A DNA stretch of 45,229 nt, taken from a virus. Position numbers and translations under genes: made by a program. The DNA lies in the IMG/VR virus record IMGVR_UViG_3300043775_003573, positions 1 to 45,229 of that record; one strand, written 5' to 3'. The notes beneath the pieces were generated by a model. It did no database searches, was not told where the DNA came from, and worked only from the letters and a program-made list of their open reading frames with translations. Below are positions 1-45,229 of this stretch, in pieces (the stretch's first letter is position 1; the number at the start of each line of letters is the position of its first letter).

Positions 1-90
1 ATTGAAGTAGTAACTCAAAAAAAATGGTACGATACTTTCCTATTTAAAGTCGGATTAGGATTTATAGGCGGAGTTTTAATAACTAAGTAA
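1..90 (+). CDS. 3' end of a small membrane protein (partial)
   Basis: The frame is open from the first base and stops with TAA at 88-90, giving 29 C-terminal residues. They end in a hydrophobic glycine-rich stretch (VGLGFIGGVLITK) like a C-terminal membrane anchor with a terminal lysine. The start lies off the left edge. If the window ends were simply joined, this frame meets a TAA a few codons upstream without an ATG, so a direct circular join does not complete the gene. Function unknown. Confidence 0.5.
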   Translation: MEVVTQKKWYDTFLFKVGLGFIGGVLITK

Positions 91-120
91 GTTACCAAAA
101 AAATAATTAACTACTAAACA

Positions 121-145
121 GCTATCGGAAACGGTGGCTTTTTTT
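121..145 (+). terminator. Rho-independent terminator
   Basis: A 7-bp stem GCTATCG/CGGTGGC (two G-U pairs) closed by a GAAA tetraloop at 121-138 is followed directly by seven T residues. It lies 30 nt after the stop of the partial gene and so ends the transcript entering from the left. Confidence 0.75.
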
Positions 146-232
146 GTGCTTTGTAAATTAAAAAAAATCTTTTCAAAAAAATTATTTCAGTTTATTTTTA
201 AATAAATGCCTAGATACTTCTTTCATTTAACA

Positions 233-240
233 TAATTTTG
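233..240 (+). promoter_or_regulatory. Candidate Bacteroidota promoter -7 box
   Basis: TAATTTTG at 233-240 matches the Bacteroidota -7 consensus TANNTTTG. It lies downstream of a terminator and upstream of the mini-gene and the capsid gene, where a strong late promoter is expected. No clear TTTG -33 box is visible at 19-20 nt upstream, so this is tentative. Confidence 0.3.
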
Positions 241-302
241 GATTGTAATTATATCTGAATATAATTATCATTTAAAATAAGTTTAGTTACAATCATTCTG
301 AA

Positions 303-428
303 ATGAGAAACGAGATTAAAAAGGTTACAAAGATTACAAAGATTACAAAGATTACAAAGATTACAAAGATTACAAAGATTACAAAAACATTAGCCATCGT
401 AATAGATGGAGTTTTAATAGCTAATTAA
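303..428 (+). CDS. 41-aa KIT-repeat mini-protein (possible)
   Basis: ATG at 303 opens a 41-codon frame: MRNEIKK, then tandem three-residue units (VTK, then KIT repeated), then TLAIVIDGVLIAN. The repeat is encoded by 9-nt tandem units, so the frame survives copy-number change. The C-terminal GVLIAN and its DNA (GGAGTTTTAATAGCTAATTAA) closely resemble the last codons of the partial gene ending at 90, which suggests a truncated relative of it. It could equally be a non-coding repeat with a fortuitous frame. No known function. Confidence 0.35.
   Translation: MRNEIKKVTKITKITKITKITKITKITKTLAIVIDGVLIAN
323..385 (+). repeat. 7 x 9-nt tandem repeat (GATTACAAA)
   Basis: Six perfect copies of GATTACAAA follow one GGTTACAAA copy, in the leader upstream of the capsid gene and inside the 41-codon frame. 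The unit length of three codons keeps the reading frame. Confidence 0.9.
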
Positions 429-523
429 ATAGATAGAAAATTTTTATCTTCAAGGATTAGTTTGCCGAACAAAATTTAAGAGTAAAAAAACACAAAACAC
501 AAAACAAATAAAAACATAAAAAA

Positions 524-1225
524 ATGTCAGTAAGAAATTATTTAGCAAGAGCGCAAAGAAGCGCAATGGAGAATTTTTCTAATGCAGATGGATTTATAGA
601 TGATGATTTATCATTCTCTGGTGAAGACTTCTTCAATGCACAAGGAAATTCAATGATAGGGCAACAAGCGGCTCAAACGTCTCAACCATATATTATAGAT
701 ATTACATCTACTTCTGGTTCAGCAGTATCAAATTTTGAAGTATTAGGGTCTTACCAATACATCAATAACGCAGGTTTTACACCAAACGGAGAATTGACTA
801 TTGGGTCAATTACAGTTAGTTCTGGAATTTCAGACATCTCTTATAGAGAGATGCTATATCAATTTATGAACAATCCTTATTCTGTTGGTTTGACTTATAT
901 TCAATCAGCTACGGCTAACCAAGTATTAGAAACTCTTTCAGTTAACACTAAAGATGCAAATGGTAACTTGGCTCAAAAGACTTTAGTTCCGACTATTGAC
1001 CCTTACCAACAACAAACTACAATCATTGCAATGAAATATGCTTATCGTATTGATGGTTTCACAAAAATCATCATCCGTCAAATTCTTGCAAATGCAACTG
1101 TAAAACTTTACTTCTACCCAGCAGACAACATAAACCTTGCTCGTGCTTTAGGAGGACAGTCAGTTAGTAAACAATTTGGTTCTCCAAAAGTTGCTAGTGG
1201 ACAAACTATTAAGATTGCGCAATAA
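524..1225 (+). CDS. Putative major capsid protein
   Basis: A 233-aa, mostly beta-strand-like protein without a membrane segment. It is the first gene of the structural block, with an A-rich leader and a strong hairpin directly after the stop, as expected for an abundant product. The N-terminus is acidic/aromatic (FSNADGFIDDDLSFSG, about residues 18-33). Residues about 125-215 align by eye with most of the 147-aa protein at 32550-32993: both have D-x-NGN, then TIDPYQ-x-Q, then matching spacing to the C-terminal strands. Two related small beta proteins in one virus recall the paired single-jelly-roll capsid proteins of sphaerolipovirus-like viruses. I recognise no named family, so the capsid role is inferred from position, size and context. 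Confidence 0.5.
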   Translation: MSVRNYLARAQRSAMENFSNADGFIDDDLSFSGEDFFNAQGNSMIGQQAAQTSQPYIIDITSTSGSAVSNFEVLGSYQYINNAGFTPNGELTIGSITVSSGISDISYREMLYQFMNNPYSVGLTYIQSATANQVLETLSVNTKDANGNLAQKTLVPTIDPYQQQTTIIAMKYAYRIDGFTKIIIRQILANATVKLYFYPADNINLARALGGQSVSKQFGSPKVASGQTIKIAQ

Positions 1226-1261
1226 TTTATGTTATTGAGGTAATCAAATTAATGTATAATT

Positions 1262-1302
1262 AAAGAGAGCAAGTCTGATTTAGTCAACTTGCTCTCTTTT
1301 TA
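1262..1302 (+). terminator. Terminator/attenuator behind the capsid gene
   Basis: A perfect 13-bp stem, AAAGAGAGCAAGT (1262-1274) with ACTTGCTCTCTTT (1286-1298), has an 11-nt loop and runs into T residues. It lies 36 nt after the capsid stop and only about 16 nt before the next ATG. No promoter fits between, so the downstream genes are probably reached by read-through, leaving the capsid mRNA in excess. Confidence 0.85.
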
Positions 1303-1317
1303 TTTAAAATAAAAAAT

Positions 1318-1800
1318 ATGTCAGATTATAACGATATTGCATTAAGAAATCCACAAGGAGCTGTAAGCGTTATATCCTCTTTCGGATATGAAATACTAGA
1401 CCGAAGTAATTTAGGTCAAAGCTTAAACGAGTTAATAGCTCAAGAAGGTGAGCCAGCTTTAAGAAAAGTTATGGAAATACACCCAGACAAAGATGTTATT
1501 TTAGAATTATTTTCTAATAAAACTACAGAACCAGAAAAAAACGGGTGTGGCTGTTCGTCTTGTAATGAAAAAAAATCCGATAAAATATTTGAGCGTAACT
1601 CTGAAGGAAATTTTGAAAGATATGAAAACTTCATTAACTTCAACGGAATACTAGAAGAAGCAAAAAAAACTGCTAGCACAACTGCTAACACAAATGCTAA
1701 CACAACTTCTAATACTAATATTTTAGCACATCAAACAAACAATATATTAATAGTCGCAAGTTTATTTATAGCGACTGTTTTAATTCTAAAAATTAAATAA
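1318..1800 (+). CDS. Tail-anchored virion protein with CxCxxC motif
   Basis: 160 aa. Residues 1-65 look like a small helical domain similar in pattern to the N-termini of the proteins at 1802 and 31206. A cysteine cluster C77-x-C79-xx-C82 follows, then a polar region, a Thr/Asn/Ala linker with repeated TAN/TNT (118-135), and one membrane segment at about 142-158 ending IKLK-like at the C-terminus. The anchor would leave the bulk of the protein on the cytoplasmic side, or facing the capsid if the virion has an inner membrane. Two bases separate it from the next gene. No named family recognised. Confidence 0.6.
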   Translation: MSDYNDIALRNPQGAVSVISSFGYEILDRSNLGQSLNELIAQEGEPALRKVMEIHPDKDVILELFSNKTTEPEKNGCGCSSCNEKKSDKIFERNSEGNFERYENFINFNGILEEAKKTASTTANTNANTTSNTNILAHQTNNILIVASLFIATVLILKIK

Positions 1801-1801
1801 A

Positions 1802-2569
1802 ATGAACGAACTATCAAATTTAGGGGCAGATGTAATTGTAAACAGCGTTATAGAAAATAGAGGCGATGTTGTAGACTTACTTTTTAAAAACGGAGCAATA
1901 GTGCCTGACGACTTAACTAATTTAGAGTTGTCTCAAATAGTCACAGAGCTTTTAAAAAATTCAAGTAATTTCCAAAATGAATATTTGGATTTTATAACTA
2001 ATCTTATAATTTCAAAAAATCAGATTGTAACGAGTAATTATAGTAACTTAGATGGTGATTTTTACAATGAAGATGAGATGGGTAATTATAATAACGTAGA
2101 AGGAACTTTTTACGATGTAGATGAAATGAGTGATTATAATAACTTAGAAGGAACTTTTTACGATGAAGATGAAATGAGTGATTACAGTAATGCTGTAGGT
2201 AGCTTTTCAGATACTTTTAGCGTAGCTCCAAGTCCTTTTACTCCAAAAAATACAGCTCAGACTAGTCCAAGTACAGGTTCAACAAATACAACAACTACAA
2301 CGCCAAGAACTGGATTTACGTTAGATAAAGGCTTAGATATTATAACCAAAGGTTTAAATGCTTTTTTAACTTTAGATACTAACAAAACAAATAGAGCTTT
2401 GGCAGATGCTTCTGTAAAAACTACTCAATCTTCAACGATTATTAGTACGCCAGATACATATACAAAAACTAAAAAATCAAATACTACAACGTATGTTATT
2501 TTAGCATTAGTGGGTGTTTTAGTAGTTGGTGGTGGAATTATGTATGCAGTTAAACGTAAAAATTCTTAA
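1802..2569 (+). CDS. Tail-anchored protein with acidic aromatic repeats
   Basis: 255 aa. A helical N-terminal domain (1-72) is followed by three and a half 16-residue repeats (79-140) with consensus [N/D]Y[S/N]N-x-[D/E]G-x-FY[D/N]-x-DEM. A Thr/Ser/Pro linker and a short helical segment come next, then one membrane segment (about 229-250) and a basic tail KRKNS. The repeat core resembles the acidic N-terminus of the capsid candidate (FSNADGF-I-DDD), so the repeats may be a binding peptide used at the capsid-membrane interface. That is inference. Start ATG directly follows the previous stop. Confidence 0.6.
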   Translation: MNELSNLGADVIVNSVIENRGDVVDLLFKNGAIVPDDLTNLELSQIVTELLKNSSNFQNEYLDFITNLIISKNQIVTSNYSNLDGDFYNEDEMGNYNNVEGTFYDVDEMSDYNNLEGTFYDEDEMSDYSNAVGSFSDTFSVAPSPFTPKNTAQTSPSTGSTNTTTTTPRTGFTLDKGLDIITKGLNAFLTLDTNKTNRALADASVKTTQSSTIISTPDTYTKTKKSNTTTYVILALVGVLVVGGGIMYAVKRKNS

Positions 2570-2571
2570 TT

Positions 2572-2883
2572 ATGTCTTTTTTTACAACAGACGCAGGACG
2601 AAACACTATAGGTGCAGGTATAAACAGTTTATTGAGCTTAGGAGTAACAGCAGTAGGTGCTAATCAAGACAGAAAATTATTAGCAGGTCAAGCAAATATT
2701 TCGGCTCAACAAAATCAAACCGCAATAGAAGTCGAGAGAGAAAGAACAAGACAAGCTCAATTAAACCTCGAAGCTTCAAGGGCTAAAGCTCCAGAATCTG
2801 GAAGTAAGGCTCTTTACATTGGATTAGCAATAGGAGGAGTAGTTATTTTAGGAGGTATTATTTTTGCGGTAACTAGAAAATAG
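2572..2883 (+). CDS. Small tail-anchored membrane protein
   Basis: 103 aa. The N-terminus has a weakly hydrophobic glycine-rich segment (10-30), then a charged helix that looks like coiled coil (40-75; ERERTRQAQLNLEASR), and a membrane segment at 82-100 ending VTRK. The layout matches the proteins at 31206 and 31756: Gly/Ala-rich segment, helix, C-terminal anchor. Probably a virion membrane component; no named family recognised. Confidence 0.6.
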   Translation: MSFFTTDAGRNTIGAGINSLLSLGVTAVGANQDRKLLAGQANISAQQNQTAIEVERERTRQAQLNLEASRAKAPESGSKALYIGLAIGGVVILGGIIFAVTRK

Positions 2884-2889
2884 AAAAAA

Positions 2890-3114
2890 ATGGGAGCAGT
2901 AAAAGGTTACATGGCAGATGTAAAAAGCATTGTGAGTAAGGACAAAAGAGATATTCTATTGCATACATCAAAGGCTTCGGTTAACGGAGCTGTCACTGGT
3001 CTTGTGCTAGGACTAATGATAGGATATTACAAAAACAAAAATGTTTATGTAAGTGGTCTTATAGGAGCCGTAGTTGGCGGTGTTGCCACTGCAATTATTG
3101 TATCTAAAAAATAA
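2890..3114 (+). CDS. Small membrane protein, two hydrophobic segments
   Basis: 74 aa. A basic N-terminal helix (1-28) precedes two hydrophobic glycine-rich segments (about 32-47 and 53-70) separated by a short basic loop (YYKNKNVY). The product ends VSKK. One of the few proteins here with a two-pass pattern, glycine-zipper-like. This could be a channel or holin-like protein, but nothing decides it. Confidence 0.55.
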   Translation: MGAVKGYMADVKSIVSKDKRDILLHTSKASVNGAVTGLVLGLMIGYYKNKNVYVSGLIGAVVGGVATAIIVSKK

Positions 3115-3119
3115 AAAAA

Positions 3120-3605
3120 ATGGAAAATAAAACCACAATTGGTATTGGAGTTGTATTGTTAGCAGGTGTTGGGTATTACTTATACACCAAAAACAAAAAA
3201 AATCAAACTCCTTTGGTTAATATGCCAAATAAACCTGCTTTACCTACTTTTGATAGGGATAAAGCTTCAAGAGAGTGGGCGGAATTGCAGTTTAAAAGAG
3301 AAGCTGAGTTTAGGGCTAAAAATAACGGCGTGGTTAAGCAAGGTGTCTCTTTGGTTACTGATGCAAAAACTGGAAAAATAACTGAGGTAGCTGTGATGAA
3401 TAAAATTAAATCAGAGCTTAATCTTTACTATGACATGTTAAAAGTTTTAAATTCTATTACAGATGATTCTGATGCTGAATTTATGTTTAATCAATATAAA
3501 ACAATCTTTAAATCAGGTGATGATAGGAATTATAAACCAGACTTAAATACTCAAATTAGAACGGATTCTATTCTAAAAAAATATCCAAGCGCAAGAATCG
3601 ATTAA
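3120..3605 (+). CDS. N-anchored virion membrane protein
   Basis: 161 aa with a membrane segment at residues 6-23 immediately followed by KNKKN, the signature shared by most genes here (short N-terminus, TM, basic cluster). By the positive-inside rule the 135-residue C-terminal part faces the cytoplasm. That part is helical and charged (coiled-coil-like around 45-65). No known domain recognised. A 71-codon frame in another phase inside it is a shadow. Confidence 0.6.
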   Translation: MENKTTIGIGVVLLAGVGYYLYTKNKKNQTPLVNMPNKPALPTFDRDKASREWAELQFKREAEFRAKNNGVVKQGVSLVTDAKTGKITEVAVMNKIKSELNLYYDMLKVLNSITDDSDAEFMFNQYKTIFKSGDDRNYKPDLNTQIRTDSILKKYPSARID

Positions 3606-3624
3606 TTAAAATAAAAAACAAAAA

Positions 3625-3906
3625 ATGGATAATAAAAAAATTATTATAGGAGTTGGTGCAGTTGTTTTATTAGGTGTAGTTTACTACATGATGACAAAAA
3701 AGAAAGCGCCATATACAATACAATGGAAAGGAGACCCTACTGGGGCTGTTTTTGTAGTTATAAATGGTAAGAAATATGGTTTTATTAGTGGAAAAGCATT
3801 TGATGCTTATGGGCGTTCGGAGCCTAAATCAGTTACAAAAGAAGAAGTAGACGCTATTCCTAGTGGGGGAAGGGTTGACGAACTTGGAAAAGTTGTTCCG
3901 AATTAA
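3625..3906 (+). CDS. N-anchored membrane protein with small soluble domain
   Basis: 93 aa: membrane segment 5-22, basic stop-transfer TKKK, then a compact domain of about 65 residues with beta-strand pattern (YTIQWKG, AVFVVINGKKYGF) and a proline/glycine-rich end. Phrases of the type VINGKKYGF resemble short virion-associated domains, but I cannot assign a family. Confidence 0.55.
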   Translation: MDNKKIIIGVGAVVLLGVVYYMMTKKKAPYTIQWKGDPTGAVFVVINGKKYGFISGKAFDAYGRSEPKSVTKEEVDAIPSGGRVDELGKVVPN

Positions 3907-3957
3907 AAACTGTATATGGAAAAGGTTTGAAAAAAAGGCATCAATAAAAATAAAAAC

Positions 3958-4632
3958 ATGAAGAAATTAAATTTATTAGGTATATTAGCGATAGGAGGAA
4001 TTGGTTATTACTTGTTAAAAAACAAAAAATCAAAGCCAATTTCTTCATCGTCAGCTCCATATACTAAAGAAATAACTTCGGAAAATAAATTAGTTGAATA
4101 TCCTGTCAATACCTATGCTAAAATTAATACAGCCCCATCGCCAATTACAAATTGGAGTGGAAATAATAACATGCCAACTCCAATAAAAGTCGATGTTAGC
4201 TCCGTTAGTACAATTAAGCCGAGTACAACTACTGTAAAAAATAATTCAAGCGTAAAAATAGAAAATGCGTTATCGCCTCTAGGAATTGCTAATCCAAAAG
4301 CATTGCCTAAACTTAGTTTAATTGACGCTGTTAGTAAAACAGTATTTGATTTATATCCTAAAGACGGAATTTGGAAAGCAGAACCATGGCAATTAAATAA
4401 TCCTTTATGGGATAGGTATGGAATTGAAAAAGCAATGAATGAAAATCACAGTAATTATATTGGAATGGGAACTAAATTTTTAATTTTAAATCCTTCTAAA
4501 AGAAACAAATATACTGCTTATGTAGACCAATTTGGAAATATAATTGATGCTGGAAGGACTGCAAATGGCACGGCTATGGCTTCTGCTCTTGCAATTTCAC
4601 AATATAGAATAAAAAATAACATACCTTTTTAA
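3958..4632 (+). CDS. N-anchored membrane protein with Thr/Ser linker
   Basis: 224 aa. A membrane segment (5-20) followed by KNKKSKP, then a long Ser/Thr/Pro/Asn linker to about residue 110 and a C-terminal globular region (118-224). That region has a Trp/Tyr-rich patch (WKAEPWQLNNPLWDRYG) and an alanine-rich helix near the end. This anchor-linker-domain layout recurs through the block. Domain not recognised. A 51-nt gap precedes the ATG. Confidence 0.55.
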   Translation: MKKLNLLGILAIGGIGYYLLKNKKSKPISSSSAPYTKEITSENKLVEYPVNTYAKINTAPSPITNWSGNNNMPTPIKVDVSSVSTIKPSTTTVKNNSSVKIENALSPLGIANPKALPKLSLIDAVSKTVFDLYPKDGIWKAEPWQLNNPLWDRYGIEKAMNENHSNYIGMGTKFLILNPSKRNKYTAYVDQFGNIIDAGRTANGTAMASALAISQYRIKNNIPF

Positions 4633-4646
4633 AAAAATAAAATAAA

Positions 4647-4760
4647 ATGGAAAATTTATCAAAAAATACAAAAATAATAATCGTATTAGGTCTTTTAGGA
4701 TTATCTTATTATCTTTGGAATCAGCAGAAAAAAAATAAAAACACTAATTTAAAAAAATAA
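4647..4760 (+). CDS. 37-aa single-pass membrane peptide
   Basis: ATG at 4647 gives MENLSKNTK, a membrane segment of about 15-17 residues (IIIVLGLLGLSYYLW) and a basic tail (NQQKKNKN). It fits the anchor pattern of its neighbours and the A-rich leader and tight spacing (5 nt to the next ATG) of the operon, so it is very likely real despite its length. Confidence 0.6.
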   Translation: MENLSKNTKIIIVLGLLGLSYYLWNQQKKNKNTNLKK

Positions 4761-4765
4761 TAATT

Positions 4766-4912
4766 ATGAGTCAGATACAAAATCAAAATATGTCAAAAAA
4801 TGAAAAACAAAAATCTCTTACCAAAACTTTGGTTAGTGTGGGAGCGAGTGTATTGGTGCTGTTTGCAACCGTTTGGGTTATAGGCATTGCTTGGAAAAAA
4901 AGCCAAAACTAA
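4766..4912 (+). CDS. 48-aa single-pass membrane peptide
   Basis: ATG at 4766. A polar Lys/Gln-rich N-terminus (1-22) is followed by a membrane segment (about 23-43, LVSVGASVLVLFATVWVIGI) and AWKKSQN. A later in-frame ATG at residue 9 is possible. Neighbours on both sides have the same small-anchor design. Confidence 0.55.
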   Translation: MSQIQNQNMSKNEKQKSLTKTLVSVGASVLVLFATVWVIGIAWKKSQN

Positions 4913-4924
4913 TAATTTTAGATT

Positions 4925-5053
4925 ATGGATAAAAAAACAATCGGGAGCATTTTAGTAGTCTTAGGGATAGGTGCTTTAACTTATCTATATGTCGGCTACC
5001 TTAGACCTAAACAACAAGGAATACAAGACGCATTACGAGAAAATAAAAAATAA
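4925..5053 (+). CDS. 42-aa single-pass membrane peptide
   Basis: ATG at 4925 gives MDKKTIG, a membrane segment (about 7-25, SILVVLGIGALTYLYVGYL) and a polar basic C-terminus (RPKQQGIQDALRENKK). It has the same leader style and topology as the longer N-anchored proteins around it and ends 5 nt before the next gene. Confidence 0.55.
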   Translation: MDKKTIGSILVVLGIGALTYLYVGYLRPKQQGIQDALRENKK

Positions 5054-5058
5054 CAACA

Positions 5059-5364
5059 ATGGAAGATGAATTATTGGGTAAAAGTGCAAATCAGCTATGG
5101 AAAGAAAGCGGAACTACTTTAAGTTTTAAAGATTGGATTCAAAGAGAAAAAGAAAAGGGAATGTTAATTCCTAATAAATTAATTAATGATTCCATTGCTT
5201 TAATTAAGAGTAGGGTTGGCATAAGAGATAGCGAAATTAGCAATGTTTCTTTAGAACAAGGAACTTCTAAAACAGTTTTAGGATTAAATAAATTGGCTAT
5301 AATATCAAGTGTTTTAATTATTGGGGGGGCTTTGGCTTACAACTTTTATAAAAAAAGAAAGTAA
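5059..5364 (+). CDS. Tail-anchored protein with SFKDWI motif
   Basis: 101 aa. The N-terminal 35 residues (LGKSANQLWKESG, then LSFKDWIQREKEKG) form a short motif of a kind I associate with small proteins of Bacteroidota phages. A polar helix follows, then a C-terminal membrane segment (78-96) with YKKRK behind it. Opposite anchoring to its neighbours: bulk before the anchor. Function unknown. Confidence 0.6.
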   Translation: MEDELLGKSANQLWKESGTTLSFKDWIQREKEKGMLIPNKLINDSIALIKSRVGIRDSEISNVSLEQGTSKTVLGLNKLAIISSVLIIGGALAYNFYKKRK

Positions 5365-5366
5365 AT

Positions 5367-6152
5367 ATGAATTTTAGACTTCAGACAAGATACGATGAGA
5401 TGTGTTTGGTTATCAATTTAGCCGTAAAAACACCAACAGTTGTAAGAATAAAAATTTATGACGAAATGAAGCCTAAAATAGTCTTTACAGATAGGTATAA
5501 AACTGTTTTTTCAGAAGAAACTTTTTATGTTAGATTGCCCCTTACATCTGATAACATAGTAATTTCTATTTATGATGATAAAATAGGTAATATGCCAAAG
5601 GAACAAGAGAATAATATAATGATTAAAGTAATTGATAAAATTCCTTTGGAAAAAAGACTTGATGTAGTTGATGTAAAAAATAGAACCGTTGCTAATTTTA
5701 TAAATTTCGCTCAGAGGTTTTGTTATAATTCAGCATATTTAGAATCTAATAAAGCGTACCAATCTGATGATGGAGAGTTTTTAATAGAACTTGAACCATA
5801 TATAACTGGAAAAAACGGAAATACTTTAACAACGCCAGCAAGAATCTCTAAAGTAACTGGAAGGATTCAAGTGTCAAAAAAAGAATTTGATACCTATACA
5901 GTGCCTATGAAGTTTGCTATTTTGTGCCATGAGTTTTCGCATTTTTATTTGAATGAAAATATGGACGATGAGAGCGAAGCAGATATAAATGGTTTGTTAA
6001 TATATTTAGGATTAGGTTATCCTAGAATTGAGGGATACCAAGCTTTTTTAGAAGTTTTTAAGGACAGCCCTAACGAGCAGAATAAAAAGCGTTTCGACAG
6101 AATTGATGCTTTCATACAAAATTTTGAAAAAAATAAAATGATTTTACAATAA
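5367..6152 (+). CDS. HExxH zinc metalloprotease
   Basis: 261 aa and one of the few proteins in this block without a membrane segment. H188-E-F-S-H192 is the zinc-binding/catalytic HExxH helix. E204 in the following SEADINGL is the likely third ligand, as in gluzincin-type peptidases with an EAD-x-x-G motif. Residues 1-100 look like a beta domain. It starts 2 nt after the previous stop. Placement among virion membrane genes suggests a maturation protease or a host-entry enzyme acting on the envelope; the motif is clear, the substrate unknown. Confidence 0.7.
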   Translation: MNFRLQTRYDEMCLVINLAVKTPTVVRIKIYDEMKPKIVFTDRYKTVFSEETFYVRLPLTSDNIVISIYDDKIGNMPKEQENNIMIKVIDKIPLEKRLDVVDVKNRTVANFINFAQRFCYNSAYLESNKAYQSDDGEFLIELEPYITGKNGNTLTTPARISKVTGRIQVSKKEFDTYTVPMKFAILCHEFSHFYLNENMDDESEADINGLLIYLGLGYPRIEGYQAFLEVFKDSPNEQNKKRFDRIDAFIQNFEKNKMILQ

Positions 6153-6157
6153 AAATT

Positions 6158-6430
6158 ATGAAAACAAAAAATATATTGATTGGTGCGGGGGTTTTAGTGG
6201 TTGGTTACTTGCTTTTGAAAAAAAGTAAAAATAATCAGCAACCTTTTAATATTCAGACAATAGTAAAAGACCAATCTAAAGCAGTTGTAGGCAGACCTAT
6301 GACAGAAGATGAGTTGAAAAAGTTTAAATGCGAAATGGAATATTCTAAATTAGCAAAGCCAATGGTTATGATGCCTCCAGAATATTGGAGTAAACGGAAA
6401 GAAGAATGGATGAAAGCTAATTGTAAATAA
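6158..6430 (+). CDS. N-anchored small membrane protein
   Basis: 90 aa. Membrane segment at 5-20 (ILIGAGVLVVGYLLL) followed by KKSKNN, then a 65-residue soluble part with a proline/methionine patch (MVMMPPEYWSKRKEEW). The first 20 residues are closely similar to those of the genes at 6439 and 7011, so these three form a local paralogous set of anchors with unrelated cargo. Confidence 0.6.
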   Translation: MKTKNILIGAGVLVVGYLLLKKSKNNQQPFNIQTIVKDQSKAVVGRPMTEDELKKFKCEMEYSKLAKPMVMMPPEYWSKRKEEWMKANCK

Positions 6431-6438
6431 ATAAAAAC

Positions 6439-7008
6439 ATGAAAATAGATAACAAAAAATTATTGATTGGTGCAGGTATATTAGCCGTTGGAACTGCAAT
6501 ATACCTATTCTTAAAAAATAAACGCAATAAAAGTCAGGTTGGAATATTAGATGACGAATCGATAGAAATTGACTATAATAACGCAAGTGGTAAACCCTCT
6601 TCTACTGCTAGTGGAATAGCAAGCGGAGTAGAAAAACCTTTGTCGGTTAACGATTATAATACTAGTATAGAAAAGGCATTAAATGATAAAAAATATCAAA
6701 ATTACATAGGACAAAAAATATATACTCTAGTTGATAATGTGAATGTAAGAATGGGTGCAAATGTAAATAATGGTATATTTCATAACAAAGCTGGCACAAT
6801 ACCAAAGAAAAAAACATTTATAGGAAAGGTAGTTACTGCAAAATTAGGAAATGATAAAAAAATATGGTTTGCGGTAAATGAAGAAAACTCAAATATATTA
6901 TATAATGTTAAAAAGCATTTTAATTGGAGCATTTATTTAGAAAGAGACCCTTCTCTACGTTGGTTTAGGTCGGATGTAGTAATTGTTAAATTAGATAAAA
7001 ATAAATAA
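6439..7008 (+). CDS. N-anchored protein with SH3-like domain
   Basis: 189 aa. Membrane segment 8-24 (LLIGAGILAVGTAIYLF) plus KNKRNK, a Ser/Gly linker, then a C-terminal domain from about residue 95. There, YTLVDNVNVRMGANVNNG, a lysine-rich turn and GKVVTAKL resemble a bacterial SH3 (SH3b) fold used for cell-wall binding. The fold call is by motif rhythm only. With the peptidoglycan-binding protein at 7392 it may form part of an entry or lysis device on the virion membrane. Confidence 0.5.
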   Translation: MKIDNKKLLIGAGILAVGTAIYLFLKNKRNKSQVGILDDESIEIDYNNASGKPSSTASGIASGVEKPLSVNDYNTSIEKALNDKKYQNYIGQKIYTLVDNVNVRMGANVNNGIFHNKAGTIPKKKTFIGKVVTAKLGNDKKIWFAVNEENSNILYNVKKHFNWSIYLERDPSLRWFRSDVVIVKLDKNK

Positions 7009-7010
7009 AA

Positions 7011-7379
7011 ATGGAAATAGATAAAAAAAAATTATTGATTGGTGCAGGGGTTTTAGTAATTGGGTACTTAGCTTATAAAAGTATGAAAAATAAGTCTACT
7101 ATATCTAAAACAGTAGTTGCTCCTACTGTTGATACTATTGTTAAACCTACTGTTCGTACTGCTGTCGCTTTAACACCAGAGCAAGAAAAAATACAATTAT
7201 TTGAAAGAGGTGTTTTAAGTTATGAAGGGGGCGTTGCTCCAAATAAAATGGTTTTAGACAATATTGCAAAAACAAGAAATGATGCGCTTGCTAAAATTAA
7301 GAATTTAATGCTAGATGCAGAATTTGCTACTTGGAAAAGCAAACGTACAATAGATAAAAAAGCTCCTCCAAGACAATAA
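7011..7379 (+). CDS. N-anchored membrane protein, helical tail
   Basis: 122 aa. MEIDKKKLLIGAGVLVIGYL matches the anchor of the preceding gene almost residue for residue. A Thr/Val/Pro linker (TVDTIVKPTVRTAV) and a charged helical C-terminal half follow. It starts 2 nt after the previous stop. The TVDT-V linker phrase also occurs in the large paralogue array from 9612 onward. Function unknown. Confidence 0.6.
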   Translation: MEIDKKKLLIGAGVLVIGYLAYKSMKNKSTISKTVVAPTVDTIVKPTVRTAVALTPEQEKIQLFERGVLSYEGGVAPNKMVLDNIAKTRNDALAKIKNLMLDAEFATWKSKRTIDKKAPPRQ

Positions 7380-7391
7380 AAAATAAAAAAT

Positions 7392-7688
7392 ATGAACTCA
7401 AAAACATTAAAATACGGACTTATTGGTGGGGCGGTTTTAGTAGCTATATACATCTTTAATAAAAAAAGTTTTAAAGGCACATCACAAGACCCTAATATAG
7501 ACGAGCCTAGCGCAGTTGCAGACAAGGACAAATATTTGTCATTAGGTTCAACTGGTTTGGAAGTTATGTTGCTACAAAAAGCTCTTGGAAATCTTGCAGT
7601 AGATGGTATTTTTGGAGTTAAAACACAAGCTAGATTAAAAGAGGTAAAAGGGCTTAGTTTAATCACACTTAATCAATTAAATAAATAA
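7392..7688 (+). CDS. Membrane-anchored peptidoglycan-binding protein
   Basis: 98 aa: membrane segment 7-21, then KKSFKG, then a PG_binding_1-type domain at about 40-92. The family signature LSLGSTGLEVMLLQKAL-x3-VDGIFGVKTQARLKE is plain (LxxGSxGxxVxxLQ, then DGxFGxxT). Such domains bind peptidoglycan and usually sit on cell-wall hydrolases; here the domain is alone on an anchor. It could dock the viral membrane to the wall during entry, or be part of lysis together with the HExxH protease. Confidence 0.75.
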   Translation: MNSKTLKYGLIGGAVLVAIYIFNKKSFKGTSQDPNIDEPSAVADKDKYLSLGSTGLEVMLLQKALGNLAVDGIFGVKTQARLKEVKGLSLITLNQLNK

Positions 7689-7691
7689 AAA

Positions 7692-7910
7692 ATGAATCGC
7701 AAATCATTTTATATATTAGGAGGTTCGTTAGCCGTTATTATTGCCGTTTTGTATTTCACAAAAAACAAGGCTATAATAGTTAAAAAAGAAGAGCGAGTTG
7801 TCACTGGGGGTCAATCAGCGACTATACCACCAATGGAAGCTCCGACTTTAAGAACTCCTCCTTTAGTTGGAGATGTTTGGCTTACTCTCAAAGGAATATT
7901 TAATAAATAA
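7692..7910 (+). CDS. N-anchored small membrane protein
   Basis: 72 aa. Membrane segment 6-22 (FYILGGSLAVIIAVLYF), basic TKNKA, then a short Pro/Thr-rich tail ending GDVWLTLKGIFNK, which looks like an amphipathic helix. Starts 3 nt after the previous stop. No family recognised. Confidence 0.6.
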   Translation: MNRKSFYILGGSLAVIIAVLYFTKNKAIIVKKEERVVTGGQSATIPPMEAPTLRTPPLVGDVWLTLKGIFNK

Positions 7911-7927
7911 CAATTAAAACAATAAAA

Positions 7928-8191
7928 ATGGATGACAAAAAATTTAAAATAGCAGGATTGTTGATTTTAGCTGTTGGGGCTTATTTCTTATATTCAAGGG
8001 TAAAGCTTAATCAAAAAGTTGGAGATGTGGACGCTATTATTTCTTCTGGAAATTCTTCTAACAAGCCAGTTTTACTTACGTTCCAAAAAGAATTTCTTTC
8101 TGCATGGGCTAGTGCTATAAAACAAAGTATCCCTACGTTTGTATTTGAGAATAAAACATACAACACTAAAGGCGGAAAAGCAATTAAATAA
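7928..8191 (+). CDS. N-anchored membrane protein with KTYNTKGGKA tail
   Basis: 87 aa. Membrane segment 6-22, then a polar helical region and the C-terminal phrase FVFENKTYNTKGGKAIK. That phrase resembles short conserved tails I associate with small virion proteins of Flavobacterium phages. Topology as for the neighbours. Function unknown. Confidence 0.55.
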   Translation: MDDKKFKIAGLLILAVGAYFLYSRVKLNQKVGDVDAIISSGNSSNKPVLLTFQKEFLSAWASAIKQSIPTFVFENKTYNTKGGKAIK

Positions 8192-8202
8192 AAAATATAA
8201 AA

Positions 8203-8712
8203 ATGGAATCTAAATTTATATCAAAAGCAGGTGATTTTATTGCTAATAATAAAAAGCCATTAATATATGTGGGAGGTGCTATTGCAATTGTTGTAATAGG
8301 GTATTCCATTATTAGAAAATTGCAAGGTGGTATTGGCTCATTTCTAAAAGACAAAAGTGTCGGAGCAAAAGACTTTGTGCCAGTTCAGGTAGATGTTGCA
8401 AAATCTACAATTTCAGATGCCATTGCTAATAACTATGCAAATCAATTGTTTAACGCTATGGATGGTTTTGGAACTAATTCAAGTGCAATTTACGAGATTA
8501 TAAATAAGCTACAGCAAAAGGAAGATTTTAGAAAAGTGTACAACTCTTTTGGAAGAAAAAGTTACTACATAGACGGAAGTCCTACTGCAAGCGCTTATAT
8601 TTTTGGTTACAAAAACCTAGATTTAATCGAATGGTTGGATAAAGAAGTTGGGTACTCGAATCCATTAACATACAACTTAGTTAAAAAAACAATTAAAAAC
8701 GCAAATTTATAA
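8203..8712 (+). CDS. N-anchored protein with annexin-like GT motif
   Basis: 169 aa. The membrane segment is slightly internal (18-37) after a polar N-terminus. Residues 85-169 hold LFNAMDGFGTNSSAIYEII, then DFRKVYNSFG and LDLIEWLDKEV. The pattern L-x2-AM-x-G-x-GT-x5-I, then V-x3-FG, then a hydrophobic helix and E, matches the rhythm of an annexin repeat (a helical, lipid- or Ca-binding unit) and of similar segments in Bacteroidota phage proteins. Similarity by eye only. A membrane-apposed role in the virion would fit. Confidence 0.5.
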   Translation: MESKFISKAGDFIANNKKPLIYVGGAIAIVVIGYSIIRKLQGGIGSFLKDKSVGAKDFVPVQVDVAKSTISDAIANNYANQLFNAMDGFGTNSSAIYEIINKLQQKEDFRKVYNSFGRKSYYIDGSPTASAYIFGYKNLDLIEWLDKEVGYSNPLTYNLVKKTIKNANL

Positions 8713-8716
8713 AAAA

Positions 8717-9610
8717 ATGAGAAAAACATTAGCAAAAAAAATGCCTTCTAAAGCATCTTCACCAACTAGCGGTGTTTTATTTAAACCATCAAAAGTTTTA
8801 GGTGTAAAAGTTCCAAGACCAGAAAAAAATAAAATTCAGCCAAGAATTTTAGGCGGAAAAATTGCACGACCATCCTCAAAATTAGTTGCGGATATTTCTT
8901 TAGGGCTAACACCTAAAAAGTCAAATGCAAATTTACCTAGCACAAGTTTAGCATCTTTATCTGATTGCGAACAAAAAGCAAGGCAAAAAATGTCGAATAT
9001 GAGATTCATATCAGCTAAAGCTATGAGTGATTACAAAACAGACTTTATAGCTAAATGTATGGGCGTAAAAACAGTACTGCCAGTACCGCAAAGTATTCCA
9101 CAAAAAGAACAAGAAAATAAATATTCGCAGATGTTAAGTATGATACCTAATGAGTTTGTAATTAAGTCAAGTGGCTATAATACATCTTACTATAAAGGCA
9201 AATCTAATATTCATACAAAATTAAGCGCTACAACGGTTGGGATTGGTACTGGTTCTCCAATACAAATTTCTAATGAAGAATTTATAGATGCTTACAGTCA
9301 ATTTTTGAAACAACCAAAAGTAATGATGCCGATAATGCCATCAGCGCCATCAGCGCTATCAGCGCCATCAGCGCCATCAGCGCCATCAGAAATAACATCA
9401 GATTCAGAGTTAGAGCAAGAGCAAGAGTTAGAAACTATTACTCCTAGTAATTCTGCTGATACTGTTGCTCCTATTAATCCTACTAATAATGGCACATCCA
9501 ACATTCAAGTTAATAGTGCGCCTAAAACAAAAAAAACTAATTACTTATTGTATTTTGTTTTGGCTATTTCTAGCGTAATAGTTTTAAAAAAATTTTTAAA
9601 AAAAAAATAA
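8717..9610 (+). CDS. Tail-anchored protein with VADISLGL motif
   Basis: 297 aa with reversed anchoring: a basic Ser/Pro-rich N-terminus, [10 protein letters not shown] at about 56-65, a helical region with cysteines, a central domain, an in-frame SAP repeat (about 209-223), an acidic EQEQELE stretch, and one membrane segment near 275-291 followed by KKFLKKK. The VADISLGL motif is the same short motif that recurs in the N-anchored paralogues from 9754 onward, linking this gene to that family. Confidence 0.55.
   Translation: MRKTLAKKMPSKASSPTSGVLFKPSKVLGVKVPRPEKNKIQPRILGGKIARPSSKLVADISLGLTPKKSNANLPSTSLASLSDCEQKARQKMSNMRFISAKAMSDYKTDFIAKCMGVKTVLPVPQSIPQKEQENKYSQMLSMIPNEFVIKSSGYNTSYYKGKSNIHTKLSATTVGIGTGSPIQISNEEFIDAYSQFLKQPKVMMPIMPSAPSALSAPSAPSAPSEITSDSELEQEQELETITPSNSADTVAPINPTNNGTSNIQVNSAPKTKKTNYLLYFVLAISSVIVLKKFLKKK
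9341..9385 (+). repeat. 5 x 9-nt tandem repeat (TCAGCGCCA)
   Basis: Five head-to-tail copies, the second with one substitution (TCAGCGCTA), encode SAP/SAL units in the linker of the gene at 8717. The unit length preserves frame. Confidence 0.85.
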
Positions 9611-9611
9611 T

Positions 9612-9743
9612 ATGAAAAGCTCAACAATTTTATTAGTCGTTGGTGGATTAGCAATAGGTTATTTATATTTAGAAAATAAAAAACCACAATCTACCGTATC
9701 AAAAAAAGTCAAGCAAATCAATCAAAAGCTAAAACAACTTTAA
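9612..9743 (+). CDS. 43-aa short member of the MKSST anchor family
   Basis: ATG at 9612, in the TAATATG junction typical of this array. [20 protein letters not shown] is the family anchor and [12 protein letters not shown] the start of the linker. It then stops after a lysine-rich helix, lacking the VADxSLGL and NALGYK parts. It is either a truncated paralogue or a minimal anchor peptide like those at 4647-5053. Confidence 0.55.
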
Positions 9744-9753
9744 AAAAAATAAG

Positions 9754-10935
9754 ATGAAAAATTCAACAATTTTATTAGGCGTAGGTGGATTAGCAATAGC
9801 GTATTTTTATTTAAAAAATAAAAAACCACTATCTACTACATCGACAACTCAAACAAATGAACCAACAGGTTCAACAGGTTCAACAGGTTCAACAGGTTCA
9901 ACAGGTTCAACAGGTTCAACAGGTTCAACAGGTTCAACAAGTTCAACAGGGTCAACAGGGTCAACAGGGTCAACAGGGTCAACAGGGTCAACAGGGTCAA
10001 CAGGGTCAACAGGGTCAACAGGGTCAACAGGGTCAACAGGGTCAACAGGGTCAACAGCATTAGTGGAAGAAATGGAAGAAATGGAACCAACGGTACAAAC
10101 ATCACCAACGGTACAAATACCTCCAACGGTACAAATACCTCCAACGGTACAAACATCACCAACGGTACAAATACCTCCAACGGTACAAATATCTCCAACG
10201 GTACAAACATTACCAACGGTACAAACATCACCAACGGTACAAACATTACCAACGGTACAAATACCTCCAATAATTATACCTTCTGTGGCTGATATTTCTT
10301 TAGGATTACAACCTATAACTACAACTACAAAACCTACAGTAGACACGGTTGTATCGGCATTTGCAGAAACGCAAACTGAAAACTATAAAAAAGCAAGAGA
10401 ATTGTCAAGAAATATTAGCGCTCTTTTAATTAAAGTTGATTTATACAAAACTAAGAAAACTAAAAATAAAATCAGAAACGAAATATCAGATAAAACAAAG
10501 CAAGCAAATGCTTTGGGGTACAAAATATTGCCTTACGGTGAAATTGTAGCATTGAACGCTGTTGCAGATATTTCTTTAGGATTAAAACCAACAACCGCTA
10601 ACACACCAAGTTTTTTGACAAGAATTTTAGGAGGAACACTTACACCAAGTGCTTTAACTCAAGCAAGTAGTATGTCAACTCCAGCAAGTAGTGTGAAAAC
10701 TCTACCAAGTTTTTTAGGAGGAGGACGAAGTATTACACCAAGTGTTTTAACTCAAGCAAGTAGTATGTCAACTCCAGCAAGTAGTGTATCAACTCCAATA
10801 AATAGTATAAAAATTTTCGGAGGAAGAGTAATTCCAGTAAGCCCAACAAGTAGTGTAAAAACTCCGCCAATTTTTTTAGGGGGGCGAACAAGCGCAACAA
10901 CAAATAGTTTTCTGTCAAAATTAAAAAGAAGATAA
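9754..10935 (+). CDS. Large MKSST-family anchored repeat protein
   Basis: 393 aa. N-terminal anchor (4-20) plus KNKKP; 21 Gly-Ser-Thr units; an acidic [11 protein letters not shown] hinge; ten PTVQ-(T/I)-x units; [10 protein letters not shown]; a helical region [19 protein letters not shown]; the [13 protein letters not shown] box; then, unlike the shorter members, a second [10 protein letters not shown] and a further 120-residue Ser/Thr/Pro region with repeated FLGGG and TPASSV phrases. The low-complexity part would be an extended, possibly glycosylated stalk. Followed after 1 nt by a near-copy. The long frames on the opposite strand here are repeat artefacts. Confidence 0.65.
9868..10056 (+). 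repeat. 21 x 9-nt tandem repeat (GST codons)
   Basis: Eight GGTTCAACA units, one AGTTCAACA, then twelve GGGTCAACA units run without interruption and encode Gly-Ser-Thr. The third-base change propagating through one half shows stepwise expansion by slippage or unequal recombination. Confidence 0.95.
10087..10266 (+). repeat. 10 x 18-nt tandem repeat (PTVQ codons)
   Basis: Ten copies of an 18-nt unit beginning CCAACGGTACAAA encode PTVQ followed by TS, IP, IS or TL. Four matching copies occur in the next gene. Confidence 0.95.
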
Positions 10936-10936
10936 T

Positions 10937-11863
10937 ATGAAAAGTTCAACAATATTAGGGGTTGGGATAATATCAGTAGTTGGTGTGGGTGCGTATTTTT
11001 ATTTAAAAAATAAAAAACCACTATCGACAACATCGACAACAGGGTCAACAGGGTCAACAGGGTCAACAGGGTCAACAGGGTCAACAGGGTCAACAGGGTC
11101 AACAGGGTCAACAGCATTAGTGGAAGAAATGGAAGAAATGGAACCAACGGTACAAACATCACCAACGGTACAAACATCGCCAACGGTACAAACATCGCCA
11201 ACGGTACAAACATCGCCAACAATTACACCTTCTGTGGCTGATATTTCTTTAGGATTACAACCTATAACTACAACTACAAAACCTACAGTAGACACGGTTG
11301 TATCGGCATTTGCAGAAACGCAAACTGAAAACTATAAAAAAGCAAGAGAATTGTCAAGAAATATTAGCGCTCTTTTAATTAAAGTTGATTTATACAAAAC
11401 TAAGAAAACTAAAAATAAAATCAGAAACGAAATATCAGATAAAACAAAGCAAGCAAATGCTTTGGGGTACAAAATATTGCCTTACGGTGAAATTGTAGCA
11501 TTGAACGCTGTTGCAGATATTTCTTTAGGATTAAAACCAACAACCGCTAACACACCAAGTTTTTTGACAAAAATTCTTGGACGAACACTTACACCAAGTG
11601 TTTTAACTCAAGCAAGTAGTATGTCAACTCCAGCAAGTAGTGTGAAAACTCTACCAAGTTTTTTAGGAGGAGGACGAAGTATTACACCAAGTGTTTTAAC
11701 TCAAGCAAGTAGTGTATCAACTCCAATAAATAGTATAAAAATTTTCGGAGGAAGAGTAATTCCAGTAAGCCCAACAAGTAGTGTAAAAACTCCGCCAATT
11801 TTTTTAGGAGGACGAACAAGCGCAACAACAAATACTTTTCTGTCAAAAGTAAAAAGAAGATAA
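10937..11863 (+). CDS. Tandem duplicate of the large anchored repeat protein
   Basis: 308 aa with the same order of parts as the gene at 9754: anchor, GST stalk (only 8 units), [10 protein letters not shown] hinge, 4 PTVQ units, [10 protein letters not shown], helical region, [13 protein letters not shown], second [10 protein letters not shown], Ser/Thr/Pro tail ending KVKRR. From the first VADISLGL to the second the DNA is essentially identical to the upstream copy, so the duplication or conversion is recent. The two genes differ mainly in stalk length. Confidence 0.65.
   Translation: MKSSTILGVGIISVVGVGAYFYLKNKKPLSTTSTTGSTGSTGSTGSTGSTGSTGSTGSTALVEEMEEMEPTVQTSPTVQTSPTVQTSPTVQTSPTITPSVADISLGLQPITTTTKPTVDTVVSAFAETQTENYKKARELSRNISALLIKVDLYKTKKTKNKIRNEISDKTKQANALGYKILPYGEIVALNAVADISLGLKPTTANTPSFLTKILGRTLTPSVLTQASSMSTPASSVKTLPSFLGGGRSITPSVLTQASSVSTPINSIKIFGGRVIPVSPTSSVKTPPIFLGGRTSATTNTFLSKVKRR
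11042..11113 (+). repeat. 8 x 9-nt tandem repeat (GGGTCAACA)
   Basis: Eight perfect units encode Gly-Ser-Thr, homologous to the 21-unit array in the upstream copy. Confidence 0.95.
11144..11215 (+). repeat. 4 x 18-nt tandem repeat (PTVQTS)
   Basis: Four units starting CCAACGGTACAAACATC encode PTVQTS. They are homologous to the ten-unit array at 10087. Confidence 0.95.
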
Positions 11864-11864
11864 T

Positions 11865-12197
11865 ATGAAAAGTTCAACAGTATTAGGAATTGGCTTATTA
11901 GCAGTACTCGGAGTAGGGGCTTATATTTATTTAAAAAATAAAAAAGCAACCAAATCAAGTGTAACTTTACCTAGCACAAAAAACACATCAAATACAACAG
12001 GCGTTAAAACTTCTTTGTCGGATGATTCTTTAGGATTAAAACCAACTCCAACAAATATTGCAAAAACTTCTGTGTCGGATGCTTCTTTAGGATTAGAACC
12101 AACCCCAACAAGTAGTGTAAAAACTCGACCAATTTTTTTAGGGGGGCAAACAAATCCAGCAATAAGTATGATAATGTCAAAAGTAAAAAGAAGATAA
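11865..12197 (+). CDS. Short MKSST-family member with two SLGL motifs
   Basis: 110 aa. The anchor MKSSTVLGIGLLAVLGVGAY is encoded by DNA also found almost unchanged at 12681, 13220, 13753 and 14337. After KNKKATK the linker carries two SLGL motifs (DDSLGLKPT and VSDASLGLEPT) and ends with the FLGG/KVKRR tail of the two large genes. The NALGYK box is missing, so this looks like a fusion of an anchor to the tail of the preceding type. Confidence 0.6.
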   Translation: MKSSTVLGIGLLAVLGVGAYIYLKNKKATKSSVTLPSTKNTSNTTGVKTSLSDDSLGLKPTPTNIAKTSVSDASLGLEPTPTSSVKTRPIFLGGQTNPAISMIMSKVKRR

Positions 12198-12198
12198 T

Positions 12199-12669
12199 AT
12201 GAAAAGCTCAACAATATTAGGTCTTGGGATAATATCAGTAATTGGGGTGGGTACTTATATTTACTTAAAAAGTGGTAAAATACCATTTTTAGATAAATTT
12301 TTAGGAGAACTTTCTCCAACAAGCGGTAAAGTAAATAACACGGGAAGTACAACAGCTACAACAGGCAGTACAACAACTCCAACAAGCAATAAACCAACAA
12401 ATACAGCTTCTGTAGCTGATATTTCTTTAGGATTACAGCCTAAACCTACAGTAGATACAGTTGTTTCAGCATTTTCAGAAACACAAACTGAAAACTATAA
12501 AAAAGCAAGAGAATTGTCAAGAAATATTAGCGCTCTTTTAATTAAAGTTGATTTATACAAAACTAAGAAAACTAAAAATAAAATCAGAAACGAAATATCA
12601 GATAAAACAAAGCAAGCAAATGCTTTGGGTTACAAAATATTGCCTTACGGTGAAATCGAAAAAATGTAA
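12199..12669 (+). CDS. MKSST-family anchored protein
   Basis: 156 aa. Anchor (MKSSTILGLGIISVIGVGTY), an insert SGKIPFLDKFLGELSPTSGK also present at 13753, a Thr-rich linker, [11 protein letters not shown], then the same helical region as in the large genes ([19 protein letters not shown]) and the full C-terminal box [16 protein letters not shown]. Shows the standard family layout: constant anchor, linker, motif, middle helix, constant end. Confidence 0.65.
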   Translation: MKSSTILGLGIISVIGVGTYIYLKSGKIPFLDKFLGELSPTSGKVNNTGSTTATTGSTTTPTSNKPTNTASVADISLGLQPKPTVDTVVSAFSETQTENYKKARELSRNISALLIKVDLYKTKKTKNKIRNEISDKTKQANALGYKILPYGEIEKM

Positions 12670-12680
12670 ATTAAAATAAT

Positions 12681-13208
12681 ATGAAAAGTTCAACAGTATT
12701 AGGAATTGGCTTATTAGCAGTACTCGGAGTAGGGGCTTATATTTATTTAAAACGTAAAAAAGAAACCACATCAAGTGTAACTGCACCTAGCACAAAAAAA
12801 ACATCACCAACGGTACAAACATCGCCAACGGTACAAACATCGCCAACAATTACACCTTCTGTGGCGGATGCTTCTTTGGGTTTACAACCTAAAGCAACAA
12901 TAGATACTGTTGTTTCAGCATTTTCAGAAACACAAACTGAAAACTATAAAAAAGCTAAAGTAATATCTAAAGAAATTGAAGTTTTGACTAATACTTTAAG
13001 AAATTTAGAAATTGATAAGAAAAAAGAAAGTTCTAAGCCTTTTACAACGGGAAATTATATGGCTGGCGTGAGGGCTAATGCTGGTAAAAATGTGGCTAGT
13101 ATTATATTTGCAATTAGAAGTGTTCAAAAACAAATGTCAGAAAAAACAGCTCAAGCAAATGCTTTAGGTTACAAAATATTACCTTATGGCGAAATCGAAA
13201 AAATGTAA
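12681..13208 (+). CDS. MKSST-family anchored protein
   Basis: 175 aa: anchor, KRKKETTSS linker with two PTVQTS units, VADASLGLQPKATIDTVVSA, then a variable charged helical middle (KAKVISKEIEVLTNTLRNLE onward) and the C-terminal [16 protein letters not shown]. The middle resembles a coiled coil and differs from that of the gene at 12199 while both ends are kept. Confidence 0.65.
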   Translation: MKSSTVLGIGLLAVLGVGAYIYLKRKKETTSSVTAPSTKKTSPTVQTSPTVQTSPTITPSVADASLGLQPKATIDTVVSAFSETQTENYKKAKVISKEIEVLTNTLRNLEIDKKKESSKPFTTGNYMAGVRANAGKNVASIIFAIRSVQKQMSEKTAQANALGYKILPYGEIEKM

Positions 13209-13219
13209 ATTAAAATAAT

Positions 13220-13711
13220 ATGAAAAGTTCAACAGTATTAGGAATTGGATTATTAGCAGTACTCGGAGTAGGGGCTTATATTTATTTAAAAAATAAAAAA
13301 GCAACCACATCAAGTGTAACTGTACCTAGCACAAAAAAAACATCAAATACAACAAGCGTTACACCTTCTGTGGCGGATGCTTCTTTGGGTTTACAACCTA
13401 AAGCAACAATAGATACTGTTGTTTCAGCATTTTCAGAAACACAAACTGAAAACTATAAAAAAGCTAAAGTAATATCCAAAGAGGTTGAAGTTTTGAATAA
13501 TAGATTAAGAACTTTAAACAGTGATTATGCAAGAGAGAGAAGTAAACCTTTTATAATAGGAAATAGCATGACTGGTTTTAGACCTGATAACAAATCAGCT
13601 CAAATTAAATTACAAATTAATTCTGTTGAAAAACAAATGTCAGAAAAAACAGCTCAAGCAAATGCTTTAGGTTACAAAATATTACCTTATGGCGAAATCG
13701 AAAAAATGTAA
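13220..13711 (+). CDS. MKSST-family anchored protein
   Basis: 163 aa, same layout: anchor, KNKKATTSS linker, VADASLGLQPKATIDTVVSA, a variable helical middle (VEVLNNRLRTLNSDYARERS) and [16 protein letters not shown]. Both flanks are near-identical in DNA to the gene at 12681; the middle about 50 residues diverge. Confidence 0.65.
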   Translation: MKSSTVLGIGLLAVLGVGAYIYLKNKKATTSSVTVPSTKKTSNTTSVTPSVADASLGLQPKATIDTVVSAFSETQTENYKKAKVISKEVEVLNNRLRTLNSDYARERSKPFIIGNSMTGFRPDNKSAQIKLQINSVEKQMSEKTAQANALGYKILPYGEIEKM

Positions 13712-13750
13712 ATTAAAATAATGTAAATTAAAATAATGTAAATTAAAATA
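13706..13750 (+). repeat. 3 x 15-nt repeat over a gene end
   Basis: ATGTAAATTAAAATA occurs three times in a row, beginning with the Met-stop codons of the gene ending at 13711. The same unit occurs twice at 14305-14334 and once after other members, so the spacer has been amplified together with the gene end. Each copy contains a start-stop ATG-TAA pair. Confidence 0.9.
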
Positions 13751-13752
13751 AT

Positions 13753-14310
13753 ATGAAAAGTTCAACAGTATTAGGAATTGGCTTATTAGCAGTACTCGGA
13801 GTAGGGACTTATATTTACTTAAAAAGTGGTAAAATACCATTTTTAGATAAATTTTCAGGAGAACTTTCTCCAACAAGCGGTAAAGTAAATAACACGGGAA
13901 GTACAACAGCCCCAACAAATGGTACAAAAAATCCAAGAAAAGGTTTTTTGACAAAAATTCTTGGACGAACACGTCCAAAAGCAAGCACACCATCCATAGC
14001 TGATACTTCTTTAGGGTTACAGCCTAAAGCTACAATAGATACTGTTATATCTATTGTTTCAGAAACACAAACTGAAAACTATAAAAAAGCTAAAGTGCTA
14101 TCTAAAGATATTGAAGTTTTGATGGTAGAATTGAAAAATGCAGAAAATGAATTAAAAAGTTTTGATTACAAACCTATGACTACTTTTGAAACAAAAGCTC
14201 GTAAAAGGGAAGACATTGCGATAATTAAAAAACGAATGTCAGAAAAAACATCTCAAGCAAATGCTTTAGGTTACAAAATATTACCTTATGGCGAAATCGA
14301 AAAAATGTAA
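13753..14310 (+). CDS. MKSST-family anchored protein
   Basis: 185 aa: anchor, the SGKIPFLDKF-type insert shared with 12199, a GFLTKILGRT phrase shared with the large genes, IADTSLGLQPKATIDTVISI, a variable helical middle (KAKVLSKDIEVLMVELKNAE) and [16 protein letters not shown]. It combines blocks found separately in other members, good evidence for mosaic assembly. Confidence 0.65.
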   Translation: MKSSTVLGIGLLAVLGVGTYIYLKSGKIPFLDKFSGELSPTSGKVNNTGSTTAPTNGTKNPRKGFLTKILGRTRPKASTPSIADTSLGLQPKATIDTVISIVSETQTENYKKAKVLSKDIEVLMVELKNAENELKSFDYKPMTTFETKARKREDIAIIKKRMSEKTSQANALGYKILPYGEIEKM

Positions 14311-14334
14311 ATTAAAATAATGTAAATTAAAATA
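14305..14334 (+). repeat. 2 x 15-nt repeat over a gene end
   Basis: Two copies of ATGTAAATTAAAATA start at the Met-stop codons of the gene ending at 14310. Same unit as at 13706-13750. Confidence 0.85.
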
Positions 14335-14336
14335 AT

Positions 14337-14756
14337 ATGAAAAGTTCAACAGTATTAGGAATTGGCTTATTAGCAGTACTCGGAGTAGGGGCTTATATTT
14401 ATTTAAAACGTAAAAAAGCAACCGAATCAAGTGTAACTGTACCTAGCACAAAAAACACATCAAATACAACAAGCGTTACACCTTCTGTGGCTGATGCTTC
14501 TTTAGGTTTGCCTACAAAAGTAACTGCTAGTGCAGAAGAGCAAAAAAACTATTTGGAAGCAAAAGACTTGGCTAGGATTTTATTACTAGATAATGCGAAG
14601 GTATTTGATAATGAGTTTAAATTATTAATTACAAAATATGGAATTAAATGGAATCCTATGTTGAGGCTTACGAGTATTTGGAGTAAAGCTCAAACTAAAA
14701 GAATAAACGCATTAGGCTACAAAGTGTTGCCTAACTACGATATTGAAAAAATGTAA
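14337..14756 (+). CDS. MKSST-family anchored protein, NYDIEKM type
   Basis: 139 aa: anchor, KRKKATESS linker, VADASLGLPTK, a different helical middle with NYLEAKDLARILLLDNAK and a tryptophan-containing segment, and the variant C-terminal box NALGYKVLPNYDIEKM. The same variant ending is found in the gene at 15517, so two C-terminal subtypes exist (LPYG-(E/L)-IEKM and LPNYDIEKM). Confidence 0.65.
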   Translation: MKSSTVLGIGLLAVLGVGAYIYLKRKKATESSVTVPSTKNTSNTTSVTPSVADASLGLPTKVTASAEEQKNYLEAKDLARILLLDNAKVFDNEFKLLITKYGIKWNPMLRLTSIWSKAQTKRINALGYKVLPNYDIEKM

Positions 14757-14763
14757 ATAAAAT

Positions 14764-15135
14764 ATGGCTCTTAATAAATATACACAACAAGAATTTTCAG
14801 ATTGTATATTACTCGATGCAAAATTGCGTAAGAGTATAATTATTGTTGCTGATTTGCAAAAAAAGAAACTTTCAGGAGGATTTAGTGCAATGGACAATCT
14901 TTTATTGAATCAAGAAATTGAGTTAAAAAATAAAAGGGAAATGGAATTTTCTAAATCATCTTGTGCAAATAAAATTGAGTACAAAAGATTATTAGAAACT
15001 GGTCAAATTACTACTGAAATGGCTAAAAAGCAAGAAGATGACATTTTGCCTAAAAATAACAATGAGCAGTACATTTACATTGGAATAGGAGTAGTTGTAT
15101 TAATAACAAGTTTATATTTAATATTAAAGAAATAA
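14764..15135 (+). CDS. Tail-anchored helical protein
   Basis: 123 aa, not a member of the anchor family. A charged helical N-terminal part (1-95) with two cysteines (C13, C62) precedes a C-terminal membrane segment (about 101-119, IYIGIGVVVLITSLYLIL) and KK. Its stop overlaps the next ATG (TAATG), indicating translational coupling. Function unknown. Confidence 0.6.
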   Translation: MALNKYTQQEFSDCILLDAKLRKSIIIVADLQKKKLSGGFSAMDNLLLNQEIELKNKREMEFSKSSCANKIEYKRLLETGQITTEMAKKQEDDILPKNNNEQYIYIGIGVVVLITSLYLILKK

Positions 15136-15512
15136 TGGCAGTATCATCAAAAGATTTAGCTAAAGAATTTCCATACACCGAAGATTGTGAGTTATTGGCA
15201 AAACAAATTGATTTGCTTGTAATAAACAAAGAATATTGGAGTAGGCAATCTAATAATTCAGAAGCAGACGCTACAAATAATTATTTATCAGCTAAAAGAA
15301 AGTGGTATAATGTCTACGGGTGTCTTTCTAAAGTAAACGCTATAAAAATGAAAGATGTTAGCGGTGTTTTTAATGCTTTTGGCGAAGAAGACAAATTAAG
15401 AATAGAAAAACAAATAGCTTCAGAAGTAAAAAAAAGGAACATTATCGGATTATCAGTGTTAATGGTATCTTTGCTTATGATAATTATTTTAAGTGAGATT
15501 AGAAAAAAATAA
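15135..15512 (+). CDS. Tail-anchored helical protein
   Basis: 125 aa, resembling the upstream gene in design: a helical polar domain with a cysteine pair (ECL-type DCELLAKQI early, GCLSKV in the middle), then a C-terminal membrane segment (about 102-119) and EIRKK. It overlaps the previous stop by one base. The two are probably distant paralogues and may pair in the virion membrane. Confidence 0.6.
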   Translation: MAVSSKDLAKEFPYTEDCELLAKQIDLLVINKEYWSRQSNNSEADATNNYLSAKRKWYNVYGCLSKVNAIKMKDVSGVFNAFGEEDKLRIEKQIASEVKKRNIIGLSVLMVSLLMIIILSEIRKK

Positions 15513-15516
15513 TAAT

Positions 15517-16131
15517 ATGAAAAATTCAACAATATTAGGAATTGGCTTATTATCAGTAGTTGGAGTAGGTGCTTATATTTATCTAAAAGGTAAAAAAACA
15601 ACAAATATAACAAGCGGTGCATCCTCTGTAGTAAATAGTTCTTTAGGATTGTCTACTGCATCAACAAATCCTACAACTGAAAATACAAAATTATTGCAGG
15701 ATTTGGGTGTAATAATAACACCCACAACTGTAACTTTAAATATTAAGCCAAACGAAGGTGTTCCTTTGCTTACAACCGAAAAGATACAAAACGCCTTGTC
15801 GGCTTTAGGTATAGACCCAACAAAGTCTATTTCTAAAGAATTGACTCTTCCTAACTATGTTGAAGCTAAAAAAATAGCTAGTGACATGAAGATAATTAAT
15901 GATGGAGCAGGTGCAATTGACCCATATAGAAATCCTACAAAATGGATTTACCCAAAAGAAATATTAAACAAATTTTCTAGTTTAGCAGGACAAACGGTAA
16001 CTTCAACCGCATCATATCGTAATCCCCCTGAGCTTAAACCTAGTCGTTCAGAGTTATTAGCAAATATGACCAAAAAAGTAAACGCATTAGGCTACAAAGT
16101 GTTGCCTAACTACGATATTGAAAAAATGTAA
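15517..16131 (+). CDS. MKNST-family anchored protein, NYDIEKM type
   Basis: 204 aa. I chose ATG 15517 (MKNSTILGIGLLSVVGVGAY), because it aligns with the family N-terminus; an in-frame ATG 8 codons upstream lies inside the preceding gene. A linker with VVNSSLGLSTA (degenerate motif), an inserted 50-residue domain (NIKPNEGVPLLTTEKIQNAL), a helical part with NYVEAKKIASDMK, and NALGYKVLPNYDIEKM follow. Confidence 0.65.
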   Translation: MKNSTILGIGLLSVVGVGAYIYLKGKKTTNITSGASSVVNSSLGLSTASTNPTTENTKLLQDLGVIITPTTVTLNIKPNEGVPLLTTEKIQNALSALGIDPTKSISKELTLPNYVEAKKIASDMKIINDGAGAIDPYRNPTKWIYPKEILNKFSSLAGQTVTSTASYRNPPELKPSRSELLANMTKKVNALGYKVLPNYDIEKM

Positions 16132-16134
16132 ATT

Positions 16135-16329
16135 ATGCCAGCAGGAAAAATATACGATACAGACGAAACAACTAGAATAAAAGATTTTCTAAATATTCAG
16201 ACTAAAGAATTGAAAGCTTTAGAATCAGAAAAATCGGTTACAGATAAAACTGTAATTCGTTATGCTATAGTCATCTCTGGTGCTGTAATTGTTTTGTTAG
16301 CAGTAAAGTTTTTAACAAGAAAAAAATAA
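16135..16329 (+). CDS. 64-aa tail-anchored protein
   Basis: A polar helical N-terminus (1-42) and a C-terminal membrane segment (about 43-60, YAIVISGAVIVLLAVKF) ending TRKK. It starts 3 nt after the previous stop and ends 1 nt before the next gene. The anchoring resembles the genes at 14764 and 15135. Confidence 0.6.
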   Translation: MPAGKIYDTDETTRIKDFLNIQTKELKALESEKSVTDKTVIRYAIVISGAVIVLLAVKFLTRKK

Positions 16330-16330
16330 A

Positions 16331-16930
16331 ATGGGAAAATCGACAACATTAGGAATTGGATTATTAGCAGTACTCGGAGCAGGTGCTTATATTTATCTAA
16401 AAAATAAAAAAGCAACCACGCCAAGTGGAATTATTGATAACACAACAAATAAAACTGGAATTGTAACGCCTCCAAAAAAAGGTTTATTACCAAGTTTTTT
16501 AGGAGGAACACCTCCAAAAGCAAGCACACCATCAATAGCTGATACGTCTTTAGGATTACAGCCTACAACTACAACTACTTCGGTAGTAGATACTGCAACT
16601 GGTGCGACTAAAACAACTAAAACAGATACAACAAGCGGAACTGCTGTAACTACTGTAACAAATGTAATAGACGAGACTAAAACTAATAATTACATCATGG
16701 CAAAAAAGATTTCAGAGCATATCGAATCTTTGTTGATTAAAATTAAAGATTTGAGCATTAAATTAAGTGGTCTATCTGGTTATATGGCTAATGTGGCGTA
16801 TCAAATTACAGAACAAAATAAACTTAAAAGCTTGATAAGGTCTGAAACTGCTTTAATAAAAACAAAAACAGCAGAAGCAAACGCTTTGGGTTACAAAATA
16901 TTGCCTTACGGTTTAATTGAAAAAATGTAA
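16331..16930 (+). CDS. MGKST-family anchored protein
   Basis: 199 aa: anchor MGKSTTLGIGLLAVLGAGAY, linker with GLLPSFLGGTPPK, IADTSLGLQP, a Thr-rich block (VVDTATGATKTTKTD) shared with 17478, a helical middle (NYIMAKKISEHIESLLIKIK) and [16 protein letters not shown]. The first roughly 240 nt are essentially identical to those of the next gene. Confidence 0.65.
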   Translation: MGKSTTLGIGLLAVLGAGAYIYLKNKKATTPSGIIDNTTNKTGIVTPPKKGLLPSFLGGTPPKASTPSIADTSLGLQPTTTTTSVVDTATGATKTTKTDTTSGTAVTTVTNVIDETKTNNYIMAKKISEHIESLLIKIKDLSIKLSGLSGYMANVAYQITEQNKLKSLIRSETALIKTKTAEANALGYKILPYGLIEKM

Positions 16931-16935
16931 ATAAA

Positions 16936-17472
16936 ATGGGAAAATCGACAACATTAGGAATTGGATTATTAGCAGTACTCGGAGCAGGTGCTTATATTTA
17001 TCTAAAAAATAAAAAAGCAACCACGCCAAGTGGAATTATTGATAACACAACAAATAAAACTGGAATTGTAACGCCTCCAAAAAAAGGTTTATTACCAAGT
17101 TTTTTAGGAGGAACACCTCCAAAAGCAAGCACACCATCAATAGCTGATACGTCTTTAGGATTACAGCCTACAACTACAACAGCTACAATAGACGAAACTA
17201 AAACAAATAATTATATTATTGCTAAAAATCTTTCATTAGAAATAATGGATTTGCAAAAAAAGATTAACAATTTATCTATTGATTTTCAAAAAATATTTCC
17301 TAAAAGTCGAATGGAAATGGACATGTATCAAAATATGGAAGTTGACAGAGAGAGAAAAACAAAAGTTGATTTGCCAAAGATGGTAATGACTAGAGATATG
17401 CAGAAAAAATCATCAGAAGCAAACGCTTTGGGTTACAAAATATTGCCTTACGGTTTAATTGAAAAAATGTAA
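16936..17472 (+). CDS. MGKST-family anchored protein
   Basis: 178 aa. N-terminal 80 residues identical to the gene at 16331, then the Thr block is missing and the helical middle differs (NYIIAKNLSLEIMDLQKKIN, with a methionine-rich stretch), ending in [16 protein letters not shown]. Constant ends with an exchanged middle. Confidence 0.65.
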   Translation: MGKSTTLGIGLLAVLGAGAYIYLKNKKATTPSGIIDNTTNKTGIVTPPKKGLLPSFLGGTPPKASTPSIADTSLGLQPTTTTATIDETKTNNYIIAKNLSLEIMDLQKKINNLSIDFQKIFPKSRMEMDMYQNMEVDRERKTKVDLPKMVMTRDMQKKSSEANALGYKILPYGLIEKM

Positions 17473-17477
17473 ATAAA

Positions 17478-18011
17478 ATGGAAAAATCAACAGCATTGGG
17501 AATTGGCTTATTAGCAGTAGTGGGAGTAGGCGCTTATGTTTATTTAAAAAGAAAAAAATCAACTACAACTACAACTACAACCACCTCATCTTCTGCGGTA
17601 GATAGCTCTTTAGGACTACCTGCCGTAACTACAACTACTTCGGTAGTAGATACTGCAACTGGTGCGACTAAAACAACTAAAACAGATACAACAAGCGGAA
17701 CTGCTGTAACTACTGTAACAAATGTAATAGACGAGACTAAAACTAATAATTACATCATGGCAAAAAAGATTTCAGAGGAAATAGCAAGTTTGCAAGATGA
17801 AATCAATAAATTAGAATTAGAATTTACTAAATGGTCTAAAGATTTTAGATTTCGTGGGGTAGGAAGTCGAACAGCTTATATAAATTCACAACGGGTTGAT
17901 ATGGTTACTAAACCTATTTATGGTATAAAAATAAAAATGCAAAACCTAACACCTCAAGCAAACGCTTTGGGTTACAAAATATTGCCTTACGGTTTAATTG
18001 AAAAAATGTAA
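17478..18011 (+). CDS. MEKST-family anchored protein
   Basis: 177 aa: anchor MEKSTALGIGLLAVVGVGAY, poly-Thr linker, VDSSLGLPA (degenerate motif), then the VVDTATGATKTTKTD block whose DNA is identical to that at 16331, a new helical middle with a Trp/Phe/Arg segment, and [16 protein letters not shown]. Last member of the array; a mosaic of its neighbours. Confidence 0.65.
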   Translation: MEKSTALGIGLLAVVGVGAYVYLKRKKSTTTTTTTTSSSAVDSSLGLPAVTTTTSVVDTATGATKTTKTDTTSGTAVTTVTNVIDETKTNNYIMAKKISEEIASLQDEINKLELEFTKWSKDFRFRGVGSRTAYINSQRVDMVTKPIYGIKIKMQNLTPQANALGYKILPYGLIEKM

Positions 18012-18022
18012 ATTAAAATAAC

Positions 18023-18586
18023 ATGAAAAAATCTTTGTTAATAATAGGTGGATTTGGTGTAATTGGTTTTGCACTATATCGTTATTTTAAGTATCAGGTA
18101 GAGTTAGCTTTGCAATATGACTACAATGTTAAAAACCTTAATGTTGTAAGTGTAGATGAAAACAAAGTTAACGTAACGGTTGATTTTGATATTACTAACA
18201 AATCTAGCTTTGAGATAATATTAAATAGCTATGATTTAGAATTTTACTTTAAAGATGTACCGTTTGGAACCTCTTTTTCTGCAAATCCTATAAAAATCAT
18301 GCCTAACAGTAAGTTTACAGTAAAAGCTAATGGGATTATTGATGCAAATGCAGTAAAGTCTTCTGCGTTAGCCTTAGCTTCTGATATATGGGCTAGGAAG
18401 CCAATAAATATACAACTTAAAGGAAAAATGAAAATTAAATTTTTAGGTATTAACACTACCCTTAATTTTGACAAAGAAAGTTTCGAATATTCAGCAGACT
18501 TGTTGAAAGATTACGGACTAGATAAGCCTTTGCATAATTTAGCAGTAAAATATCCAAAATTAGGTAGCGTATTAAGAATAAAATAA
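18023..18586 (+). CDS. WHy/LEA14-like anchored protein
   Basis: 187 aa. Membrane segment 5-20, then a beta domain. The segments VDFDITNKSSFEIILNSYD, LEFYFKDVPFG, IMPNSKFTVKANGII and KGKMKIKFLGI match the LEA_2/WHy pattern: an immunoglobulin-like sandwich of polar beta strands with a conserved NPN-like turn. WHy proteins are known as desiccation and stress proteins and in some bacterial envelopes. Here it would stand on the viral membrane. Family assignment by pattern, moderately sure. Confidence 0.55.
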   Translation: MKKSLLIIGGFGVIGFALYRYFKYQVELALQYDYNVKNLNVVSVDENKVNVTVDFDITNKSSFEIILNSYDLEFYFKDVPFGTSFSANPIKIMPNSKFTVKANGIIDANAVKSSALALASDIWARKPINIQLKGKMKIKFLGINTTLNFDKESFEYSADLLKDYGLDKPLHNLAVKYPKLGSVLRIK

Positions 18587-18621
18587 TTATTTTTACCGAT
18601 AAAAACTTAAACAAACAAACT

Positions 18622-19032
18622 ATGGTAGTTGGAATGGTAAAAAAAATTATGTTAACTGGCATAGACAAGTATGCGAAAATATACGATGCTACATCAGTAC
18701 AAGTTCAGATAAAAGTTACAAATCAGGTTGAAGGAACAGTCAACTATGAAATGTGCAAAGAATTTAAGTCAATTGATAAAATTAGATTTTTAGATATATT
18801 GGATAAAAAAATAGACATATTTCAATATGAAAGTTTGGCAAATCCTTTTTTAAAAAAATCTTTGATTCAGTTTTCGATAGAGGTAGATGACGATATTGAC
18901 AATGTGAGCTGTTATATAGTTCAGTATTTAGATAAGGAGGGAGGTAAACAAATTGGTCTTAAATTTTTTAATGGAAGTAAAAATATTAAAAACATATCCT
19001 TAGTTAAGCATTTAGAGCAATTAGGGCTTTAA
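18622..19032 (+). CDS. Soluble protein of unknown function
   Basis: 136 aa without a clear membrane segment, mixed alpha/beta pattern with two cysteines (C55-like MCKEF and NVSCYIVQYL). An alternative start is the next Met at residue 5. It lies between the WHy-like protein and a possible holin. Not recognised. Confidence 0.5.
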   Translation: MVVGMVKKIMLTGIDKYAKIYDATSVQVQIKVTNQVEGTVNYEMCKEFKSIDKIRFLDILDKKIDIFQYESLANPFLKKSLIQFSIEVDDDIDNVSCYIVQYLDKEGGKQIGLKFFNGSKNIKNISLVKHLEQLGL

Positions 19033-19045
19033 AAAAATTTTAAGA

Positions 19046-19351
19046 ATGGCATTAGAAAAAACTGAAAAAAATAAAAGCAAAGAAATAAATGTTAGTTCAT
19101 CAGATATAGAATGGATTAAAAGTACTCTAACACAAATGAGTTCTAAAATGCAAGAAGTTGATGCTTCTTTAATAAAGCTTAATCAAACAGTAATAGGCGA
19201 TAAACTTTATGGTCAAACTGGTTTAGTTGAAAAAGTAGAACAACATGAAAATTATATAGAAAAAGACAAAGAGTTTAAATCAAAAATTATCGGTGGAGGA
19301 ATAGCTGTTGCTTTTTTATGGGGTCTACTGCTAAAATTATTAAAAATATAA
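19046..19351 (+). CDS. Coiled-coil membrane protein, holin-like candidate
   Basis: 101 aa. A polar helical/coiled-coil N-terminus (WIKSTLTQMSSKMQEVDASL and VEKVEQHENYIEKDKEFKS) is followed by one C-terminal membrane segment (81-99, GGGIAVAFLWGLLLKLL). The layout resembles small phage proteins annotated as holin accessory or haemolysin-XhlA-like. The possibility of a lysis role is inference; a fibre-associated scaffold is equally possible since the fibre genes follow 12 nt later. Confidence 0.5.
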   Translation: MALEKTEKNKSKEINVSSSDIEWIKSTLTQMSSKMQEVDASLIKLNQTVIGDKLYGQTGLVEKVEQHENYIEKDKEFKSKIIGGGIAVAFLWGLLLKLLKI

Positions 19352-19363
19352 AATAAAAAAAAA

Positions 19364-22300
19364 ATGGGAAATGTAACTAAATCACAAGCAAATAATATAA
19401 GAACGCCAGACGGTAACAGTCTAGCTGTTTTTGTTGACGGAGTAAGCGGAATAATAAAGGTAAAAGATATAATGGGTAACATTCAACCGTTATCTGATTA
19501 TATAAGTGGTGGTGGCGGAGGAGGATGTAGCCCTTTTCAATACGATGCTAACGCAACGGGTATAGAGCCAATACTAGGCACTAATAATGCTTCGGGTTGT
19601 TTTGCTACTATTGGAGGAGGTGGCACTAATAATGCTTCTGGATGTTTTTCTGCAATTGTTGGAGGTAGTAACAATACTGCTACTGCAAATTGCTCAACAG
19701 TTGGTGGGGGGTCTCTCAATACAGCTACTGGAACCTGCTCTACTGTTAGCGGAGGTCGATGTAATAGTGCTTTAAATGCTAGTGCAACAGCTGGAGGAGG
19801 TTTTAGAAATATCGCTTGTGGTCAAGGGTCAATAATTGGAGGTGGTGTTTGTAATACTGCTTTTGGATTTTGCTCAACAATAGGAGGTGGGGAATCTAAT
19901 ACTGCTAATGGATATTGCTCAACAATAGGTGGTGGTATTTGTAATGTTACTAACGGATATGGTTCAACTGTGGCTGGGGGTAGTTTTAATAAGGCTTTTA
20001 GTCAAGACGTAACAGTTGGAGGGGGGCAATCTAATATTGCTTGCGCTAGTAAATCAACAATTGCGGGAGGTTATACCAATACTATTTGCCTTGGAGCTGA
20101 TAATTCAGCAATAGGCGGAGGTTCAACTAATATTGTTTCTGCAACTGCTTCTTCTTCGACAATTGGTGGTGGTTGTGGTAATACTGCTTCTAATGTTTGG
20201 TCAACACTAGGTGGTGGTTATAGTAATACTGCTTCTAACATTAAATCAACAGTTGGTGGGGGTGGAAATAATACTGCTTCTGGTTATAGTTCAACAGTTG
20301 TTGGAGGTTGTCAAAATACAGCTTCTGGCTGTAATTCAGCTGTTGCAGGTGGACAATATAACCTTTCTTCTGGTATTAAATCAACAGTTGGTGGAGGTAG
20401 CAATAATACTGCTTCTGCAAATTGCTCAATAGTTGCAGGTGGTTGTACTAATACTGCTTCTGGATGTTGGTCAGGAATAGTTGGAGGTCGTAGAAACACT
20501 TCTTGTGGAAATTATTCGATTGTTTCAGGTGGTTATTGCAACACAGCTAACGGAGTACTCTCTTTTATAGGTAGTGGAAAATGTAACAGAATATTCCCTT
20601 CTGCAAATCTTGGCGGTAGTGCAAGATATGGAGATGTAATAGCAGGGGGTTGTAAAAATACCATTAATACTAATACTTATGCTACTACTTACTCGCCTGT
20701 TGGAGGAAGTACAATTTCTGGAGGGGTTTGTAATGTCATAACGCCTTACCAAGGAAGTGTGACAATTAGTGGCGGTACTAATAATATAGCGCAATGTGAT
20801 TTAACAACAGTTGGAGGTGGTGTGCAGAATACTGCTTCTGGATGTTATTCTGTAATTGGTGGCGGTTCTGGCAATACTACATCTCAAAAAGGTTCAGTCA
20901 TTTCTGGAGGTCAAGGTAATACTGCATCAAATTATTTTGCATCTTCACTTGGAGGTAAGTCAAATATTGTTAGTGGTACATACTCTTCAATTGTAGGAGG
21001 TAAGATAAATGTTAATTCAGGCTATCAGTCGTCAATTTTAGGAGGAACTTACAATGTTATGTGCGGTACTCAATCAGTAATAGGTGGTGGTTTTTGCAAC
21101 ATTAATTCAGGTACAACCTCAACAATTGGTGGTGGTAATACTAACAATGCTTCTAATACAGACACAACAATTGGCGGAGGTTCAAATAATACTGCTTCTG
21201 CTTGCCGTTCAACAATTGGCGGAGGTGCTTTTAATACTGCTTCTGCAACTGTTTCAACCGTAGGAGCTGGTTGTTGCAACATAACAAATTCAAGGTTTTC
21301 ATTTATTGGAGGAGGACAAAGAAATATAATTCAATCGCCAACAAACGAATGTTGTTCTCTTGGAGTTACAATAGGCGGTGGTATTGGTCATAATACAAAT
21401 GGCGGAACTTTTAACGCTACTACTGGGATTTTAAGTGGCGCAATTACTTGTTGTAATGCTGGTAAATTATCTACAATTGGAGGTGGTTTTAGAAATAAAG
21501 CTATTGGTTCTTGTTCAACAGTTGGAGGAGGCTTAAGCAATGTTGCTTCTACTGACTCAACCATTGGAGGTGGTTTTTGTAACAATGCTTCTAATAGTAG
21601 TTCAACAATTGGAGGAGGTGGTACTAACACTGCATCGGGAGTTTCTTCAACAGTTGGTGGTGGTGGTCAATGCTACAATAATGGGGGTTTTTATGGCACT
21701 GGAAATATTGCTTCTGGTACGTCATCAACAGTTAGTGGTGGTCAGGGAAATACTGCATCGGGAATTGCTTCAAAAGTTGGTGGGGGTTGTTATAATACTG
21801 CTTCTGGATGTTATTCTGTAATCGGGGGTGGTTGTTTAAATACTGCTTCTGTTTCTCTATCAACGGTTGGAGGAGGCTCAAGCAATATTGCTTGTAGTAC
21901 AGCAACAGTTGGGGGTGGTTTTAGTAATACTGCGTGTGGCGATGTTTCAACAATTAGTGGGGGTTGTTATAACAATGCTTCTGCTTCTTATTCAACAATT
22001 GGTGGAGGTCGGCAAAATACTGCTTGTGGAAATGCTTCGTCAATTGGAGGGGGTTGTTATAATACTGCTTCTGCTTGCCGTTCAACAATTGGTGGAGGTG
22101 CTTTTAATACTGCTTCTGCAACTGTTTCAACCGTAGGAGCTGGTTGTTGCAACATAACAAATTCAAGGTTTTCATTTATTGGAGGAGGACAAAGAAATAT
22201 AATTCAATCGCCAACAAACGAATGTTGTTCTCTTGGAGTTACAATAGGCGGTGGTGTTGGTCATAATACTACTGGAGGAACTTTTAATGCCTCTACGGGA

Positions 22301-23065
22301 GATTTAACTGGCGCAATTACTTGTTGTAATGCTGGTAAATTATCTACAATTGCAGGTGGTTTTAGAAATAAAGCTACTGGTTGTTTGTCAACAGTTGGAG
22401 GTGGTGCATCTAATACTTCCTCTAATTATCACTCAACCGTTGGAGGTGGTTTTAGTAACAATGCTTCTAATAATAGTTCAACAATTGGAGGAGGTGGTAT
22501 TAACACTGCATCGGGAGTTTCTTCAACAGTTGGTGGTGGTGGTCAATTCTACAGTAGTGGGGGTACTTATGGCGCTCCAAATATTGCTTCTGGTACGTCA
22601 TCAACAGTTAGTGGTGGTCAGGGAAATACTGCATCGGGAATTGCTTCAAAAGTTGGTGGTGGTTATAGTAATACTGCTTCTGGATGTTATTCTGTAATCG
22701 GGGGTGGTTGTACAAATACTGCTTCTGTTTCTCTATCAACGGTTGGAGGAGGCTCAAGCAATACTGCTTCTGGTTTAGCAACAATTGGGGGTGGTTTTGG
22801 AAATCTTGCGTCTGGCTGTATTTCAACAATTAGTGGGGGTTGTTATAATACTGCTTCTGGAATTAGTTCTAGTATCTTAGGAGGTGAATCAAATAGCACA
22901 AACACTTGTGCTTGTGCAATGATTGTAGGCTCTAATATTACAGCAAACAGAGCTTGTGCTACATTTGTAAATAATCTTTCTATTACAAACATCCCAACAT
23001 CATCAGCAGGTTTACCTACTGGTTCTGTATGGAGTAATTCAGGAATTTTGACAATAGTTCCGTAA
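19364..23065 (+). CDS. Giant GGG-NTASG repeat fibre (1233 aa)
   Basis: 1233 aa. A unique N-terminal domain (1-48) and a Gly6-Cys hinge precede SPFQYDANATGIEPILGTNN. From about 75 to 1185 the protein is built of roughly 14-residue units of the type S-T-(V/I)-GGG-x2-N-TASG-x2. They resemble the beta-roll head repeats of YadA-type trimeric adhesins. The cap (MIVGSNITA, CATFVNNLSI, IPTSSAGLP, GSVW) is shared with the two following fibres. Two copies of an insert with GAGCCNITNSRFSFIGGGQR lie within. Cysteines are frequent at fixed repeat positions. Probable receptor-binding spike/fibre; mechanism inferred. Confidence 0.7.
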   Translation: MGNVTKSQANNIRTPDGNSLAVFVDGVSGIIKVKDIMGNIQPLSDYISGGGGGGCSPFQYDANATGIEPILGTNNASGCFATIGGGGTNNASGCFSAIVGGSNNTATANCSTVGGGSLNTATGTCSTVSGGRCNSALNASATAGGGFRNIACGQGSIIGGGVCNTAFGFCSTIGGGESNTANGYCSTIGGGICNVTNGYGSTVAGGSFNKAFSQDVTVGGGQSNIACASKSTIAGGYTNTICLGADNSAIGGGSTNIVSATASSSTIGGGCGNTASNVWSTLGGGYSNTASNIKSTVGGGGNNTASGYSSTVVGGCQNTASGCNSAVAGGQYNLSSGIKSTVGGGSNNTASANCSIVAGGCTNTASGCWSGIVGGRRNTSCGNYSIVSGGYCNTANGVLSFIGSGKCNRIFPSANLGGSARYGDVIAGGCKNTINTNTYATTYSPVGGSTISGGVCNVITPYQGSVTISGGTNNIAQCDLTTVGGGVQNTASGCYSVIGGGSGNTTSQKGSVISGGQGNTASNYFASSLGGKSNIVSGTYSSIVGGKINVNSGYQSSILGGTYNVMCGTQSVIGGGFCNINSGTTSTIGGGNTNNASNTDTTIGGGSNNTASACRSTIGGGAFNTASATVSTVGAGCCNITNSRFSFIGGGQRNIIQSPTNECCSLGVTIGGGIGHNTNGGTFNATTGILSGAITCCNAGKLSTIGGGFRNKAIGSCSTVGGGLSNVASTDSTIGGGFCNNASNSSSTIGGGGTNTASGVSSTVGGGGQCYNNGGFYGTGNIASGTSSTVSGGQGNTASGIASKVGGGCYNTASGCYSVIGGGCLNTASVSLSTVGGGSSNIACSTATVGGGFSNTACGDVSTISGGCYNNASASYSTIGGGRQNTACGNASSIGGGCYNTASACRSTIGGGAFNTASATVSTVGAGCCNITNSRFSFIGGGQRNIIQSPTNECCSLGVTIGGGVGHNTTGGTFNASTGDLTGAITCCNAGKLSTIAGGFRNKATGCLSTVGGGASNTSSNYHSTVGGGFSNNASNNSSTIGGGGINTASGVSSTVGGGGQFYSSGGTYGAPNIASGTSSTVSGGQGNTASGIASKVGGGYSNTASGCYSVIGGGCTNTASVSLSTVGGGSSNTASGLATIGGGFGNLASGCISTISGGCYNTASGISSSILGGESNSTNTCACAMIVGSNITANRACATFVNNLSITNIPTSSAGLPTGSVWSNSGILTIVP

Positions 23066-23080
23066 ATAAAAACATAAAAA

Positions 23081-23341
23081 ATGAATAAACTAGAAATAGT
23101 AGTTGGAAGTTTGCAAATATCAAATGGAGGTGTAATAATACTTGTTATTCCAAAAGATGCGTGTGCTATTGATACGTTAGCTTTACAAAATACAATTCCT
23201 ATTGCTTCAATTTTTAATAAATATTTAGCGAACTTTACATCAGTATTTAATCAGCCTTTATCAAATTGTGTTGATTCAACTAATACTGTATTTACACAAA
23301 GTACTTTTATTGCTTTTGCCGAAGCTAATTTAGGGTTTTAA
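23081..23341 (+). CDS. Stand-alone fibre N-terminal domain
   Basis: 86 aa, closely related to the first 86 residues of the fibres at 23351 and 25652 (shared VFNQPLSNC, FIAFAEANLGF, NKYLA/G) but ending exactly where the glycine hinge begins in those. So it is the virion-attachment or assembly domain without a shaft. It may be a remnant of a lost fibre, or a short capping/competing subunit that sets how many full fibres are incorporated. Confidence 0.65.
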   Translation: MNKLEIVVGSLQISNGGVIILVIPKDACAIDTLALQNTIPIASIFNKYLANFTSVFNQPLSNCVDSTNTVFTQSTFIAFAEANLGF

Positions 23342-23350
23342 AAAAAAATA

Positions 23351-25642
23351 ATGATAAAATTACAAATAGTAGATGGTAGTTTACAAATATCAATAAATGG
23401 CTCTATAATATTAGTTGCCCCGAAAAACTCTTGTGCAATAGACGTTTTGACTCTATATGAATCAATACCTTATGTTTCTATTTACAATAAATATTTAGGA
23501 ACGTCAACAAGTGTTTTTAATCAGCCTTTATCCAACTGCGAAGATTCGTTAGGAACTCCTTTTGACGTAAATAGCTTTATTGCATTTGCAGAAGCAAACT
23601 TAGGTTTCGATACTTCAGGAGGTGGAGGTGGGGGCAGTCCTTTTCAATACGATGCTAACGCAACGGGTATAGAGCCAATACTAGGCACTAATAATGCTTC
23701 GGGGTCTTACGCTACTATTGGAGGGGGTCAATGTAATATTGCTTCGGGTGATGGTGCAAAAATAGGAGGTGGTTGTTGTAATACTGCTTCAGCAGAATAT
23801 TCAACAGTTGGAGGTGGTCGTTTTATCATTTCTTCTGGAGAATATTCAACAGTTGGAGGTGGTTGTTATAATACTGCTTTAGGAAATTGTTCAACAGTTG
23901 GGGGTGGTTTTTGTAATACTGCTTCTGCACAATCTTCAACAGTTGGTGGGGGTTATCGCAATACTGCTTCTTGTTATGAATCAACAATTGGTGGTGGTTG
24001 TTGTAACACTGCCTCTGCTTGTAATTCAACAGTTAGTGGAGGTTTTTGTAATACTGCTTCTGGTCTTAAAGCAGTGATTTCTGGAGGAGATTATAATACT
24101 GCTTCTGGAGATAGGTCAACAGTTGGAGGTGGGTGTGGAAATACTGCTTCGGGATATTCATCAGTAATTGGTGGTGGTGGAAGTAACAATACCGCTTCGG
24201 GTGTTCAGTCAGTAATTGGTGGGGGTGGAAATAATATTGCTTCTGATTGTTTCGCAACAGTTGGTGGGGGTCGTCAAAATACTGCTTCGGGCGGAGAATC
24301 AACAGTTGGAGGAGGTAATTCAAATACTGCTTCTGGAATTTTATCAACAATTGGTGGAGGCATACGAAACACTGCTTCTTATTATTATTCAACAGTTGGA
24401 GGTGGATTATGCAACAATGCTTCTTGTATCGTTTCAACAATTGGAGGTGGTAAATATAATATTTCTTCTGCACAGTATTCAACAGTTGGAGGAGGTAATT
24501 CAAATACTGCTTCTGGAGATAGGTCAACAGTTGGAGGTGGGTGTGGAAATACTGCTTCGGGATATTCATCAGTAATTGGTGGTGGTAGATGTAACACTGC
24601 TAGTGGTGGATGTTCAATAATTGGCGGAGGTTGTTTAAATACTACTTCGGGATGCCTTGCTACTATTGGAGGCGGTCAATCTAACACTGCTAGTGGTGGA
24701 TGTTCAACAATTGCAGGTGGTATTTCAAACACTGCTTGTGGTATATATTCTTTTATAGGTAGTGGTAAATCCAACCAAATATTTCCTTCTGCAAACTATT
24801 GCAGTTTTGCGCCACTGGTAAGTGATGTAATTAGCGGAGGATGTAATAACATAATTAACACTAATACTAATATTGGCACTTATTCCGCTACTGGCGGAAA
24901 TACAATTGGTGGCGGTATGAATAATACTGTAACTCCTTATAATGGATTTGTAACAATTTCAGGTGGTCAGTCAAATACTGCTTCTGGAGCTTCTTCAACA
25001 GTTGGAGGAGGGCAAGGTAATAATCTTTCTGGAAGTGCATCAGTAATTGGAGGCGGATATACTAATTGTGTTTCTGGAAGTTGTTCATTTCTTGGAGGAG
25101 GGCAAGGTAATAATCTTTCTGGAAGTTTTTCAGTAATTGGAGGGGGTTTCGTTAATGTTGCTTCTTATGGTTTTACAACAGTTGGAGGTGGTTATGCTAA
25201 CACTTCTTCTGGCGGTAAGTCAACAGTTGGTGGAGGCGGTACTAATATTGTTTCTGGCTATATTTCAACTATTGGAGGAGGGTGTGTTAATGTTGCTTCT
25301 GGAAATTGTGCTACAATTGGAGGTGGTAGATACAATACTGCTTCTGGTTATTGTTCAACCATTGGAGGTGGAGGTACTAATACTGCTTCGGGATGCAATT
25401 CAACAGTTGGAGGTGGTTATTTTAATACTGCTAGTGGAACTTCTTCTAGTATTTTAGGAGGTCAAGCAAATTCTACAAACGCTTGTGCTTGCGCAATGAT
25501 TGTAGGTTCTAATATTACAGCAGATAGAGTTTGTGCAACATTTGTAAATAACTTATCAATTAAAAATATACCAACATCATCTGCTGGATTGCCAAGTGGT
25601 TCCGTTTGGAGAAGTGGCACTTCGCTTTGCATAGTGATTTAA
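23351..25642 (+). CDS. GGG-NTASG repeat fibre (763 aa)
   Basis: 763 aa. Domain 1-86 as in the 86-aa protein, a hinge DTSGGGGGGSP, the FQYDANATGIEPILGTNN entry segment shared with the 1233-aa fibre, then about 40 units of the S-T-(V/I)-GGG-x2-N-TASG type, one interruption with YSFIGSGKSNQIFPSANY that also has a counterpart in the 1233-aa fibre, and the common C-terminal cap ending GSVWRSGTSLCIVI. No signal peptide; probably trimeric as in related beta-roll fibres (inference). Confidence 0.7.
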   Translation: MIKLQIVDGSLQISINGSIILVAPKNSCAIDVLTLYESIPYVSIYNKYLGTSTSVFNQPLSNCEDSLGTPFDVNSFIAFAEANLGFDTSGGGGGGSPFQYDANATGIEPILGTNNASGSYATIGGGQCNIASGDGAKIGGGCCNTASAEYSTVGGGRFIISSGEYSTVGGGCYNTALGNCSTVGGGFCNTASAQSSTVGGGYRNTASCYESTIGGGCCNTASACNSTVSGGFCNTASGLKAVISGGDYNTASGDRSTVGGGCGNTASGYSSVIGGGGSNNTASGVQSVIGGGGNNIASDCFATVGGGRQNTASGGESTVGGGNSNTASGILSTIGGGIRNTASYYYSTVGGGLCNNASCIVSTIGGGKYNISSAQYSTVGGGNSNTASGDRSTVGGGCGNTASGYSSVIGGGRCNTASGGCSIIGGGCLNTTSGCLATIGGGQSNTASGGCSTIAGGISNTACGIYSFIGSGKSNQIFPSANYCSFAPLVSDVISGGCNNIINTNTNIGTYSATGGNTIGGGMNNTVTPYNGFVTISGGQSNTASGASSTVGGGQGNNLSGSASVIGGGYTNCVSGSCSFLGGGQGNNLSGSFSVIGGGFVNVASYGFTTVGGGYANTSSGGKSTVGGGGTNIVSGYISTIGGGCVNVASGNCATIGGGRYNTASGYCSTIGGGGTNTASGCNSTVGGGYFNTASGTSSSILGGQANSTNACACAMIVGSNITADRVCATFVNNLSIKNIPTSSAGLPSGSVWRSGTSLCIVI

Positions 25643-25651
25643 AAAAAAATA

Positions 25652-28486
25652 ATGATAAAATTACAAATAGTAGATGGTAGTTTACAAATATCAATAAATG
25701 GCTCTATAATATTAGTTGCCCCGAAAAACTCTTGTGCAATAGACGTTTTGACTCTATATGAATCAATACCTTATGTTTCTATTTACAATAAATATTTAGG
25801 AACGTCAACAAGTGTTTTTAATCAGCCTTTATCCAACTGCGAAGATTCGTTAGGAACTCCTTTTGATGTAAATAGCTTTATTGCATTTGCAGAAGCAAAT
25901 TTAGGTTTCGATACTTCTGGAGGTGGAGGAAGTAGTCCTTTTGAATATAATGCTAACGCAACGGGTATAGAGCCAATACTAGGCACTAATAATGCTTCGG
26001 GAACTTACGCTACAATTGGGGGTGGTATAAATAATACTTCCTCTGGTTGTTGTTCAACAGTTGGAGGTGGTTTTTTAAATACTGCTTCTGGTTATTGTTC
26101 AACCATTGGAGGTGGAGCTATTAATAATGCTTCGGGATGCAATTCAACAGTTGCAGGCGGAACTTCAAACCAAGTCATTACTAATTATTCTGCAATTGGT
26201 GGTGGTAAATATAATACTATCACTTGTAGTAGCTTTTCTGTAATTGGAGGTGGTTGTGGAAATAGCGCTCGTGGTCAATATTCTTTTATAGGTGGAGGTA
26301 TTGGAAATGTTGCAAGTGCTGGTTATGGAAGTCTTGTAAGTGGTGGTTATTTTAATACTGCATCAAATGTTGCTTCGGTTGTAAGTGGTGGTTATTGCAA
26401 CATTGCATCTGGAAATACATCAACAGTAAGTGGAGGATATTGTAATCAAGCAACTGGTTATTTTAGTTCAATAGGTGGTGGACATACAAATACTTCAAGT
26501 GGATGCCATTCTTTTATAGGAGCTGGAGATTTTAATATTGCAAGTGCTGATAAATCTTTTATTGGTGGAGGTTATTTAAACACGGCTTCTGGTTGTATTT
26601 CAACAATTGGTGGTGGGCGTGAAAATACTGCTTCTGCAAGTTCGTCAACAGTTGGAGCTGGTTATTGCAACATAACAAATTCAAGGTTTTCATTTATTGG
26701 AGGAGGTCAAAGAAATATAATTCAATCGCCTACAAACGAATGTTGCTCTCTTGGAGTAACAATAGGAGGTGGTATTGGTCATAATACAACTGGCGGAACT
26801 TTTAACGCTACTACTGGATATTTAAGTGGTGCAATTACTTGTTGTAATGCTGGTAGATTATCTACAATAGGTGGTGGGTATAGAAATAAAGCTTCTTGCG
26901 CTTTTTCAACAGTTGGGGGGGGGTGTTTTAATACTGCTTCTGGTAGTGCTTCAAAAATTGGGGGCGGTTGTGCAAATACTGCTTGTGGCATAAGGGCTAC
27001 AATTGGTGGAGGATTTTGCAATACTGCTTGTGGACTTAGTTCAACAGTTGGAGGAGGACAATGTAATACTGCTACTGATTATGCGACAGTTGGAGGGGGT
27101 CATTTTAATCGTGCTTGTGCTTCTTTATCAACAGTTGGAGGTGGTTGTTTAAATACTGCTTCTGGCGGTAATTCAGTTGTTGCAGGTGGACAATGCAATA
27201 CTGCTTCTGGTCAATGTTCAACAGTTGGAGGTGGTTATAGAAGTCGTGCTTCTGGTGGTTGTTCAGCAGTTGTTGGGGGATATTATAATATAGCTTCTGG
27301 AAGTTGTTCATTTGCTGGAGGTGGTAGAAATAATACGGCTTCTGGTAGCCTTTCAACAGCAGGAGGAGGTTGTTGCAACATAACAAATTCAAGATTTTCA
27401 GTTATATCTGGAGGGCAAAGAAACATAATTCAATCGCCTACAAACGAATGTTGTTCTCTTGGAGTAACAATAGGAGGTGGTATTGGTCATAATACAACTG
27501 GCGGAACTTTTAACGCTACTACTGGGGATTTAACTGGCGCAATTACTTGTTGTAACGCTGGTAGATTATCAACTATTGGGGGTGGTTTTAGAAATAGAGT
27601 TGCTGGAAATTTTTCAACCGTTGGGGGTGGTTGTTGTAATACCGTTTCAGGATATAGTTCAACAGTTGGAGGAGGTATTGTAAATACTACTTCTGGATAT
27701 TTTTCAACAGTTGGAGGAGGACAAAGTAATAGTGCTTCTGGTGCTATATCAACAATTGGAGGTGGTTTTGCAAATATTGCTTCTAATTGCTATTCAACGA
27801 TTGGTGGAGGTCAAATTAATTTAGCTTCTGGTTCTTATTCAACAGTTGGAGGAGGTCGTCAGAACACTGCTTCTAATTGCTATTCAACAGTTGGAGGTGG
27901 TCAATTAAATACTGCTTGTGGCATAAGGTCAACAGTTGGAGGTGGTCGTTCCAATATTGCTTCTGAAAGTTCTTCAACAATTGCTGGAGGTATTAGTAAT
28001 ACTGCTTCTGGAGGTTCATCAACAGTTGGAGGTGGAGATGCAAATACTGCTTCTGCAACTTTTTCAACAATTGGAGGAGGTCGTTGTAATACTGCTTCTG
28101 GTGCTTATTCAACAGTTGGGGGTGGTCAAAGTAATATTGCTTCTGCAACAAGGTCAACAATTAGTGGCGGTTGTAGAAATTGTTCCTCTGCTTTATATTC
28201 AACAGTGGGAGGTGGTTTTACAAACTGTGCTTCTGGACTTAATTCAACAGTTGGAGGAGGTCTTTGTAATACCGCTTCTGGAGATAGTTCGGGTATTTTA
28301 GCTGGTATGTCAAATTCCACAAACACTTGTGCTTGTGCTATGATTGTAGGTTCTAATATTACGGCAGACAGAGCTTGTGCAACATTTGTAAATAACTTGT
28401 CAATAAAATCTATCCCAACATCATCAGCAGGTTTGCCTAGTGGTTCTGTGTGGAATAATAGTGGTGTATTAAATATTGTGACATAA
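25652..28486 (+). CDS. GGG-NTASG repeat fibre (944 aa)
   Basis: 944 aa. The first roughly 340 nt, including the A-rich leader, are nearly identical to those of the gene at 23351, differing at a handful of mostly synonymous positions. So the N-terminal domain was copied recently while the repeat shaft differs. The shaft holds two copies of the CCNITNSRFSFI-type insert otherwise seen in the 1233-aa fibre, and the same C-terminal cap. The set of three looks like interchangeable shafts on common ends. Followed by a promoter-like gap. Confidence 0.7.
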   Translation: MIKLQIVDGSLQISINGSIILVAPKNSCAIDVLTLYESIPYVSIYNKYLGTSTSVFNQPLSNCEDSLGTPFDVNSFIAFAEANLGFDTSGGGGSSPFEYNANATGIEPILGTNNASGTYATIGGGINNTSSGCCSTVGGGFLNTASGYCSTIGGGAINNASGCNSTVAGGTSNQVITNYSAIGGGKYNTITCSSFSVIGGGCGNSARGQYSFIGGGIGNVASAGYGSLVSGGYFNTASNVASVVSGGYCNIASGNTSTVSGGYCNQATGYFSSIGGGHTNTSSGCHSFIGAGDFNIASADKSFIGGGYLNTASGCISTIGGGRENTASASSSTVGAGYCNITNSRFSFIGGGQRNIIQSPTNECCSLGVTIGGGIGHNTTGGTFNATTGYLSGAITCCNAGRLSTIGGGYRNKASCAFSTVGGGCFNTASGSASKIGGGCANTACGIRATIGGGFCNTACGLSSTVGGGQCNTATDYATVGGGHFNRACASLSTVGGGCLNTASGGNSVVAGGQCNTASGQCSTVGGGYRSRASGGCSAVVGGYYNIASGSCSFAGGGRNNTASGSLSTAGGGCCNITNSRFSVISGGQRNIIQSPTNECCSLGVTIGGGIGHNTTGGTFNATTGDLTGAITCCNAGRLSTIGGGFRNRVAGNFSTVGGGCCNTVSGYSSTVGGGIVNTTSGYFSTVGGGQSNSASGAISTIGGGFANIASNCYSTIGGGQINLASGSYSTVGGGRQNTASNCYSTVGGGQLNTACGIRSTVGGGRSNIASESSSTIAGGISNTASGGSSTVGGGDANTASATFSTIGGGRCNTASGAYSTVGGGQSNIASATRSTISGGCRNCSSALYSTVGGGFTNCASGLNSTVGGGLCNTASGDSSGILAGMSNSTNTCACAMIVGSNITADRACATFVNNLSIKSIPTSSAGLPSGSVWNNSGVLNIVT

Positions 28487-28523
28487 AATAAAAATAAATA
28501 AAAATAAATAAAAAAATATATAT

Positions 28524-28531
28524 ATATTTGT
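28524..28531 (+). promoter_or_regulatory. Candidate Bacteroidota promoter -7 box
   Basis: TATATTTG in a 97-nt AT-rich gap matches TANNTTTG exactly and lies 53 nt before the next ATG. No good -33 TTTG is seen. It would drive the sulfation cassette separately from the fibres. Confidence 0.4.
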
Positions 28532-28583
28532 ATTCTGATTGATTTAATTAAAAATTAAAAACTAAAAACTAAAAATAAAAAAA

Positions 28584-28889
28584 ATGGAAAATTTCACAAT
28601 TCACATCTTCGGTTACGGAGAAACACAAATAAATTCAAAAGATTTATCTGTAAAAACAGCAACTGCTGACTTAACTAATGTAACTCCATTAGTAGATGCT
28701 ATATGGGCTAAAAAGCCAGCAGACAGCACAATAGAGAAAAAATTTCATGCAATCAACATATTTGGATATGATGATGTGAGATGGTTGCAAAAAGACGGAT
28801 TTGATGTAAAGGAAGATGCAGATTTAAAACCTTTAATCGATGCTTTGATTGCAGAACTTCAAATTGTAAAAGACAATCTTCCTGCATAA
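28584..28889 (+). CDS. Small phage protein with HIFGYGETQI motif
   Basis: 101 aa, acidic, no membrane segment. Begins MENFTIHIFGYGETQI and has a second related phrase later (HAINIFGYDDVRWL), so it may be an internal two-fold repeat. I associate this type of small protein with Bacteroidota phages near structural genes, but no function is known to me. First gene after the candidate promoter. Confidence 0.6.
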   Translation: MENFTIHIFGYGETQINSKDLSVKTATADLTNVTPLVDAIWAKKPADSTIEKKFHAINIFGYDDVRWLQKDGFDVKEDADLKPLIDALIAELQIVKDNLPA

Positions 28890-28948
28890 GGAAGATGTGT
28901 CTTTAGGGCTATAAAAAAAAACCAAGAAAACTAAACAAATTATAAAAT

Positions 28949-29767
28949 ATGGAAAAGCGTTTTTTCTTTAATTCATCATTGCCTAGAGCTGGCTCAACAC
29001 TTCTTCAGTCAATAATTGGAGACAATCCTGATTTTTATGTAACTCCTACTTCGGGGTTTTTAGAATTAATCTATGGAGCAAAGGGGAATTATAATGCTTC
29101 TCCAGAATTTAAAGCTCAAGACCCTAAACAAATGGACGATGCTTTTTTGTCTTTTTGTCGTTCGGGAATGGAGGGTTATTTCTCTAGCTTAACTAACAAG
29201 CCTTACATTTTAGATAAAAATAGAGGTTGGGGTATAAGTTATGGATTAGCGAATAAATTCTATCCAAACCCAAAAATAGTATGTATGGTTCGGGATTTAC
29301 GAGCTGTATTTGCTTCTATGGAAAAAAACTTCAGAAAAAATCCAACAAAGGAAAATCACGTTCAAAATCCTAGTCAATTGGTAGGTACTACTTTGAAAAA
29401 AAGAGTAGATATATGGGCTGATGGTATGCCAGTAGGCATATCTCTAGACCGACTGAGAGATATGATTGACCAAGGAATCCACAACAATATTTTATTCATT
29501 CGATACGAGGATTTAATGGAAAATCCAGAAAACGAAATAAGACGATTTTATGAGTTTGTAGGACTTCCTTACTACGAGCATCAATTTGTAAATATAACTC
29601 AACACACACACGAAAACGATGCTATTCATGGCATATACGGAGACCATAAGATTAGACCAAAATTTGAAAAGCTTCCAAATGATTACGAAGATATTTTAGG
29701 TTTTGAGATTTGTCAATCAATAAAAAATTCATATCCGTGGTTTTATAGATATTTTAATTATCTTTAG
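28949..29767 (+). CDS. PAPS-dependent sulfotransferase
   Basis: 272 aa, typical length for the family. It carries the 5'-phosphosulfate-binding loop LPRAGSTLL (11-19), the 3'-phosphate-binding strand/helix VCMVRDLRAVFAS (111-123, with R115 and a Ser) and the FIRYEDLMENPENEIRRFYEF helix expected in Sulfotransfer_1/3 proteins. It transfers sulfate from PAPS to an acceptor hydroxyl or amine. The adjacent APS kinase could supply PAPS and the adjacent GT9-like enzyme the sugar. Acceptor unknown: capsid glycan, fibre, lipid or host surface polymer. Confidence 0.85.
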   Translation: MEKRFFFNSSLPRAGSTLLQSIIGDNPDFYVTPTSGFLELIYGAKGNYNASPEFKAQDPKQMDDAFLSFCRSGMEGYFSSLTNKPYILDKNRGWGISYGLANKFYPNPKIVCMVRDLRAVFASMEKNFRKNPTKENHVQNPSQLVGTTLKKRVDIWADGMPVGISLDRLRDMIDQGIHNNILFIRYEDLMENPENEIRRFYEFVGLPYYEHQFVNITQHTHENDAIHGIYGDHKIRPKFEKLPNDYEDILGFEICQSIKNSYPWFYRYFNYL

Positions 29768-29800
29768 AAATAATTTCAAGAAAACTAACAACGACAAAAG

Positions 29801-30265
29801 ATGATTTACAATATTTGTGGACAACCACATTCAGGCAAAACAACCCTAGCCAATTATCTTAAAAAAGTATTAGAAGTAAACAACCCTAAAAAAAAGGTGT
29901 TCATTGTAGATGGTGATGTGTTACGAAAAATACTCAACAACAAGGATTATTCTGAAAAGGGAAGAATGGATAATATTCAACAAGCATATTCTATTGCCAA
30001 ATACCTAAATGAAACCGATAATTTTGATGTTATTTTAGCTCTAGTATCGCCTTTCAAAGACCAAAGAGACCAATTTAGATTTGTTACCGATTGTATTGAG
30101 ATATTTGTACACACAACAAACATAAGGGGGAGAGAAAATTTTCACGTTGAAAACTATGAAAAGCCTAACTTTGACTACATAGATATTGACACAACCGATG
30201 TAGATGAACTAACATCCGTAAATGAATTAATGGAAAAAATAACACAACATAACAAAAAAAAATAA
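29801..30265 (+). CDS. cysC: Adenylylsulfate (APS) kinase
   Basis: 154 aa, somewhat shorter than the usual 175-200. Walker A is GQPHSGKTT (7-15). DGD at 37-39 lies where APS kinases have the conserved DGD-x-LR (here DGDVLRK), and SPFKDQRDQFR (83-93) is the family SP-(Y/F)-R/K-x2-RD motif. It makes PAPS from APS and ATP. Sits 33 nt after the sulfotransferase and 1 nt before the glycosyltransferase. The N-terminal and middle motifs support an active enzyme; the C-terminal part is abbreviated. Confidence 0.85.
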   Translation: MIYNICGQPHSGKTTLANYLKKVLEVNNPKKKVFIVDGDVLRKILNNKDYSEKGRMDNIQQAYSIAKYLNETDNFDVILALVSPFKDQRDQFRFVTDCIEIFVHTTNIRGRENFHVENYEKPNFDYIDIDTTDVDELTSVNELMEKITQHNKKK

Positions 30266-30266
30266 G

Positions 30267-31136
30267 ATGAACGTAATATTTCAAATTCAAGGTGGGCTTG
30301 GTAAAAGTGTAGCAGGAACAGCAGTTTTAAAAGCAATTAAGAAAAAATACTCAAAGGCAAATATAATAGTGGTTACAGAATATCCGCAAGTTTTTATAAA
30401 CAACCCAAATGCTAATAGGGTTTTGAACTCAAATCAAACGAATGGGCTATATAAAAGCTACATTGAAAAAAAAGACGTAAAAGTATTTTTTGCAGACCCT
30501 TATCATCAAAATGATTTCATTACCGAAAATAAACACCTTATTCAAATATGGTGTGAAATGTATGGACTTGAGTACAAAGGCGAAATGCCTGAAATATTTT
30601 TATCAAAAGGAGAAAAAGAATATTTTGCACCATTCTACAAATTAGATAAACCAATAATGGCTATCCAACCAAATGGAGGAGGCTTTGGACAGCCTTTGAA
30701 GTACAGTTGGACTAGAGATATTCCTTCTTACGTTGTAAATGAGGTTGTAAGCTATTTTAAAAATGATTATTCTATTTTACACATTAAGAGAGAAGACCAA
30801 TTGATATATGAAAATACCATTGGAGCAATGGATGACTGGAGAAGTATTGCCATAATGCTAACGATGTCCGCAAAAAGATTGCTTATTGATAGTAGCTCTA
30901 TGCACATAGCCACAGCCCTTAACCTACCTAGCGTAGTAACTTGGGTTGGAACTAATCCAAAAGTTTTTGGATATGGGATGCACACAAATATAGTTGCTAA
31001 CGATTTTACAAAAGAAATAAACATAGAGCATAATGCTTATTCTAAAAATTTATTATTCGAAGATATTTCTACATTTCCTTATAACTCATTTGAAGAAGTT
31101 TTTAATGTTGACGAAATAATAACTAATTTAAGATAA
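30267..31136 (+). CDS. GT9-like glycosyltransferase
   Basis: 289 aa. The N-terminal half has QGGLGKSVAGTAVLKAIKK followed by a beta strand, and the C-terminal half has LLIDSSSMHIATALNLPSVV and WVGTNPKVFGYG. This is the GT9 (ADP-heptose:LPS heptosyltransferase) pattern (D-S-x-x-MH-x-A-x-ALxxPxV). A nucleotide-sugar-dependent GT-B enzyme is the best reading; donor and acceptor cannot be told. Starts 1 nt after the APS kinase, so the three enzymes are one unit. Confidence 0.7.
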   Translation: MNVIFQIQGGLGKSVAGTAVLKAIKKKYSKANIIVVTEYPQVFINNPNANRVLNSNQTNGLYKSYIEKKDVKVFFADPYHQNDFITENKHLIQIWCEMYGLEYKGEMPEIFLSKGEKEYFAPFYKLDKPIMAIQPNGGGFGQPLKYSWTRDIPSYVVNEVVSYFKNDYSILHIKREDQLIYENTIGAMDDWRSIAIMLTMSAKRLLIDSSSMHIATALNLPSVVTWVGTNPKVFGYGMHTNIVANDFTKEINIEHNAYSKNLLFEDISTFPYNSFEEVFNVDEIITNLR

Positions 31137-31172
31137 AATACTTAAAAAAAAATTATTAATAATATTTTTTTG

Positions 31173-31180
31173 TAAGTTTG
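31173..31180 (+). promoter_or_regulatory. Candidate Bacteroidota promoter -7 box
   Basis: TAAGTTTG matches TANNTTTG and sits 25 nt upstream of the ATG at 31206, in a 69-nt AT-rich gap. The -33 region is not convincing. Confidence 0.35.
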
Positions 31181-31205
31181 TTGTTAATTATAAAAGTTTT
31201 CTTAA

Positions 31206-31754
31206 ATGGAAAAATTAACAGAATCCGAACAAAAAATAGCAGAGTTCATATACTATTACCCAGATGTTGTGGTTAAAATTCTAAATGACCATGGATATAA
31301 CATCGACATGGATACTGCGACACTTCATAAAATAAACGAATTAACTTACAAAGCGCTTATTATTGATAATAATGTTGAATTTGCATTATCTTTTGATAAT
31401 GCAATGGCTAACGATGGATACTTAAATATAGCGCCATTGGTAATAGCTGGTGTTTTTTCATTAGCGACTAGTTTGTTAGGCGGTTCTATGGCATCAAAGG
31501 AAGCTGAAAGAAACAGACAACTTCAAAAAAATATTGCATTAGCTGGTTTTGCTCAAAATGAGTTATTATCCATGGAGAAGATTAGGTCTGAATCCGAAAC
31601 GGCAAGAACAAGAATATTAGTCAATAGTTTAGAATCATACCGTACAACTCTTCAAAAAGAAGGAACCGCTAGAATAAATGATACTTGGCTTTATGTAACT
31701 GGTTTGGGTATAGGCATTGGAATTATTTATGGAATTTATTTATTAGCTGATTAA
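31206..31754 (+). CDS. Tail-anchored virion protein with helical N-domain
   Basis: 182 aa. Residues 1-72 form a helical domain (DVVVKILNDHGY, then INELTYKALI and FALSFDNAM) similar in pattern to the start of the genes at 1318 and 1802. A Gly/Ala hydrophobic segment (78-96) follows, then a charged helix (98-150), and a membrane segment (about 160-179). The last two parts mirror the gene at 2572. Linked by 1 nt to the next gene. Confidence 0.6.
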   Translation: MEKLTESEQKIAEFIYYYPDVVVKILNDHGYNIDMDTATLHKINELTYKALIIDNNVEFALSFDNAMANDGYLNIAPLVIAGVFSLATSLLGGSMASKEAERNRQLQKNIALAGFAQNELLSMEKIRSESETARTRILVNSLESYRTTLQKEGTARINDTWLYVTGLGIGIGIIYGIYLLAD

Positions 31755-31755
31755 T

Positions 31756-32139
31756 ATGGGAACGATACCAACAGGAGGCGCAAGTACGGCAGGAGGATTA
31801 AGTACTGGTGCGCAATTAGGAGGCGCTTTTATAAGCGCAGGAATACAAGCTATTGTTGGAGGAGCTTTTGCAAAGGCTGATGCTAAAAAGCAAAGAGCAA
31901 TGGAAGCCGAGTTAGGTAGATTGTCTTTGTCTCAACAGAAAGATTTAGAAGAAAGATTGCAAAATATTCAAGGAGAGTTAGCGAAGCAAGAAATAATTTA
32001 TAAATATTTAGCAGTTCAGAATAATGACGAAATGCTATCTAAACAACAAGGTAGAAGATACCTTTCCTATTCTATTTTAGGAGGTGGAATATTGGCATTG
32101 GCTGTAGTAGTATTACTTATAAAAAATAAAAAAAAGTAA
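31756..32139 (+). CDS. Tail-anchored glycine-rich/coiled-coil protein
   Basis: 127 aa. A Gly/Ala-rich N-terminus (GGASTAGGLSTGAQLGGAF) with weak hydrophobicity precedes a long charged helix (40-98, probable coiled coil) and a membrane segment (105-121) ending KNKKK. Same architecture as 2572 and the C-terminal half of 31206; probably related virion membrane proteins. Confidence 0.6.
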   Translation: MGTIPTGGASTAGGLSTGAQLGGAFISAGIQAIVGGAFAKADAKKQRAMEAELGRLSLSQQKDLEERLQNIQGELAKQEIIYKYLAVQNNDEMLSKQQGRRYLSYSILGGGILALAVVVLLIKNKKK

Positions 32140-32142
32140 AAA

Positions 32143-32547
32143 ATGGATAACGAGACAAAAACTCTATTTTTATCAATAGCAGTAGCATTAGGATTGTTAT
32201 GGTTGCTAAAGCCAAAAGGAACAAATATAATAGGAAAAGAAAAACATAAGGATGCTGACAGAAACGACAGTAATAACAGTAATAACAGTAATAACAGTAA
32301 TAAAAGTAATGATAAGTATGCAGAGCCTAAAATCGCATCTGAATCAACTAAAAAGGAAAAGGACAATGCAGTAATTGCATTACAAGCTATGAGAGAAGCT
32401 ATTAAAAATAAAGAGCCAAAAAGAGAACTTGATAAACTTAATGCTATGATTTCACAAGACTATGGAGTTAAAGTTTTATTAAATAAAAAAACACTTAAAT
32501 TAAGAGCTATGTCTAAACAAGGCAAAGTTCTAGCAGAAGAAAATTAA
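32143..32547 (+). CDS. N-anchored protein with Asn/Ser repeat
   Basis: 134 aa. Membrane segment 5-20 (TLFLSIAVALGLLWLL), KPKG, a polar segment with five DSN/NSN-type units, then a charged helical C-terminal half. Starts 3 nt after the previous stop. Function unknown. Confidence 0.6.
   Translation: MDNETKTLFLSIAVALGLLWLLKPKGTNIIGKEKHKDADRNDSNNSNNSNNSNKSNDKYAEPKIASESTKKEKDNAVIALQAMREAIKNKEPKRELDKLNAMISQDYGVKVLLNKKTLKLRAMSKQGKVLAEEN
32266..32310 (+). repeat. 5 x 9-nt tandem repeat (AACAGTAAT)
   Basis: GACAGTAAT, three AACAGTAAT and AAAAGTAAT run head to tail and encode (D/N/K)-S-N units in the linker of the gene at 32143. Confidence 0.9.
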
Positions 32548-32549
32548 TT

Positions 32550-32993
32550 ATGGCAGGAATATATTCACCAATAGTCACGATATTTCCTGATGGAGTGGTT
32601 ACAGTAGCAAGCACAGATGATACTAGTTATAGTCAGATAACTCAATCTGCGGGTAGTTTTATTTATGCAATCGATAAAATTTATATGAGCGCAAACAGTG
32701 GCTCTCAATTAATAGAGCCTTTGGTATTTACACAGTACGATGTTAATGGAAATATTGAGAGTCGTAATCAAATTCAAACAATTGACCCATATCAATATCA
32801 GAACTCTATTTTTTTAAATTTTAATCAAAAAAATATATATTTGAACGGTAGAAATAACTTTACTTTTAATATTTTACCTAATGAAAATATTTTATTGGTT
32901 TTTTCAAGTGAAGAACTTTCTAATAAAGATTTCTTAGAACCAACCAATTTCTTTAATGATGACTTTTTTAGTGATTATACAGAAATAGTTTAA
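32550..32993 (+). CDS. Second capsid-like protein
   Basis: 147 aa, beta-rich, no membrane segment. From about residue 45 it aligns by eye with residues 125-215 of the protein at 524: YDVNGNIESRNQIQTIDPYQYQ against KDANGN, the same 7-8 residue gap and TIDPYQQQ, then comparable strands. It ends in an acidic aromatic tail (NFFNDDFFSDYTEIV) recalling the acidic N-terminus of the first protein. Best reading: minor capsid or second jelly-roll subunit; function inferred. Confidence 0.5.
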   Translation: MAGIYSPIVTIFPDGVVTVASTDDTSYSQITQSAGSFIYAIDKIYMSANSGSQLIEPLVFTQYDVNGNIESRNQIQTIDPYQYQNSIFLNFNQKNIYLNGRNNFTFNILPNENILLVFSSEELSNKDFLEPTNFFNDDFFSDYTEIV

Positions 32994-33035
32994 CTATACG
33001 ATTTTCAATTTAAAAATAAAGTAAAATTAAAAAAT

Positions 33036-34229
33036 ATGTCAACTCAAATAAGTTTAAGTGTTACAAATAATACTTCCCTTGCTCAGCCTGTTAACATTAT
33101 GGGAACACTAGTTCCTCAAGGGTTTTCCAACGATTCTAATAAATTATACGAATACAATTTGGCTACAGAATCTTTTTCAAGCCTTACATCAATATCTATA
33201 CTTATCGCAACGAGTCCAAACCCTACATTTATTGCTTACAATGCAATAGTAAAATCCAATGATGTTGCTGGTGTGGTAAGCGCTTTAAATAGTTTAAATA
33301 AAGGCGTTTTTCTAAACAATGGAACTACGGTTTATGTTTCTGGTAACGATTATTATAGTTATGGTAGTTTAGTAATTAACTCGTCAATTTCAACTTCTAC
33401 AATTTTAGGAACTACTGGAAATAACCCTTCGGGAATAACAATTGACCCATTAGGAAATATTTATACAGCAAATGGAATAAGTAACAATGTAACTAAAATT
33501 ACACCTCTTGGGGTATCTACAATTTTAGGAACGACTGGCGCACAGCCCGTTGGAATAACAATAGATAGCTCAGGAAATATTTATACGAGTAATGGTTCTG
33601 ATAATGTGAGTAAAATAACACCTTTGGGAGTATCAACTATACTAGGGGTATCAGCAGGCTCTCCTACGGGAATAACTATTGATTCTTTAGGAAATATTTA
33701 TACATCAAATGGAGGGAGTAACAGAGTAATTAAAATTACGCCACTAGGAGTATCTACAACCTTAGCAATCCTAACTGGTCAAGCCCCAGTTGCAATAACA
33801 ATTGATTCATCTGGAAATATATATACTGCAAACTACTTTACTAATATAGTAAGCAAAATAACACCACTTGGAGTAGCTACAACATTAGGAACGACTGGCA
33901 TAACCCCAGTTGCAATAACAATTGATTCGTCTGGAAATATATATACTGCAAATCAATCGAGTGATAATGTAAGCAAAATTACGCCACTTGGGGTATCTAC
34001 AATATTAGGAACTACTGGCTCTGCTCCAAGCGGAATAACTATTGATTCTTTAGGAAATATTTATACTGCAAATCAAGGGAGTAATAATGTAAGCAAAATC
34101 ACACCGCTTGGGGTATCTACAATTTTAAATGTAACTGGTTCGCAACCACAAGGAATAACTATTGACGTATATGGTAATATTTATACTTCAAATCAAGGGA
34201 GTGATAATGTAAGCAAAATAACTCCATAA
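33036..34229 (+). CDS. Seven-repeat NHL-type beta-propeller
   Basis: 397 aa. After a distinct N-terminal domain (1-125), seven consecutive repeats of about 40 residues follow the pattern GITID-x2-GNIYT-(A/S)-N-x5-V-x-KITPLGVST-x-LG. This is the NHL/Vgb-lyase blade pattern, and seven copies suffice for a closed propeller. No signal peptide. As the last gene of the structural block it may be a receptor-binding or vertex protein. Repeat call is firm; role is inferred. Confidence 0.7.
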   Translation: MSTQISLSVTNNTSLAQPVNIMGTLVPQGFSNDSNKLYEYNLATESFSSLTSISILIATSPNPTFIAYNAIVKSNDVAGVVSALNSLNKGVFLNNGTTVYVSGNDYYSYGSLVINSSISTSTILGTTGNNPSGITIDPLGNIYTANGISNNVTKITPLGVSTILGTTGAQPVGITIDSSGNIYTSNGSDNVSKITPLGVSTILGVSAGSPTGITIDSLGNIYTSNGGSNRVIKITPLGVSTTLAILTGQAPVAITIDSSGNIYTANYFTNIVSKITPLGVATTLGTTGITPVAITIDSSGNIYTANQSSDNVSKITPLGVSTILGTTGSAPSGITIDSLGNIYTANQGSNNVSKITPLGVSTILNVTGSQPQGITIDVYGNIYTSNQGSDNVSKITP

Positions 34230-34247
34230 TACTACCCTACTAAAAAT

Positions 34248-34282
34248 AAAAAAGCGACTACACATAATGCAGTCGCTTTTTT
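34248..34282. terminator. Bidirectional terminator between convergent blocks
   Basis: A 12-bp stem AAAAAAGCGACT (34248-34259) and AGTCGCTTTTTT (34271-34282), with an 11-nt loop, has T runs on both strands. It lies 18 nt after the last + gene and about 80 nt after the end of the - operon. It fits termination in both directions. Confidence 0.9.
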
Positions 34283-34361
34283 TTACTAGAAAAATTAAAA
34301 TTATCAATCCCCATTGACTAATTACAAATCTAAAAAAATATTTTCAGTTGTGCAAATTTTT

Positions 34362-35231
34362 TTATGTAAAATTTGTAGTAACATTTGGCAAAGAATGTAT
34401 GCCATTGTGTGCAGTTACGCCAGTAAGTGTCGAAATACTAGTACCGTTGTTTTGCAGTAGCTTTTGATATATGCTACTCTTATCCTTTATAACAGTACCT
34501 TGAACAAATCTTACCGTGTCATTCTCGTCCATTATAAGATAACCTCCGCCCTCAATATTATCGTCCATTGATACTGCTTTCTTTAACCTATCGTCCTCTT
34601 TAGGCATTAGCTTAGCCAACTGCTTCAAAACTGTCTTTTTAGCCATCCATTGCTCTGAATCCTTCTTGTCGTTGAAGTATAAATCGTTTTTGTATTTTGA
34701 CATATTAGCAATCTGTTGAATCTCTAGTTTAGACATAACTTTAAAGACAACATCATCGTTTACTTTGGCACAAGCGTAGATATATTTCAGCGTAGAAGAG
34801 TTTCTAACAGCAGAATGATTAGGAGTATGGTATAGCTTTGGCTCAAGACCTAGTTCGTATTCGAAGTCGTCTTCTTCATAGACTATTTCACACCATATTT
34901 TCTTTACTTTGTCAGAACGCAATAATAACGTCAATAAGCCCTTATAACCTAAAACGGCAGTTATGCTATCGTTATAAGGAATAAAGTAAAATTCGCCTAT
35001 CATTTGGCTTGGATTAAGACCAATTTCAGCACAATGCAATATACTAGCAAATAGCGAAGCAGGATTTTTCAAAAACACATCTTGAAGCTTAGGAGAGCGT
35101 TTTAGTTCGCTAATTACAATTTGTTTAAATTTAGCAGGACTTAACGAACTACCTTCTAGTAATTCTACAAGGTTTTTTTGTTCGTACTTTTCGATTGTAG
35201 TTGTGAAGCTACTGATTAATTCTTTGCTCAT
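34362..35231 (-). CDS. recT: RecT-family single-strand annealing protein
   Basis: 289 aa. LSPAKFKQIVISELKRSPKL, then NPASLFASILHCAEIGLNP, FYFIPYNDSITAVLGYKGLL, SEQWMAKKTVLKQLAKLMP: the order and wording are those of the RecT/Bet-like family (PF03837). It anneals complementary single strands during recombination-dependent replication and works with an exonuclease, here probably the PD-(D/E)XK protein two genes upstream in the same operon. Last gene of the - strand transcript. Confidence 0.9.
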   Translation of the reverse strand: MSKELISSFTTTIEKYEQKNLVELLEGSSLSPAKFKQIVISELKRSPKLQDVFLKNPASLFASILHCAEIGLNPSQMIGEFYFIPYNDSITAVLGYKGLLTLLLRSDKVKKIWCEIVYEEDDFEYELGLEPKLYHTPNHSAVRNSSTLKYIYACAKVNDDVVFKVMSKLEIQQIANMSKYKNDLYFNDKKDSEQWMAKKTVLKQLAKLMPKEDDRLKKAVSMDDNIEGGGYLIMDENDTVRFVQGTVIKDKSSIYQKLLQNNGTSISTLTGVTAHNGIHSLPNVTTNFT

Positions 35232-35232
35232 C

Positions 35233-35454
35233 TTATAAGTTGTTTAAGTTTAGGTATTCGGATTTTTTATTTTCAAGTTCGTTTATTTCAATTGCAATCC
35301 TTTCTAACTCATCTAAGATATTTTGGAATTTTCTTGAGTTTATAGTGTAATTTTTAGCTTCCTTCAGCAAAAATTTTCTCAAGTTAACTCTGTAAATATT
35401 TACTTCGTGAATTTCTAGGTTAATCTTAGTTAGCGAATACTCTTCTGGATTCAT
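35233..35454 (-). CDS. Small helical protein between recombination genes
   Basis: 73 aa, charged and entirely helical with a leucine-rich coiled-coil C-terminus (ILDELERIAIEINELE). It ends 1 nt before the RecT start and begins 11 nt after the exonuclease stop. Position suggests a partner of the RecT/exonuclease pair, but no family is recognised. Confidence 0.6.
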   Translation of the reverse strand: MNPEEYSLTKINLEIHEVNIYRVNLRKFLLKEAKNYTINSRKFQNILDELERIAIEINELENKKSEYLNLNNL

Positions 35455-35465
35455 TTTGTAGTAGT

Positions 35466-36251
35466 TTAATAAACTATTTCGTCAATGTGGGGCATTTCTA
35501 CTCTGCTAGAGCAATTATCTCTTATGAAGCACTCATTGCATCGTATAAGAGAAGGTTTAGCCTTGAAAACCTTTTCTATTGGCTTTTGTAATTCGCCCTT
35601 TACCCACTCAACAGTTGACAAATGCGTAGCAATAGTGTTTTCCTCAACGTGAACCTTTATTATCTTTACATCATGCGTAGCTTTGGTAGAAAATATAAAG
35701 AAGAAAAAATCAATATCATCAGGCTCACATTCTAATTCTTTAGACAAAAGAATCTTGTATTGAACTGGCTGTAGCATTAGATTATGCTTTTCAGTCAATG
35801 AATCAAGGTTCCAACCTAATTCATTCCATTTGTCATCCATAAGCCCACTGTACTTGGTATCAATGATACAAATCCTATCGTTCCACTTGGCTACAATATC
35901 GAAAATACCAGTCATACCATCTTGCGTACACACTTTGCCTATTTCAATTATTTCAATTCCGTAATTTTTTACAATTTTCTTGAAGAACTCGGCACTGTCT
36001 ATTGCTCTTTGGTACTGCTCTGAAACCATTTCTTTTTTTGTTCCTGCATATACTATCTTGGCTTGTGGAATATGACCGTCACGAGGTATAGAGCCAGTAG
36101 CCATATACTCAAAAAAATTACCGTATTCCATTGCATCGCTTGAAGGAAATCTAACACCATCAATATACTTTGCTTTAGTCTGAAGACCGCAAACTTCACC
36201 GTTCTTATATTTTGCAAATTCTTTTAGAAAGCTTTGGGAAATGTTTATCAT
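35466..36251 (-). CDS. PD-(D/E)XK exonuclease, Cas4/RecB-like
   Basis: 261 aa. GIFDIVAKWNDRICIIDTKYSG gives the nuclease core: an Asp after a strand, then D-x-K of the (D/E)XK motif. The C-terminus has C-x2-C-x5-C (CNECFIRDNC) resembling the cysteine cluster of Cas4/AddB-type Fe-S nucleases, with an earlier lone Cys (VCGL, near residue 20) as a possible fourth ligand. It would resect DNA ends for RecT. Motif-level call; moderately sure. Confidence 0.75.
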   Translation of the reverse strand: MINISQSFLKEFAKYKNGEVCGLQTKAKYIDGVRFPSSDAMEYGNFFEYMATGSIPRDGHIPQAKIVYAGTKKEMVSEQYQRAIDSAEFFKKIVKNYGIEIIEIGKVCTQDGMTGIFDIVAKWNDRICIIDTKYSGLMDDKWNELGWNLDSLTEKHNLMLQPVQYKILLSKELECEPDDIDFFFFIFSTKATHDVKIIKVHVEENTIATHLSTVEWVKGELQKPIEKVFKAKPSLIRCNECFIRDNCSSRVEMPHIDEIVY

Positions 36252-36315
36252 TTTAAAATCGGATTTATTTATAAATTAATTGCTTTTGTTATAGCATCGT
36301 TTTAATGTGCTATAA

Positions 36316-36627
36316 TTATTTCCAACTATAACCGCAGTTCTTGACTAATTTCAAATCATCTTTATTAGCAGGGAAAACTCTACAATTTGTTAGTCTTACT
36401 TTGTAAATTCCGCAACTAGTTTCGCAAAGAAAAGGACACGTATATCCAAGTTTACAGCAAGCTGAACCTTTTTTACCATCAAGCGTTTCACAAAGTTCTG
36501 GGGTGCATTGCCCCTTTCTTCCCTTCTGTTTTCCAATAAAACTATTTAAAAGTCTGCCAGCTTTTGTTTTTGTCATAAATATTATTATCCGTGATAAATA
36601 ATTGACATTTGATTTTTTTTCTTCCAT
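36316..36627 (-). CDS. YkgJ-like cysteine-cluster protein
   Basis: 103 aa. Ten or so cysteines, with CCKLGYTCPFLCETSCGIYKVRLTNCRVFPANKDDL matching in its second half the YkgJ-family ending C-x-IY-x3-R-x2-CR-x-FP (here CGIYKVRLTNCRVFP). The family binds a metal or Fe-S cluster; its biochemical role is not established. Starts 1 nt after the stop of the upstream gene. Confidence 0.55.
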   Translation of the reverse strand: MEEKKSNVNYLSRIIIFMTKTKAGRLLNSFIGKQKGRKGQCTPELCETLDGKKGSACCKLGYTCPFLCETSCGIYKVRLTNCRVFPANKDDLKLVKNCGYSWK

Positions 36628-36915
36628 CTACTTATTTGTATTCATCGATTCAAACTGTGTATTTTCCATCCAACCATCGGATGAATGTACTTTTCCAACC
36701 CATGTATAACCTACTTTTTTTCTAGTCTTTTTGGATATTCCTATAATAGGAGTTTCTACTCTAATATCTTCTAGTTTCTTGAAGTCAATATCCACTTTAG
36801 GCTTCATAGCAAGCTCTCTTAACATGTCGTCAGCAGTAGCTTTATTTTCGGCTTCCATGATGATTGGTTTGTCAACATTTTTAAAATAATATTTGTAAAA
36901 CCTCGTCTTTTCCAT
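36628..36915 (-). CDS. Small protein of unknown function
   Basis: 95 aa from the Met at 36915 (MEKTRFYKYYFKNVDKPIIM); a longer form starts 7 codons upstream at 36936. I prefer the shorter one, since the extra residues are hydrophobic and the AT-rich stretch there looks like leader. The pattern RFYKYYFKNVDKPIIMEAENKATADDML suggests a beta-alpha unit. Not recognised. Confidence 0.5.
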   Translation of the reverse strand: MEKTRFYKYYFKNVDKPIIMEAENKATADDMLRELAMKPKVDIDFKKLEDIRVETPIIGISKKTRKKVGYTWVGKVHSSDGWMENTQFESMNTNK

Positions 36916-37044
36916 AAAAGAAAAATATATATTCATTATGATTTAGAATATTGTAGTAAAATATAATGCAATTACTAATTGAATTAGTTATTTTTGATGC
37001 AAACATCTTATGTCCATAGTAAGTTGTATAAGTTTTCTTGGTAT

Positions 37045-37078
37045 GAGAGCGAGAGTTGTTACTCGCTCTCTTTTTTTT
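37045..37078 (+). terminator. Terminator oriented on the + strand
   Basis: A 9-bp stem GAGAGCGAG (37045-37053) with CTCGCTCTC (37062-37070) is followed by eight T on the + strand. No run of T follows on the - strand, although all neighbouring genes are on -. It would stop antisense + transcripts or end a small + RNA. Confidence 0.7.
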
Positions 37079-37082
37079 CGCC

Positions 37083-37382
37083 CTATTCGTAAGGTAGGTC
37101 GTCAAATTCATTCATATTGTTTATAAAGATTGCATCTCCACAAACATAATCGCTCGGATATATGGATTCCGATTTGTGAGCCATTTCAGTGGCAATAGAG
37201 TTCATAGAAAGATTTTTGTTCTTGCCTTCTTCGTCTATCAATAGCATCTCACCATCTTCTAAGTAAATAACCTCTACTGGACTACTGTATCCCTCGTTGC
37301 AAATTAGGTTCCTTGCGCCAATAAAAGACGTAAATTCTACTTGTCTTTTTTCGCCTTCTGTTGTAATAATTGTTGCTCTCAT
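37083..37382 (-). CDS. DUF3846-like small phage protein
   Basis: 99 aa. VEVIYLEDGEMLLIDEEGKNKNLSMNSIATEMAHK followed by YVCGDAIFI matches the DUF3846 pattern: (L/M)-x-(V/I)-DEEG-x2-x2-L-x2-N-x-x-AT, then (V/I)-x-GDA-x-(F/L). The family is widespread in phages and plasmids; function unknown. A candidate promoter lies 24-53 nt upstream. Confidence 0.6.
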   Translation of the reverse strand: MRATIITTEGEKRQVEFTSFIGARNLICNEGYSSPVEVIYLEDGEMLLIDEEGKNKNLSMNSIATEMAHKSESIYPSDYVCGDAIFINNMNEFDDLPYE

Positions 37383-37405
37383 AGTTAATTTAAAATTTAT
37401 ACGAA

Positions 37406-37435
37406 CAAATGTAAGTAAAAAGTTTTCGGTACAAT
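37406..37435 (-). promoter_or_regulatory. Candidate promoter for the DUF3846-like gene
   Basis: On the - strand TACATTTG (37413-37406) matches TANNTTTG, with ATTG (37435-37432) 18 nt upstream in the -33 place. The ATG at 37382 is 24 nt downstream. Confidence 0.5.
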
Positions 37436-37454
37436 AAAAAAAGTATGTTTTTTT

Positions 37455-37775
37455 TTAATCTTTTTTGTCTACTAGAAACCAATTCGGAAGTTTCTTTTTT
37501 CTAATCTTGTATTGAGTACCTCTTAATAATTCGTTTTCCTTTTGAATCATCTTTCTTTCTCTGGTTATGCTTTCGAAACAAGGAAGTTTATTGAATCCTA
37601 AATCTGTAAGCAGTTGTAAGGCACTCATTTCGTTTATTTTTTCTTTACCTATAAAATTAAAGCAGTAAGTGGCTATAAGACGATTGTCGTTATCTCTTAA
37701 TAGAGGATTAGTCTCTAATAAAAAAGTTACCCTGTCTTTTATCGATTTAAAATCACTGAATTGTTTTGGCTTCAT
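37455..37775 (-). CDS. Phage replication-accessory-like protein
   Basis: 106 aa. IKDRVTFLLETNPLLRDNDNRLIATYCFNF and ITRERKMIQKENELLRGTQYKIRKK follow a pattern I know from small phage proteins (KDRV-x3-L-x3-P-x-LRD-x-D-x-LI, then SI-x-R-x-R-x3-Q-x3-P-x-LRG). Those often lie next to replication genes and look helical and DNA-binding. Function not established. Confidence 0.55.
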   Translation of the reverse strand: MKPKQFSDFKSIKDRVTFLLETNPLLRDNDNRLIATYCFNFIGKEKINEMSALQLLTDLGFNKLPCFESITRERKMIQKENELLRGTQYKIRKKKLPNWFLVDKKD

Positions 37776-37777
37776 CT

Positions 37778-38221
37778 TTAAATAATTTTTACGATTTTAG
37801 GATATTTTTCTTCAAATTGTTCATAGGCAACAAAGGCTGATACAAATTGGTCAAATGCAAACTGTAACTTTGGGTTATCCCAATCATCTGAAACATATTC
37901 AGAAAAACTCTTTGTTAGGTTAATTGGAATTGCGTTATTGACAGAACATCTCTTTAGTTGCTTATCAGTACAGCCGAGAACCATAGCGTTTGTTATATTG
38001 GTCATAAATAAGCGCATATATTTTTCATCGTTTAATCGTTTGTCGTCTATAGAATCCTTTATTTTGATAATTAAAGTTCCTAATAGCACCTGCTTGAAGT
38101 TTCTATCGTTCAAAATGTCCATTGATTCCATTGCAAATTCACTAGAGCCGTCAATTTTTGAACCGTTTATTAAAAACTCTTCCATTAGCTTTTCTGCGTC
38201 ATCTTTTGAAATACCTACCAT
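37778..38221 (-). CDS. Hypothetical early protein
   Basis: 147 aa, helical and acidic, no membrane segment, no recognised domain. Its ATG overlaps the end of the upstream gene (ATGGTAG arrangement at 38215-38221), so the two are translationally coupled, and it ends 2 nt before the next gene. Confidence 0.6.
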   Translation of the reverse strand: MVGISKDDAEKLMEEFLINGSKIDGSSEFAMESMDILNDRNFKQVLLGTLIIKIKDSIDDKRLNDEKYMRLFMTNITNAMVLGCTDKQLKRCSVNNAIPINLTKSFSEYVSDDWDNPKLQFAFDQFVSAFVAYEQFEEKYPKIVKII

Positions 38222-38517
38222 ATTTTTTTTACTTTATAAATGAATGGAGTTGTAGTTGAAAAATCTGTTATGTTGATTATTGCGCCAAAAATTTCACGCA
38301 TCTTTTCCCTATCATTAGCAACTGGAGTACCCTTGAAATACCAAAAATATTGACCACCTATAATGGCTCCAAACTTGTAGAAATTACCGCTTGGTATTTT
38401 ATTGTATTTCTTTGAATCATTCAGTATATTAATTACTATACCGTCCTCTTTAAAGGTAAATAAATTGTATTTTTTTTTGTTTTCTAATTCTGAAAAAGGG
38501 GTTGTTGTTAAGTTCAT
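38215..38517 (-). CDS. Hypothetical early protein
   Basis: 100 aa, beta-rich pattern (KYNLFTFKEDGIVINILND, QYFWYFKGTPVAN), no membrane segment. First gene behind a good promoter, overlapped at its end by the next gene. Not recognised. Confidence 0.6.
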   Translation of the reverse strand: MNLTTTPFSELENKKKYNLFTFKEDGIVINILNDSKKYNKIPSGNFYKFGAIIGGQYFWYFKGTPVANDREKMREIFGAIINITDFSTTTPFIYKVKKIW

Positions 38518-38536
38518 CTTGATTTTTTTATTTGAA

Positions 38537-38565
38537 CAAATATAGTAAAAAAATATTAAAACAAA
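38537..38565 (-). promoter_or_regulatory. Bacteroidota-type promoter
   Basis: On the - strand TTTG (38565-38562) and TATATTTG (38544-38537) are separated by 17 nt, a good match to TTTG-N19-TANNTTTG. The next ATG (38517) is 19 nt downstream. The best promoter in the - strand block. Confidence 0.65.
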
Positions 38566-38606
38566 ATAAAAGTATTATATAAAATATAATAATTTATATT
38601 GAATAA

Positions 38607-39350
38607 CTATTCTTTAATCGTGAAGCTATCCATACTACTGTAAACCAACTGTTTAAATAGCATCTCTCTTTCTTCAAAATAGTCGTGTACTATTTTTCTA
38701 TTGGCTTCTGTATCTCGGTAGTATATGCAATCTGTTTTATAGCAGTCAAATTCATCGCCTAACATAATCGATATTTCGTGCATCATGTAGTAGCAGGAAT
38801 ACCTAATATCGTGATATATAGATTGAAGCTGTGGGTCATTTTTTCTTGTAACAACCGTTTCGTAATATTCCCCTTGAACAAACCTTTGAAAAGATTTTTC
38901 GCTACCCAAAACAGATAGTGAAGCAAGCCTAATAGCCTTTGCTTTTTCATCTAATGCTCTATCGTATGTTTTCTTGGATATATAGCCTTTAACATAAGCA
39001 ATTCTCCAAAAAGCATGGTCTAAATCAGTTCCAGTCAATATTCCTTTTTCGTGGTCGTATTCGAAATTCCAAACGGTAACTTTCTTTTTTGGGGAAACAT
39101 CGATAATTGGATTTTTATTTAGGTATTTTTTAGCATCAGTTTGCACCAAATTAAATAGGTACATAAACTTGCTTGGAAAATTTTTGTTTTCTGTTTGGTA
39201 TAGGGTATGCTTTCCGTCAAAAACTAATTCATTGCACTCGCTACCAATTCTAATTAGAAAATCGCTCTTGCAATTTTTAAGCATTTTTAACTTTCGGTCA
39301 ATCCGTACCCTTTTGTATTGTCGGGGAAAATCTTTTAAATTTAGTTCCAT
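38607..39350 (-). CDS. Polymerase-palm-like protein (B family?)
   Basis: 247 aa. Three blocks occur in the order of a B-family polymerase palm: GTDLDHAFWRIA (107-118, motif A-like), KAIRLASLSVLGS (138-150, motif B-like K-x6-S-x2-G) and DCYKTDCIYYRDT (202-214, motif C-like, KTD in place of DTD). The protein is far shorter than any replicative polymerase and has no exonuclease domain. It may be a minimal or inactivated polymerase, or a priming factor. The resemblance is by eye only; it could also be an unrelated hypothetical protein. Confidence 0.4.
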   Translation of the reverse strand: MELNLKDFPRQYKRVRIDRKLKMLKNCKSDFLIRIGSECNELVFDGKHTLYQTENKNFPSKFMYLFNLVQTDAKKYLNKNPIIDVSPKKKVTVWNFEYDHEKGILTGTDLDHAFWRIAYVKGYISKKTYDRALDEKAKAIRLASLSVLGSEKSFQRFVQGEYYETVVTRKNDPQLQSIYHDIRYSCYYMMHEISIMLGDEFDCYKTDCIYYRDTEANRKIVHDYFEEREMLFKQLVYSSMDSFTIKE

Positions 39351-39361
39351 AGCAGTTGTTG

Positions 39362-40294
39362 TTAAATTTTACCACCTTTTTCAAATTTGTTTAATATTTG
39401 TTGTTGTCTTTCTTGGTATTGTTTTTTGGTAATTAAGCCATCTTTAAAGTCTTCTCTTAAAATTTCAAGAGTTCGGTTGAGAGCTTTATATCTTTCAGCA
39501 TCTAATTCAGTTTTGCCTAATGGTTGTTCAGCCCCCTTTTTAGGTTCCACTTGCTTTGGTCTTTCCATACCTACAACCTTCTTCTTCCTGCTCATAGCTT
39601 GCTTTGATGCTTCATCAAGCTTTCTAGCTTCATCTATTTTTGCTTGTAACTCAGGCGACAAGTCTTTTTCCTTTACATCCATGTCAACCTCTACGCTTCC
39701 CAAGTCGGCACTTGAACCTAACCTTGTTATAAGAATATAAGCATTACACGGGTTGTTTATCTCGGATATTTCATTAGAAATTATAATCCTTTTAAAGATT
39801 ATGGAATCATCTCCAGAAGGTAAATTTAGCTTGCGCATATCAGAAATAAGTTTCTTAATATCAGATTCGGCTAATTGATATTTTTTAATCAGCCCCGTTG
39901 AAATTAAACCATCTACTTCTACTGCTATTTTAAGATTACCGTCAAATCCAATCTCACCATTACCTCCAAATATTCTATCGTGTAGATAGTAAAATCCAAC
40001 ATCGTCTGTTTGGTCATTGGTTACTTGATTTATGTTGAAGCATACTTCAGCTTTTTTAGATGTTGTAACAGTAGAGATAGGCATTGCTTTACTCTCAATT
40101 ATAGCTATAACATCTTTATCTACATCGGTAACTTTAATTTTTCTAAAAGCTTTTCCCTTGTACTTTTTAAACAGATTAGCGGAAGTCCACTTCTGACATT
40201 CATTCCACGTCCATCCAAGTTTACGCTTTTTAGATAACTTATAAACACGTTTGGCTATTAAGTTAAATATCTTTAGGGAAAAGTTTTTCTTCAT
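39362..40294 (-). CDS. Early protein with C-terminal coiled coil
   Basis: 310 aa. A basic N-terminus, a central alpha/beta region (60-200) and a charged, helical C-terminal third (215-310) with ELQAKIDEARKLDEASKQAM and LEILREDFKDGLITKKQYQE, likely coiled coil. It ends 11 nt before the polymerase-like gene and starts 12 nt after the HTH gene. No known domain recognised; a replication or DNA-handling role is a guess from context. Confidence 0.6.
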   Translation of the reverse strand: MKKNFSLKIFNLIAKRVYKLSKKRKLGWTWNECQKWTSANLFKKYKGKAFRKIKVTDVDKDVIAIIESKAMPISTVTTSKKAEVCFNINQVTNDQTDDVGFYYLHDRIFGGNGEIGFDGNLKIAVEVDGLISTGLIKKYQLAESDIKKLISDMRKLNLPSGDDSIIFKRIIISNEISEINNPCNAYILITRLGSSADLGSVEVDMDVKEKDLSPELQAKIDEARKLDEASKQAMSRKKKVVGMERPKQVEPKKGAEQPLGKTELDAERYKALNRTLEILREDFKDGLITKKQYQERQQQILNKFEKGGKI

Positions 40295-40306
40295 TTTAGA
40301 TTTCTC

Positions 40307-40594
40307 TTAAATAGTTTTAGGTGCTTTTTTGTATTTCTTTATTGAGGATAAGGAAACATTGAAGTGCTTAACTGCTTCTGATATAGAGTGGTCTTTGCAA
40401 AATTCAAAAATTTGAGATTTTAATTCGATTGATAGTGGGTAAAGTTTCTTTCCAATATCTACCAACTCGTTTTTTTTGCAAATGTAGTTTATACTACCCC
40501 TTGAGCAATTTAGTCTTCTTTGTATTTCTCTATAAGACAATCCCTCGTGTCTCATCTGCAATACTTTCGGTTTTAAGTTTCTACTGCTAGCCAT
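40307..40594 (-). CDS. Double helix-turn-helix DNA-binding protein
   Basis: 95 aa. The first HTH is at about 14-35 (GLSYREIQRRLNCSRGSIN), the second at 60-85 (HSISEAVKHFNVSLSSIKK), both of the homeodomain-like/resolvase-HTH kind. It starts behind an AT-rich gap with TATATTTG (- strand, 40625-40618) and heads the replication genes. Probably the regulator of the early operon. Confidence 0.65.
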   Translation of the reverse strand: MASSRNLKPKVLQMRHEGLSYREIQRRLNCSRGSINYICKKNELVDIGKKLYPLSIELKSQIFEFCKDHSISEAVKHFNVSLSSIKKYKKAPKTI

Positions 40595-40712
40595 AATTAG
40601 TGTTTAAGTTATTGGTACAAATATAAATAATAAAAGTCAAAAAAAAGTGCGACTAGGCACTTGATTTTGTGTTGTGATTTTTTAATAGTAATATAATTAA
40701 TTACTAAATTTC

Positions 40713-41009
40713 CTAAGACCTAAATGAAGTTGGCATCGGATTATCTTTTAGCCAACCACTAAAGCTTGGAACATTAGCAGTAGCTTGTTGAGCTAACATT
40801 TCCTTAAAAAAATTACTAGGTTCTGTAGCAGGCGTTATGGTAGGTTTGGTAATGTTTTTATTGGCTGTATCTTCTTCATTGCCCAATACTACACTTGTAT
40901 TTCCAATGACAATTGGTTTTTTGAAGAAAGAGTAAACGAAAAATCCAACTGCTCCTATTGCAATTGCTCCTCCCAAATACATTGCTATTTTTTTATTTTC
41001 TGGTGTCAT
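40713..41009 (-). CDS. N-anchored membrane protein in the early block
   Basis: 98 aa. Membrane segment 9-27 (MYLGGAIAIGAVGFFVYSF), basic FKKP, then a Thr/Pro linker and a short C-terminal segment with FSGWLKDNPMPTSF. The layout is that of the virion membrane proteins of the + strand block, although this gene is transcribed with the early genes. 133 nt without a gene lie upstream. Confidence 0.6.
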   Translation of the reverse strand: MTPENKKIAMYLGGAIAIGAVGFFVYSFFKKPIVIGNTSVVLGNEEDTANKNITKPTITPATEPSNFFKEMLAQQATANVPSFSGWLKDNPMPTSFRS

Positions 41010-41142
41010 AACGATTTATCTTAAATTAAGACGTAAAAATAAAAGATTAATATGATAAAATCTAAATAATTTATCGAAATAAAAGAAATCAAACCTAAAA
41101 TAAAAGTATAAAGATTGTTTTTCGTGATAAATATTAATCTTT

Positions 41143-41403
41143 TTACCGTTTAAATTCGGTTATTGAAATTCCATCTAAACTATTAAAAAAGTCGTTCACA
41201 TCGGTTTTGGTTTCTTCGGGATTAAGAACTCTTTTTGGTAAGCAAACCGAAGCTACTTTAATACCGTTATTTTTTTGCTGTTTTACAAAAATTTGCTCCT
41301 TTGTCTGCGCAAGAGGTAAAATTTCTTCAAAAGTTGGGTGAGTGTAATCTTTAGGGTTTGGTATAAAACCTAATTCGTAAGCTTTTGTTATTTCGTTTTC
41401 CAT
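41143..41403 (-). CDS. Hypothetical early protein
   Basis: 86 aa. NPKDYTHPTFEEILPLAQTKEQ and a C-terminal DVNDFFNSLDGISITEF give no recognisable domain. It ends the run of small early genes from 44781 downward and starts 3 nt after the zinc-ribbon gene. Confidence 0.55.
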   Translation of the reverse strand: MENEITKAYELGFIPNPKDYTHPTFEEILPLAQTKEQIFVKQQKNNGIKVASVCLPKRVLNPEETKTDVNDFFNSLDGISITEFKR

Positions 41404-41406
41404 AAT

Positions 41407-41616
41407 TTATTTTGATTTAATAATTATTTCGTCATCATCGTCATATTCATAACAATCGGTGCAATAGTGTTTATCTTGTATTTCTTCCCAACCACTTTCA
41501 TCAGCCAAATCGTTTAAAGCGCATACTTCACTCCAAGCAGAATATTCAGTACCTTCATTAACATCTTTACCACAACAATCACAAACCATTGTGTACATTT
41601 TTACTTCTTTTATCAT
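41407..41616 (-). CDS. Small zinc-ribbon protein
   Basis: 69 aa. C-x-CC near the start (MVCDCCGKDV) and C-x2-C near the end (HYCTDCYEY) make a four-cysteine zinc-binding pair, followed by an acidic YDDDDE. A start at the Met of MYTMVCDCC is also possible. Function unknown. Confidence 0.55.
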   Translation of the reverse strand: MIKEVKMYTMVCDCCGKDVNEGTEYSAWSEVCALNDLADESGWEEIQDKHYCTDCYEYDDDDEIIIKSK

Positions 41617-41619
41617 AGC

Positions 41620-41862
41620 TTACTTGTTTTTAAATTTTTCAAACCACTCTATCAAATACTGTTTTTGACTTAACTCTCCTTTGTAATTGTAATTCCAATC
41701 AAAGCAAAAATCATTTATAATTTTAAATAATTCATCCTCTGTATAGCCTTGTTGTTGCTTTTCAATTTCTCTAGCTTTTTTGACTATTTCTATCTGATTT
41801 AAAGTCGGGTTTCTTAATTCAAATAATTGGTCAATTATCCATCCTACTGCTGACTGTTTCAT
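41620..41862 (-). CDS. Small helical phage protein
   Basis: 80 aa. KQSAVGWIIDQLFEL and IVKKAREIEKQQQGYTEDEL follow the pattern of short proteins common in Flavobacterium phages and prophages (AVEWL, then A-x-EMEKQQ). Function unknown. Lies 6 nt downstream of the signal-peptide gene. Confidence 0.55.
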   Translation of the reverse strand: MKQSAVGWIIDQLFELRNPTLNQIEIVKKAREIEKQQQGYTEDELFKIINDFCFDWNYNYKGELSQKQYLIEWFEKFKNK

Positions 41863-41868
41863 AATTGT

Positions 41869-42252
41869 TTAATTAAAAAATTCTATTGAATCCGTGTAGG
41901 TTTCGTTTGTAAATAATCTAAGTACAGTTGCGAATAATTGTAATCCTACGGACTTGCCAGTATCCTTAACTATACACTTAACAAGTTGATATGAAGAACC
42001 ACCCGTGGTCTTTCCCGTTTCTATTTTACCTGAACTGTAAAGTAACATCTTGCTATCGGGCAAGTATATCCCAATATCGTTAGTACCGTTTTCATTATAC
42101 ACTACTGTTACATTCGAATACTGAAGCTCTCCAACAACATCGTTAGTTGTTATTATAAACTTCGTATATTTTTCAGTAAAAACTCCCTTTTCTTCTTGGG
42201 CTGACATTGATAAGCTCAATGACAATAAAGCTCCTAATAGTAATTTTTTCAT
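41869..42252 (-). CDS. Secreted protein with signal peptide
   Basis: 127 aa with a clear signal peptide: KK, hydrophobic LLLGALLSLSLS, and a cleavage site near SAQ|EE at about residue 19. The mature part is about 108 residues with beta-strand pattern and no membrane anchor. A periplasmic product in the early block may modify the host envelope or exclude other phages (inference). Confidence 0.6.
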   Translation of the reverse strand: MKKLLLGALLSLSLSMSAQEEKGVFTEKYTKFIITTNDVVGELQYSNVTVVYNENGTNDIGIYLPDSKMLLYSSGKIETGKTTGGSSYQLVKCIVKDTGKSVGLQLFATVLRLFTNETYTDSIEFFN

Positions 42253-42267
42253 GGTTTTTTTAAGTTT

Positions 42268-42879
42268 TTAAAATAACGTTAGTGGTTTTGTTTTTGGTTT
42301 AGCATTTTTTAATCTTCCGTTTATTATTGGAATGTAATCATCTTCACGCTCTATTAATATATAATCTCTGTTGGTGTTTTTACAAGCAACTCCAGTACTA
42401 CCGCTACCCGCAAATGGGTCAAGAATAACAGCCCCTTCTCTACTAACTAGCTTTACTAAATATTCCATAAGAGCAATCGGCTTTACTGTTGGATGGTTGT
42501 TTTTATTTGGATTTCTATTTTCTGGATTTCTGCCATTATTCAATAATCCTTCTTCGCTATGAAAACCACCATAATTAACTCTTTCTTTATCTAGCAAACC
42601 ATCACAACCCGCATTACGTTCTGACTTGCTCGCTTTGGCACAATAAAAAAATCGACTTGCATTTCCTTCGCTTGAATCGTGAATTTGCTTTGTACTTCCT
42701 GAAGGTGCGCCTAAACTATTACCGTTATTTTGATATTTATAGGCTTTTTTCATTGCACCACTTTTCGTATTGGGAAACATCGATACTACTTCTTCTGAAC
42801 CGTAATTAGGAAGTTTATTAAATAATCCTTGTAAATCAATCGGCATTTTATTATATAATGTTTGTTCAATTGTTATCAT
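42268..42879 (-). CDS. DNA methyltransferase, C-terminal half (split)
   Basis: 203 aa from ATG 42879; a TTG six codons upstream is an alternative. It carries the second half of a DNA N4/N6 methylase: ASRFFYCAKASKSERNAGC, HPTVKPIALMEYLVKLV and DPFAGSGSTGVAC (the SAM-binding FxGxG motif, 154-166). The catalytic DPPY motif is absent and lies in the gene just upstream. The two would have to associate to form one enzyme. Confidence 0.8.
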   Translation of the reverse strand: MITIEQTLYNKMPIDLQGLFNKLPNYGSEEVVSMFPNTKSGAMKKAYKYQNNGNSLGAPSGSTKQIHDSSEGNASRFFYCAKASKSERNAGCDGLLDKERVNYGGFHSEEGLLNNGRNPENRNPNKNNHPTVKPIALMEYLVKLVSREGAVILDPFAGSGSTGVACKNTNRDYILIEREDDYIPIINGRLKNAKPKTKPLTLF

Positions 42880-42914
42880 TGTATTTTCTATTTTCAAGTT
42901 TATAATGGCATTTT

Positions 42915-43793
42915 CTAGGTGTTCTCATTTAGCCATTTATATAATTTATATATCTGTTCTTTAGTTAAATTATCTTTGCAGGTGTATTCATTTTCGGGAT
43001 AAGATAAAATTAAATTTGCAGGGAAACGACCTATAGGATTTGATGGGGTTGCCTTGTCTTCTGCAAATGCTGAATATATCTTATCAGGACTATCAGAATA
43101 GTTAGTTGTTGGATTTTTAGATGCTTTATTATCCATAATTTCCTTATCTTCTTGAGAGCTTTCAACTCGACTACCATCAATATCAATTCCTCCAGTTCCC
43201 CATTTCAAGACATTTAAAGCAACTGTTTTTTCGGATAAAGGCTTTCTTGCCATAGTTATTGGCTCTAATGCTGGTTTTAAAGCTGTACCCCAACCTTCCC
43301 ATTCAGAGTTTCCTTTGGTTAATTTTTCTACTCCATATCCAAATTGTTTTTCATTATTTCTATTTGCTTCATCTGCTAAATAACCACTACCATTTAGTTT
43401 CGCTTTCTGAACATCGCCACGTTTTATTTCCCCAACAACTTCCCTTTCATTTCCTTGCAAGGCATCAACAGCTTTTCCAATATTCAAACTTTTAGGGAAG
43501 CCCGAACCGTAAACCCAAGCTATCATATCCCTAATTTCAAATCCCGCATCTTCTATTCTTACAGCCATACGATGTTGCGTTCTAGTTCCTGCAAAAGCTA
43601 ATAAGTAACCTCCATGCTTTAAAACTCTCAAACACTCTTTCCATATCTCTTCACTAGGAACGTCATAATCCCATTTCTTACCCATAAATGATAGTCCATA
43701 AGGAGGGTCTGTTACAATTGCATCTACTGAATTATCTTCGAGCTTTTTAAGCTCTTCTAAACAATCCCCGTGCATGATTTTTTCTAACTTCAT
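42915..43793 (-). CDS. DNA methyltransferase, N-terminal half (split)
   Basis: 292 aa. DCLEELKKLEDNSVDAIVTDPPYGL gives the catalytic DPPY motif (29-32). FAGTRTQHRMAVRIEDAGFE and WGTALKPALEPITMARKPL are typical of phage/mobile-element adenine/cytosine-N4 methylases. It runs to GRFPANLILSYPENEY, then diverges and stops at TAG 42917-42915, before the FxGxG motif found in the next gene. Order DPPY then FxGxG is the beta-class order. A split gene with both halves well kept, rather than a decayed one. Confidence 0.85.
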   Translation of the reverse strand: MKLEKIMHGDCLEELKKLEDNSVDAIVTDPPYGLSFMGKKWDYDVPSEEIWKECLRVLKHGGYLLAFAGTRTQHRMAVRIEDAGFEIRDMIAWVYGSGFPKSLNIGKAVDALQGNEREVVGEIKRGDVQKAKLNGSGYLADEANRNNEKQFGYGVEKLTKGNSEWEGWGTALKPALEPITMARKPLSEKTVALNVLKWGTGGIDIDGSRVESSQEDKEIMDNKASKNPTTNYSDSPDKIYSAFAEDKATPSNPIGRFPANLILSYPENEYTCKDNLTKEQIYKLYKWLNENT

Positions 43794-44005
43794 TTTTTAT
43801 AGTTTTTTAAAAATATTAATTCTCCGTTAATTCCTTTTCTTATGATGATGTAGTTGTCTTTGTAGAGCTGATTAAGTATTGGTTTTAGTTGTACAATAGT
43901 TATATCTAGGCATTTACTTATATGGTTTAGGCTAGTACCGCTACTGTTGTTACTTAAAGATTGTCTATTTAATATTAACTCCTTGGCTTGGTCGTACAGC
44001 TCCAT
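43790..44005 (-). CDS. Winged-helix-like small protein
   Basis: 71 aa. TSLNHISKCLDITIVQLKPILNQLYKDNYIII has the spacing of a winged-helix motif (helix, turn, recognition helix with LKPILNQL, then the wing strands YIIIRKG and GELIFL). It overlaps the methylase start by 4 nt (ATGA type) and starts 1 nt after the YopX gene. Possible transcriptional regulator. Confidence 0.55.
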   Translation of the reverse strand: MELYDQAKELILNRQSLSNNSSGTSLNHISKCLDITIVQLKPILNQLYKDNYIIIRKGINGELIFLKNYKK

Positions 44006-44452
44006 TTATTTAAGTAGTTCTTGATTTTGATAAATATTTCCGATAACTTCGTATTCATATCCCCAATGTTTTCTAATTTTTTGAATGTTTGACTTATAGG
44101 CTAACGCAAACCGACTACATTCACTATCCCATATTATTTCACAAACATCAGTAACATATTTATGAGAGCTTGGTATTTGCCAATTTCCTTGAGAACGAGT
44201 AAAATTCACTATGTCTCCTTCATAAACATCAACCCCATTTTTATCTTTTAGTCCTATGAACTGCATAATTTTTAAATCATCCCATTTTTTATCATCTTTA
44301 TTAAATAAAAAAGACTCAAAAACACCTACCCATTCCCCAAATAATACACATTCTCCCGTTAGGCTAAATCCACCTAAATTTTTATACTCATAACGTAATA
44401 GCCATTTTTTATTTAAGTCATCCCATGCCCTAAATTTTATTTCTCTCACCAT
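44006..44452 (-). CDS. YopX-family protein
   Basis: 148 aa. REIKFRAWD at the start, KIMQFIGLKDKNGVDVYEGDIV in the middle and YEYEVIGNIYQNQELL at the end are the hallmarks of the YopX family (PF09643), common in phages of Firmicutes and Bacteroidota. Role unknown. Ends directly before the winged-helix gene. Confidence 0.9.
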   Translation of the reverse strand: MVREIKFRAWDDLNKKWLLRYEYKNLGGFSLTGECVLFGEWVGVFESFLFNKDDKKWDDLKIMQFIGLKDKNGVDVYEGDIVNFTRSQGNWQIPSSHKYVTDVCEIIWDSECSRFALAYKSNIQKIRKHWGYEYEVIGNIYQNQELLK

Positions 44453-44458
44453 TTTATT

Positions 44459-44581
44459 TTAAACGCTTAAATGACTAATTACTATCCACCAAAATATTAA
44501 AGCAAACAAAACCTGCGCAATCAAAATCCAACCGTACATTGGATAGTCTTTTTCGATTAATTTATACTCTTTCTTGGTCAT
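44459..44581 (-). CDS. 40-aa single-pass membrane peptide
   Basis: ATG at 44581 overlaps the stop of the zinc-ribbon gene (ATGA), giving MTKKEYKLIEKDYPMYG, a membrane segment (WILIAQVLFALIFWWIVI) and SHLSV. The coupling and composition favour a real gene. Function unknown. Confidence 0.6.
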   Translation of the reverse strand: MTKKEYKLIEKDYPMYGWILIAQVLFALIFWWIVISHLSV

Positions 44582-44781
44582 GGCGTGTTTATATTTCTGT
44601 AATCTGTGTATGGGTACATTTTACCGCTAAATGATTCTGCGTAATCGCAATCTGTGCATTGATGTGGGTATATTGGAGGGTATGATGCAAGAACACTGCC
44701 AACTGGTCTTAGATAACCGTCCTTGCATTTAGGACACTTGTAGTCAATCCTTACGGTTTTAACTTCTTTAATTTCTTCCAT
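44578..44781 (-). CDS. Small zinc-ribbon protein
   Basis: 67 aa. Two CxxC pairs (YKCPKCKDG and HQCTDCDYAE) separated by about 25 residues form a zinc ribbon, as in many small phage proteins. First coding gene behind the tmRNA, with only 25 nt between them; overlaps the next gene by 4 nt. Confidence 0.65.
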   Translation of the reverse strand: MEEIKEVKTVRIDYKCPKCKDGYLRPVGSVLASYPPIYPHQCTDCDYAESFSGKMYPYTDYRNINTP

Positions 44782-44805
44782 AGTTTTTTGTTGTTAATTG
44801 GTTTG

Positions 44806-45161
44806 TGGAGGCGGGGAGATTCGAACTCCCGTCCAAACAACTTTGGTTATTACAATTTATACAGCTTTTTTTGATACGATTTTAAAGTTGTAGTATCATT
44901 CAACTAGGGTCTACTGTTAAAAGTAAACAAACCACCACCTGATTTAATCTAATCAGGAAATCCTTTTAATGTTTAGGCTACTAATTGTAGTTCTTCAACA
45001 TTAGGGTTAATCAATGAAAAAACTTTGCTCATGTTAGCGTTAACTTGGTCAACATCTAACGAAATTACTTTGTTGTCATTTATTAAATTCACCTTAGTTT
45101 ACAGTTATCTCTCTGGCTGATTGTAATAATTAGTGGTTGTCTGTCAAATCCAGTCGCCCCC
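44806..45161 (-). ncRNA. ssrA: tmRNA, divergent and probably virus-encoded
   Basis: Read on -: GGGGGCGACTGGATTTGACAG at the 5' end pairs with CGCCTCC at the 3' end, giving G3-U70 (the alanine identity pair), with discriminator A. The T arm is GGGAG-TTCGAAT-CTCCC. Helix 2 is long (TTATTACAAT with ATTGTAATAA). About 356 nt; CCA is not encoded directly. From the usual resume position (nt about 88) one frame stays open to a TAA at nt 187 (44975-44973), ending PNVEELQLVA, followed by a CCTGATT/AATCAGG hairpin. Tag start cannot be fixed from sequence. Confidence 0.85.
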
Positions 45162-45170
45162 TTTTTTAAA

Positions 45171-45206
45171 AATACCAAAGCGGATTTTTAAGTCCGCTAA
45201 GGTATT
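45171..45206. terminator. Long hairpin directly upstream of the tmRNA
   Basis: AATACC (45171-45176) pairs with GGTATT (45201-45206) and, inside an AA/AA internal loop, AGCGGA (45179-45184) with TCCGCT (45193-45198). On the - strand it runs into TTT, so it could end a transcript coming from the right. Only 9 nt separate it from the mature tmRNA 5' end, leaving no room for a promoter between. Confidence 0.6.
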
Positions 45207-45229
45207 AAATTTAATTCTTAAATAGAAAC

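Follow-up and report, generated by a model that had tools for sequence, protein, structure and literature searches.

A lineage-specific tandem array of putative membrane-anchored stalk proteins with hypervariable tips, probably expanded by recombination, in an uncultivated virus

Introduction

How does a virus come to carry a row of genes whose products begin and end alike and differ in between, and what might such a set do? Retroelements, inversion and point mutation are the means by which phages are known to diversify their contact proteins, and modular proteins with constant and variable parts exist in bacteria. The locus that raises the question lies in IMG/VR record IMGVR_UViG_3300043775_003573, from an uncultivated virus; the whole stretch analysed, 45,229 b, is called the window here. 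A sequence-only reading of the window had described an array of paralogues at 9612-18011 and proposed a recombining diversity cassette, expressed all at once rather than by switching. The interpretation preferred here, which we hold to be quite probable, is that a gene for membrane-anchored stalks, hypervariable at the tip, has undergone a lineage-specific tandem expansion here, driven by general homologous recombination together with RecT.

The virus and its clade

A 101,210 b IMG/VR contig (G001) contains the window, and the compared parts are identical save for two differences: a deletion within the array and a single mismatch/gap close to the fibre-like genes. The clade to which both belong is marked by one gene:

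524-1225, + strand: capsid candidate (jelly-roll-like), 233 aa, marker of the virus clade

Its product is encoded by 39 IMG/VR contigs (63-100% identity); the lengths of three of them, 100-102 kb, suggest a genome of about that size. The predicted model is beta-rich and weak (pLDDT 56), with a weak best match in the PDB to a nucleophosmin core (E 0.012), and the modelled product resembles jelly-roll cores weakly. A short paralogue of the capsid candidate lies at 32550-32993 (32% over 74 aa, E 2e-9).

Small genes fill the stretch from the capsid candidate to an LEA_2 gene at 18023; almost every one has a single transmembrane (TM) segment, either N- or C-terminal, and relatives show the same layout. 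The Terminase_6N and Phage_portal profiles have no match in 10 contigs, nor is a terminase or portal among the families listed for 47 proteins of G001. The weak jelly-roll likeness, these negative searches and the run of small TM genes together suggest a virus whose particle lacks a tail and contains a membrane. AAA proteins are present, at most as candidates for a packaging ATPase of the FtsK/A32 type. The INPHARED phage-genome collection holds no relative of the virus, and searches of GTDB genomes with RecT and the capsid candidate yielded no host; signal peptides ending SAQ/YSQ and A-rich start regions indicate that the host is probably a member of the Bacteroidota.

PRD1 and PM2 have genomes far smaller than ~100 kb. 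They have many small membrane proteins, as the present virus is predicted to have, and differ from it in that no sequence relation was found. Both are internal-membrane phages, and several PRD1 membrane proteins are needed for the genome-delivery tube (PMC6356626).

The array and its members

The 13 paralogues claimed for the locus are all there: 13 anchor-bearing open reading frames on the + strand between 9612 and 18011, each intact and each with a TM anchor. Gaps between the genes are mostly 1-41 nt. Three unrelated small membrane-protein genes (14764, 15135 and 16135), ordinary conserved genes in relatives, interrupt the array. The members and their neighbours are as follows:

8717-9610, + strand: C-terminal TM protein, non-member, one VADISLGL motif
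9612-9743, + strand: m01, stub of 43 aa with the anchor only; 89% identity to m02 over 83 nt
9754-10935, + strand: m02, 393 aa; anchor, (GST)n and PTVQTS/IPP repeat linker, hairpin
10937-11863, + strand: m03, 308 aa; young copy of m02 whose linker repeats are shorter (94.7% identity over 741 nt)
11865-12197, + strand: m04, 110 aa, two SLGL-like segments, no hairpin; anchor as m07, tail as m02/m03
12199-12669, + strand: m05, mosaic of an m08-like 5' block and an m02/m03-like hairpin, by blocks and triplet test
12681-13208, + strand: m06, 175 aa, typical member with AlphaFold2 model; flanks identical to m07
13220-13711, + strand: m07, 163 aa; reading frame, pairwise blocks, synonymous divergence
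13753-14310, + strand: m08, 185 aa; reading frame, pairwise blocks, synonymous divergence
14337-14756, + strand: m09, m07-like 5' half and m10-like 3' box (VLPNYDIEKM)
14764-15135, + strand: C-terminal TM protein, non-member, conserved in relatives
15135-15512, + strand: C-terminal TM protein, non-member, conserved in relatives
15517-16131, + strand: m10, 204 aa; relative in another virus (L011:16674-16958)
16135-16329, + strand: 64-aa C-terminal TM protein, non-member, conserved in relatives
16331-16930, + strand: m11, 5' half identical to m12, then m13 block; missing from G001
16936-17472, + strand: m12; reading frame, pairwise blocks
17478-18011, + strand: m13; reading frame, pairwise blocks
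18023-18586, + strand: LEA_2-domain TM protein; conserved, borders the array on the right

The constancy of the ends holds in part. The anchor is present in all 13 members and the NALGYK box in 11 of 13, the members at 9612 and 11865 lacking it. The box is terminal in nine members and internal in those at 9754 and 10937, which carry the constant ends plus an extra tail; in m02 the internal LGY box is followed by a second SLGL segment and a KRR tail. With a stub at 9612 and a member at 11865 that has neither hairpin nor box, the description 'constant ends' is strict for nine members only. The (V/I)ADxSLGL motif, also said to be common to the members, is exact in nine, variant in those at 11865, 15517 and 17478, and absent from the stub.

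The motif occurs outside the array as well, in the gene at 8717 and in one near 99.6 kb of G001 (L091:9622-9987). These encode differing membrane proteins with the same VADxSLGL linker cassette, which in L091 matches the array over 29 nt at 93%. Its presence in otherwise different proteins suggests that the motif moves between protein families.

Predicted shape and site of variation

An AlphaFold2 model of m06, made from an alignment with 26 relatives, predicts a membrane helix (residues 5-27), a disordered linker (28-74), an antiparallel hairpin (75-117 and 128-161, pLDDT mostly above 90) and a small beta-hairpin formed by the LGY box. The hairpin tip and the linker are where the sequences vary; the hairpin base and LGY box are fixed. 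The middle is thus variable, as had been claimed, mainly at the tip and in linker length, not throughout. A known family or fold for the hairpin was sought and rejected: no Pfam match reaches the cut-off, PHROG matches are weak (E 0.001 or worse), and comparison with the PDB and viral structures gives no significant match.

Linker length may have a second source. Microsatellites of 9-nt GST and 18-nt PTVQTS repeats occupy 9863-10057, 10086-10261 and 11037-11114, and repeat number differs between the recent duplicates m02 and m03, so that repeat slippage would be another route to linker length variation in the array.

Mosaicism inside the array

The near-identical flanks noticed in several members correspond to exact repeats of 344, 252, 151, 146, 138 and 118 nt. 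The recurring blocks are there too: VVDTATGATKTTKTD is common to the members at 16331 and 17478 (178 nt, 95.5%), and SGKIPFLDKF to those at 12199 and 13753 (184 nt, 88%). This sharing of flanks and blocks is far beyond chance. Further pairwise matches run in the same manner: m04 matches m07 over 179 nt (92.7%) and the m02/m03 tails over 97 nt (82-84%), and m09 matches m07 over 173 nt (95%) and m10 over 63 nt (95%).

Triplet tests bear out recombination of blocks, significantly for m05, m11 and m08 and more weakly for m09 and m04. To the left of nt 187, m05 agrees with m08 at 61 of 71 informative sites (61:10); to the right it agrees with m03 at 72 of 86 (14:72), and 0 of 200,000 permutations were equally extreme. 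For m11, the match is to m12 at 42/42 sites and then to m13 at 51/82 (3 of 200,000 permutations). The case of m09, with its m07-like front and m10-like box, is weaker (547 of 200,000, p about 0.003). Such permutation tests presuppose an alignment of similar quality over the whole gene, and the middles align poorly, which makes some significant triplets outside those named unreliable; a long list of all triplets was set aside because unrelated middles align arbitrarily.

Synonymous sites, which should be free to change under selection on the protein, agree with this. In the closest pairs, synonymous divergence rises within single genes from 0 in the flanks to 0.37-2.3 in the middles. Between m06 and m07 there are 0 synonymous changes at 25 + 14 sites in the two hairpin bases, against a dS of 0.37 in the tip; between m11 and m12, dS is 0.02 before the tip, 2.3 in the tip and 0 after it. 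The m02/m03 pair has a dS of 0.02 from SLGL onward and the 344-nt exact repeat in common. Such a pattern is not what common descent under plain selection yields: as read from these alignments, either the ends have been converted or the tips replaced. A search of the relatives for a source of the middles found none, save the m10-like gene in L011.

A difference of one member between near-identical contigs

G001 lacks exactly 605 b of the array, a clean loss of m11 whose crossover site is an identical tract present twice in the window:

16324-16575, + strand: left copy of the identical 252-nt tract; the G001 deletion of 605 b has its crossover here
16929-17180, + strand: identical 252-nt tract, right copy

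The copy-number comparison that had been proposed for related genomes therefore finds one member fewer in a near-identical contig, but assembly collapse could give the same result. An artefact at the 252-nt exact repeat, with an array that may be fixed, is a possibility of some weight, on the doubtful side. It gains from another contig of the same virus, L086, which carries m11 yet begins inside it (window position 16604), 28 nt past the repeat end, as if the assembler had been stopped by the repeat. It loses from the longer 344-nt exact repeat of m02/m03, which is intact and uncollapsed in the same G001 contig, and the mosaicism of the array is independent of this comparison. The deletion is probably real. 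More generally, short-read assemblies may miscount array copies.

Candidate recombination engine and expression

Two genes on the opposite strand are relevant to how the copies could recombine:

34362-35231, - strand: RecT single-strand annealing protein, candidate recombination engine (Pfam E 2.7e-30)
35466-36251, - strand: PD-(D/E)XK nuclease that may act with RecT (Pfam E 0.0011, short of the cut-off)

Many phages encode RecT, and 7/10 contigs here have it. By association, the virus's own RecT plausibly aids recombination in the array.

Variation driven by a retroelement, invertase or integrase was rejected. Reverse transcriptase (RVT_1) has no match in the 9 clade contigs searched, where control genomes were positive; neither Phage_integrase nor Resolvase (tyrosine and serine recombinases) is found in the contigs searched; and the array has no inverted repeats beyond one chance-like 22-nt inverted pair. 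Promoters of their own for single members were likewise rejected, promoter-like matches being not above shuffles. The proposal that all members are expressed at once fits the tight same-strand run of genes, each with its own start codon, and the lack of inverted repeats, RT, integrase and resolvase in these searches.

The same protein family in relatives

Many relatives in the clade encode the same protein in 1-3 copies, counted with a profile built partly from those same sequences. Its architecture there is a TM anchor, a low-complexity/disordered linker, a two-helix hairpin and an 'LGY' box near the C-terminus. The sequence-only reading had set against itself a fixed set of members with tree-like divergence and no exchange of blocks. 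In five relatives (G016, G017, G018, G019 and G021) the first two copies are indeed positional orthologues with conserved heads and tree-like divergence, and one or the other of two unrelated head types occupies the second position. Heads are thus largely fixed, yet anchors and some tips exchange. The two anchors of G021 are 91% identical over 128 nt despite unrelated heads, and its first-copy anchor is only 74% identical to the G016 orthologue, though the head is 85% identical. The first genes of G017 and G019 share 40% identity at the hairpin tip and mostly 82-98% elsewhere, with an upstream flank 96% identical. By these comparisons some genomes have had their anchors homogenised, at least one close pair differs by replacement of hairpin tips, and the window's lineage exaggerates a property of the whole family. 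Since most heads in relatives are stable orthologues, fast diversification is not general.

These data bear on a neutral account, concerted evolution, in which replication-associated recombination homogenises the ends and the tips drift under relaxed constraint; the members would then have no diversity function and be redundant spacers or tethers between membrane and shell. We regard this as a serious contender, somewhat short of an even chance. The tip dN/dS is near 1 (0.38/0.37 for m06/m07), as relaxed constraint would give, linkers differ by simple repeat number, a stub and a hairpin-less member exist, and the low copy number in relatives is also in keeping with it. Less easily accommodated are the intact reading frames of every member, the variation at the same site, the hairpin tip, in separate lineages, and the purifying selection that keeps head types between G021 and G017 (dN 0.11, dS 0.80).

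The relatives also contain another set of anchor-sharing paralogues (RNSEGFFGASG), variable in their tails, at L079:3109-4083 and in L074/L075 (G017). The pattern of constant anchor and variable tail is therefore not unique to the LGY family.

A proposed mechanism

On the preferred reading, a membrane-protein family found across an undescribed virus clade has expanded in tandem. Each stalk would run from an N-terminal anchor through a flexible Ser/Thr/Gly/Pro linker to a hairpin of two antiparallel helices, capped by a short beta-hairpin (the LGY box). Copies would recombine via homology in the anchor, hairpin base and box; this would duplicate or delete members and homogenise those three parts, leaving or bringing in differing hairpin tips and linker lengths. 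General homologous recombination with RecT, not an RT or site-specific recombinase, would be the likely engine. The array would be co-expressed as one operon and the stalks placed in the virion membrane, their tips contacting a varying partner during entry, such as the host envelope or peptidoglycan. Candidates for that partner are a host envelope component at entry, peptidoglycan, or other virion parts; in one relative, a neighbouring gene has a weak peptidoglycan-binding match (E 0.0016). A wider proposition, that a ~100-kb tailless membrane-containing clade diversifies stalk tips by cassette exchange with its own annealase and bears many variants per particle at once, where others switch or hypermutate a single receptor protein, is offered only tentatively and is rather unlikely as it stands.

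The members could instead act in the host inner membrane, in superinfection exclusion or anti-defence, with tips in an arms race. African swine fever virus (ASFV) and poxviruses have multigene families with such host-directed roles, as large DNA viruses do, and a single TM anchor, small size and variation at the tip would suit them. Such a role is nonetheless unlikely: the members lie inside a run of conserved TM genes, close to the fibre-like genes and the capsid candidate rather than in an accessory region, and the family is present across much of the clade.

Comparison with known systems

ASFV carries lineage-variable multigene families, for example MGF360/505 (PMC8941908). They resemble the locus as lineage-variable paralogue arrays in a large DNA virus, and differ in having no known sequence relation to it and in not being stalks with one anchor and variable tips. 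In poxviruses, vaccinia K3L arrays undergo recombination-driven copy-number change and homogenisation (PMC6115191). As there, tandem copies in a DNA virus would be gained and lost by homologous recombination and variants spread between copies in a manner like gene conversion; unlike K3L, where copies of one gene were amplified experimentally, the array has 13 members with diverged tips and conserved ends, and virus, host and protein are unrelated. Phage diversity-generating retroelements produce localised variation in otherwise constant, presumed contact proteins (PMC10743442). Variation in the array is similarly localised in otherwise constant, presumed contact proteins, and arises, unlike theirs, by block replacement, insertion/deletion and repeats, with no RT in 9 clade contigs.

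Recombining gene arrays are already known from poxviruses and asfarviruses; within the part of the literature covered, none of this kind is reported in a phage-like virus, where it appears to be new. If the preferred reading is true, protein variety would be reached by a further route that needs none of the switching or mutation machines known from phages: a standing, co-expressed paralogue array with homogenised ends and exchangeable tips. A base that is fixed and a tip that is free would offer an anatomical handle for asking what the tips touch during infection.

Further features of the window and G001

Three consecutive long TVGGGxxNTASG repeat proteins, YadA-head-like by eye and with strong internal DNA repeats, are encoded at 19364-28486; they are likely fibres, and the region is a possible recombination hot spot. 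Adjoining sulfotransferase and adenylylsulfate-kinase genes (28949-30265) possibly sulfate host or virion glycans. A metallopeptidase-like gene with an HExxH motif (HEFSH) lies at 5367-6152; its product matches no Pfam family and has a constant length of 261-262 aa in all inspected relatives. G001 also has about six adjacent DNA methyltransferase-like genes (L087:1943-7910). At the end of the window, on the - strand, is a virus-encoded tmRNA gene (44803-45161), with a full Rfam match (82.6 bits) and a tag ending ...EELQLVA.

Follow-up and report, generated by a model that had tools for sequence, protein, structure and literature searches.

The window studied here, a 45,229-nucleotide stretch of DNA from an uncultured virus classed as phage, contains three consecutive fibre ORFs on the same strand (1233, 763, and 944 aa), at exactly the positions given in the initial annotation. 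They are best explained as modular receptor-binding fibres that are varied by ordinary homologous or near-homologous recombination, a reading to which we assign a probability of about 0.7. Each protein starts with an adaptor at its N-terminus, which is of type A for fibre 1 and of type B for the other two and is probably the part docking to the virion. A hinge rich in glycine and a short entry follow, then a long shaft of 15-residue beta-roll units broken by larger cassettes and, finally, a terminator or cap. Since the repeat scaffold is fixed and variation lies mainly at positions 1, 2, 9, and 10 of the unit, the shaft can lengthen, shorten, and re-order while the fold stays unbroken. Change would proceed by unequal crossing-over inside one gene, by duplication or conversion between adjoining fibre genes, and, when phages co-infect a cell, by their trading adaptors, cassettes, and blocks of shaft; recombination between near-identical repeats, using whatever recombination proteins are present, is sufficient as an explanation. 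Fibre mosaicism can be read here at the level of the 45-nt repeat unit and of the cassette across many uncultured phages, and near-identical genome pairs catch shaft change in the act. The features are listed in Table 1; the 86-aa ORF, cassette 3, the tandem duplication in fibre 1, and the pair of sulfotransferase and APS kinase genes were absent from the initial annotation.

Table 1. Genes and modules in and around the fibre region, by position in the window.
Feature	Position	Strand	Basis
Fibre 1, 1233 aa: type-A N-terminal adaptor, entry, beta-roll shaft, cap	19364..23065	+	ORF, repeat segmentation
Type-A adaptor of fibre 1, MGNVTKSQANNI...	19364..19510	+	
Entry segment FQYDANATGIEPILGTNN, fibre 1	19535..19588	+	
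Cassette 2 in fibre 1, FIGSGKCNRIFPSAN...	20558..20803	+	
Tandem duplication in fibre 1, copy one	21203..21901	+	
Cassette 1 copy F1a (fibre 1)	21245..21478	+	
Cassette 3 copy one (fibre 1)	21644..21763	+	
Tandem duplication in fibre 1, copy two	22076..22777	+	
Cassette 1 copy F1b (fibre 1)	22118..22351	+	
Cassette 3 copy two (fibre 1)	22520..22639	+	
Fibre 1 cap	22877..23062	+	
Stand-alone adaptor gene X, 86 aa, type B-like, without shaft, between fibres 1 and 2	23081..23341	+	
Fibre 2, 763 aa: type-B adaptor, entry, shaft, cap	23351..25642	+	ORF, repeat segmentation, structure model
Type-B adaptor, fibre 2	23351..23608	+	
Cassette 2, fibre 2	24746..24991	+	
Fibre 2 cap	25454..25639	+	
Fibre 3, 944 aa	25652..28486	+	ORF, repeat segmentation
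Type-B adaptor, fibre 3; 99.2% identical to fibre 2 adaptor	25652..25909	+	
Cassette 1 copy F3a (fibre 3)	26636..26869	+	
Cassette 1 copy F3b (fibre 3)	27344..27577	+	
Fibre 3 cap	28298..28483	+	
Conserved 101-aa gene directly downstream of fibres	28584..28889	+	
Sulfotransferase (PF13469)	28949..29767	+	
APS kinase (PF01583)	29801..30265	+	
RecT-like annealing protein	34362..35231	-	
PD-(D/E)XK exonuclease-like gene beside RecT	35466..36251	-	

The shaft unit is xxSTVGGGxxNTASG; written column by column it reads x1 x2 S T [I/V] G G G x9 x10 N T A S G. Among the 147 units in the window, columns 1, 2, 9, and 10 are variable and most others are strongly conserved, and the same four columns vary in 2206 units from 74 related proteins; these positions presumably touch the receptor, and fibre variation would change host range. 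By sequence, the shaft resembles the UspA1 head (3pr7, E 7e-25, approximately 240 residues), and UspA1_rep scores above the Pfam cut-off in fibre 3. Trimeric autotransporter heads of the UspA1/YadA type (3pr7, 3ntn) are, like the fibres here, built of short glycine-rich repeats forming a beta-roll, a predicted one in the present case; however, the present units have 15 residues, are encoded in a viral genome, and are combined with adaptor modules and large cassettes, and they were modelled as single chains. The AlphaFold model of fibre 2 (single chain) has regular short strands, with a pLDDT of about 90 in mid-shaft and a poorly modelled adaptor, cassette regions, and cap. Foldseek with the fibre models gave no significant PDB match, the VIA rows being generic beta-solenoids, and in a viral structure library the best matches, with 37-39% identity, come from uncultured Caudovirales and are uncharacterised proteins. 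Cysteines make up about 5% of fibre residues, without consistent stacking across neighbouring repeats (only column 2 beat shuffles among the five columns tried). All 13 aligned copies of cassette 1 keep four cysteines, arranged as two CC pairs, and a single histidine; the role of these residues as a metal site or in disulfides stays speculation because the cassette is modelled without confidence (pLDDT under 50).

Whole fibre and type-B adaptor had no tblastn match among annotated phages, where low-complexity filtering may mask the shaft; the cap had weak matches to Vibrio phages only; and no relative emerged when bacterial genomes were scanned for the cassette. PHROGs recognised no capsid or canonical tail genes besides collagen-like matches among the proteins tested from the window and a 101-kb relative, so it is the architecture, together with resemblance to the uncultured Caudovirales proteins, that supports the designation of virion fibre. 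These proteins could instead be adhesins or ice-binding proteins on infected cells, as might be suggested by their likeness to a grass ice-binding protein and the head of UspA1 and by the lack of recognised tail genes, but the ice-binding match lies under the Pfam cut-off, the proteins begin with adaptor domains and not with an evident secretion signal, these adaptors swap among bodies, and many of the phages have several tandem fibre copies. A cell-surface role is therefore very unlikely.

Within the window, the three fibres do share the C-terminal cap that the initial annotation described: the last 62 residues align gap-free, with 75-80% nucleotide identity, dS of 0.65-0.80, and dN/dS of approximately 0.2. 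With dS values this high the caps have not been recently homogenised and give no evidence of recent exchange; they are old sequences maintained by selection. The other end has a different history in fibres 2 and 3, for which near-identity over the first 340 nt or so had been reported. From the start codon, 215 nt are exact and 258 nt contain 2 differences, both synonymous (dS 0.04); identity is about 97% over the first 360 columns and thereafter 53-80% per 30-column block, and upstream of the ATG it is at background (9/30, 12/30). The low dS points to a recent duplication or conversion of the first 258 nt. The generalization that ends are constant while shafts vary is thus true as a description, but it mixes one very recent event, in the fibre 2 and 3 adaptors, with old conservation of the caps.

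The entry noted as common to fibres 1 and 2 lies in a 65-nt exact match that spans FQYDANATGIEPILGTNN, and fibre 3 has a near-identical version, FEYNANATGIEPILGTNN. Cassette 1, of about 72 residues (CCNITNSRFSFI...AGKLSTI), does occur twice in fibre 1, in both cases exactly, and twice in fibre 3, as YCNITNSRFSFI and CCNITNSRFSVI; pairwise dS among the four copies is 0.11-0.48, the fibre 1 pair having 0.11. Cassette 2 (FIGSGKxNxIFPSAN) is likewise found where it had been placed, once in fibre 1 and once in fibre 2, with 62% amino acid identity. Fibre 1 also contains a tandem duplication of 821 nt at 91% identity with a period of 873-877 nt. Chance is excluded by the lengths of the exact matches, which are 162, 84, 81, and 71 nt inside the fibre genes and 215 nt between them.

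Scans of viral contigs with neighbouring genes yielded more than 100 loci related to this one, including some duplicates. Wherever the locus is covered, the closest relatives retain the order [18023][18622][19046] - type-A fibre(s) - 86-aa adaptor - type-B fibre(s) - [28584] - sulfotransferase - APS kinase, some having type-C adaptors. The conserved gene at 28584 may possibly encode an assembly factor. Adaptors of types A, B, and C are each common to genes with differing bodies, and the type-A adaptor of L089 and L090 is fused to unrelated bodies that are not beta-rolls. The 86-aa adaptor forms a separate orthologous lineage, syntenic in four relatives; its X-type orthologue in L083/L041 bears a shaft, while the window copy does not. 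Cassette 1 turns up in 21 of the loci in the first set, and one gene often has several copies. In L026/L027 the cap motif is also internal to a protein, and the cap may therefore be better seen as a terminator of a beta-roll section. Intermediate relatives of the window phage (90-99% identical) were not found, and a search with the 18622 gene added no relatives.

Divergence between the window and its relative L085 differs sharply among genes. Seven core genes have pS of 0.60-0.79, with dS from 1.2 to saturated. The 86-aa adaptor gene has pS 0.29 and dS 0.37, the cassettes have dS of 0.32-0.58 (pS 0.26 for the closest), and dS is 0.67-0.79 for the adaptor domains and 0.73 for the 28584 gene; the 19046 gene, just upstream of the fibres, is intermediate at 0.85. 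Fibre codon usage lowers the pS ceiling (expected saturation 0.62-0.66, compared with 0.81-0.86 with core usage), but the adaptor gene and the closest cassette are still far beneath it (0.26-0.29 versus 0.62-0.64). Because cassettes and the small adaptor are much less diverged between phages than core genes, they probably move horizontally, as judged from substitution levels. For 26 of the 51 shaft windows compared, the best match is in another phage and not in the window's own genes.

Pairs of closely related genomes record the changes themselves. L026 and L027 have flanks that are 99.1-99.4% identical and identical fibre ends, yet the shaft is partly replaced, with block gains and diverged replacements in its later part. 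Mosaic shafts also distinguish L038 from L042 and L047 from L051, where flanks are about 93% identical; in L007/L008 the shafts are stable. The L020 and L021 genes are identical except for 720 nt, exactly 16 units, between 303-nt exact direct repeats, and losses of this type could be assembly collapse, which is conceivable since a 303-nt repeat may exceed read length. Extending that caution to all the rearrangements, as metagenome assembly artefacts of repetitive genes, would fit the exact-repeat losses in L020/L021 and in the 605-nt difference at 16331-16935, which fall between exact repeats of 250-303 nt. It does not fit the duplicate copies of fibre 1, which are 9% divergent and recur unchanged in separate contigs, or the replaced blocks of L026/L027, which contain diverged sequence beyond mere missing copies, and it is highly improbable as a general account.

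The proposal that the fibres diversify by modules thus holds for the exchange of shafts and cassettes, as in L026/L027, but in the window phage itself three near-identical contigs, which may stem from related samples, have unchanged shafts, so the demonstration of recent exchange between genomes comes entirely from relatives. These invariant contigs, the cap dS and dN/dS, and a cap tree in which grouping by genome is not strict could all be expected of old paralogues held similar by selection alone, with exchange no longer continuing. Such a history seems improbable, as it would not give a dS of 0.04 between the fibre 2 and 3 adaptors, cassette dS far under that of core genes, or shafts replaced between relatives that are 99% identical.

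Continuing recombination is preferred. Between orthologues, pN/pS is 0.47 at variable positions and 0.18 at conserved columns (Fisher p 3.5e-5); between duplicated copies it is 2.2 at variable positions, a borderline excess (binomial p 0.055). Diversifying selection at these positions was considered and dropped, the orthologue value being relaxed but not above 1 and the paralogue value having p 0.055. Because replacement changes between orthologues are relaxed and not in excess, the variation seems to come mostly from moving blocks. The concentration of variability at four positions per repeat does resemble targeted variation, as from a programmed retroelement or invertible-segment system, but between orthologues the variable positions have no excess of replacement changes, and the machinery was not found: RVT_1 reverse transcriptase was absent from 16 records (incomplete ones, with control genomes positive), Phage_integrase (PF00589) and Resolvase (PF00239) were absent from 11 records, and the inverted repeats present are short and imperfect, none substantial. 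Programmed switching is accordingly extremely unlikely.

The initial annotation considered an in-genome RecT a plausible engine of receptor diversification. RecT-type proteins promote recombination between diverged sequences, and the RecT-like and exonuclease genes of the window lie 6-8 kb from the fibres and are syntenic in close relatives, as would suit a dedicated engine for shuffling fibre genes. The distribution of RecT among phages does not bear this out. Pfam RecT was not found in 12 records tested apart from the window phage and L085, and the negative records include the swap-bearing L026, L027, L038, L042, L047, and L051, although the records are incomplete, so that a divergent annealing protein might escape detection; two of the records tested also have weak RecA-like matches. 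Conversely, RecT is present in G020, G023, and G024, all without a beta-roll fibre. A dedicated role for the phage's own RecT and exonuclease is hence improbable, and general recombination between repeats is favoured over it.

The sulfotransferase is a nearly constant companion of the fibres. Of 57 loci where this enzyme gene is flanked by 5 kb or more in both directions, 55 contain a beta-roll ORF, at a median distance of 1.2 kb and against a background of 1/19, counts that include near-duplicate genomes. Of 16 records that contain the two flanking genes, 12 have sulfotransferase together with beta-roll fibres and the other 4 have neither (Fisher p of about 5e-4, kinship ignored). Starting from cassette 1, the enzyme is also found in most loci with enough flank; it is lacking at L186-L188, L189, and L162-L165, although the second fibre locus in two L162-L165 contigs does carry it. 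In the phage enzyme, PRAGST and VRDLRAVFASM align with the PAPS-binding motifs of TPST1, while the EETR stretch of TPST1, which holds catalytic residues, aligns to PTSG, and this conserved region is not matched. The cofactor motifs PRxGxT and VRDxRA are what the phage enzyme has in common with the protein-tyrosine sulfotransferase TPST1 (PDB 9wp1, 5wri). The APS kinase would make the sulfate donor PAPS, and the sulfotransferase may act on the fibre, on a host glycan, or on another substrate. A phage that sulfates its own fibres, with PAPS from the APS kinase donating sulfate to exposed shaft residues, is a tentative and rather unlikely scenario; if it were true, shaft sulfation would be a chemical layer of receptor diversification on top of module shuffling. 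The near-perfect company of the enzyme is in any case a testable clue that fibres or receptors are chemically modified.

Mosaic fibres are already known. The spikes of Ackermannviridae (PMC8432352) and the fibres of Alteromonas phages (PMC10579305) have, as here, a constant virion-side module, a variable receptor side, and exchange between phages; here, however, exchange reaches inside the repetitive shaft, to blocks of 15-residue units and cassettes of 40-80 residues. In the tail-fibre gene of EfV12-phi1, 1.8-kb tandem duplications arose during laboratory coevolution with a resistant host (PMC6365445). The window resembles this case in copy-number change within a fibre gene, but its units are natural and based on 45 nt, and it adds cassette exchange. 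The BACON tandem repeats of crAss-like phages are tail-associated arrays that evolve by duplication and horizontal transfer (PMC6949934), processes common to the fibres here; the domain and phage group differ, and the BACON units are larger. A search spanning part of the literature found no prior description of the beta-roll repeat system with a sulfotransferase partner, which looks new as a variant.

Other parts of these genomes also contain repeated or unusual genes. Window positions 9754-18011 hold a run of small paralogues, probably membrane-anchored; two of them, at 9754 and 10937, resemble collagen-like tail-fibre families by their matches and have an 823-nt stretch in common at 93.6% identity. 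Tandem paralogues with a transmembrane-like N-terminus lie at 16331-17472, and the 101-kb relative is without one copy: it is shorter by 605 nt, and the junction has an exact homology of about 250 nt. This is either a deletion or an assembly difference. On the minus strand at 44805-45161, ARAGORN predicts a tmRNA with an unusual 26-residue tag, which may be false. The 101-kb relative (G001, L094-L099) encodes, at 48784-49602 and neighbours, a 272-aa ATPase with weak likeness to terminase or HerA, as well as proteins of 1918 and 2575 aa. A conserved protein at 5367-6152 of the window has a metalloprotease-like HEFSH motif in six of six aligned relatives.
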